A stretch of 33,922 nucleotides of DNA from Thermoanaerobaculia bacterium (GCA_027067575.1 JAMOVQ010000123.1:1-33922), one strand, 5' to 3'. Shown: positions 1-33,922, counted from the stretch's first letter. Notes: a model not told the origin generated them from the sequence alone. A program made the numbers and translations.

Positions 1-25
1 CGGGGGCGGTCCCGGGGTGCGAGAC

Positions 26-213
26 TCGCGGCCCCGTTCATCCAAAGTCGATGACCCGAACGCCCTCCAACGAAGCCCAGGCGGCCGGCAGCGACGCCGC
101 AGGCGGCGCCAGCGCGTCGCACGGGCGGCCCGGGGGGAGCTCGCTCCCACCGGGACGCGCGGGCGAGGCGCGCAGCCCGCGCGAAGCGCGGGGGCCGGCC
201 GCCGGTTCGCCCC
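26..213. repeat. Long extragenic repeat, module B copy 1
   Basis: About 187 bases recur almost base for base at 19041-19227, with a few substitutions and a one-base length change. The last 82 bases (132-213) recur again at 27713-27794. Inside lies a perfect hairpin at 176-192, CCCGCGC-GAA-GCGCGGG, plus further GC-rich inverted segments. Reading frames cross the repeat but have no family resemblance and arise from its GC richness. The first bases of the window (1-12) look like the tail of repeat module A, so the composite A+B arrangement seen at 27.6 kb probably continues off the left edge. Confidence 0.85.
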
Positions 214-261
214 CCGGCCGAGCCGTACGCACGCGGTCGAGACGCTCGCCGGGCTGGGAGG

Positions 262-331
262 CAGAGAAAAAGAGTGTCCCTTTTTCCGAGCGATCGAGGA
301 CGCCAGGAGAAATGGGCCGGCGTGGGGGCGG
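262..331. repeat. Decayed fragment of repeat module A
   Basis: The segment gggccggcgtgggggcgg at 314-331 matches the end of repeat module A at 18528-18676 and 27566-27714. The upstream bases, with a GTGTCCC and a GCGATCGAGG string, follow the same order as module A with substitutions and deletions. I read it as an eroded copy lying just before the first gene. Confidence 0.5.
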
Positions 332-371
332 CTTGCCGGGTGGGGTCGCTTCTGCCCGTGGCCCTCTCGTG

Positions 372-377
372 TACCAT
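372..377 (+). promoter_or_regulatory. -10 box of a likely leaderless promoter
   Basis: TACCAT lies exactly six bases before the GTG at 384. That places the expected transcription start on or next to the start codon. No Shine-Dalgarno sequence fits between them, and no good -35 box is visible. The same spacing occurs before other unit-leading genes in this window. Confidence 0.4.
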
Positions 378-383
378 GCGGGG

Positions 384-1262
384 GTGCTGTCCGCCGCCCT
401 CCTCCTCGGCGCTCTTCTCACCGGCCCGCCCGCCGTCGGGTGGCACCGGTGCGAGCTCGAGGCTCACAGGCTCTTCCTGAAGGCCACGGCGTCGATCACC
501 GTGGAGCGCTGCCCGCTCGGCGCCGTGGCGGCGGATCTGAGGACGCCACCGCTCGGTGAGGGCGTGTTGCCCACCGGCCGCATGGTGGATGTGATCCGTG
601 TTGAAGCATCACTCCCCTTCGGCCGCCGCGAGCGGATCACCGTCTGGATCGACCCGGCGACCGGCGCCGTCCTCCAGAACGAGAAACGCCGGTTCGGGAA
701 GGGCGCCTACTGGAAGGTGCGCCGCGCAACCGACGACGGCTACTACGAGTGGCGCACGGAACCCGATCTACCGGGAGACCACATCCTCCCGCCCCCGCAG
801 TGGTCGGATCGCGCCGAACACCAGGTCGTCTTCGACCCTCCCCCCCCACCGGGAACCGTGGTCACCGATCCCTACGCGCTCCTGGCCGCTCTCCCCGCAC
901 TCGAACGGTCTGACCGCCCGGTTGCAGTTGTCAGCGGACGGCTCGCCGTCCCGGTGCGGATCCACAGAGCCGAGCCGGAGACGGCGCGTGCCGACGTCCT
1001 CCTCCGCTGGCCCGGCGGAGCCCGGACGGCCCGCCGTCTCCCGGTCCGTCCGGTCCAGATCCGTGTCGCGCCACCCCCGGGTGTCGAGCGCGGAAAGGTG
1101 CGGACCGGCGTGTTCGGGATGCGGGGCGACCTGGAGATCCTTGTGGCCGAGGGTACCGGCCTGCCCGTGGCGATCCGCGGCAGGGCGCCGGGCGTTGGCC
1201 GCGTCACCGTCAGGCTTCGCCGTGCCGAGCTCGACGGCCCACCCCCGGAGGGGTCCCCATGA
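384..1262 (+). CDS. Secreted hypothetical protein, possibly DUF3108-like
   Basis: A 292-residue protein from the GTG at 384; GTG 369 is an alternative. The frame stays open far upstream, but that part is repeat sequence. The N-terminus (VLSAALLLGALLTGPPAVG) reads as a signal peptide, so export to the periplasm or surface is likely. The middle has alternating beta-type segments with 'WIDPATGAVLQNEKR' and 'YYEWRTEPD', loosely resembling DUF3108-type envelope proteins; this is a weak match by eye. The stop overlaps the next start as ATGA, so the two genes are translationally coupled. No catalytic motif is visible and the function is unknown. Confidence 0.7.
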   Translation: MLSAALLLGALLTGPPAVGWHRCELEAHRLFLKATASITVERCPLGAVAADLRTPPLGEGVLPTGRMVDVIRVEASLPFGRRERITVWIDPATGAVLQNEKRRFGKGAYWKVRRATDDGYYEWRTEPDLPGDHILPPPQWSDRAEHQVVFDPPPPPGTVVTDPYALLAALPALERSDRPVAVVSGRLAVPVRIHRAEPETARADVLLRWPGGARTARRLPVRPVQIRVAPPPGVERGKVRTGVFGMRGDLEILVAEGTGLPVAIRGRAPGVGRVTVRLRRAELDGPPPEGSP

Positions 1263-1558
1263 CCGGTACCGAGCCCGTCGTCGTCTTCGTCGCCCAGGGC
1301 GACCTTGAGGCGTTGCAGGTCCGCGCGTTCCTGGAGGCCAACGGCGTTCCCGTGGCGATCCGGGGCGAGAGCCTGCGCGTCACCCACGGCCTGACGCTGG
1401 ACGGCCTGGGCCGGACGGAGCTCCTCGTCACGGCCGGGGACGCCGCCCGTGCCCGGGAGCTCCTCCGGAGGGTCGAGGACGGGGAGCTCGCCCTGGGCGG
1501 GGAGCTCCCCGCAGAGGACGGCCTCACGCCTCCCGGATCCAGCGGATCATGTCCTTGA
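1259..1558 (+). CDS. DUF2007-like putative signal-transducing protein
   Basis: A 99-residue protein whose first 75 residues have the DUF2007 pattern: 'VVFVAQGDLEALQVRAFLEANGVPV', then a hydrophobic strand 'TELLVTAGDAARARELL'. The family is small, PII-like in fold and of unknown biochemical role. The start is the ATG in the ATGA overlap with the upstream gene. Its last 35 bases overlap the 3' end of the convergent permease gene, so the C-terminal tail 'LTPPGSSGSCP' is probably not conserved. The operon partner is a secreted hypothetical, which gives no further clue. Confidence 0.75.
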   Translation: MTGTEPVVVFVAQGDLEALQVRAFLEANGVPVAIRGESLRVTHGLTLDGLGRTELLVTAGDAARARELLRRVEDGELALGGELPAEDGLTPPGSSGSCP

Positions 1559-2792
1559 GCGTCGGCTTGGAGCCGCTCATCAGGATCCCGACCCGGTAGA
1601 TCTTCGCGGCGATCCAGCTGACGGCAAGGATGGCGGCCACGAGCAGTCCGACGCTCGCGGCGACCTGGACCGGCGGAACGGCGGTCAGCGTCATCCTGAG
1701 GAACATGATGATCGGCGAGAAGAACGGGATCAGCGACATCGCGATGGACATAGTTCCGTCCGGCTGGTTCACGATCAAGATCATCAGGACGATCGGCACC
1801 ACCAGGAGCATGTTCACCATCGCGCCGAACTGCTGGGCGTCCTGGTCCGTGTCGAACGCCGCCCCGATCGCCGCGAACAGCGTCCCGTAGAGCAGGAACC
1901 CCAGGACGAAGAAGACGACGAAGAAGACCATCAGCGACACGGGGATCGAGGGCAGGTCCATCCCGGCGAGTCCCACCGTGGCCAGCACGCCGGGCGCCGC
2001 CAGGGCGAACCCGACCACCGACCAGATGAGGAACTGGGTCAGGCCCACCGATCCGATGCCGAGGACCTTGCCGAGCATCAGCTCGAACGGGCGGACCGAC
2101 CCCAGGATCACCTCGACGATCCGGGATTGTTTCTCCTCGAGTACGCCCCGCATGACGTGCCCCCCATACGCGAGGAGACTCATGAAGATAAGGAACATCA
2201 GCACGTAGGAGAGAAGGAACGCCTGGCCTTCGTCCCGTGTCTCACCCCCCGTCTTCCCGAGCTTGAACGTCTTCAGGTCCACCCGCTTCGTCAGCCGTTC
2301 CACGAGCTCCGGATCGAGCCCCTGGGCCGTCAGCCGCCGGGAGACGAGAACGTCGTTGACGGCCCGTTCGAGCACCGACAGGAGCCGGAACGCCGCGACG
2401 TTGGGGGCCGTGTAGGTCGGCTCCCCCTCGGCCGGGAGCCCCTTCGGGAGGACGAGCAGCCCGTCGTACCGCTTCTCGAGGATCTCCCGCTTGATCCGGG
2501 CGCGGGTGGCCTCGGGGTCGGGACCCGGGTCGATGGGAACGAGCTCGATCTCGAGGTTCTTCTCGTCCTCGAGGATCGAGGCGAGGCGCTCCTTCACCGG
2601 CCCGGCCAGGTCACCCGACAGGTCGAGCACGGCGATGGTGAACGATCCCGCCCCCTTCTCGGCGAGCCATGCCGGGACGATCATGACGCCGGCCATGAAC
2701 ACCGGCACGAGCAGCGTGGAGAACCAGAAGGTGCGGGTCCGGACCCGTTCCAGGTACTCCCGGCGGATGACGGCCTTCAGTCTAGGCAGCAT
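1524..2792 (-). CDS. ABC-2 type transporter permease (NatB-like)
   Basis: A 422-residue integral membrane protein. The N-terminus 'AVIRREYLERVRTRTFWFSTLLVPVF' is the usual start of ABC-2 permeases with one N-terminal membrane helix. An extracytoplasmic domain of about 150 residues follows, then a C-terminal bundle of five or six helices ('FLLSYVLMFLIFMSLLAYGG', 'FFVVFFVLGFLLYGTLFAAIG'). This is the NatB / ABC2_membrane_3 layout, used for sodium, drug or other export. The ATG at 2792 has GGAGGA upstream and overlaps the end of the ATPase gene by 11 bases. With that ATPase it forms an exporter; the substrate cannot be read from sequence. Confidence 0.88.
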   Translation of the reverse strand: MLPRLKAVIRREYLERVRTRTFWFSTLLVPVFMAGVMIVPAWLAEKGAGSFTIAVLDLSGDLAGPVKERLASILEDEKNLEIELVPIDPGPDPEATRARIKREILEKRYDGLLVLPKGLPAEGEPTYTAPNVAAFRLLSVLERAVNDVLVSRRLTAQGLDPELVERLTKRVDLKTFKLGKTGGETRDEGQAFLLSYVLMFLIFMSLLAYGGHVMRGVLEEKQSRIVEVILGSVRPFELMLGKVLGIGSVGLTQFLIWSVVGFALAAPGVLATVGLAGMDLPSIPVSLMVFFVVFFVLGFLLYGTLFAAIGAAFDTDQDAQQFGAMVNMLLVVPIVLMILIVNQPDGTMSIAMSLIPFFSPIIMFLRMTLTAVPPVQVAASVGLLVAAILAVSWIAAKIYRVGILMSGSKPTLKDMIRWIREA

Positions 2793-3690
2793 GGGTGCGC
2801 TCCTCCTCCACGGCACGGATGAAGATGTTCTCGAGGTCGGGCTCGAACCGGGTGAACGCCTCGACCTCCCCCCGTTCCACGAGGGCGGCGACCAGCGCCC
2901 CGCCCGGCGCGTCCGGCTCGAGCTCCACCAGGAGGTCCTCCCCGAGCGCCGTCACCGACCGCACGCCGGGGAGCGCCGCGATCTCGCCACGGTCCACCGA
3001 CGTCCGGACACGCCAGACGTTCCCGCCGAACTGCCGGCGGATCGCGTCGAGCGCTCCGCCGAGGATCGTCCGGCCCCGGTCGATCAGGCAGATGTGGTCG
3101 CACAGCTCGTCCACCTGGGACAACACGTGGGTGGAGAGGACGATGGAAATGCCCTCCTCCCGCATGGAGCGGAGCAGGGCCTTCATCTCCCGGGTCACGA
3201 GCGGGTCCAGCCCGGAGAACGGCTCGTCGAGGATCAGCAGCCTGGGCCTGTGGAGCAGCGTCCCGATCAGCTGGACCTTCTGCTGCATCCCCTTGGACAG
3301 CGTCTCGACCTTGGCCTGGGCGCGGTCGGCGAGCCCGAACCGTTCCAGCCACGCCAGCGCCCGGCGACGGGCCTCCGCCGGCGCCACGCCCCGGATCGTC
3401 CCGAGGAACACGAGGTGGTCGAGCACCTTCATCTTGCGGTACAGACCGCGTTCTTCCGGCAGATACCCGATCGCCGTGCGGCGCTCGTCGTCCACCGGTT
3501 CACCGTCCAGCAGGACCCGCCCGCCGTCGGGCAGGATGATCCGCATGATCATGCGGATCGTCGTTGTCTTCCCCGCGCCGTTGGGCCCCAGCAGGCCGAA
3601 GATCGACGCTCCCGGCACGGTGAACGACACTCCGTCCACCGCCACCCGCTCACCGAACCGTTTGGTCACGTTCTCCAGTCGAAGGATCAT
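2782..3690 (-). CDS. ABC transporter ATP-binding protein (NatA-like)
   Basis: A 302-residue cytoplasmic ATPase. Walker A is 'GPNGAGKTTT' (about residue 36), the signature is the variant 'LSKGMQQKVQ', Walker B is 'LLILDEPFSGLD', and the switch histidine is in 'VLSTHVL'. About 80 C-terminal residues form the domain typical of NatA/CcmA-type exporters (DUF4162-like). The ATG at 3690 is preceded by GGAGGTGA; the open frame extends 21 codons upstream without support. It lies between the histidine kinase gene and the permease on the same strand and pairs with the permease by overlap. Confidence 0.92.
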   Translation of the reverse strand: MILRLENVTKRFGERVAVDGVSFTVPGASIFGLLGPNGAGKTTTIRMIMRIILPDGGRVLLDGEPVDDERRTAIGYLPEERGLYRKMKVLDHLVFLGTIRGVAPAEARRRALAWLERFGLADRAQAKVETLSKGMQQKVQLIGTLLHRPRLLILDEPFSGLDPLVTREMKALLRSMREEGISIVLSTHVLSQVDELCDHICLIDRGRTILGGALDAIRRQFGGNVWRVRTSVDRGEIAALPGVRSVTALGEDLLVELEPDAPGGALVAALVERGEVEAFTRFEPDLENIFIRAVEEERTHAA

Positions 3691-3800
3691 TCCCACGGTC
3701 ACCTCCGTCTCGTATCCCGAGGTACGAGCCGCCACGCTCCGGGTTTCGCACACGGTTCCGGTGATCCTTCTTGCCCCCGGTTCCGAGGTTTCGCCGGCCT

Positions 3801-6209
3801 TCAGGGCCGGGGGACGTCCTGTCCCACGGCGAGGGGAATGGTCAGCCGGGCGGTGGTCCCACGGCCTGGGCCCTCGCTCTCGAGGACGAGCTCGCCGTGC
3901 ATCATCCGGGCCAGCCGTCGTGAGATGGTCAGTCCGAGCCCGGTCCCGCCTGCATGCCGGCTGGTGCCGCCGTCGACCTGGTGGAACGACTCGAACACCT
4001 TCTCCAACTCGTCCACCGGGATCCCGGTCCCCGTGTCCTGGACTTCCACGATCGCCCGTTCCCCGTCCCGGAGCACCCGCACCTCGATCCGTCCGCCCGC
4101 CGGGGTGAACTTGAGGGCGTTCGACAGGAGGTTCGTCAGGATCTGAAGCAACCGTTGCGGGTCCGTTCGCACCATGAGATCCCGGTGGGCCGTACTCATC
4201 ACCAGATCGACGCCCTTGTCCCGCATCTGGTGCTGGAAGAGCCGCTCCACCTCCTGAAGCACATCCCCGAGACAGGTCGTCTCGAGCCGGATCTCCAGCC
4301 GGCCGGCCTCGATCTTGGCGAGATCGAGCACGTCATTGATGATTTCGAGCAGCCGCTCGGCCGACTGATGGGCGATCTCGAGGAACTCGGCCTGCTTCTC
4401 CCGATCGGTCACGGCCCCATCGAGCACGAGCCTGAGGAACCCCAGGATCGAGGTCAGGGGCGTCCGGAGCTCGTGGGAGGTGTTCGCCAGGAACTGCGAC
4501 TTCATGCGGGAGGCCTGGAGCGCGATCCCGCGCTGTTCCTCGAGCTCGGTGATCAGCGCCGCGAGCTGGAACGCCCCACCCAGCAGGACGCCGAGCTGGG
4601 TCAGAAGGTTCAGCTCCTCGTGTCCCGGACGGACTGGCTGAGCGACCAAGAGGGAGAGAACTCCGAGTGTGCGGCCTGCCGAGGCCAGCGGAAGGTGAAG
4701 GCGGTATCCGGAGCGGCCGTCGCCCGCGGGTACGGCATCCAGCTCTGCAACGGGGATCGACTGTTGCAGCGCCCGGACCGCGGCATTCTCCGCGTCGCCG
4801 ATCGAACGGGGCCATTCGATCCCACCCTCTCCGGTCTCGAGGACGGCCGACAGCGTCGCACCGTCGCGGCCGGTCCGGTAGAGGCACGCGCCAAGCACCG
4901 GAATCCACACGCCGACCCTCCTGACGAACCGCTCGAGAATCCGCTCCGCCGCAGGCTCCCCGGCGACGAGCTGGGCGACGTCGGACAGGAGGGCGAGCCG
5001 TTCCTGCCGCTGTTCCGCGGCCCTCCGGGCCAGGAGGAGGTCGGTCACATCGCTTCCGACGATCTCGACGAGCCAGCGGTCCTCCACGGGATCGTCGAAG
5101 GCGTGAACCTCGACCTGGAGCCAGTGGATCGCGTCTCCGCCCGCATCCACGGTCAACGTTCCGCTCCAGGATGGGATCTCTCGGGAAGCGATGCCGGCGA
5201 TCCGCTCGAGCAGCAACCTCCGTTCGCCCGGAGGAATGCGGTCGAGCCACGCACGGTTCCCCGCCGACTCCATCGGCCCCGAGGGGATGCCGAACACATC
5301 CCCTGCCGCCCGGTTGGCGTACGAGATCGTCCCATCGCTCTCGGCCGTCAGGACGATGACCGGCAACGACTCCAGGAGACTCTGAAGCCGGCGGCCCAGC
5401 CGCCGGACGCGCCGGTTGAGGGCAACCTGTTCGCCCAGGAGGATCAGGCTCTCGCGCATCGCCCCGACCAGTGGGAAGGTGAATCCGACGGCCAGCAGCA
5501 CGTGCCCCCACATGAACGGCGGATCGTAGGCCCGGACATGCCAGCTGAGATCGGCGTGGGCCGCCGCGATCAGCAGCAGTGCGCTGCCCAGCCAGAGGTC
5601 CCGCCGCCGGTTCGACCGGAGAGAGGAGAGGAGAAGACCCATCCCCGGTCCGAGGAACATCATGGTGAGGGCCGCGCTGCTCGGCTGGATCATCCGGTTC
5701 GGAAGGACGAGTGTCTGCCAGTGCTCGAGCACGACGTTCGCAGCGACCGCCAGTGCGAGGCCCCCTCCGAGAAATGACCAGCGGACGGCTGGATGCCCCT
5801 CACCGAGCTCCTTCGCCGCCACCCACAGAAAGATCAATCCGGCAACACCGTGGCAGCCAAGCCAGACGGTGATGAGGAGCGGCATCAGCTTCATGGGGGG
5901 GATTCCCCCGGCGGCAGCGAAGATCCGGAGCGAGAAGTACGACGCCAGGATCACGAAGGCGATCCCCACCAGCCGGTCGTCCGTCTCCTTGAGGATCCTT
6001 CCGTGCAGCAGGAAGAACCATCCGCTCAGAAGCGCGAAGGCACCGCAGAGCGCGCCAATCAGCAGGAGCTGGGTCGCGTCTCCCTGCCACGGGTACCGTA
6101 CCTGGAGCGTCACGATGGCCAGGGCCAGAACCACAACGCTCCCGAGGGTGACCGCCGCCTCCCGCACGCCCCTGATCCGGCCCTTGAGAAGAATCTTCGT
6201 CGACGTCAT
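3801..6209 (-). CDS. Membrane PAS-GAF sensor histidine kinase
   Basis: An 802-residue protein. Roughly residues 20-260 hold seven to nine hydrophobic helices. A PAS domain follows ('LLESLPVIVLTAESDGTISYANRAA'), then a GAF domain (about 380-540), HisKA and HATPase_c. The H-box is 'ANTSHELRTPL' with His579, the N-box 'NLLSNALKF', G1 'DTGTGIP', and G2 'GGTGLGLTIS', so it should be an active kinase. No receiver domain or adjacent response regulator is visible, so its partner is elsewhere. ATG 6209 is chosen because a TATCCT box lies nine bases upstream; ATG 6233 would precede the likely transcription start. It sits 110 bases ahead of the ABC exporter genes and may share a message with them. Confidence 0.9.
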   Translation of the reverse strand: MTSTKILLKGRIRGVREAAVTLGSVVVLALAIVTLQVRYPWQGDATQLLLIGALCGAFALLSGWFFLLHGRILKETDDRLVGIAFVILASYFSLRIFAAAGGIPPMKLMPLLITVWLGCHGVAGLIFLWVAAKELGEGHPAVRWSFLGGGLALAVAANVVLEHWQTLVLPNRMIQPSSAALTMMFLGPGMGLLLSSLRSNRRRDLWLGSALLLIAAAHADLSWHVRAYDPPFMWGHVLLAVGFTFPLVGAMRESLILLGEQVALNRRVRRLGRRLQSLLESLPVIVLTAESDGTISYANRAAGDVFGIPSGPMESAGNRAWLDRIPPGERRLLLERIAGIASREIPSWSGTLTVDAGGDAIHWLQVEVHAFDDPVEDRWLVEIVGSDVTDLLLARRAAEQRQERLALLSDVAQLVAGEPAAERILERFVRRVGVWIPVLGACLYRTGRDGATLSAVLETGEGGIEWPRSIGDAENAAVRALQQSIPVAELDAVPAGDGRSGYRLHLPLASAGRTLGVLSLLVAQPVRPGHEELNLLTQLGVLLGGAFQLAALITELEEQRGIALQASRMKSQFLANTSHELRTPLTSILGFLRLVLDGAVTDREKQAEFLEIAHQSAERLLEIINDVLDLAKIEAGRLEIRLETTCLGDVLQEVERLFQHQMRDKGVDLVMSTAHRDLMVRTDPQRLLQILTNLLSNALKFTPAGGRIEVRVLRDGERAIVEVQDTGTGIPVDELEKVFESFHQVDGGTSRHAGGTGLGLTISRRLARMMHGELVLESEGPGRGTTARLTIPLAVGQDVPRP

Positions 6210-6218
6210 ACGACCGTC

Positions 6219-6224
6219 AGGATA
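6219..6224 (-). promoter_or_regulatory. -10 box upstream of the histidine kinase gene
   Basis: On the minus strand TATCCT lies nine bases before the ATG at 6209, leaving room for only a minimal leader. No strong -35 box is visible. It supports the shorter start of the kinase gene. Confidence 0.35.
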
Positions 6225-6322
6225 CCCGATCATTCCCGCACCGTGACCCAGCCCGGAACAGGAATCGTTCCGTCCGGAACAGCACGAACCGCCAGTGTGC
6301 CGGTGGATACCTCCCCGTTTTG

Positions 6323-8305
6323 GTGCGATACTTGCTCCTGGACAGGACCGTGAGGCTCGACATCCGCCCCCGCTCCCTCCTGACGAGGGTTCTCGCCGCG
6401 TTCGCCATCGTGGCGCTCGTCCCCGTGGCCGTCCTGGCCCCCTCCCTGATCCGGCTCGACCGGGAGGCGATGACCACCCAGGTCCTCAGGACCCACTCCG
6501 TGGCCGCACGGGCCACGGCAGAACGGATTGCGGCGCGGCTTCAGGGTATCGAGGCCATCATGGCCGACATCGCGGAGAACCCTGAGCTCGCCCGGAAGGG
6601 CGGGCCGGAGCGCCTGCTGCGGGGGCTCTTGCGGAGACGTCCCGAGATCGCTGCCGTCGTGTTGACCGATCCGGCGGGCGAGACGGTGCTCGGCGTCCAG
6701 CGAAAGGGACTGAGGTCTGTGGTCTCCACGGTCCTCCGGACGCCACCGGCACCGGTTCCCGAGGTGGTTCCGGCGAAACAGGGCCGATGGATCGTCCTCT
6801 CCACGCCGCTGGCCGGAGATGCCGGGTGGCTCCGCCTGATCATCGATTCGGGTTGGGTCTCCAGGATCCTCCGCCCCGAGGAGATCGGCGAGGAGGCCGA
6901 GCTCGCCGTGATCGGGCGGGATGGCTCGATCCAGCTCGTCTCTGGAGACCAACTCCTCGAGCTTCCCGCCGGTCTCCTGGCCGCGGCCCGTGGCGGGCGG
7001 ACCTCGGGAGCCAGCGCGTTCCCGGCTGGTGGCGGCGCCATCCTCGGGGCATGGGCCCCCGTTCCGGGGACGGCGTGGACCGTGGTTTCGTTGCAACCCC
7101 GGGCGATCGCCGAAGCCGTGGCAGTCCGGATGCGCCGGCGGGCCGCACTCGCCGTGGCGCTCGGTCTGATCCTGGCTGCCGCCCTCGCCGGGGGCGCATA
7201 CCGTTCGGTCGTGCGCCCCCTCCGGCGGCTGCTCGCGACACAGCGGAAGCTCGAGGGACTGACCGAACGCCCGCACACCGGGGACGAGCTGGCGCTCCTC
7301 GAGGAATCGCTCTCGGTGCTCGCACGGCGCCTCGCCGATCGCGAAGATCTGGGGAGCGTGTTTCTCGGACGGTACCAGGTGCTCGGCGTCCTGGGAGAGG
7401 GGTCGATGGGGACGGTGTTCCGCGGGTGGGATCCCAAGCTACGGCGTCCGGTGGCGTTGAAGACGGTCCGTCCCGAACGGTCCGGGAGCGAGCGGAGATC
7501 CAACCTGCTCGACGAGGCCGCCGCGGCGGCCCAGCTCGTCCACCCCAACGTGGTGGCCGTGTACGACGTCGTGGAGCGGGACGGGGTGGGGTTCATCGCC
7601 ATGGAGCTGATCGACGGCATCGGGCTCGACCGGCTCCTGGCCGTCAGGGGAACCCTCGCCCCCGGAAACGTGGCCGTGCTCGGTCACGCAATGGCCGAGG
7701 GACTGGCGGCCGCCCACGGGGTGGGGCTCGTCCATCACGACGTCAAGCCCGGCAACGTCCTCCTCGGGTTCGACGGTTCGATCAAGCTCGGGGACTTCGG
7801 CGTGGCCCGTTTCGCGGGCACCGGAGATGACGAACGCTCCGTGGTCTATGGCACACCGGGATACATCCCGCCGGAAGCGCTCGAGGGGCGCGGATACGGG
7901 CAGGTCGGGGATCTGTTCGCCCTGGGAGCGGTCCTCTACCGCTGTCTGACCGGTCGGCTGCCGTTCAGGGGGAAGAATCTGGGCGAGATGATCGTTCGAA
8001 CCATCGAGGGGGATCCTGTCCCGGTGGAGACGATCCGCCCGGGTGTTCCCGCCGAGCTCGCCACCCTCGTCATGCAGCTCCTCGAGAGGGATCCTGCCCG
8101 TCGGGGAGGGAACGCGGCCGTCGTGGCGGAGCGGCTGGAGCGACTCGTCACGCTCAACGGCTGGTCATGGGATCCGCCGGAACGGGTAGAGTGTGCGGGA
8201 TTGGAAGGAGTGACACGTGACCGGATCGAACGTTCACAGTGCGTGCCGACTGGCCGGATTCCTGGCACTGGCAACGGTGTCGGCAGCAGCAGCCGGACCG
8301 GCTGA
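6323..8305 (+). CDS. Receptor-like Ser/Thr protein kinase with Cache-like sensor
   Basis: About 660 residues. An N-terminal membrane helix ('VLAAFAIVALVPVAVLAP') is followed by a double-Cache-like extracytoplasmic domain (about 40-270), a second helix ('AALAVALGLILAAALAGGAY'), a HAMP-like linker, and a Hanks-type kinase domain from about residue 350. Kinase motifs are 'GEGSMGTVFRG', Lys380 in 'VALKTV', catalytic Asp473 in 'VHHDVKPGNVLL', and Asp491 in 'DFGVARF'. The usual HRD arginine is His, so it is a non-RD kinase. The layout copies a histidine-kinase or chemoreceptor chassis with a Ser/Thr kinase output. The start is uncertain: GTG 6323, TTG 6320 or GTG 6350. The last 89 bases overlap the next gene, which has a strong ribosome site, so the C-terminal tail is probably dispensable. 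Confidence 0.88.
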   Translation: MRYLLLDRTVRLDIRPRSLLTRVLAAFAIVALVPVAVLAPSLIRLDREAMTTQVLRTHSVAARATAERIAARLQGIEAIMADIAENPELARKGGPERLLRGLLRRRPEIAAVVLTDPAGETVLGVQRKGLRSVVSTVLRTPPAPVPEVVPAKQGRWIVLSTPLAGDAGWLRLIIDSGWVSRILRPEEIGEEAELAVIGRDGSIQLVSGDQLLELPAGLLAAARGGRTSGASAFPAGGGAILGAWAPVPGTAWTVVSLQPRAIAEAVAVRMRRRAALAVALGLILAAALAGGAYRSVVRPLRRLLATQRKLEGLTERPHTGDELALLEESLSVLARRLADREDLGSVFLGRYQVLGVLGEGSMGTVFRGWDPKLRRPVALKTVRPERSGSERRSNLLDEAAAAAQLVHPNVVAVYDVVERDGVGFIAMELIDGIGLDRLLAVRGTLAPGNVAVLGHAMAEGLAAAHGVGLVHHDVKPGNVLLGFDGSIKLGDFGVARFAGTGDDERSVVYGTPGYIPPEALEGRGYGQVGDLFALGAVLYRCLTGRLPFRGKNLGEMIVRTIEGDPVPVETIRPGVPAELATLVMQLLERDPARRGGNAAVVAERLERLVTLNGWSWDPPERVECAGLEGVTRDRIERSQCVPTGRIPGTGNGVGSSSRTG

Positions 8306-9605
8306 GCCGACCGCCGTGGTGGCGCCTCCTGGCGGGACGCTCACGCTCGAGGTCCCGACACCCGGCACCACGGTGGAGGCAGCGCTCGATGGTGGCGTCA
8401 TGACACCGGTACCGGACCGACAGCTCGTCACACCCCCGGAGGGGGTCCACTGGCTCGCCGTCCGCTCGCGTTCTCCTCTCGGGATCGGATCCGCCGTTCG
8501 GTGGACGCTCCTCGTGGTCGACGGGACACCACCCGAGCTCGAACTGACGGTGGCCCCCGACCCCGTCGAGGCCGGGGGCCATCGGTGGGTCCCGAGAGGG
8601 GCGGCGGTTCACCTCACGGCCTCGGACGCGACGGCGGGAGTCGCGGAGACGGCACTGTTCGTCGACGGCGTCCCCGTCTCCGGCCCGGACAGCACCACAC
8701 TCGACGATGAGGGGCCGGTCGTGATCACCGCCCGTGCCGAGGATCGCGTCGGGAACCACTCCGAACGGCGCCTCGAGCTCGTCGTGGACGGAACACCCCC
8801 GGCCGTGCGGCTCGAAACCGGGCAGCCGGCCGTCCGCGGAGACGCCGGGCTCGTGGTGGCTGCCGCCACGCCGTTTCACCTCTCGGCGGAGGACTCCGGT
8901 TCCGGTGTCGCCTCGACGTTCCTCGAACTGGACGGACAGACCGTGGCACCCGACCGTCTCCAGGAACCGTGGCCCGCCGGTGAACACACACTCTCCGCGA
9001 CCGCCGAGGATGGGGTCGGAAACCGTACCCAGCCCGTGGAGCTCCGGTTCATCGTCGACACGGAGCCACCGTCGATCCTGTGCAAGGCCCGAGGCGCAGC
9101 GGAGGCCACGATCAAAGGCCATCGGTGGTTCCGCACTCCTCTCCAGGTGACCTGCACCGTGGACGACGATCTCGCCGGGGTGGCCTCCGTGGTCCGCCGT
9201 GACGCCGATCTCTGGACCACTGGAGCAACCTTCGTTCTCTCGGACCGTGACACCGTGACGGTCCGCGGAACGGACCGCGTCGGGAATACGGTGGAACGGA
9301 CGTTCCGATGGGCGGTGGACAACGATCCGCCGGAACCGATCCTCCGGTCAGTGGAGGGGCAGCCCGTTGGACCGGCCGTGACGCTCGCCACCGGCGAGGC
9401 GCTCGTCCCCGGGGCGGTGGACCGAGACTCCGGAACGGCCACCATCGCTTACCGGATCGGTGGTGGCGCATGGATCCCGATCGCGGGCCCCATCCGGTTC
9501 CGGCACGCCGGGCGGTACGACCTCGAGCTGAGAGCGTGCGACGCCTTGGGTAACTGCACGAAACGTTCGTGGATCATCGAGGTGATCAGAAGGGAAAGCC
9601 GATGA
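8217..9605 (+). CDS. Secreted repeat protein with OmpL47-like/Ig-like modules
   Basis: A 462-residue protein. The start is the GTG at 8217, preceded by GGAAGGAG, inside the 3' end of the kinase gene. The N-terminus 'LAGFLALATVSAAAAGPA' is a signal peptide. The body is four or so beta-sandwich-type repeats punctuated by 'VVDGTPP', 'VVDGTPP', 'IVDTEPP' and 'AVDNDPP', each followed by 'DxxSGVA..' or 'DRVGN' strings. This is the pattern of OmpL47 or bacterial Ig-like surface modules. It ends in a final beta module and overlaps the next gene as ATGA. A role as an extracytoplasmic ligand-binding or structural partner of the receptor kinase is inferred from the operon only. Confidence 0.82.
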   Translation: MTGSNVHSACRLAGFLALATVSAAAAGPAEPTAVVAPPGGTLTLEVPTPGTTVEAALDGGVMTPVPDRQLVTPPEGVHWLAVRSRSPLGIGSAVRWTLLVVDGTPPELELTVAPDPVEAGGHRWVPRGAAVHLTASDATAGVAETALFVDGVPVSGPDSTTLDDEGPVVITARAEDRVGNHSERRLELVVDGTPPAVRLETGQPAVRGDAGLVVAAATPFHLSAEDSGSGVASTFLELDGQTVAPDRLQEPWPAGEHTLSATAEDGVGNRTQPVELRFIVDTEPPSILCKARGAAEATIKGHRWFRTPLQVTCTVDDDLAGVASVVRRDADLWTTGATFVLSDRDTVTVRGTDRVGNTVERTFRWAVDNDPPEPILRSVEGQPVGPAVTLATGEALVPGAVDRDSGTATIAYRIGGGAWIPIAGPIRFRHAGRYDLELRACDALGNCTKRSWIIEVIRRESR

Positions 9606-11035
9606 ACGGACGCCGCAACCTCACCGTTGCCGTCATCGTGCTGCTCGGTCTCGCGGCGGCCGCAACGGCGCAGACGCCGACCCCGGCACCACGGCCCGGA
9701 GACACCCTCGGATGGTACGTCGTCCGGCCCGGTGACACCCTCGAGGGGATCACGGAACGGTTCCTCGGCACCCCGAAGTTGTGGCGCGAGAACTGGCGCC
9801 TCAACCCGTGGCTCAAGGATCCCCATACGCTCCACGCAGGCGATCGGCTCCGTGTGATCGTCTCCCGGCAGCTCCCCCCGCGGAGCGCGGAGCTGGAGAA
9901 AGTCGCGCGGCGGGTCGAGGAGAAGCCGCACCCCAACCCGTGGATTCCCGCCCGGGAAGGCGATCTCCTCCGGGAGAACGACGGATGCAGGACGTACCGT
10001 GACTCCTCCGCCCGGCTCCGGTTCGACGACGGAACCCGCGTGACGCTGACGGAGGAGTCGCTCGTGTTCCTGCGCCGCGTGGAACGGACACTCGAGGGCG
10101 TCGACCACGACACTGTGGAGGTCGTGCGGGGACAAGCCGACCTCCAGCTCGAGCCGGAACGTCCCACGTCTCTGGACGTCGAGGTGGTCGTCGGCCCGGC
10201 CGTGGCGCGTCCCCGGCCCGGCCGGACCGGGCGCGGAACCGCCCGCCTCCGTCGCGAAGGGAACCACGGGGCGAGCGTCATGGTGTACGAGGGCGCCGGC
10301 GCCGTGGAGGCTGCGGGAACGGCCGTGGAGGTCCCCGAGGGGATGGGGACGGCCGTTCCGGAGAACGGCCCGCCCTCTCCCCCGGAGCCGTTGCTTCCCG
10401 CCCCCCGGCCAATCGGGCCCGAACCTGGAGCGGTTGTCGGCTGGAACAACCCGAGGCTCTCGTGGACCGCCGTTCCCGGCGCCGCCTCCTACACCGTGGA
10501 GGTCTGCCGGGACACGGCGTGCGCCGAGCTCGTCGCCCGGGCGACCGGGATCCGCGACACGGCGATCCGGATGGACCCGCTTCCGGCCGGTGCCCTCTTC
10601 TGGCGGGTCCGCGCGGTGGCCACGTCGGGCCTCGACGGCTACCCCTCGGCGCCGCGCCGGTTGGAGATCGATGGGGAGTCGCCGGACCGTCTTTCCCCGG
10701 TGGTGGCCATCGCCGCCGGACCTGGAACCGCCGTGGGCGACGGCGGCTCGCTCGTGGCCATGCCCGGTGGCACGATCATTCTCGCAACCACCGACGACGT
10801 CTCCGGGACCGCGACCGTACGGTACCGCTGGGACGGCGGCGCATGGCGGACATGGAAAGGCAAGCCGATCTCCGTTCCGGAAGGAACGGGTCCGCGAACC
10901 CTCGAGGTCGAGGCGTTCGACCGGGCCGGCCGGCACGGAGGACCGTGGCGTGCCACCGTGGACGGAGCCGATGCACCACCGGAGCCTCCGGTAATCCACG
11001 GCGGCGTGGAAACGGGAGGGAGGATCGATGGGTAG
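9602..11035 (+). CDS. LysM and FecR domain envelope protein with Ig-like repeats
   Basis: A 477-residue exported protein. The signal peptide is 'LTVAVIVLLGLAAAATAQ'. A LysM peptidoglycan-binding module follows at about 28-80 ('YVVRPGDTLEGITERFLG', 'HTLHAGDRLRVI'). A FecR-type domain spans about 115-235 ('SSARLRFDDGTRVTLTEES'). A fibronectin-like segment follows ('LSWTAVPGAASYTVEVC'), then a final Ig-like module ending 'EAFDRAGRHGG'. LysM-FecR-Fn proteins are cell-wall-anchored periplasmic proteins. Here it is translationally coupled to the preceding repeat protein by ATGA and overlaps the downstream regulator by 8 bases. No TonB receptor or FecI-type sigma factor is nearby, so a classical iron-dicitrate role is unlikely. 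Confidence 0.86.
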   Translation: MNGRRNLTVAVIVLLGLAAAATAQTPTPAPRPGDTLGWYVVRPGDTLEGITERFLGTPKLWRENWRLNPWLKDPHTLHAGDRLRVIVSRQLPPRSAELEKVARRVEEKPHPNPWIPAREGDLLRENDGCRTYRDSSARLRFDDGTRVTLTEESLVFLRRVERTLEGVDHDTVEVVRGQADLQLEPERPTSLDVEVVVGPAVARPRPGRTGRGTARLRREGNHGASVMVYEGAGAVEAAGTAVEVPEGMGTAVPENGPPSPPEPLLPAPRPIGPEPGAVVGWNNPRLSWTAVPGAASYTVEVCRDTACAELVARATGIRDTAIRMDPLPAGALFWRVRAVATSGLDGYPSAPRRLEIDGESPDRLSPVVAIAAGPGTAVGDGGSLVAMPGGTIILATTDDVSGTATVRYRWDGGAWRTWKGKPISVPEGTGPRTLEVEAFDRAGRHGGPWRATVDGADAPPEPPVIHGGVETGGRIDG

Positions 11036-12509
11036 GGCGAAGGTACTCGTGGTTGATGACGATCCGGCGATCCGGCAGCTCCTGGCCGCGACCCTCGCAG
11101 GAAACGGATTCGAGCCGATCCTCTGCGAGGATCCGCAGCGCGCCGTGGAGCGCGCCCGGAGCTCCGGCGTCGAGGCCGTCGTGCTCGATCTGATGATGCC
11201 TGGCATGTCGGGGTTCGAGGTGCTCGACCAGCTGCGCCGAGATCCGCTGGTGGCGCACATCCCCGTCCTGATTCTCTCGGCGAAGTCGGCTGGATCCGAT
11301 CGCGTCGAGGGGCTCCGGGCCGGCGCCGACGACTACCTTGCCAAGCCGTTCGATCCCGCAGAGCTGGTCATTCGCATCGGCCGTCTTGTCAGCGGACACG
11401 GCCGGGAACGTGACGTCATCCTCAGCGGTGAACTGGGAGGGCTCTCCGCGGGCGACATCCTCCAGCAGGTGCTCGCATCGGGAATCGACGGGGTGCTCCA
11501 CGTGGGCGGGGCCCCTCCGGGGGCGGTGGTCGTCCACGAGGGCCAGATCCGGGCGGTCCGGTGCGGCGAGCTCGAGGGCGAATCGGCTCTCCTGGTCCTG
11601 CTGGAGCGGCGCTCCGGACGGTTCCGGTTCCTGCGAAGCGACGTCGGTTCCAACCAGCCCGAGGACGAGGCCATCGGGCTTCAGGGCGCTTTGATGCAGC
11701 TCGCCTGGCTCGAGGACGAGCTCGAACGAAACCGCCAGCACCTGCCCCCTCCTGGTGCACCCCTTCACCCGGCTCGGCCGGACGAGGAACCGGAGGAGTC
11801 GGAATGCTCCGCCATCGGAACGGTCCTCGCGTGGTTTCGCGACCATCCAGGAAGCTCCCTTGCAGATCTCGAGTCCGCGGCGCTCCTGGCCCCGGCCGAG
11901 GCCCGTCTTGCCGTCGCCATCCTGTGCAGGGACGGGTTCCTGGAGGCCCTGAACACGGCCGAAGAGGAGAGCCCGGCCCCCGACATCTCCGAATCGATCG
12001 AGGCGCTGTGCGTCCGGCTCGAGGCCCGCGCCGTCGTCCTGGGAAAGGCACCCGGCGTGGTGCACCTGCTCCTCGCCGTCGCTCCGGAACGGTGGGAGGG
12101 GTTTGTCGGAGAGTTCACCGCCACGTTCCCGAGCGAGCTGCTCGGCCGGCCAACGGAGCACGTCGTCGAGGAGCTTCGGGGAAACGGATCGGCAAGCCTC
12201 CGAATCTCCTGCACGGACCGGACCTTGCTCCTCCACGCGCACCGGCTGGGCGGCCTCTCCGGACTCCGGGCCAAGGCGTTCCTGTCCCTGGCGTCCTTCA
12301 TCGTCCTCGTGCCGTCCGGAGCACCGTCCCGTGAGGAGATCGAGTTCATCGACGCCCTCGAGAAGTCGGCTGGATCGGGTGAACGGAGCCTCGTCGTCGT
12401 CCCCCCCGACGAAGGTCGAGGGGAGGGCCTGAGAATCCCCTCCGGCGCACGGATCGCCGACCGCATTCCGGCAACTCTGGAGGAGCTTCTCGAGGTGGTT
12501 CTCGGTTGA
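11028..12509 (+). CDS. Response regulator with REC and PATAN (DUF4388) domains
   Basis: A 493-residue protein starting at an ATG behind GGGAGG and overlapping the upstream stop. The receiver domain (1-120) has the acidic cluster 'VVDDD', phospho-acceptor Asp54 in 'VVLDLMMPG' and Lys106 in 'LAKPF', so it should be phosphorylatable. Residues about 133-260 are a PATAN/DUF4388 domain ('LSGELGGLSAGDILQQVL...GVLHVGG', then 'GAVVVHEGQIRAVRCGELEG'). The last 150 residues have an alternating strand-helix pattern loosely like a small GTPase without a P-loop; this is an inference. No cognate histidine kinase lies in this operon; the Ser/Thr kinase gene does. PATAN proteins are often linked to motility and polarity control. 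Confidence 0.87.
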   Translation: MGRAKVLVVDDDPAIRQLLAATLAGNGFEPILCEDPQRAVERARSSGVEAVVLDLMMPGMSGFEVLDQLRRDPLVAHIPVLILSAKSAGSDRVEGLRAGADDYLAKPFDPAELVIRIGRLVSGHGRERDVILSGELGGLSAGDILQQVLASGIDGVLHVGGAPPGAVVVHEGQIRAVRCGELEGESALLVLLERRSGRFRFLRSDVGSNQPEDEAIGLQGALMQLAWLEDELERNRQHLPPPGAPLHPARPDEEPEESECSAIGTVLAWFRDHPGSSLADLESAALLAPAEARLAVAILCRDGFLEALNTAEEESPAPDISESIEALCVRLEARAVVLGKAPGVVHLLLAVAPERWEGFVGEFTATFPSELLGRPTEHVVEELRGNGSASLRISCTDRTLLLHAHRLGGLSGLRAKAFLSLASFIVLVPSGAPSREEIEFIDALEKSAGSGERSLVVVPPDEGRGEGLRIPSGARIADRIPATLEELLEVVLG

Positions 12510-12512
12510 ATC

Positions 12513-12541
12513 GACGGTTCCCGCGGTGTGCGGGAACCGTC
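12513..12541. terminator. Bidirectional intrinsic terminator hairpin
   Basis: A perfect 12-base stem, GACGGTTCCCGC with GCGGGAACCGTC, around a GGTGT loop. It lies between the stop of the plus-strand regulator (12509) and the stop of the convergent protoglobin gene (12553). There is no long T tract, as is common in GC-rich genomes. Its position between two convergent 3' ends suggests use from both sides. Confidence 0.8.
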
Positions 12542-12552
12542 CCGGCTCGGCC

Positions 12553-13113
12553 TCAGCTCCCGGCGCTGCCGACGCCCACCCGGATCAGGCGCTCGATGAG
12601 AGCCTCGGGCATCCCCGTGACCTGATGGATCAGCTGCAGTCGGTGCTCGTTGTAGGCGAAGTTGATCACCATCAGCGCGAGATCCATCACCTTGACGAGG
12701 CTTCCGTAGACGGCGAGCGCCTCCGCCTCCTCCACGGCGACGTCGAGAATCGCTGCAAGGAGATCCCTGCGGAGAACGTTCATCACCGCATCAACCCAGA
12801 GAGAATCCAGAGCGATCCGGACATGGACCTGTCCCACGACGAGCTGCCGCTCGAAGAACGGCTCGCCGTATTCACCCGAGAACAGGGCACGGAGCCACTC
12901 CAGGTGGGTCCGTTTGAGCGTCTCGAGCCGGCCCTCGAGAAAGTGGGCCAGCTGCTCCTCGCGGCCGAGAAGCGCGTAGAACCGGTCCGTGATCTTGGGC
13001 AGACGGTCTTCGATGCGGGGCAGAAAGCCTGTCAGCCTTTCCTCGTCCTCCGGCCCGAGGCCGAGGAACTCACGCATGCTCAGGAACGCCTGTCTGGAGG
13101 AGGTGTGCGACAC
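12553..13113 (-). CDS. Single-domain protoglobin (haem sensor), copy B
   Basis: A 186-residue all-helical protein spanning a protoglobin/globin-coupled-sensor domain. The key block is 'ERQLVVGQVHVRIALD', where His97 matches the proximal haem ligand. 'RFYALLG' and 'HFLEGR...LKRTHLEWLRALFSG' match the family's B-E region. Protoglobins bind O2, CO or NO and usually sense them. No output domain is fused, so signalling must go through partners. The start is the GTG at 13113, four bases after the preceding stop, with GGGGAGAG upstream. It is the last gene of the cassette and the second protoglobin in it. Confidence 0.88.
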   Translation of the reverse strand: MSHTSSRQAFLSMREFLGLGPEDEERLTGFLPRIEDRLPKITDRFYALLGREEQLAHFLEGRLETLKRTHLEWLRALFSGEYGEPFFERQLVVGQVHVRIALDSLWVDAVMNVLRRDLLAAILDVAVEEAEALAVYGSLVKVMDLALMVINFAYNEHRLQLIHQVTGMPEALIERLIRVGVGSAGS

Positions 13114-13116
13114 GGC

Positions 13117-13677
13117 TCAGCTCTCCCCGGCACCGGCTCCGGTGATCTGCCGTAGCTGCTCCTGAACGGTCTCGGCGACGACCCGGACCTCCTCGATCGA
13201 GGGAACCCGTCCGCCGATCGATCCGATGAGAATCTCCTCATTCGCCCATTCGAACGTCATCAACGCGACCTCGGGCTCTCCCTCGGCCATCACCACGACC
13301 CTGCGGACCGGCCGCTTGGGACCGAGGTAGGTCTCGAGAAGCTGCGAGATCGAGGTGAACGCGGCGAGCAACACTTCGGACGGAACGGTCCCCGGCTCCC
13401 CCGCCCGTGCAATGGGGAATCCGCGCTCGTCCATGGCGAACGTCCCCATCGCCCCGAGGCCCTCCCGGAGCCAGACGAGGAGCGCCTGCCACAGCTCCTC
13501 CGTGTAGCGAACAGCGGGGGCCACGAACGGAGGAAGGGTAGAGACAGCGGGTTCGGCCGGCGCCGTCTCGACGGGTTGCAGAGCAAGCGGCCGGACCGCC
13601 GATTCCCTGCGGCGGAGCGCCCTCGAGAGGCTGGACGCGGCGGACAGCTCAAAGAAGTGTCTGGACTGGCCCGGCAT
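13117..13677 (-). CDS. Roadblock/LC7-like protein with long N-terminal linker
   Basis: A 186-residue protein from the ATG at 13677, behind GGAGGAG and overlapping the end of the ParA-like gene by 29 bases. Residues 1-60 are low complexity, rich in Ala, Pro and Arg. Residues about 60-180 read as a roadblock-type alpha/beta domain: helix 'EELWQALLVWLREGLGAMGTFAMDERGFPIA', then 'ISQLLETYL', 'RRVVVMAEGEPEVALMTFEW' and a C-terminal helix. The match is weaker than for the two upstream roadblock genes. The tight spacing (3 bases to protoglobin B) suggests it works with ParA or with the protoglobin. Confidence 0.65.
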   Translation of the reverse strand: MPGQSRHFFELSAASSLSRALRRRESAVRPLALQPVETAPAEPAVSTLPPFVAPAVRYTEELWQALLVWLREGLGAMGTFAMDERGFPIARAGEPGTVPSEVLLAAFTSISQLLETYLGPKRPVRRVVVMAEGEPEVALMTFEWANEEILIGSIGGRVPSIEEVRVVAETVQEQLRQITGAGAGES

Positions 13678-14455
13678 GGGTCTCCTCCTTGACGGCAAGC
13701 CGGTCGAGGATCTCGCCGGCGAGCATCTGGAACCGCCTCCCCTCGGGATGGATCCCGGCGGCCATGAACCCCACGGGAACGCCGTGGAGGCTGGCCTCGA
13801 GGTAGACGGGGTTCCTCGGGACGATGGTCTCGAACAGCACGTCGGGATCCAGGTCCCGCCAGGCCGAACGGACCACCTCCAGGGAGGCCTCGGCATCCCT
13901 GTCGAACATCATCAGGACCAGCCCGAGCAAAGATAGTCCGGGGTTCTGGTGTTCCCTGACACGGGCCATGGCCTCCAGAACCAGATGCACCGACCGCAGG
14001 GAGAGCGGTTCGGCCTGGACGGGGATCAGCGCATGGGTCGATGTCCCGAGGGCCCCCAGTGTCGCCCCGGTGATTCCCGAGGGACAGTCGAGCAGGACGA
14101 TCTCCGCATCCAGTCCGTCGAGGACGGGCCCCAGGACCTCCGGGTTCGAGAGAAGCGTGTGGAAGTCCGGAGCCTCCAGCGGATCCACGTCGCCGACCGG
14201 CAGGAGGGAGAGCCCCGACACCTTCGTATGTACGAGGGCGTCCTCGAGGGTCGTGCCGCCCCGCACCACCTCGTGGAGACCCGCCATGGACCGGTTGGGC
14301 CGCAGCAGAGACGCCGCGAGGGATTCCTGGGGATCGAGCTCGACGATGGTGGTTGCATGGCCGAGCTGGGAGAGGGCAAGCCCCAGATTGAGGGCCAGAG
14401 TCGTCTTGCCCACACCGCCCTTCTGACTACAGATGGCAATCCTCGGTCCGTTCAT
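13649..14455 (-). CDS. ParA/MinD-like Walker-type ATPase
   Basis: A 268-residue cytoplasmic ATPase. The deviant Walker A is 'QKGGVGKTT' (Lys12 and Lys17), the A' motif 'IVELDPQESL', and Walker B 'AEIVLLDCPSG'. It lacks an obvious C-terminal amphipathic membrane helix, so it is more ParA-like than MinD-like. ATG 14455 follows GAGGTC, seven bases after the ODP gene; the 33 codons upstream in frame are unsupported. There is no parB gene or parS-like site nearby, so this is probably not the chromosome-partition ParA. It more likely acts as an orphan that positions a protein complex. The neighbouring roadblock proteins are the obvious candidate cargo. Confidence 0.85.
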   Translation of the reverse strand: MNGPRIAICSQKGGVGKTTLALNLGLALSQLGHATTIVELDPQESLAASLLRPNRSMAGLHEVVRGGTTLEDALVHTKVSGLSLLPVGDVDPLEAPDFHTLLSNPEVLGPVLDGLDAEIVLLDCPSGITGATLGALGTSTHALIPVQAEPLSLRSVHLVLEAMARVREHQNPGLSLLGLVLMMFDRDAEASLEVVRSAWRDLDPDVLFETIVPRNPVYLEASLHGVPVGFMAAGIHPEGRRFQMLAGEILDRLAVKEETHAGPVQTLL

Positions 14456-14462
14456 GAAGACC

Positions 14463-15275
14463 TCACAGGATCTCGGCCAGCACGCTCTCGATATTGCTGG
14501 CCGGGTAGAGCAGGTCAAGGCCACAGGGCAGGGCGGCAAGGCTCTCGATCGCACGTTCCACGTGTTCTTTCGGGATGATCGAACCGTGCTGAGGGCAGAT
14601 TGCCTCGATCGGGAACGGATCGAGCTTCTTCAGAAACCCCTTGAGCGCCTTGTTCGAGGCCATGTAGAAGATATGGAACGGAATCATTGTCTGCCAGTGC
14701 CGTTCCCATTCCGTGACCACGAGCGACCATTCCTTCTCGATCGCCGCACCGATGTCACCGGAGAACAGGAAACCGCTGACCTCGTCGTACGTGACGAACG
14801 CCTCCGGGAAGTGGAGGAACGGCGCGGTGATGAAGACGAGGGATCCGTTCGTGAGATCCAGGGTCGTGGAATCCTCCGGAGAGACGTCGAGCCACGAGAC
14901 CTCGGCGGGGAACCCGTAGTACGGCAACAGCACCCGAACACGGGGAGTGGTGACGATGGTCAGATCCGGCGCCAGCTCCAGCCAGGAAGGGAGCGAATCG
15001 CAGAGATCGGGATCCTGGTGGTGGACCACGACGTGGGTCAGCGAGGAGGCGGGAACGATCCGTTCCACACGCTCCCGAACCTGGGGGAAGTGGTGCAGGG
15101 TCGAACCCGGATCGATCAGGATCCGGTTCCCTCCATCGACGATCAGATAGGCGTTGCAGCGAAACGGAGACGGTTCCTCCGAACCGACCCAGTAGATCGC
15201 ATGGTCGCCTTCGAAGAGGCAGACCGGCGAACCAAGGTCCACCGGGCCGCGCGCAAGCTCGGGTATCCGGTTCAT
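14463..15275 (-). CDS. ODP-type di-iron oxygen-sensor protein (metallo-beta-lactamase fold)
   Basis: A 270-residue protein of the COG0426 metallo-beta-lactamase fold without the flavodoxin half of flavodiiron proteins. Metal-ligand candidates are 'HHQDPD' (His86, Asp88, Asp90), the His in 'FLHFPEAF', the Asp in 'LFSGDIG', and the His in 'CPQHGSII'. The HxDxD form with no following histidine matches the ODP family, which binds O2 at a di-iron site and acts as a sensor in some chemotaxis systems. The start ATG has GAGGAGAGG upstream. It lies between roadblock and ParA genes with spacers of 10 and 7 bases, so it is probably an oxygen or redox input of the cassette. Confidence 0.82.
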   Translation of the reverse strand: MNRIPELARGPVDLGSPVCLFEGDHAIYWVGSEEPSPFRCNAYLIVDGGNRILIDPGSTLHHFPQVRERVERIVPASSLTHVVVHHQDPDLCDSLPSWLELAPDLTIVTTPRVRVLLPYYGFPAEVSWLDVSPEDSTTLDLTNGSLVFITAPFLHFPEAFVTYDEVSGFLFSGDIGAAIEKEWSLVVTEWERHWQTMIPFHIFYMASNKALKGFLKKLDPFPIEAICPQHGSIIPKEHVERAIESLAALPCGLDLLYPASNIESVLAEIL

Positions 15276-15285
15276 CGTCCTCTCC

Positions 15286-15651
15286 TCATCCTCGGATGAT
15301 CTCGTCGAGGTACCGCTTCATCTTCAGTCGCAGATACCCGATGTTCCCGGACGACGCGATGGCCACTGCCAGGAAGACCCTCTTCCCGTGATGGGGACGG
15401 ATCAGGATGTAGTGCTTCGTCGTCGTAATCAGGATCTCGTCGTTGCCACCCATGGAGATGATCCCGCCGAGCGCCTCGTACGCCTCGTGGTGGGCGCGGA
15501 CCAGGGCGGCGTACTGTTCGAGCCGGCCGCCGAGATCGAGGGAACCCTCGGTCTCCACGCCGAGCAACTCCCCGTCGAAGGTCGCCGCCAGCGATGCCTC
15601 GTGACCCGGAATCTCCGCCGGAATGCGTGCAAGTACTGTCTCGTGTGCCAT
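15286..15651 (-). CDS. Roadblock/LC7 domain protein 2
   Basis: A 121-residue single-domain protein. The central pattern 'GHEASLAATFDGELLGVETEG', then 'AYEALGGIISMGGNDEILITTTKHYILIRPH', then 'VFLAVAIASSGNIGYLRLKMKRYLDEI' is the roadblock/LC7 order of helix, two strands, helix, three strands and helix. Such proteins dimerise and regulate Ras-like GTPases (MglB type) or serve as scaffolds. The ATG lies behind GGAGGCGCC, eight bases after the previous stop. No MglA gene is nearby. Confidence 0.83.
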   Translation of the reverse strand: MAHETVLARIPAEIPGHEASLAATFDGELLGVETEGSLDLGGRLEQYAALVRAHHEAYEALGGIISMGGNDEILITTTKHYILIRPHHGKRVFLAVAIASSGNIGYLRLKMKRYLDEIIRG

Positions 15652-15659
15652 GGCGCCTC

Positions 15660-16025
15660 CTACAGGATCTCCCGGACGTTGCTGACCAGCCGTCCCACGT
15701 CGAGGAAGATCAGGCCGAGCTTTGCCTTCTTTGTGGTCAGGACGAGGACCAGCGTCTCGTCCGTGGCCCGCCGCAGGAGCACGTACCCATCCGCTCCCTG
15801 GACGTACACCTGATCGAGGGTTCCCCGGGCGAGCTCACTGGACGTCCGGTCACCCAGGGAGAGCATCGCCGCAGCCATGGCGGCGACCCGCTCCTCCTCC
15901 ATCGTGGCCGGCAGATGGGCCGTGATGATCAACCCGTCGTTGGTGATGACCGCGCTCCCCTCGATGTCCGGCGTGGCCGTGTGGAACGAGCGCAAGAGCC
16001 CGTTCAGCTTCTCCATCCTGTTCAT
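15660..16025 (-). CDS. Roadblock/LC7 domain protein 1
   Basis: A 121-residue protein: 'LNGLLRSFHTATPDIEGSAVITNDGLIITAHLP', 'ERVAAMAAAMLSLGDRTSSEL', 'DQVYVQGADGYVLLRRATDETLVLVLTTKKAKLGLIFLDVGRLV'. This is a textbook roadblock/LC7 domain and the best match of the three. ATG 16025 has AAGGAGG seven bases upstream; the 24 extra upstream codons are unsupported. A 112-base gap separates it from the 117-aa gene, and it is followed by four tightly packed genes. It may pair with roadblock 2 as a heterodimer (inference). Confidence 0.9.
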   Translation of the reverse strand: MNRMEKLNGLLRSFHTATPDIEGSAVITNDGLIITAHLPATMEEERVAAMAAAMLSLGDRTSSELARGTLDQVYVQGADGYVLLRRATDETLVLVLTTKKAKLGLIFLDVGRLVSNVREIL

Positions 16026-16081
16026 CGTCGCCTCCTTACGATCGTTCTCCCACCGGTGATCCACCTCTCGTGACCGCGTGA

Positions 16082-16133
16082 GCGGTACGGCATCCATTGT
16101 ACTGGACCTCGTCAGGGTTCCTCGGGGTACCGC
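16082..16133. promoter_or_regulatory. Inverted repeat in the gap before roadblock gene 1
   Basis: GCGGTAC at 16082-16088 and GTACCGC at 16127-16133 form a 7-base inverted repeat in the 112-base gap between the 117-aa gene and roadblock 1. On the minus strand a TACAAT string lies between the arms. It could be an internal promoter with an operator or an RNA hairpin. The GTACCG core also occurs at 21708-21720. Confidence 0.3.
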
Positions 16134-16137
16134 CTCA

Positions 16138-16491
16138 CTACGCCGTGTCGAGACCGACCGAGTGCCTCAACCACGCGTGGACCCAGGGAACGAGCTCGCC
16201 AGCCGGTGCGAGGCACTGCTCGCTCTCCGGAGGACGTCGTGTGCCTTCCACAACCCGGACCTTTGCCCTCCGGATCGCCCCATCTCGCCCATCAGGCCGC
16301 GATCCGCATTCCTCGAAGACGATGGGAGCCCCTGCCGACTCATCCGGTCCGATGACCAGCTCGATCACCCCGGCCTCCACCAGTGGGAAGAGGTTCAGCA
16401 TCAGCTCGTCGAGAACGATCCCGGGCCCCATCCTGACCATCACCTGCCGCGGCCCGTCGATCTGTCGTGCTGTCCCGTCTCCTGGCTCCAT
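16138..16491 (-). CDS. Hypothetical protein, first gene behind a sigma-54-like promoter
   Basis: A 117-residue protein that I do not recognise. ATG 16491 is chosen because GGGAGGAG lies just upstream and a sigma-54-like -24/-12 element ends 23 bases before it. Residues about 20-60 ('VMVRMGPGIVLDELMLNLFPLVEAGVIELVIG') form a helix-rich hydrophobic core, with a strand-like 'APIVFEECGS' after it. The C-terminus is 'ELVPWVHAWLRHSVGL'. There is no signal peptide or membrane helix. Its position at the head of the roadblock/ODP/ParA/protoglobin operon suggests a dedicated partner of that system. Confidence 0.65.
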   Translation of the reverse strand: MEPGDGTARQIDGPRQVMVRMGPGIVLDELMLNLFPLVEAGVIELVIGPDESAGAPIVFEECGSRPDGRDGAIRRAKVRVVEGTRRPPESEQCLAPAGELVPWVHAWLRHSVGLDTA

Positions 16492-16513
16492 GCTCTCCTC
16501 CCGGGTGGAACGT

Positions 16514-16529
16514 TGCAAGCACCGTGCCC
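16514..16529 (-). promoter_or_regulatory. Sigma-54-type -24/-12 promoter P3
   Basis: On the minus strand GGGCACGGTGCTTGCA matches the consensus TGGCACG-N4-TTGCW at every fixed base except the first T. The essential GG-N10-GC spacing is exact. Twenty-three bases separate it from the ATG at 16491, with GGGAGGAG between. It would drive the 117-aa gene and the roadblock/ODP/ParA/protoglobin genes downstream. Confidence 0.65.
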
Positions 16530-16580
16530 AATGTTCCCGGGAACCGTTCTGGGTGGACCGTCTCAAACTGTCCCGTTCCC

Positions 16581-16626
16581 TGACACGACATGCTCCGGGC
16601 CGGTCCGATCCGAAGCATTCGTGTCA
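16581..16626. terminator. Large imperfect hairpin after the receiver-PATAN gene
   Basis: Arm TGACACGACATGCTCCGG (16581-16598) pairs with CCGAAGCATTCGTGTCA (16610-16626), with one bulge and one mismatch. On the minus strand it starts at the stop codon of the receiver-PATAN-TPR gene and ends upstream of the sigma-54-like promoter. I read it as a boundary hairpin separating two transcription units. No T tract follows, so a large regulatory-protein site is an alternative. Confidence 0.5.
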
Positions 16627-17514
16627 CGCCCCCTCCCCCTGGCGCCGCTCCTCGAGGATCTGCTCAACTCGACGAAGGTTGTGGAGCGCCGTCCGCTCCC
16701 CAGGGCTGTGTTCCAGAGCCCGGCGGAACGCCTCACGGGCCCGCTCGTAATCACCCGCCAGCGAGGCCTCGATCCCCTCCGTCATGGCCTCGAGATATCC
16801 GGCCTCGTCACGCTTCTCCCGGACTCCCCTCCTCCCGGCGCCTGCCGACGCCGTGTCCTCCGCCACCGCAAGGTCAAGGAGCGCCTGGGCCACGGACAGG
16901 TTCAGCTCGCCGTCCTCGATCGCCGACCGCACCCCCTGGACACGGAACGACCGCAGGCCGCACCCGAGGAGCCTCCCGAGCGCCTCCATCCCGGTCACGT
17001 CACCGCACCGCGCCTGCCGGAGCACACCCCGTTCCAGGGCGACGGAGCCAGAATCGCCCTCGTCGGTGATCACGAGGAACCGGATCGTGTGCTGTCCAAG
17101 CGCCGCCAGCTGAAGGTAGTCAGCGAGGTTGAACGGCGGAGCCCCACGGCGACGTTCGGACCCTGGTGATCTGGAGGACTCCACGAATCGCCGGACCTGT
17201 TCGGGGGAAATCGGCTTCGGCAGGACGGTGATCTCCAGCTCTGGCGGCTCCTCCATGAGGGTTCCGAGCACCAGGACGGGCACCTCCACGTGCATCCGGG
17301 CGAGCCCTGCAATGACCGATGTGGCCTCTGGATGATCGCCGTCCACGATGAGGAACGCCGGATTCCCGGAGAGCACCGCGGCCAGGGTGGATTCGGCCGT
17401 CTCGTGCGCCGCCGTCGTCACCGGTCCTTCCTTGTCGAGGATACGGCTCAGGGCCAGCACGAGAGGCGTGTCCTGGGTCAGGAGAACGGCGAACGGCGTT
17501 GCGGCCCGGGTCAT
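16624..17514 (-). CDS. Degenerate receiver-PATAN-TPR protein
   Basis: A 296-residue protein. Residues 1-115 are receiver-like: 'FAVLLTQDTPLVLALSRILDKEG', 'PAFLIVDGDHPEA', 'VPVLVLG', and 'VLPKPISPEQVRRF'. The Lys-Pro is kept, and an Asp is near the phosphorylation position in 'IVDGD'. The N-terminal acidic pair is mostly lost, so phosphorylation is doubtful. Residues about 128-200 match a PATAN/DUF4388 core ('FNLADYLQLAALGQHTIRFLVITD', 'GSVALERGVLRQARCGD'). The C-terminus has one or two TPR-like helices ('LAGDYERAREAFRRALEHSPGE'). ATG 17514 follows GAGAGAGCG. It sits between protoglobin A and the sigma-54-driven part of the cassette and likely connects the sensors to partner proteins. Confidence 0.78.
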   Translation of the reverse strand: MTRAATPFAVLLTQDTPLVLALSRILDKEGPVTTAAHETAESTLAAVLSGNPAFLIVDGDHPEATSVIAGLARMHVEVPVLVLGTLMEEPPELEITVLPKPISPEQVRRFVESSRSPGSERRRGAPPFNLADYLQLAALGQHTIRFLVITDEGDSGSVALERGVLRQARCGDVTGMEALGRLLGCGLRSFRVQGVRSAIEDGELNLSVAQALLDLAVAEDTASAGAGRRGVREKRDEAGYLEAMTEGIEASLAGDYERAREAFRRALEHSPGERTALHNLRRVEQILEERRQGEGA

Positions 17515-17521
17515 CGCTCTC

Positions 17522-17605
17522 TCAGCCCTCCACCCCGTCCACGGACAGGGACCGCACGGCGCGGAAGCCAGGTCCGCAACCCATCATCGGCCGTGTGCGA
17601 GCCAT
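17522..17605 (-). CDS. Possible 27-aa leader peptide
   Basis: An ATG at 17605 preceded by GGAGAGAG reads 27 codons and stops seven bases before the receiver-PATAN-TPR start. The C-terminal half is 'GPGFRAVRSLSVDGVEG'. It could be a small leader or a chance frame in the 111-base gap. The ribosome site is the only positive evidence. Confidence 0.2.
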   Translation of the reverse strand: MARTRPMMGCGPGFRAVRSLSVDGVEG

Positions 17606-17625
17606 CGCATCTCTCTCCAGCCCGT

Positions 17626-18225
17626 TCACCTCCCGGACTCGTCCTCTCCGGTCAACTCCGCCTTGAGACTTCGAAGCGTCATCGCCTCGAGCCGCTCGGC
17701 GAGCTCCCACGTGAACCCGGTGGCCTCGAGGAGGCTTCTCCGGTACCCCTCGTCCACCACGGTGGTGGTCAGGGCGACGACCGAGTCCAGCATCCGCTGG
17801 AAGGCCAGGTAGAGCTCCACCCCCTCCTCCACGCCGAGATCCTCGATCGCAAGCTTCAGCACCACCTCGCGGATCCTCGTGGCGAGCCCCACCATTTGAC
17901 GGTTCGGAATCCTCCGCTGGATGTGTTCCAGGCCGATCACGAGCTGGCGCGTCCAGAACTGCTCCGTGGCGTGGGCCTCGAGAATCTCACCGAGCCAGAC
18001 ACCGAGCCGCCGCTTGAGGGATTCGAGATCCCCCCGGCCCTCTTCGAAGACTCTGGCGCTCTCCGGATGCCCCGAGACAACACCGGCGATGAAATCGATC
18101 AACGCTCCTCCGTGCCGCTGGAAGAACTCCCGGTGCTTCCGGAAGAGCTCGAGGTCCGCCTCGCCGAGACCGATCATCCCCCGGATGTCCTCGACGTGAG
18201 CCTTCTGGCCGATTGGTAACTCCAT
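17626..18225 (-). CDS. Single-domain protoglobin (haem sensor), copy A
   Basis: A 199-residue helical protein with the protoglobin pattern. 'ADLELFRKHREFFQRHGGALIDFIAGVV' is the N-terminal part, and 'FWTRQLVIGLEHIQRRIPNRQMVGL' carries the likely proximal ligand His101. A long C-terminal helix pair follows. It is divergent from copy B, so the two may have different ligand affinity. ATG 18225 has GGGGGAA upstream; the 19 extra upstream codons are unsupported. It is the first gene of the cassette and has its own -35/-10 promoter. Protoglobins bind O2, CO or NO; the ligand cannot be set from sequence. Confidence 0.84.
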   Translation of the reverse strand: MELPIGQKAHVEDIRGMIGLGEADLELFRKHREFFQRHGGALIDFIAGVVSGHPESARVFEEGRGDLESLKRRLGVWLGEILEAHATEQFWTRQLVIGLEHIQRRIPNRQMVGLATRIREVVLKLAIEDLGVEEGVELYLAFQRMLDSVVALTTTVVDEGYRRSLLEATGFTWELAERLEAMTLRSLKAELTGEDESGR

Positions 18226-18268
18226 CACTTCCCCCTTCACCGCCACGTGTCCCGTCGAGACCAGGGAC

Positions 18269-18285
18269 CCAGTGGTGCCCACTGG
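18269..18285. promoter_or_regulatory. Perfect inverted repeat in the leader of the cassette
   Basis: CCAGTGG-TGC-CCACTGG is a perfect 7-base inverted repeat with a 3-base centre. It starts about five bases after the expected transcription start of the protoglobin A promoter and lies about 44 bases before the ATG. This is a typical place for a repressor operator; an RNA hairpin is the alternative. Confidence 0.5.
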
Positions 18286-18296
18286 CAGCTGTCTCG

Positions 18297-18325
18297 AGCA
18301 TACGCAGTTTCCGCATCCGATTCAA
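18297..18325 (-). promoter_or_regulatory. Housekeeping-type promoter of protoglobin A
   Basis: On the minus strand TTGAAT, a 17-base spacer and TATGCT form a good -35/-10 pair. The expected transcription start is near 18290, giving a leader of about 65 bases that contains the inverted repeat at 18269-18285. Confidence 0.65.
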
Positions 18326-18527
18326 GATCCATCCTTTCACGAACCTTCGAGCCACGGACGGTGACCTCACACCGTTGGGTCGGCGATCCTCCGGGGCCTC
18401 CGTCCACCCCGTTTCGCCCCTGGGGTCATCACGAGGACCGGCCTGCGGCCCGAGATCCAGGCCGCCAACATTCGCGCGCACACTGGCATGGACACGGACA
18501 GCCGCAACGCGCTCCACTCCCCAGGAG

Positions 18528-18676
18528 CCCAGGGACGAGCGAAGCGACGTCCCGGCTGGCGCCTCAGAGAACCAGGTCCTCCACGATCGGGACTGTCCCC
18601 ACAACGAAGCCCTCCGCCATCCAGCGATCGAGCGCCCCACGAGGAACGGGCCGGCGTGGGGGCGGGGGCGGTCCGG
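18528..18676. repeat. Extragenic repeat module A copy
   Basis: A 149-base segment repeated without gaps at 27566-27714, differing at scattered positions. It starts with the hairpin GGGACG-AGCGAAGCGA-CGTCCC (18532-18553), contains the palindromic GGGACTGTCCC, and ends in a G-rich tract. Related units form the tandem array at 33.6-33.9 kb. The AGCGAAGCG core resembles REP-type elements. No coding content is credible. Confidence 0.85.
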
Positions 18677-19040
18677 CGACGGAGGCGAGGACAAGCCCCG
18701 GGACGGCCGTCGGGACGCCGAACGCAGGCGGCTTGGCCCGACGGGGCGGGCGGGTTGGGGGAAGGGTAAGTCGCCGAGTACGGCGTATCCGGCGAGCCGT
18801 CCCGGGGTGCAGCCCGAGCCGCAGGAGCCGGGGCGCACACGCCCCCACGGCCCCGGGGAGCGCAGCGACCCGGGGTGCGCCGCGAACGCGGCGCCCGGCC
18901 GCGACCGCGCCCCAACGAAGCGAAGAGGGGCCGCGCAGGCTCGTCCTCCGGTGCCGCCGCGGCGAGGGGGCAAGGAGGAGCTGACCTCCTGGTCGCGACG
19001 ACGCCGCCCCCGAAGCCGCGGTGGTGCCGGAGGGCGAGTA
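18677..19040. other. Gene-free, hairpin-rich stretch
   Basis: There is no supported gene here; open frames are explained by very high GC. It holds several strong inverted repeats, for example GCGCCGCG-AA-CGCGGCGC (about 18878-18896) and a CCCCGG...CCGGGG element with an AGCGCAGCG core. These look like further members of the repeat family. The whole interval 18326-19443 appears free of genes. Confidence 0.6.
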
Positions 19041-19227
19041 TCGCGGCCCCGTTCATTCAAAGTCGATGACTCGAAGCCCTCCAACGAAGCCCAGGCGGCC
19101 GGCAGCGACGCCGCAGGCGGCGCCAGCGCGTCGCACGGGCGAACCGGGGGGAGCTCGCTCCCACCGGGACGCGCGGGCGAGGCGCGCAGCCCGCGCGAAG
19201 CGCGGGGGCCGGCCGCCGGTTCGCCCC
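19041..19227. repeat. Long extragenic repeat, module B copy 2
   Basis: Nearly identical to 26-213, including the perfect hairpin CCCGCGC-GAA-GCGCGGG at 19190-19206. After it, 19228-19443 shows no gene, only a short inverted repeat CGGACC-ACC-GGTCCG at 19345-19359 downstream of the next minus-strand stop. Confidence 0.85.
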
Positions 19228-19443
19228 ACGCCATATCATCCGCAACGAGCCGCCGAGCCGCAGGACACGTCTGCCTGAGAGACCTTCGCGATGAAAGGGT
19301 GCTGAGCACGGGTCCGGACCCCGTTCCATCGAGTCATGCGGTCGCGGACCACCGGTCCGAGGCCCGATCCCGATGAACGGCCGCCAACCATCGGAGGAGA
19401 CCCGGGGGAATGGTTCCGCCCGGCGATCTTGTCCTGGAACGGC

Positions 19444-20139
19444 TCAGCGGTGGACGAGGTGCTTGATCTCCGCGGGACCGATGTCGGAGTCCGCGGTGAT
19501 CACGAGGGCGGACGTTCCGCCGTTGAACGGTGGCAACGCCACCGTCGTGCTGAAGCAGCCCTCTCCGTCCGTAGTGCCCTCGGCAAGGATGAGGCGATGG
19601 GGTTCTCCCGTCGACTTGAAGACGATCTGGACCCTGACGCCGGTGATCGGCTCCTCGCTTCGGGACCGGGCGGCACAGATTTCGACGGGCACCTCACTGC
19701 CGTAGACGAACTCCCTTTCGGCCCTCGCCTTGAGCACGAGGTGATCCTGGCTCTTCTGCGCCTCCAGGTAGTCCAGAATCACCTGATCGAGACTCCGCTC
19801 GGCCGGCGGAGGTTCCGCTGCTCCAGCCTCGGCCTTGCGCGAAACGACGGTCTCGTCGTCCTCCTCCGCCGTCTCCTCCCCGCCGATCAGACGGTTGAGA
19901 AGCCCACGGCGGATCGCCTCGACCAGGGTGCGGTGCTGCCGTTCCATCATGGCGGCCACGGCCTCCAGATCGCCACCCTCCTCGAGCACCTCTGCGTACG
20001 GCGTCCTGCGGCTGTAGAGGATCTCGCCGGCCGAGTAGACCAGCGATTCCACGAATCCGCTCTCCCGCCCCTTGTCCTCGGTCTGGACGTGGTAGACGGT
20101 CCCGCCGTACTCGATGTCGGTGTTGTACCCCGTCAGCAC
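19444..20139 (-). CDS. Conserved hypothetical protein
   Basis: A 231-residue soluble protein starting at GTG 20139. The N-terminal 80 residues ('YNTDIEYGGTVYHVQTEDKGRESGFVESLVYSAGEILYSRRTPY') resemble a conserved hypothetical family that I recall from Acidobacteriota and deltaproteobacteria-like genomes. A charged helical linker follows (about 80-130). The last 90 residues are beta-rich ('LVLKARAEREFVYGSEVPVEICA', 'VRVQIVFKSTGEPHRLILAEGTTDGEGCF') and look Ig- or transthyretin-like. There is no signal peptide and no catalytic motif. It has its own promoter and lies 92 bases downstream of the tryptophanase-like gene. Confidence 0.75.
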   Translation of the reverse strand: MLTGYNTDIEYGGTVYHVQTEDKGRESGFVESLVYSAGEILYSRRTPYAEVLEEGGDLEAVAAMMERQHRTLVEAIRRGLLNRLIGGEETAEEDDETVVSRKAEAGAAEPPPAERSLDQVILDYLEAQKSQDHLVLKARAEREFVYGSEVPVEICAARSRSEEPITGVRVQIVFKSTGEPHRLILAEGTTDGEGCFSTTVALPPFNGGTSALVITADSDIGPAEIKHLVHR

Positions 20140-20168
20140 CCTGTCATTCCCCCGTCGTCCACCCGATC

Positions 20169-20197
20169 AGGCTACAGTCTCTTCTGTCTCCGGTCAA
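20169..20197 (-). promoter_or_regulatory. Housekeeping-type promoter of the conserved hypothetical
   Basis: On the minus strand TTGACC, a 17-base spacer and TAGCCT. The expected start lies about 25 bases before the GTG at 20139, leaving room for the GGGGGAA ribosome site. It lies in the 92-base gap after the tryptophanase-like gene. Confidence 0.6.
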
Positions 20198-20231
20198 TCG
20201 GCTACCGGGCTCCGTCCAAAGGCGTCCGACG

Positions 20232-21611
20232 TCAGTCATCGGCCGGTTCGAACCGCGCCGTGAAATGTCGGAGCACCGGCGCCTCGTACACCATCCGGAG
20301 GCCGCGGACGCCCTCGCGGTTCTGGTGGAGCCGCTCGATCACCTCGGCGACGTATTCGAGATGCGTGTTGGTGTAGACCCTCCTCGGGATGGCGAGCCGG
20401 ACCAGCTCGAGGTCCGGCCAGCGCGGCTGCCCGGTCTCCGGGTCCGTGGTACCGAACATGACTCCACCGATCTCCACACCGCGGATCCCCCCCTCGAGGT
20501 ACAGAGCGACCGTCAACGCCTGGGCCGGGTACCGTTCCTGCGGGATGTGGGGCAGGAAACGGAGCGCATCGAGGTACACGGCGTGACCACCTGCGGGCCG
20601 TAGCAGTGGGATCCCTGCCCCGTCGAGCCGCTCCCAGAGCGCCTGAACCTGACCGACGCGAAACTCGAGGTACCGCTCGTCCAGGGCTTCCACGAGGCCC
20701 CGGGCCACGGCCTCGAGGTCGCGTCCGGCAAGCCCCCCGTAGGTCGGGAAACCCTCGATGACGACGAGCATGTTCTTGAGCTGTTCGAACAGCCCCTTGT
20801 CCCGCATGGCGACGAAGCCGCCGATGTTGGCCAGCCCGTCCTTCTTGGCGCTCATGGTGCAGCCGTCCGCGCAGGCGAACATGTCGGCGGCGATCTCCCG
20901 AACCGACCGGTGCCCCTGCCCGGGTTCGCGCTGCTTGATGAACCAGGCGTTCTCGGCGAACCGGCAGGCGTCGAGGAAGAACGGGACGCCGTGGCGGTGG
21001 CAGATCTCCGAGGCCCCGCGAATGTTCTCCAGGCTGACCGGCTGCCCGCCGCCGGAGTTGTTCGTGACGGTCAGCATGGCGATGGGAACGTTCTCCCGTC
21101 CGTTTTCCGCAAGAAACCGGTCGAGCCGCTCGAGGTCGATGTTTCCCTTGAACGGGTGTTCGGATGCGGGATCTCGTCCCTCGGCGATCACGAGATCGGC
21201 GGCCTCACCGCCGTGGACCTCGATGTTGGCCCGCGTCGTGTCGAAATGGTTGTTGGACGGGACCTTCATCCCCGGCCGGACGAGAGTCGAGAAGAGCAGA
21301 TTTTCCGCCACCCGTCCCTGATGGGTCGGAATGATGAATGGGAGCCCGGTGATCTCCTGGATCGTCCGCTGGAAGTTGTAGAAGTTCCGGGCCCCGGCGT
21401 ACGACTCGTCGCCGAGCATCAACCCGGCCCACTGGTTGTCCGACATGGCCGACGTCCCGGAGTCCGTCAGGAGGTCGATGTAGACGTCCGAGGCCGGAAT
21501 GGCAAAGACGTTGAACCCGGCCTCCTCGAGCCGCCGCCGGCGGAGGTCCCGGTCGGGAAGATGGATCGGCTCGACGACCTTGACACGCCACGGTTCCGGT
21601 CCGTGCTTCAT
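20232..21611 (-). CDS. tnaA: Tryptophanase-like PLP beta-eliminating lyase
   Basis: A 459-residue PLP enzyme of the tryptophanase/tyrosine phenol-lyase family. The family blocks are present: 'IDLLTDSGTSAMSDNQWAG', 'IPTHQGRVAENL', 'TVTNNSGGGQPVS', the PLP lysine in 'TMSAKKDGLANIGG', 'EGFPTYGGLAGRD', and a C-terminal 'RHFTARFE'. The segment 'RGVEIGGVMFG' has Ile where tyrosine phenol-lyases keep the substrate-binding Arg381, and 'DACRFAENAWFIKQRE' is closer to tryptophanase. I therefore predict tryptophan to indole, pyruvate and ammonia; other beta-elimination substrates are possible. ATG 21611 follows AAGGAGG. No tnaC leader peptide or TnaB permease is adjacent. Confidence 0.85.
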   Translation of the reverse strand: MKHGPEPWRVKVVEPIHLPDRDLRRRRLEEAGFNVFAIPASDVYIDLLTDSGTSAMSDNQWAGLMLGDESYAGARNFYNFQRTIQEITGLPFIIPTHQGRVAENLLFSTLVRPGMKVPSNNHFDTTRANIEVHGGEAADLVIAEGRDPASEHPFKGNIDLERLDRFLAENGRENVPIAMLTVTNNSGGGQPVSLENIRGASEICHRHGVPFFLDACRFAENAWFIKQREPGQGHRSVREIAADMFACADGCTMSAKKDGLANIGGFVAMRDKGLFEQLKNMLVVIEGFPTYGGLAGRDLEAVARGLVEALDERYLEFRVGQVQALWERLDGAGIPLLRPAGGHAVYLDALRFLPHIPQERYPAQALTVALYLEGGIRGVEIGGVMFGTTDPETGQPRWPDLELVRLAIPRRVYTNTHLEYVAEVIERLHQNREGVRGLRMVYEAPVLRHFTARFEPADD

Positions 21612-21655
21612 GAAGCCTCCTTCTGCCAGCGCCACCCGTGGTTCGCCGGCGCCCG

Positions 21656-21684
21656 ATTCTACCCGCCTGTCTTGTGGAGGACAA
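21656..21684 (-). promoter_or_regulatory. Housekeeping-type promoter of the tryptophanase-like gene
   Basis: On the minus strand TTGTCC, a 17-base spacer and TAGAAT. The leader is about 38 bases. It is divergent from the sigma-54-like promoter at 21764, within a shared 191-base intergenic region. Confidence 0.6.
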
Positions 21685-21707
21685 CGGCGAGCAAAGCTGT
21701 ACCGGGA

Positions 21708-21720
21708 CGGTACGGTACCG
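21708..21720. promoter_or_regulatory. Palindrome upstream of the sigma-54-like promoter P1
   Basis: CGGTAC-G-GTACCG is a perfect palindrome 43 bases upstream of the -24 element of P1 and 23 bases upstream of the tryptophanase -35 box. It could be an activator or repressor site acting on either gene. Confidence 0.35.
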
Positions 21721-21763
21721 GACTGGAGTGGGGCAGTCCGAAGCGCTGCACAACGCCAGGCCG

Positions 21764-21779
21764 TGGCATCCTTCTTGCT
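21764..21779 (+). promoter_or_regulatory. Sigma-54-type -24/-12 promoter P1
   Basis: TGGCATCCTTCTTGCT keeps TGGCA, TTGCT and the exact GG-N10-GC spacing, departing from consensus at two bases of the -24 half. It lies 24 bases before ATG 21803, the same distance as in P2 and P3. It supports that start codon for the receiver-like gene. Confidence 0.55.
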
Positions 21780-21802
21780 CTGCTCTTCGACGGGGATACC
21801 CG

Positions 21803-22201
21803 ATGACGATGGGAGTTGGGAAGGACATGAAGACCGCTGAGGAATCGGCGCCGACCCAGGATGTCATCGTTGCCACGGCAGACGTCGGTCTCCGGCGGGA
21901 GATACGCCGGTGGATCCGGCAGGTCACCGGGCTCGAGGCTGCGGCCGTCGGTTCATCCACCGAGCTCCTGGGCCTACCGCACCTGGAGCGTGCACGGCTC
22001 GTGGTCATCGACGAGGCCCTCCCGGGCACCGGAGGACTGGTGACCGGCGCCATGATCCGAGAGCTCCATCCCTCGGCCCGTCTGATCCTGGCAGTCTCCG
22101 AGACCCACCCAAAGACGTGCCACATGGCCGAGGAGATCGGATTCTCCATGGTGATGGAACGGCATCGCGGCGGGTTCGTTCTCGGCGGTCTCGACCACTG
22201 A
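21803..22201 (+). CDS. Degenerate receiver-domain protein
   Basis: A 132-residue stand-alone domain with a receiver-like order: 'DVIVATADVGLRREIRRWI', 'RARLVVIDEALPGTGGL' with an Asp in the phosphorylation position, 'PSARLILAVSE', then 'IGFSMVMERH' in place of the conserved Lys-Pro. The acidic pair of the first loop is reduced to one Asp. It is therefore either a weakly phosphorylated or a phosphorylation-independent receiver. ATG 21803 is chosen from the sigma-54-like promoter; ATG 21809 and 21827 are alternatives. It is 82 bases upstream of the AAA+ activator gene and may modulate it. Confidence 0.65.
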   Translation: MTMGVGKDMKTAEESAPTQDVIVATADVGLRREIRRWIRQVTGLEAAAVGSSTELLGLPHLERARLVVIDEALPGTGGLVTGAMIRELHPSARLILAVSETHPKTCHMAEEIGFSMVMERHRGGFVLGGLDH

Positions 22202-22268
22202 GCGGGGGACACCGGCGCGCCGTTACGCCGGGACGACGCAAGAGGGATCCAGCAGCTGCCGGCCACGG

Positions 22269-22274
22269 TACCAT
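22269..22274 (+). promoter_or_regulatory. -10 box upstream of the AAA+ activator gene
   Basis: TACCAT lies nine bases before ATG 22284, inside a near-palindromic GGCCACGGTACCATGGCC. It suggests that the activator gene has its own near-leaderless message, possibly autoregulated at the palindrome. No clear -35 box is visible. Confidence 0.35.
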
Positions 22275-22283
22275 GGCCGTGGG

Positions 22284-23783
22284 ATGACGATGGGCACGAT
22301 GGAGTTCGAGAGCGGCTGGCGCGAGGTACAGCTCGAGGCGCTGCTCGACCTCTCGCTCGATCTCGTCGGCATCCGTTCCGAGGAGGAGCTGGCCCGCGAG
22401 CTGCTGCACCGCGCCGTGGGAACCCTGGACGCCAGGGCCGGATTCGTCTCGACGGGCTGGACCGGAACGGACCGTGGCGTCATCACAACCTTCGGCCTGT
22501 CCGGAGAGGGCGAAAGCATCCTCCAGATAGTGTCCCTGCCGGTCCGGGAGCAGCTCGAACAGGGGGAGACGGTCCGGGGTGTTCCGGCCGCGGGGACGGC
22601 GGAGATCGGGGAGCTCCTGCTCGCCCCGATGCGGTGGCAGGGACGGACCATCGGCGTCGTGGCCCTTGCGGACAAGGAGGGGCGAGGCGGCGCACGGCCG
22701 TTCGACGAGGCGGACGCCCGGTTCCTGACGACCCTCGCGACCCTCGGAGCGGCCGGGCTGATGAACCTCCGGACCTTCCTCGAGATGGAGCGGGAACGCC
22801 AGCGCCTGGAAGAGGAAAACCGTTCTCTTCGGGAGGCCGCCGGTGAGGAAGGGTTCATCGGGACCGCACCGTCGATCCGGCGCGTCCTCGAGCTGGCGCG
22901 CCGTGCAGCAGTGACGGACGTCGGCGTGATGATCCGCGGGGAGTCCGGCGTCGGCAAGGAACGGCTGGCCCGGCTGATCCACGGACTCTCGCCCAGAGCC
23001 AGCGGACCGTTCGTGCCGCTCGACTGCGCCGCCATGCCCGAGAGCCTGCTCGAGGCGGAGCTGTTCGGAATCGAGGAGGGTGTGGCCACCGGCGTTCACC
23101 GGAGGCTCGGGAAACTCGAGCTGGCGTCCGGCGGCACACTGTTCCTCGACGAGATCGGTGACCTTCCCCTCGCCCTCCAGGCGAAGCTCCTACGGGTCGT
23201 CCAGGAACACGAACTGGAGCGGGTGGGCGGACGGGAACGGATCCCCCTCGACCTGCGGATCCTCAGCGCGACCAACCGCCCCCTGGAGGAGATGGTCGAG
23301 TCGGGCACGTTCCGGCGGGATCTGTACTACCGGCTGCGCGTCGTCGTCATCGAGCTGCCGCCGCTCAGGGAACGTCGCGAGGATATCCCGCTCCTGGCGC
23401 GCCACTTTCTGGCGCTCCACGGCGCCCGCATGGGCCGGCCCGACGCCCGGCTCCGGCCGGAGGCGATGGCCTGGCTCCTCCAGAGACGGTTCCCCGGCAA
23501 CATCCGCGAGCTGGAGAACCTGATCCAGGCCGCCGTGGCCCTGGCCGAAGAAGAGGAGATCTCGCGCGAGGATCTCGAGCTCGCCTCCGGCGACGGTCCC
23601 AGCGAGAGGACCACCCGAGGGATGACGCTCCGCGAGGTGGAACGCCGGCACATCCTGGCCGTGCTGGAGTCGGTCGGGGGGAAACGGGGCGAGGCCGCCC
23701 GGATCCTCGGGATCGACCGGACGACCCTGTACCGGAAACTGAGGCATATTGCAACGCACGATGCAACCTGCATCACATCCTGA
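22284..23783 (+). CDS. GAF-AAA+ NtrC-type regulator with altered GAFTGA loop
   Basis: A 499-residue bacterial enhancer-binding protein. An N-terminal GAF domain (about 15-170) is joined by a coiled linker 'MERERQRLEEENRSLREAA' to the AAA+ domain, followed by a Fis-type helix-turn-helix ('LREVERRHILAVLESVGGKRGEAARILGIDRTTLYRKL'). Walker A is 'GESGVGKE' (219-226), Walker B 'GGTLFLDEIGDL', and the arginine-finger region is 'FRRDLYYRLRV'. At the sigma-54 contact loop the usual GAFTGA reads 'GVATGV' (266-271), so the key Phe is missing. It may be a weak or special activator, or act on other holoenzymes. It sits between two sigma-54-like promoters. Confidence 0.9.
   Translation: MTMGTMEFESGWREVQLEALLDLSLDLVGIRSEEELARELLHRAVGTLDARAGFVSTGWTGTDRGVITTFGLSGEGESILQIVSLPVREQLEQGETVRGVPAAGTAEIGELLLAPMRWQGRTIGVVALADKEGRGGARPFDEADARFLTTLATLGAAGLMNLRTFLEMERERQRLEEENRSLREAAGEEGFIGTAPSIRRVLELARRAAVTDVGVMIRGESGVGKERLARLIHGLSPRASGPFVPLDCAAMPESLLEAELFGIEEGVATGVHRRLGKLELASGGTLFLDEIGDLPLALQAKLLRVVQEHELERVGGRERIPLDLRILSATNRPLEEMVESGTFRRDLYYRLRVVVIELPPLRERREDIPLLARHFLALHGARMGRPDARLRPEAMAWLLQRRFPGNIRELENLIQAAVALAEEEEISREDLELASGDGPSERTTRGMTLREVERRHILAVLESVGGKRGEAARILGIDRTTLYRKLRHIATHDATCITS
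23760..23774. promoter_or_regulatory. Candidate upstream activator site 1
   Basis: GATGCA-ACC-TGCATC is a perfect inverted repeat spanning the last codons of the activator gene. It lies 111 bases upstream of the -24 element of P2, which is a usual distance for enhancer sites. A related 15-mer lies at 23841-23855. Confidence 0.4.
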
Positions 23784-23840
23784 TCTCGCCTTGAATCTCC
23801 GAAGGATTCCGATGGCAGGACCGTCCACACCCCGGCGGAT

Positions 23841-23855
23841 GATGGACTTTGCAAC
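23841..23855. promoter_or_regulatory. Candidate upstream activator site 2
   Basis: GATGGACTTTGCAAC shares GATG-N5-TGCA-N-C with site 1 and 10 of 15 bases overall. The extended string TTGCAACRCAC occurs here (23849) and at 23749, exactly 100 bases apart. It lies 30 bases upstream of the -24 element. Confidence 0.3.
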
Positions 23856-23885
23856 ACACAGCTCCTGGCGAACCGCGGGTGAAAC

Positions 23886-23901
23886 TGGCACGGCGCTTGC
23901 G
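23886..23901 (+). promoter_or_regulatory. Sigma-54-type -24/-12 promoter P2
   Basis: TGGCACGGCGCTTGCG matches TGGCACG-N4-TTGCW except for the final W. The GG-N10-GC spacing is exact. The predicted start is near 23912, then AAGGAGG and ATG 23927. It is the best of the three sites and would drive the small membrane peptide and the partner-switching genes. Confidence 0.75.
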
Positions 23902-23926
23902 AATCTCCCACCCGAAGGAGGCGAGA

Positions 23927-24085
23927 ATGCGGGGTGCAACACTGGTCAGGATCGCGGCGGCTTCCACTGTCGTCCTCGGGTGCACGGCAGCGATCGCGAT
24001 CCAGCTCGTCCACTTCCAGCTCGTGGTGCCCGTCCACCATCTCCGGATCGCGTGGACCGTGATGCGCCTGCTCGTCCAGCTGTGA
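23927..24085 (+). CDS. 52-aa membrane peptide behind a sigma-54-like promoter
   Basis: A 52-residue peptide with a perfect ribosome site (AAGGAGG, five bases before the ATG). The N-terminus is basic, then a hydrophobic stretch 'IAAASTVVLGCTAAIAIQLVHFQLVV'. A short tail with 'VHHLRIAWTVMRLLVQL' follows. It reads as a single-pass membrane peptide; 'VLGC' is a poor lipobox, so a lipoprotein is less likely. Being the first gene after a strong -24/-12 element and 52 bases before the RsbW-like gene, it may be a membrane input or anchor for the switch. I do not recognise a family. Confidence 0.6.
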   Translation: MRGATLVRIAAASTVVLGCTAAIAIQLVHFQLVVPVHHLRIAWTVMRLLVQL

Positions 24086-24137
24086 GACGAGACCTCTGTC
24101 CCCTCCGGCTCCCGGGGCACCATCCGCCCGGAGAACC

Positions 24138-24584
24138 ATGGTGAGCGAACGCGAACCGTTCGTCGCCGAGGTCCGGCTTCTCCTGCCTCCACTCGAGGGC
24201 GCGGAGCTCGTGGCCGTCCGGGCCGCCGAGGTCGTGGGCCGCAATGCTGGCTTCCGGACGGAGACCCTGGACGCCGTGGGAATCGCTCTGGCCGAGGCCT
24301 GTCTGAACGGGTTCGAGCACGGGCGGAACGAAGGCGGTATCATGGTGCGGCTCGCCCTGGAGGAGGGCGAGGGGCGCCCAACGGCGATCCTGGCCGAGGT
24401 GGAGGACCATGGCGTCGGATTCGGCGCGAGACGGTCACGACGCACCGGCCGGGGAGGGGGGCGCCTGAAGAAGCGTGGCTGGGGTCTGGTCCTGATGCGC
24501 GAGCTGATGGACGAGGTGGACGTAGAGTCCGTGCCCGGTCACACCGTCGTGCGGATGCGGAAGTATCGGGAGGACCGTGGATGA
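24138..24584 (+). CDS. RsbW-like anti-sigma factor / serine kinase (HATPase_c)
   Basis: A 148-residue GHKL-fold protein. The N-box is 'GIALAEACLNGFEHG', G1 'EVEDHGVGF', and G2 'KRGWGLVLMRELMDEVDV'. This is the single-domain anti-sigma/serine kinase type of RsbW and SpoIIAB, which binds a sigma factor or phosphorylates a STAS antagonist. ATG 24138 follows GGAG. It overlaps the STAS gene as ATGA, so kinase and target are made together. No sigma factor gene is adjacent, so the switched target is unknown. Confidence 0.87.
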   Translation: MVSEREPFVAEVRLLLPPLEGAELVAVRAAEVVGRNAGFRTETLDAVGIALAEACLNGFEHGRNEGGIMVRLALEEGEGRPTAILAEVEDHGVGFGARRSRRTGRGGGRLKKRGWGLVLMRELMDEVDVESVPGHTVVRMRKYREDRG

Positions 24585-24946
24585 CCGCCGAGAAACCCAC
24601 TCCGAGGGCCGAGGTCGTGCCCGGCGGAATCACCGTCGTCGAGGCCACCGACTACATCAACAACGAGGCCGGTCAGCTGCTCGCTGATGCCGCGAAGGCG
24701 CATTTCGGACGGGAACGGCCCGTGCTTCTCTTCGACCTCTCGGCAACCAGGATCATCAACTCCATCGGCGTCTCGATCCTGCTCGAGCTGCTCGAGGACA
24801 TCCTCGACCGCAAGGGGACGATGGCGTTCTGCAACGTCTCACCCACCATCGCCCGGACCTTCGACATCATGGGGGTCGCCCAGTACGCTCGGATCTTCCC
24901 CGACCGCGCCACCGCGCTCGAGGCGCTGGGGGGTCATGACGGGTGA
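24581..24946 (+). CDS. STAS-domain anti-sigma factor antagonist
   Basis: A 121-residue STAS protein of the RsbV/SpoIIAA type. The strand-loop 'RPVLLFDLSATRIINSIGVSILLELLEDI' carries the phosphorylatable Ser61 in 'INSIG', where the canonical motif is DSSG; the Asp is Asn and the second Ser is Ile. The last helix is 'ARTFDIMGVAQYARIFPDRATALEAL'. It should be phosphorylated by the upstream kinase and dephosphorylated by the downstream PP2C. It overlaps both neighbours (ATGA and 11 bases). Confidence 0.88.
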   Translation: MTAEKPTPRAEVVPGGITVVEATDYINNEAGQLLADAAKAHFGRERPVLLFDLSATRIINSIGVSILLELLEDILDRKGTMAFCNVSPTIARTFDIMGVAQYARIFPDRATALEALGGHDG

Positions 24947-26432
24947 CACCCTCCGGCGCCTCGGGGAGCTCGCCCTCGAGGGACTGCCGGGCCCTCGTCT
25001 GCCCGGTATCGTGCTCGACATCCTGGTGAGGGAGTCCCACGCGGCGGGCGGGCTCCTCCTTCGCGCCGGAACCGTCGTGGCGCGCCAGGGGACCGCCGGG
25101 ACGGAACCGGCCGGAGACGAGGGCGCCATCGAACTCCTCCCCGGGCCCGAACCGTGGCATCTGCGCCTGGTCGGCGGTCCGGCGCCGGAGGACGGCGCGC
25201 TTGCCGCGGCCCGCCTGGCACTTCGGATGTGGGAGCTGGGCACGGCACTCCGAGAGGCCCGCTTGGGCGAACGGCTCCGGCTGTGGGAGCTCGATGCGAT
25301 CCGGACGCTGGCCTCGTCCATCGTGGGGATCCTCGACCCGGAAACCCTCGGGACCGAGCTGACGACGAGCCTCGTCATGCTGATGGGTGTCCGCCGCGCC
25401 GAGCTTCTCGTGGGCGGCACACCGGAGGGCGCCCGGCGGGTGGCCGTCTTCGGCCGCCCTCCGAGCGACGGGACCGACGCCGCGGCGGCGTGGCGCGAGG
25501 GGATCACCACCGATCGGCTGCTGGCGAGACCCCTCGCCACCTCGTCCGAGACCCTGGGGCTCGTCCTCGTGGCGGACAAGGAAGCGCGGACGGGGAGCCA
25601 GCCGTTCTCCGAGGACGACCAGCGGTTGCTGGAGCTGTTCGCAGTTCAGGCGGCGGTGGCCCTGGAGAACGCCCGCCTGTACCGCGCCTCCCTGGAGAAG
25701 GAACGGCTCGACCGCGAGCTGGCAGTGGCCGCGGAGGTCCAGGCGTACCTCCAGCCGCCGGAGTTCCCCGAAATGGCCGGGTACCGGATCGCCACCTTCC
25801 GCCGGCCCGCGCGGTTCGTCGCCGGCGACTGCTTCACCGTCAGCCCCCGCGCCGGCGGGGTGGAGGTCATGCTGGCCGACGTCTCGGGCAAGGGTGTCGG
25901 CGCGGGCCTGCTCGCCGCGAGCCTCCAATCCGGCGCGCGGCTCCTCGCCGGCCTCGACGAGCCGCTCGCCGAGACGGCGGGCCGCCTCGGCCGCACCCTC
26001 CACGAGACCACCGAGCCCCACCAGTTCGCCACCGCCGTCCTCGTCCGGTGCGGCGAGGACGGACGCGTCACGTTCGTCAACGCAGGCCACCCCCCGGCGT
26101 TCGTCCTCCGGGGGGACCTGCGGATCGAGCAGGTGGACAGCACCGGCCTTCCACTCGGCCTTCTCCCGGAGTCGGCCTGGACCGAGCGGACCCTCATCCT
26201 GCGGCCCGGCGACCGGATCGTGCTGTATACCGACGGGCTGACGGAGGCGGAGGACGCCTCCGGCGAGGAGCTCGGCATCGGGAACCTCGCCCAGATCGTC
26301 GCGGCCGCCGCCCGGGAGGAGGGTGAGGTCCTCTGCGCCGCCGTCGTCGAGCGGGTCGAGCGACACACGGGCGGCCGGCCGTTCACGGACGACGTCACCG
26401 TGGTCGTGATCGAACGAACCCCGGCCGGGTGA
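24936..26432 (+). CDS. RsbU-like PP2C phosphatase with GAF domain
   Basis: A 498-residue protein. A GAF-type sensor domain covers about 105-265 ('LASSIVGILDPETLGTELTTSLVMLMGVRRAELLVGG', 'SEDDQRLLELFAVQAAVALENARLY'). A coiled linker leads to a SpoIIE/PP2C domain (about 275-495). Metal and active-site motifs are 'VAGDCF', 'VMLADVSGKGVGAGLLAA', 'FVNAGHPP', 'LYTDGLTEA' and 'FTDDVTVVVIE'. The Asp residues needed for the metal centre are present, so it should be active. ATG 24936 overlaps the STAS gene by 11 bases. It completes a kinase/antagonist/phosphatase switch, with the GAF domain as the signal input. The N-terminal 100 residues are unassigned. Confidence 0.9.
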   Translation: MTGDTLRRLGELALEGLPGPRLPGIVLDILVRESHAAGGLLLRAGTVVARQGTAGTEPAGDEGAIELLPGPEPWHLRLVGGPAPEDGALAAARLALRMWELGTALREARLGERLRLWELDAIRTLASSIVGILDPETLGTELTTSLVMLMGVRRAELLVGGTPEGARRVAVFGRPPSDGTDAAAAWREGITTDRLLARPLATSSETLGLVLVADKEARTGSQPFSEDDQRLLELFAVQAAVALENARLYRASLEKERLDRELAVAAEVQAYLQPPEFPEMAGYRIATFRRPARFVAGDCFTVSPRAGGVEVMLADVSGKGVGAGLLAASLQSGARLLAGLDEPLAETAGRLGRTLHETTEPHQFATAVLVRCGEDGRVTFVNAGHPPAFVLRGDLRIEQVDSTGLPLGLLPESAWTERTLILRPGDRIVLYTDGLTEAEDASGEELGIGNLAQIVAAAAREEGEVLCAAVVERVERHTGGRPFTDDVTVVVIERTPAG

Positions 26433-26512
26433 GCCGGGTCACAGACGGCAAAGGGGACCGGTGCGAGAATCTTCGTGGGATGCGACCCAACGCGCTCCCA
26501 TGACCTCCTCCC

Positions 26513-26534
26513 GACGCCACCCCAGGGTGGCGTC
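26513..26534. terminator. Intrinsic terminator after the partner-switching genes
   Basis: GACGCCACCC-CA-GGGTGGCGTC is a 10-base stem, 80 bases after the phosphatase stop, followed by CCCCTTTGTTTCC. CAAAGGGGAC at 26449-26458 is fully complementary to GTCCCCTTTG at 26532-26541, so a larger competing structure is possible. Confidence 0.75.
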
Positions 26535-26607
26535 CCCTTTGTTTCCTCCCGTCCCTCACGGGGGCCACGTCACGGCCACGGTGTCAGCAAGAAAATGAAA
26601 CACGAGA

Positions 26608-26624
26608 CGCTCCGCCCCGGAGCG
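26608..26624 (-). terminator. Terminator of the putative-Ig gene
   Basis: On the minus strand CGCTCCG-GGG-CGGAGCG is followed by a T-rich stretch ending TTTCATTTTCTTGC. It begins 14 bases after the stop of the minus-strand gene at 26638. It faces the plus-strand terminator at 26513-26534. Confidence 0.7.
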
Positions 26625-26637
26625 AATCGCCCTCGGC

Positions 26638-27543
26638 CTATGGCGACTCTTGTGTCGAGGGGATGCCCTGGGCCCGCTCGTTGACCACGAGTTCGAACAC
26701 CCGCTCCGAGGTGAGCCTCCCCCGGTCCAAGGCTTCCACCGTGAAGAGGGCCCGACACGGCTCCTCCGGTACGCCCTCGATGACTCCGGACGACGCGTGG
26801 AGCACCAGACCTTTCGGAAGGGTGCCATCGATTACATGCACGATGTATGGCGTCGTTCCGCCCTCGACCTCGAGGGTTGCGGTGTACTCCGATCCGGCCA
26901 CGGCTGCCGGCAGGGTTTCCGTCATGATCTCGAGCGGCGATGCGGCCACGGTGATCCGGATCCCGGTGGTCGCTTCCTTCCCGCCAGAATCGCGGACGCG
27001 GACCACCCCGACCCAGGTGCCCGTCCGGGAGGGTGTCCCCTGAAGGGTTCCCCCGGTGGGGTCGAGGGAAAGCCCCGGCGGCAGCTCGCCGTACACGAGT
27101 TTCCAGGAATACGGTGCCGAACCTCCAACAACCCCCAACGTCCGTTTGTACGGCCGGCCCACCACACCACCGTCGATCACGCCTTCCGCCGTGATCCGGA
27201 GCCGTTCGGTGGCGCCATCGAACGCCGTAACCGCCCGAGGCTCCGTTCCTCCAGCCGTAATCCTCCCCTGCTCCGTGTGCTCAGTCCTGGCTGCCGGCCC
27301 GGGTGGTACGCCCACGCTTTCCACCCCTGACGGCGTCACCGTCCCCTGATGGCCCATACTCTCGTCGGAACGAACGGTGGGACCGCCCATTCCCGATCCG
27401 CCCATCGATTTCCTCGCCGTCACCGCCCCCCCGGTGGAGCGAGGCGGCCGGCCGTTCGAAATCCCCGGAACCGCCGTGCCGCCCATGTCGAAGAACGCCT
27501 GCGCCATGGCAAGTGTCCGTTTCGCCGGATCCACGGCTTCCAT
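26638..27543 (-). CDS. Protein with two He_PIG / cadherin-like putative Ig domains
   Basis: About 301 residues from ATG 27543 (GTG 27558 is an alternative; neither has a strong ribosome site). Residues 1-110 are disordered and rich in Gly, Thr and Pro. Two putative-Ig modules follow: 'GGVVGRPYKRTLGVVGGSAPYSWKLVYGELPPGLSLD' with 'GTLQGTPSRTGTWVGVVRVRDSGG', and 'AVAGSEYTATLEVEGGTTPYIVHVIDGTLPKGLVL' with 'GVIEGVPEEP'. These are typical of surface or secreted proteins, yet no signal peptide is visible. The gene start abuts repeat module A (27566), so the original N-terminus may have been lost or rearranged there. Confidence 0.7.
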   Translation of the reverse strand: MEAVDPAKRTLAMAQAFFDMGGTAVPGISNGRPPRSTGGAVTARKSMGGSGMGGPTVRSDESMGHQGTVTPSGVESVGVPPGPAARTEHTEQGRITAGGTEPRAVTAFDGATERLRITAEGVIDGGVVGRPYKRTLGVVGGSAPYSWKLVYGELPPGLSLDPTGGTLQGTPSRTGTWVGVVRVRDSGGKEATTGIRITVAASPLEIMTETLPAAVAGSEYTATLEVEGGTTPYIVHVIDGTLPKGLVLHASSGVIEGVPEEPCRALFTVEALDRGRLTSERVFELVVNERAQGIPSTQESP

Positions 27544-27565
27544 TTGCACCCCACTCACCCGCCCA

Positions 27566-27794
27566 CCCAGGGACCAGCGAAGCGATGTCCCGCTTGGCGC
27601 CTCAGAGAACCAGGCCCTTCACGATCGGGACTGCCCCCACAACGGAGTCCTCGGCCATCCAGCGGTCGAGCGCTCCACGAGGAACGGGCCGGCGTGGGGG
27701 CGGGGGCGGTCCGGGGGGAGCTCGCTCCCACCGGGGCGCACGGGCGAGGCGCGCAGCCCGCGCGAAGCGCGGGGGCCGGCCGCCGGTTCGCCCC
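27566..27794. repeat. Composite extragenic repeat, module A joined to module B
   Basis: 27566-27714 matches 18528-18676 without gaps, and 27713-27794 matches 132-213 and 19146-19227. Here the two modules are fused directly, while at 18.5-19.2 kb they are 360 bases apart. The perfect hairpin CCCGCGC-GAA-GCGCGGG lies at 27757-27773. It fills most of the gap between the putative-Ig and HD-GYP genes; the remaining 27795-27885 shows nothing recognisable. Confidence 0.85.
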
Positions 27795-27885
27795 ACGGTT
27801 GCGTCCCCGCTGGCCACGGCCACGGTCGCGGGACATGGTGCCCGGGGGCGTTCCTTCGAGCTCCGAGAAGGGCGGGGAGCCACCC

Positions 27886-29742
27886 TCAGGCGCGGTCTCC
27901 GTCCTCCGCAGCGCGGTACGCGCCCGAGCTCGCGAAGAGCGCGACCAGGTCGGCGTCGAGCATCCCTCCCCGGGCCTCGTCCCGGAGGATCTCCAGCGCC
28001 CGTTCCACGGGCAGCGCCGGCTTGTACGGCCGGTCCCCGGCGGTCAGCGCATCGTAGACGTCCGCGATCGCCAGGATCCGTGCCTCCAGGGGGATCGACT
28101 CCGCCGTCACCCCCTCCGGGTACCCGCTCCCGTCGAGCTTCTCGTGGTGGCGGGCGACGATCTCGGGGATCCGCGCGAGGTCGGGGGGCCACGGGAGGGT
28201 GGTCAGAAACCGGTGGGAGTGGACCACGTGGGACTCGATCTCGCGGCGCTCGGTCTCGTCGAGATTCCCCGACGGCACGGTGAGGTGCCGGAGCTCCTCC
28301 GGCTCGAGCAGCGGCCGGCGGGACCCGTCGAACGCCTCGAACACGGTGCCCGCCAGCGTCCCCAGCGGACCAGTGAGACCGGCCGGAAGGGGCACCTCGC
28401 GGTTGGCCCGCTCCACCGCCCGGATCCAGCCGAGGGTCCGTTCCCGGACGCGCTCCCGGGCGTCCGCGATCGCCTCGATCGTCTCCTCCCCCGGGGGGCG
28501 CCCCCCGGCCACGAGTCCCGCCACGACCTCCTCCGCGGCCCGGAGCGTCTCCGCGACGGCGGCATGGCCGAGCCGCTCCACGATGGTGGCCTCGCGGTCC
28601 GGCCCCAGCCGTGTCCGCTTGGTCAGGACCGCCTCCCGGACCCCGACCTTCCCGATGTCGTGGAGGAGCGCCGCGTACCGGAGCTGCCGGAGGTCCGCCG
28701 GGGAGAACGCGACCTCCGCGAAACGGCCGGTCCGCTCGCGGTCCACGGCCCGGGCGAGGGCCGTCGCCAGCCGCGCCACCCGGAGGCTGTGCCCCGATGT
28801 GGGCGGGTCCCGCTGTTCGATCGCCGTGATGGAGGCCGTGACGAACGACTCGAACAGGGTCTCGATCCGCTCGAGCAGCCGGCTGTTCTCCAGCACCACG
28901 GCGGCCTGGGCGGCCAGCGACCGCAGCAGCTCCAGGTCCCCGTCGTCGAACGGGACCACCTCCCGGGCCACCGCCTCCGGCGTGTGGAGCCAGACCCCCG
29001 GCCGGCGCTTCCGGTTGATCAGCTGGATGACGCCCACCGTCTCCCTGGAACGGGTGATCATCGGAACGGCCAGCACGCTCCGCGACCGGTAGCCGGAGCG
29101 CTCGTCGAAGGAACCGTTGAACGTGAACGGCGCATCGGGCGGCAGTGTGTAGGCATCCGCGACCACCACCGGCTCGCCGGTCACCGCCGCCATTCCCGCC
29201 ATGCTCGTCCGGTCCAGCGGGATCACCGCCCCGCCATCGGGCGGTTCGCGGCTCTCGTTCTGGGCGCGGACGAACCGGAGCGTCGCGGCCCCGTCTCGGC
29301 CCTTCTCCACCAGGTAGATCGAGCCCGCGTCGGCCGAGACCAGCCGCCGGGCGGAGCGGAGGATCCGTTCGAGTAGCGCCCCGAGGTCCCGCTCCTCCGC
29401 GAGTGCCGTACCGATCTCGAGCAGTTCCTGTTCGAGATCGGCCCTCCGCTCGCGGATGGCCCGGTCCCGGGCCTCCCGCCACTCGGCGAGCGCCAGTTGC
29501 CGGGCCATCTCCAGGACGGCCTCCCTGACGTCCGGCGGCGCCTCCGCCGGCACCGTCACTCGTGCGCCGGAAACGCCGGAAGAGAGCGCCACGACCACCA
29601 CGCCGGGCCGCGGGCCGGACGGAACCGGCGCTCCTCCGCCTTCCCCGACGACGACCACGACGGGCGGTTCCGGAAGCACCGGAGGACCCTTCCGTCCATC
29701 CACCGTCCCGACGTGCACGACCGGGACCGAGTCGGCATGCAT
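27886..29742 (-). CDS. GAF/HD-GYP domain protein (putative c-di-GMP phosphodiesterase)
   Basis: A 618-residue protein. The N-terminal 100 residues are Val/Gly-rich and unassigned, and a charged helix leads to a GAF domain (about 115-300, 'SADAGSIYLVEKG', 'VLAVPMITRSRETVGVIQLINRK'). The HD-GYP domain starts at 'RDPPTSGHSLRVARLA'. HD is His361-Asp362 in 'LLHDIGKVGV', and GYP is at 540-542 in 'HHEKLDGSGYP'. About 120 residues are inserted between the HD helix and 'HSHRFL', longer than usual. The catalytic residues are kept, so c-di-GMP hydrolysis is likely. ATG 29742 lies six bases after a TATAGT box. The gene is downstream of glutamate dehydrogenase but has its own promoter. Confidence 0.9.
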   Translation of the reverse strand: MHADSVPVVHVGTVDGRKGPPVLPEPPVVVVVGEGGGAPVPSGPRPGVVVVALSSGVSGARVTVPAEAPPDVREAVLEMARQLALAEWREARDRAIRERRADLEQELLEIGTALAEERDLGALLERILRSARRLVSADAGSIYLVEKGRDGAATLRFVRAQNESREPPDGGAVIPLDRTSMAGMAAVTGEPVVVADAYTLPPDAPFTFNGSFDERSGYRSRSVLAVPMITRSRETVGVIQLINRKRRPGVWLHTPEAVAREVVPFDDGDLELLRSLAAQAAVVLENSRLLERIETLFESFVTASITAIEQRDPPTSGHSLRVARLATALARAVDRERTGRFAEVAFSPADLRQLRYAALLHDIGKVGVREAVLTKRTRLGPDREATIVERLGHAAVAETLRAAEEVVAGLVAGGRPPGEETIEAIADARERVRERTLGWIRAVERANREVPLPAGLTGPLGTLAGTVFEAFDGSRRPLLEPEELRHLTVPSGNLDETERREIESHVVHSHRFLTTLPWPPDLARIPEIVARHHEKLDGSGYPEGVTAESIPLEARILAIADVYDALTAGDRPYKPALPVERALEILRDEARGGMLDADLVALFASSGAYRAAEDGDRA

Positions 29743-29748
29743 GGCCTC

Positions 29749-29754
29749 ACTATA
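29749..29754 (-). promoter_or_regulatory. Extended -10 box of a likely leaderless promoter
   Basis: On the minus strand TGC-TATAGT lies six bases before the ATG of the HD-GYP gene. The TGn extension is present and the -35 region is poor. The message would start at or next to the ATG, with no room for a Shine-Dalgarno site. Confidence 0.5.
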
Positions 29755-29825
29755 GCAGCCGATCGTCCTGCGGCCCGGGCGCCCTCTCCTCCGATGATCC
29801 GTGCCGTATCGGCGGCCGTACCGGA

Positions 29826-31109
29826 TCAGACCCAACCGCGGAGCCGGCACGCCGTCGCCACCCGCTGGATGGCGATCATGTACGCCGCGTCGCGCATGTA
29901 CTCGCCCGTCTCAGACGCGAGGTCGGCCACGGCGTGGAACGCCGCCGTCATCTTCTCGTCCAGACGCTCGAGAACCTCCTCCTTGGGCCAGAAGAAGTTC
30001 TGGTTCGACTGGACCTGCTCGAAGTAGGAGCAGGTGACCCCGCCGGCGTTGCAGAGGAAGTCCGGGATGACGAAGATCCCCCGTTCGGCGAGCACGGCGT
30101 CGGCCTCCGGCGTGGTCGGCCCGTTGGCACCCTCGGCGAGGATCCTGACGGTGGGCGCGATCCGGCCCACGTTCTCCGCCGTCACCTGGTTCTCCAGCGC
30201 CGCGGGGATCAGGATCTCCACCTCTTGCTCGATCCACGCGTCCCCGTCCAGGACCTCGTACCCGACCTGGCGCGCGCGCTCCCTGTCGATGGTGCCGAAC
30301 CGGTCCGTGAAGGAGAGCAGCTCGTCCACGTCGATCCCGTCCGCCTTGCGGAACGTGTAGGCGCAGTGATCGTCGTTGTCCCAGCACGACACCGCCACGA
30401 CCCGCCCACCGAGCTCGATCAGCTTCTTTGCCGCGTACTGCGCGACGTTGCCGAACCCCTGGATGGCCGCACGGGCGCCCTCGATGGGCACGTCGAGCCG
30501 CCGGCACGCCTCGCGCACCGTGTAGACGACGCCGTACCCGGTGGCCTCGGTCCGTCCGAGGGAGCCGCCGACCTCAACCGGCTTGCCCGTGATGAAGCCG
30601 GGGAAGTGCCCGCCGCGGATCCGCTCGAACTCGTCGAGCATCCAGACCATGTGCTGCGGGTTGGTCATCACGTCGGGCGCGGGAACGTCCTGGACCGGCC
30701 CGACGTTCCGGACGACCTGGCGGACCCAGCCGCGGCAGAGCTGCTCCTGCTCACGGGCGGACAGGTTGTGGGGATCGCAGATGACCCCGCCCTTGCCGCC
30801 GCCGAGTGGAATGTCGACCACGGCGCACTTCCACGTCATCCACATGGCCAGCGCCCGGACGGTGTCCACCGTTTCCTGGGGGTGGAACCGGATGCCGCCC
30901 TTGGCCGGTCCCCGGGCGTCGTTGTGCTGCACGCGGTAGCCGTGGAACACCTGCACCGACCCGTCGTCCATCCGGACGGGAATCAGGAAGTGGTACTCCC
31001 GGAGCGGCCACCGCAGCAGCTCGCGGGAGCTCTCGTCCAGCTGAAGCTTCTCGGCCACGGCGTCGAACTGGCGCTGGGCCATCTCGAATGCGTTGAACTG
31101 CTTCGTCAT
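29826..31109 (-). CDS. gdhA: Glutamate dehydrogenase
   Basis: A 427-residue Glu/Leu/Phe/Val dehydrogenase, the usual length for the hexameric short form. Substrate and catalytic motifs are 'GPAKGGIRFHP', 'PLGGGKGGV' and 'VPAPDVMT'. The nucleotide-binding glycine motif is 'IQGFGNVAQYAA', and the following strand 'VVAVSCWDN' ends in Asp-like residues that suggest NAD preference (inference). It interconverts glutamate with 2-oxoglutarate and ammonia. The ATG has GGGAGG upstream and a full promoter overlapping the end of the transporter gene. It neighbours an APC-superfamily transporter but the two are separately promoted. Confidence 0.95.
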   Translation of the reverse strand: MTKQFNAFEMAQRQFDAVAEKLQLDESSRELLRWPLREYHFLIPVRMDDGSVQVFHGYRVQHNDARGPAKGGIRFHPQETVDTVRALAMWMTWKCAVVDIPLGGGKGGVICDPHNLSAREQEQLCRGWVRQVVRNVGPVQDVPAPDVMTNPQHMVWMLDEFERIRGGHFPGFITGKPVEVGGSLGRTEATGYGVVYTVREACRRLDVPIEGARAAIQGFGNVAQYAAKKLIELGGRVVAVSCWDNDDHCAYTFRKADGIDVDELLSFTDRFGTIDRERARQVGYEVLDGDAWIEQEVEILIPAALENQVTAENVGRIAPTVRILAEGANGPTTPEADAVLAERGIFVIPDFLCNAGGVTCSYFEQVQSNQNFFWPKEEVLERLDEKMTAAFHAVADLASETGEYMRDAAYMIAIQRVATACRLRGWV

Positions 31110-31139
31110 CTCGACCTCCCTGCCTCCTTCGGCCCGCGC

Positions 31140-31168
31140 CTTATACCGCGTGTCGTCCCGGGGGTCAA
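31140..31168 (-). promoter_or_regulatory. Housekeeping-type promoter of glutamate dehydrogenase
   Basis: On the minus strand TTGACC, a 17-base spacer and TATAAG, the strongest -35/-10 pair in the window. The -35 box overlaps the stop codon of the transporter gene. The leader is about 25 bases with a good ribosome site. Confidence 0.75.
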
Positions 31169-33405
31169 CACTCCGGCGCGGCCGTTTTCCCGTTCCTCAT
31201 GACGGGACCCTCGCCGCCGTCCAGCAGCCTGCCCGCGAACGGTCCGGCGTTGCGGACGAGAACGGTGGTGGGCAGCCCCTCGACGAGCGTCCCGAGCCGC
31301 TCCGCGTATGCGCCCTCCTCGCCGGGCGCCGGTTCGGCCAGACCGAGGAACACCACGTCGGCGTCAGCAGAGAGCTCGTGGATGACCTCGGTGACGGACC
31401 GATCCTCCGGCCGCAGCGTCACCTCGATTCGGGCGGGGATCCGGCTCTCGGTCAGCATCCGGTCGAGCGCCCCGCGCGTGTTCTCGAGCATGGCAGGGTC
31501 GTTGGCGAGGGAGTGCACGACGATCCCGGAGCCCCGCCACTCCGGGTTCATGGAGAGAAGGTAGGCCAGGAGCAGCATCAGGTCGCCGTTCTGCTCGAGA
31601 CCACCCCACCAGACGTCGATCCTGCGCCGCCGCTCACCCCACCCCCGGGGCACCGTCCGGCAGATCAGGGTCGATTTCTCCAGCAGCGAGAGCCGCCGCA
31701 TGATCCGCAGCATCCCGGCCAGCCGTTCGGGCTTGCGGCTCCATCCGAACATCACCGTGTTCGACGCGATCCCGGCGATCCCGTTGGCCTGGGCCGTGGC
31801 CACGGCCCCTGTCTCGAACCCCTGGACGACCTCCACCTCGGCGAACGCCGTGATCCCGCTCGCCTCGAGCTCCCGCTCGAGCCGTTCGAGCTCCAGACGG
31901 ACCCGTGGCGCCAGCTCCTCCAGCTCGCCGACCAGGAGCCGGTTCACCGTGACGATCCCCCGTCCCTGGTTGAGCCACGCGGCGAACTGGACCAGGTCCC
32001 GCCGCCGGTGGACGTCGCCCGCGAACAGGAGGATGTGCGGGCGCCAGTTGCGCGGCGCCACGGGGAGCCGGTGGAGCTGGAGGAGCGTCGCCCGGGCGAG
32101 GGACATCAACGCGCCGTACCGCAGGTCCCCCCACGACGCCCGCAGCGCCCGCCGCCGCAGCACCAGGTAGATCACGAGCTCGGCGAGGAACGCCAGGATG
32201 CCCGCCACGTGGTTGATCAGGAACATCACCCCGAAGCAGGCCGCCGCACCGGCCAGGGAGACGGGCCAGGGCACCCGGAGCGTCGGGCGGTACCAGGGGT
32301 TCCTGGCCAGACGTTCGAGCCCGGCCACGAGGTTGACCATCCCGTACGTCGTCAGGAAGAACATGGTCAGCACCGGGGCCACGGCGTCGAGACCGCCGAG
32401 CGCCACGGGCGCCAGCGCCACGGCGGTGGAGAGCAGGTGGGCCCGCCCCACGCCGAGGATCGTGCCCGTGCCCACGGCGGCGGGCGCCACACCGTCCCGG
32501 GCCAGCGCCTCCAGGGTGCGCGGCGCGCCGAGGATGCTGCCCGCCGCCGACGAAAGGATCGCCCCCCACAGGCCGGGCAGCACCAGCGCAGGGACGGCCG
32601 CCACCTCGAGCCAGATCAGCGGGTTCCCGGCCAGCGCTGCCGTGTCCGCCGAGAACGCCAGCGCCACCGGGACCACCAGATAGACCACGAGCCCCGTCAG
32701 CACTGCGGCGAGGGTGCCCCGGGGGATGGCACGGTGAGGATCCCGCAGTTCTCCCGACAGACTGATCCCTGCCATGATCCCCGTCACCGCCGGGAAGAAC
32801 ACGGCGAAGACGGTCCAGAACGGCGGCGAGCCCGGCGCCCCGCCCACGGCGGCCGCCCGGAGCATGAACGGTCTGGGAACGCCGAGGAGCAGGGAGAGCA
32901 GGGCGAGGCCGACGAGCGCCATGATCGGAAGCTGGAGCTTGAGGGCGAGGCCGGCGCTGCGCGCCGACAGCGCCGAGACCGCAAGGACGGTCACGGCGGC
33001 CACCGCCTGCACCGGCACGCCGGGCCACGCGAACCGCAGGCTCTCGGCGAGGCCGAAGGCGTACAGCGTCACCGAGAACGTCTGCGCCAGGAACAGGGGG
33101 ATGCCGATGGCGCCCCCGATCTCCAGCCCGAGGGACCGGGACAGGATGTAGTATGCGCCTCCTGCGCCCACCGGCATGTTGGTGGCGATGGCGGAGACCG
33201 AGAGCGCCGTCACCAGCGTGACGGCGTTGGCCAGCAGCACGATCACCAGCGCCGGGAGGAGTCCGACGGAGCCCACCACCCATCCGGTCCTGAGAAACAG
33301 GATGACGCCGAGGATCGTCAGGATCGACGGCGTGAAAACACCGAGGAACGTGCCGAGGCCCTCTCCTTGCTCCGAGGTCCCGGTGACGTGGTCCGTGACG
33401 GCCAT
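31165..33405 (-). CDS. SLC12-like (Na-K-Cl cotransporter type) APC permease
   Basis: A 746-residue protein. Twelve membrane helices cover about 20-430, opening with 'GTFLGVFTPSILTILGVILFLRTGWVVG', the SLC12 hallmark start, and including 'GAGGAYYILSRSLGLEIGGAIG' and 'ITGIMAGISLSGELRDPHRAIP'-like segments. A cytoplasmic domain of about 280 residues follows ('WRPHILLFAGDVHRRRDLVQFAAWLNQG', 'ADADVVFLGLAEPAPGEE'), resembling the SLC12 C-terminal domain. Transported ions cannot be read safely; cation-chloride cotransport or amino acid transport are both possible. ATG 33405 is chosen because a TACAAT box lies seven bases upstream; the longer frame runs into repeats. Confidence 0.88.
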   Translation of the reverse strand: MAVTDHVTGTSEQGEGLGTFLGVFTPSILTILGVILFLRTGWVVGSVGLLPALVIVLLANAVTLVTALSVSAIATNMPVGAGGAYYILSRSLGLEIGGAIGIPLFLAQTFSVTLYAFGLAESLRFAWPGVPVQAVAAVTVLAVSALSARSAGLALKLQLPIMALVGLALLSLLLGVPRPFMLRAAAVGGAPGSPPFWTVFAVFFPAVTGIMAGISLSGELRDPHRAIPRGTLAAVLTGLVVYLVVPVALAFSADTAALAGNPLIWLEVAAVPALVLPGLWGAILSSAAGSILGAPRTLEALARDGVAPAAVGTGTILGVGRAHLLSTAVALAPVALGGLDAVAPVLTMFFLTTYGMVNLVAGLERLARNPWYRPTLRVPWPVSLAGAAACFGVMFLINHVAGILAFLAELVIYLVLRRRALRASWGDLRYGALMSLARATLLQLHRLPVAPRNWRPHILLFAGDVHRRRDLVQFAAWLNQGRGIVTVNRLLVGELEELAPRVRLELERLERELEASGITAFAEVEVVQGFETGAVATAQANGIAGIASNTVMFGWSRKPERLAGMLRIMRRLSLLEKSTLICRTVPRGWGERRRRIDVWWGGLEQNGDLMLLLAYLLSMNPEWRGSGIVVHSLANDPAMLENTRGALDRMLTESRIPARIEVTLRPEDRSVTEVIHELSADADVVFLGLAEPAPGEEGAYAERLGTLVEGLPTTVLVRNAGPFAGRLLDGGEGPVMRNGKTAAPEC

Positions 33406-33412
33406 CCTCCCG

Positions 33413-33418
33413 ATTGTA
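33413..33418 (-). promoter_or_regulatory. -10 box of a likely leaderless promoter
   Basis: On the minus strand TACAAT lies seven bases before the ATG of the transporter gene. GGGAGG directly abuts the ATG and is too close to act as a ribosome site. Confidence 0.4.
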
Positions 33419-33438
33419 AGGGAACCCGCACGCCCCCC

Positions 33439-33600
33439 AGCGGACGAGCGCAGCAATGTCCCGGCAGGCGCTCGGTATTCCACCGACCTTCACGATTGGA
33501 ACGGTCCCCTCGATCAGCCCGATGCGGGCTGAAGCCCGCGCTCCCCCGCGGCCACGCACCGATCAACTGAAAAACAATGTCCCCTACTCCCTACTCATCG
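33439..33600. repeat. Degenerate module A copy
   Basis: CCCAGCGGACGAGCGCAGCA and a 'cacgattggaacggtcccc' string follow the order of module A with many substitutions. A hairpin GCGGGCTGAAGCCCGC lies at about 33526-33541. No gene is seen between 33419 and the window end. Confidence 0.6.
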
Positions 33601-33626
33601 CGCCTGGTGCCCCATCCCTCGCCCGT

Positions 33627-33922
33627 CCAGGGACGAGCGAAGCGACGTTCCGACTGGCGCTCCAGAGGACCTGAGCCCGTCACGATTGGGACTGTCCTTT
33701 CAACGAGTCCAACCCGCCGGTCGAAACGAAGGACCTCCCACGTGGTACCCCACTCACCCACCGCCCCAGGGACCAGCGAAGCGACGTCCCAGCTGGCGCC
33801 TCGGAGAACCAGGCCCTTTACGATCGGGACTGTCCCCAACCCGACCGACCCGTTGGCCGAAACGAGACCGCCCCGCCTGGTACCCCATTCACCCACCCGC
33901 CCAGGGACGAGCGCAGCGACGT
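33627..33922. repeat. Tandem array of module A units
   Basis: Units begin with CCAGGGACNAGCGNAGCGACGT at 33627, 33766 and 33901, giving periods of 139 and 135 bases. Each unit has the REP-like hairpin, a 'cctcNgagaaccagg' string, 'acgatcgggactgtccc', a variable part, and the link 'ggtaccccaNtcacccacc'. The array continues off the right edge. Short frames running through it reproduce repeated peptides such as 'GTVPIVKGLVL' and are not genes. Confidence 0.85.

Follow-up and report, generated by a model that had tools for sequence, protein, structure and literature searches.

The nine genes found between positions 12553 and 18225 of the window, that is, of the 33,922-nucleotide stretch analyzed here, are most readily interpreted as an oxygen-responsive roadblock-ParA module. 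A di-iron oxygen-binding protein (ODP) and stand-alone globins would signal through roadblock dimers to a ParA-type ATPase and PATAN proteins and thereby to a polar machine, for which the type IV pilus (T4P) is the most plausible candidate; a probability of about 50% is assigned to this reading. It is the best explanation of the observed gene content, gene order, conservation and intact metal, haem and Walker motifs, and from these we infer the protein-protein steps and the output. The recurrence of its core in distantly related genomes of Acidobacteriota suggests a genuine oxygen-response system that has apparently not been described. The genomes compared are those of Acidobacteriota, and, the neighborhood survey of the original ODP paper aside, no description of the combination was found in the literature searched, in agreement with the sequence-only reading of this DNA, which knew of no system with this exact set. 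Likewise, no paper was found that joins a protoglobin with a roadblock protein, or a roadblock LC7 protein with a ParA ATPase.

Gene layout and protein families

The window is an entire contig (C123) of a draft genome of 3.08 Mb in 191 contigs. All nine genes reported by the sequence-only reading are present on its minus strand, in the order pgb1, receiver-PATAN-TPR, 117-aa protein, rb1, rb2, ODP, ParA, rb3 and pgb2 when followed from 18225 to 12553. The successive intergenic gaps amount to 111, 132, 112, 8, 10, 7, -29 and 3 bp; with gaps of 3-10 bp or an overlap, the genes from rb1 to pgb2 form one tight run. The Rfam scan of the window gave no match. With respect to the families originally assigned, Pfam recovers both protoglobins, the ODP, ParA and rb1, whereas rb2 and rb3 are recognized only by profile comparison, homologues and fold.

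The ODP gene (14463-15275, minus strand) encodes a stand-alone protein of 270 aa that matches PF19583 with an E value of 3e-59. The Treponema denticola and Thermotoga maritima ODPs of known structure (6qrq, 6qnm) are matched at 2e-40 and 1e-35, compared with only 2e-15 for the best flavodiiron protein; the cassette protein resembles them in family, in stand-alone size (~250-270 aa) and in its ligand positions. These positions (H86, D88, D90, H155, D174, Q229 and H230) are invariant in nine sequences, the Gln-His pair of motif 5 (PQHG) is present and a flavodoxin domain is absent. The Gln substitution in the last motif has been described for the T. maritima ODP (PMC7785958). By these sequence features, the protein is classified as a true ODP and not as a flavodiiron protein; it is the only ODP found in the host genome.

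The two stand-alone sensor globins, pgb1 (17626-18225, minus strand, 199 aa) and pgb2 (12553-13113, minus strand, 186 aa), match Protoglobin with E values of 2e-16 and 6e-24, and they are the only globin domains found in the host genome. The name protoglobin is thus correct at the Pfam level, but the nearest relatives are globin-coupled-sensor domains: the AfGcHK globin (5ohe) is the closest solved structure for pgb1, and 2w31, Tlr1989, AfGcHK and HemAT are the solved relatives of pgb2. The proximal haem histidine is intact in both proteins (His101 in pgb1, His97 in pgb2). In contrast to AfGcHK, the cassette globins are separate proteins, and the distal B10 tyrosine is retained only in pgb2 (Tyr46), being replaced by Ala47 in pgb1. 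Alanine also occupies this position in the globins of G004, G006 and G016 (loci L017, L018 and L020) and, by eye, in that of G009 (L074). Taking into account that AfGcHK uses its distal Tyr45 for O2 (PMC8697598), the ligand of pgb1 and its relatives may not be O2; judging from this residue, pgb1 may read another ligand, or O2 in a different way.

Among the roadblock genes, rb1 (15660-16025, minus strand, 121 aa) is the clearest, with a Robl_LC7 match at 3e-15 and a profile match to CvnB5 (3leq) at 4e-18. The divergent rb2 (15286-15651, minus strand, 121 aa) scores 0.012 against Robl_LC7, under the Pfam cut-off, and aligns with rb1 over its full length in hhalign (E 1e-4); it is present in three genera of the family, with 68-74% identity in L017 and L018, and is probably a roadblock protein by these alignments. 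The third protein, rb3 (13117-13677, minus strand), begins with a conserved stretch resembling a helix, which a Pro-rich linker joins to a divergent roadblock-like domain. It has no Pfam match of its own, and its homologues in other genomes match Robl_LC7 (best 2.5e-4). Its profile weakly matches exclusively roadblock/MglB-type chains in the PDB, and the listed Foldseek matches of its low-confidence AF2 model are all roadblock-type, none passing 0.001. Because the direct comparison between rb3 and rb1 is weak (hhalign probability 10), its assignment depends on the homologues and the fold search, according to which rb3 is probably a roadblock protein. Its start overlaps the end of parA, and in the module generally it lies just after or overlapping ParA; this position, together with its architecture, fits a ParA partner.

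The ParA-type deviant Walker-A ATPase (13649-14455, minus strand, 268 aa) matches AAA_31 at 1e-21 and ParA/Soj structures at 1e-50 to 1e-40. Its nucleotide-binding motifs are intact, the deviant Walker A motif KGGVGKTT being invariant in the ParA alignment. The 11 module copies score at E <= 1e-104, against >= 1e-61 for the paralogues that these genomes encode, and on this basis the module ParAs are assigned to a module-specific subfamily of their own. Furthermore, a C-terminal linker with a Leu/Ile-Leu/Phe end is found in 11/11 module ParAs and in 0/19 of the paralogues listed. This tail, which ends in -LL in the window protein, is possibly a docking tail, with rb1 or rb3 as partner.

The receiver-PATAN-TPR protein (16624-17514, minus strand, 296 aa) has a degenerate receiver with no Response_reg match, and its PATAN (DUF4388) and TPR matches are sub-threshold. 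The architecture proposed for it is nevertheless clear in relatives (L074): orthologues are present in L017 and L018, and L021, L022, L059-L061 and L074 encode proteins of like architecture. In addition, a convergent gene on the plus strand (11028-12509, 493 aa) combines an intact receiver (Response_reg 4e-27), a PATAN domain (DUF4388, 4e-7) and a long C-terminal region. L017 and L018 each have a counterpart at this convergent position, with 46-48% identity, and the RR-PATAN gene belongs to the module; the boundary originally drawn at 12553-18225 left it out. The 117-aa protein (16138-16491, minus strand) matches nothing in Pfam or NCBIfam and shows no similarity to the roadblock profiles, and its AF2 model (pLDDT 44) has no callable fold. 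It had been described as an orphan, but positional homologues at 34-40% in L017 and L018 make it family-specific.

Conservation and variants of the module

Two further genera of the family (G004, L017; G006, L018) share eight of the nine genes in unchanged order, which is more than chance would give: pgb1-PATAN-117aa-rb1-rb2-ODP-ParA-rb3 is followed there by the convergent RR-PATAN gene, without pgb2. The neighborhood comparison, which the sequence-only reading had named as the test of its proposal, therefore finds the genes kept together. A scan of genome contigs with the ODP gave a single match, the public record JAADFK010000026.1, which is the same contig as that carrying L017. In G009, the genes are divided between one contig with RR-PATAN-ParA-rb3-RR-PATAN-TPR-pgb1 and another with rb1-ODP-kinase.

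The core rb1-ODP-RR/PATAN-ParA-rb3 recurs in six further Acidobacteriota families. In the sample of 396 genomes of this phylum, module-type ODPs (E <= 1e-104) are present in nine, and rb1 lies beside the ODP in 9/9; conversely, the best 10 rb1 matches fall in the same nine genomes, each adjoining an ODP. Some of these loci had served to build the profiles. Five genomes not used in building them (G108, G147, G278, G360 and G426) display the arrangement rb1-ODP-(RR-PATAN-TPR or RR-PATAN)-ParA-rb3, with the PATAN gene last in G360. ODPs without rb1 nearby also exist (L024, L025 and L064), and hence not all ODPs belong to the module. Two weak ODP matches were discarded, a flavodiiron-type protein by sequence in G024 and a partial, low-scoring match in G062.

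Versions of the module without ODP are also encountered. G054 carries a full ODP module (L021), a shorter ODP locus (L022) and an ODP-free version (L097, contig C10) with the order RR-PATAN-(roadblock-like)-rb1-ParA-rb3, and a reduced rb1-ParA-rb3-kinase locus occurs in G273 (L096, contig C225). Since such ODP-free cores exist, the inputs to rb1-ParA-rb3 appear to be interchangeable, ODP and globin being two of them.

The distribution of the globins is narrower. Orthologues of pgb1 are found in G004, G006 and G009, and among 149 genomes of the class no homologue of pgb2 other than pgb1 was detected at E<1e-6; by this search, pgb2 is considered specific to the window's genome. Within the family, a globin accompanies 5/5 ODP-positive and 1/9 ODP-negative genomes, with P=0.003 only if the genomes are treated as independent, although they are related. 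No globin of the pgb type was present in the seven ODP-bearing genomes checked outside the family, and the globins are a later addition within it. The essential unit is rb1-ODP-PATAN-ParA-rb3, to which the family has added pgb1, rb2 and the 117-aa protein; of the cassette first proposed as a set, the core is conserved, while the remainder is restricted to the family or, for pgb2, to this genome only.

Proposed mechanism, related systems and alternatives

The earlier claim that none of the sensors carries an output domain is supported, and they would consequently act by binding. The ODP, through its di-iron site, and, in the family of the window's genome, a stand-alone globin would sense oxygen or some related gas. 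The sensor state would be handed to roadblock dimers of rb1/rb2, which, with the linker-roadblock protein rb3, would govern both where the dedicated ParA is located and its nucleotide cycle. The PATAN response regulators would act on the target, with input in most relatives probably coming from a nearby PAS histidine kinase. As the target, type IV pilus or polarity machinery is more plausible than either a CheA array or the flagellum. Two observations count against this scheme: the block of the window's lineage contains no histidine kinase, and pgb1 and its relatives lack the distal tyrosine by which other sensor globins bind O2. That the module represents a new class of spatial signaling, with roadblock dimers acting as the gate of a dedicated ParA under plug-in gas sensors to give oxygen-dependent polar positioning, is advanced as a tentative proposal, with the odds somewhat against it.

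Several lines of evidence bear on the output. FliG is absent in 10/11 ODP-module genomes and CheW in two of them (G278, 97% complete, and G426), which makes flagellar chemotaxis, the known use of ODP, unlikely. ATPases of the T4P/type II secretion type occur in 11/11 of these genomes, which is weak evidence, as such proteins are common in bacteria (PF00437 was matched in 13/14 control genomes). By eye, an mglA-mglB pair is present elsewhere in the host genome. PATAN regulators of cyanobacteria are linked to PilB, the motor of the type IV pilus (PMC7690835), and the vicinity of mglB homologues has been reported to contain PATAN genes (PMC4316618). Collectively, these observations favor a polar machine, be it the type IV pilus or another, and the output would most plausibly be its polarity or its activity; the role in localization or motility suggested by the sequence-only reading is something that we, too, infer.

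The chemosensory alternative, an oxygen-sensing arm of a CheA/CheW system, has a precedent in T. denticola, where the ODP TDE2498 is coupled to a cytoplasmic receptor and affects CheA ordering (PMC7666581), and a CheW gene is present on another contig of the host genome. The cassette ODP, in contrast, is accompanied by genes for roadblock, PATAN and ParA proteins; neither receptor genes nor che genes were seen beside the module ODPs inspected, the receptor and CheA-CheW partners of the T. denticola pathway were not seen in the module, and the FliG and CheW absences described above point the same way, so that this explanation is very improbable. Scavenging is the least credible of the alternatives: the ODP would be a flavodiiron-like reductase, the globins would bind or detoxify O2 or NO, and the other genes would be chance neighbors. 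ODPs are related to flavodiiron proteins, and globins are able to bind NO; nevertheless, both a flavodoxin domain and a reductase gene are absent from the block, Gln229 in PQHG is an ODP-type and not an FDP-type signature (PMC7785958), and the roadblock/ParA/PATAN company is constant across families.

Unlikely, but of more weight, is a two-component pathway controlling gene expression or a second messenger, in which ODP and globins would modulate a PAS kinase, the RR-PATAN protein would be the main output and roadblock and ParA proteins would serve only as a scaffold. In L019-L022, L059, L060 and L063, a PAS histidine kinase lies next to the module, and the receiver of 11028-12509 is intact. 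The window itself encodes, at 3801-6233 (minus strand), a histidine kinase that matches PAS and, weakly, GAF; its N-terminal part apparently spans the membrane, and it is a possible partner of the RR-PATAN proteins. This kinase is the nearest in the window, however, and the blocks of the window, G004 and G006 contain none. Moreover, no DNA-binding or GGDEF domain was found in the regulators tested, and ParA and rb3 are conserved to the same extent as the regulators.

The roadblock-ParA reading can also be compared with characterized systems. The pairing of an output-less stand-alone sensor with a PATAN regulator resembles PixD-PixE, in which a BLUF sensor directly binds a PATAN protein acting on PilB (PMC7690835), although PixD-PixE senses light, not gas, and lacks roadblock and ParA proteins. 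The Streptomyces conservons (CvnA kinase, CvnB roadblock, CvnC, CvnD GTPase) follow the same kinase-roadblock-NTPase logic. No Ras-like GTPase, as in conservons or MglAB, is encoded within the block, where the ParA-type ATPase takes its place, and no CvnC was seen; the cassette adds PATAN regulators, a second, linker-borne roadblock and the ODP/globin sensors. The Myxococcus MglA/MglB/RomR system employs the same component types (roadblock, response regulator and NTPase) in setting polarity, but the cassette has ParA and metal/haem sensors without MglA, the host mglA-mglB being at a separate locus. If the reading is correct, stand-alone ODPs gain a second, non-chemoreceptor signaling route, roadblock proteins are linked to a ParA ATPase and not to Ras-like GTPases, and a flagellum-independent way is offered in which Acidobacteriota may respond to oxygen. 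Direct tests of interaction are straightforward thanks to the conserved core and to the C-terminal tail of ParA.

Flanking genes, other ODP and roadblock loci, and repeats

Three optional neighbors on the plus strand encode a Ser/Thr kinase with a weak dCache match (6320-8305), an Ig-like protein (8217-9605) and a LysM-FecR protein (9569-11035). In G009, too, the trio lies beside the module at its globin end; it was rejected as the output, the LysM-FecR gene being found in only 2/20 relatives (the window's genome and G009).

At L023 and L025, tandem ODP gene pairs lie, by eye, beside apparent NiFe-hydrogenase subunit genes, followed in L023 by a PAS kinase. More distant ODP-like domains occur in long open frames of other Acidobacteriota families (L039-L046, e.g., G112:C60 and G304:C109) and are possibly ODP fusions or flavodiiron proteins. 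At L093 (G148:C118, 3513-4662), an rb1-like gene, a second roadblock-like gene and the apparent end of a small GTPase gene form, by eye, a conservon-like arrangement; the proximity of an rb1-like to a small-GTPase-like gene agrees with the described role of roadblock proteins in regulating NTPases (PMC4316618).

Directly upstream of the cassette, a dispersed mosaic repeat is present at 18283-19443, with pieces 82-96% identical. Further pieces are located at 5-216, 27566-27797 and 33627-33838, so that repeats sit at both contig ends, and the same repeat ends two other contigs (L076, 4044-4538; L078, 16-309); it probably breaks the assembly.
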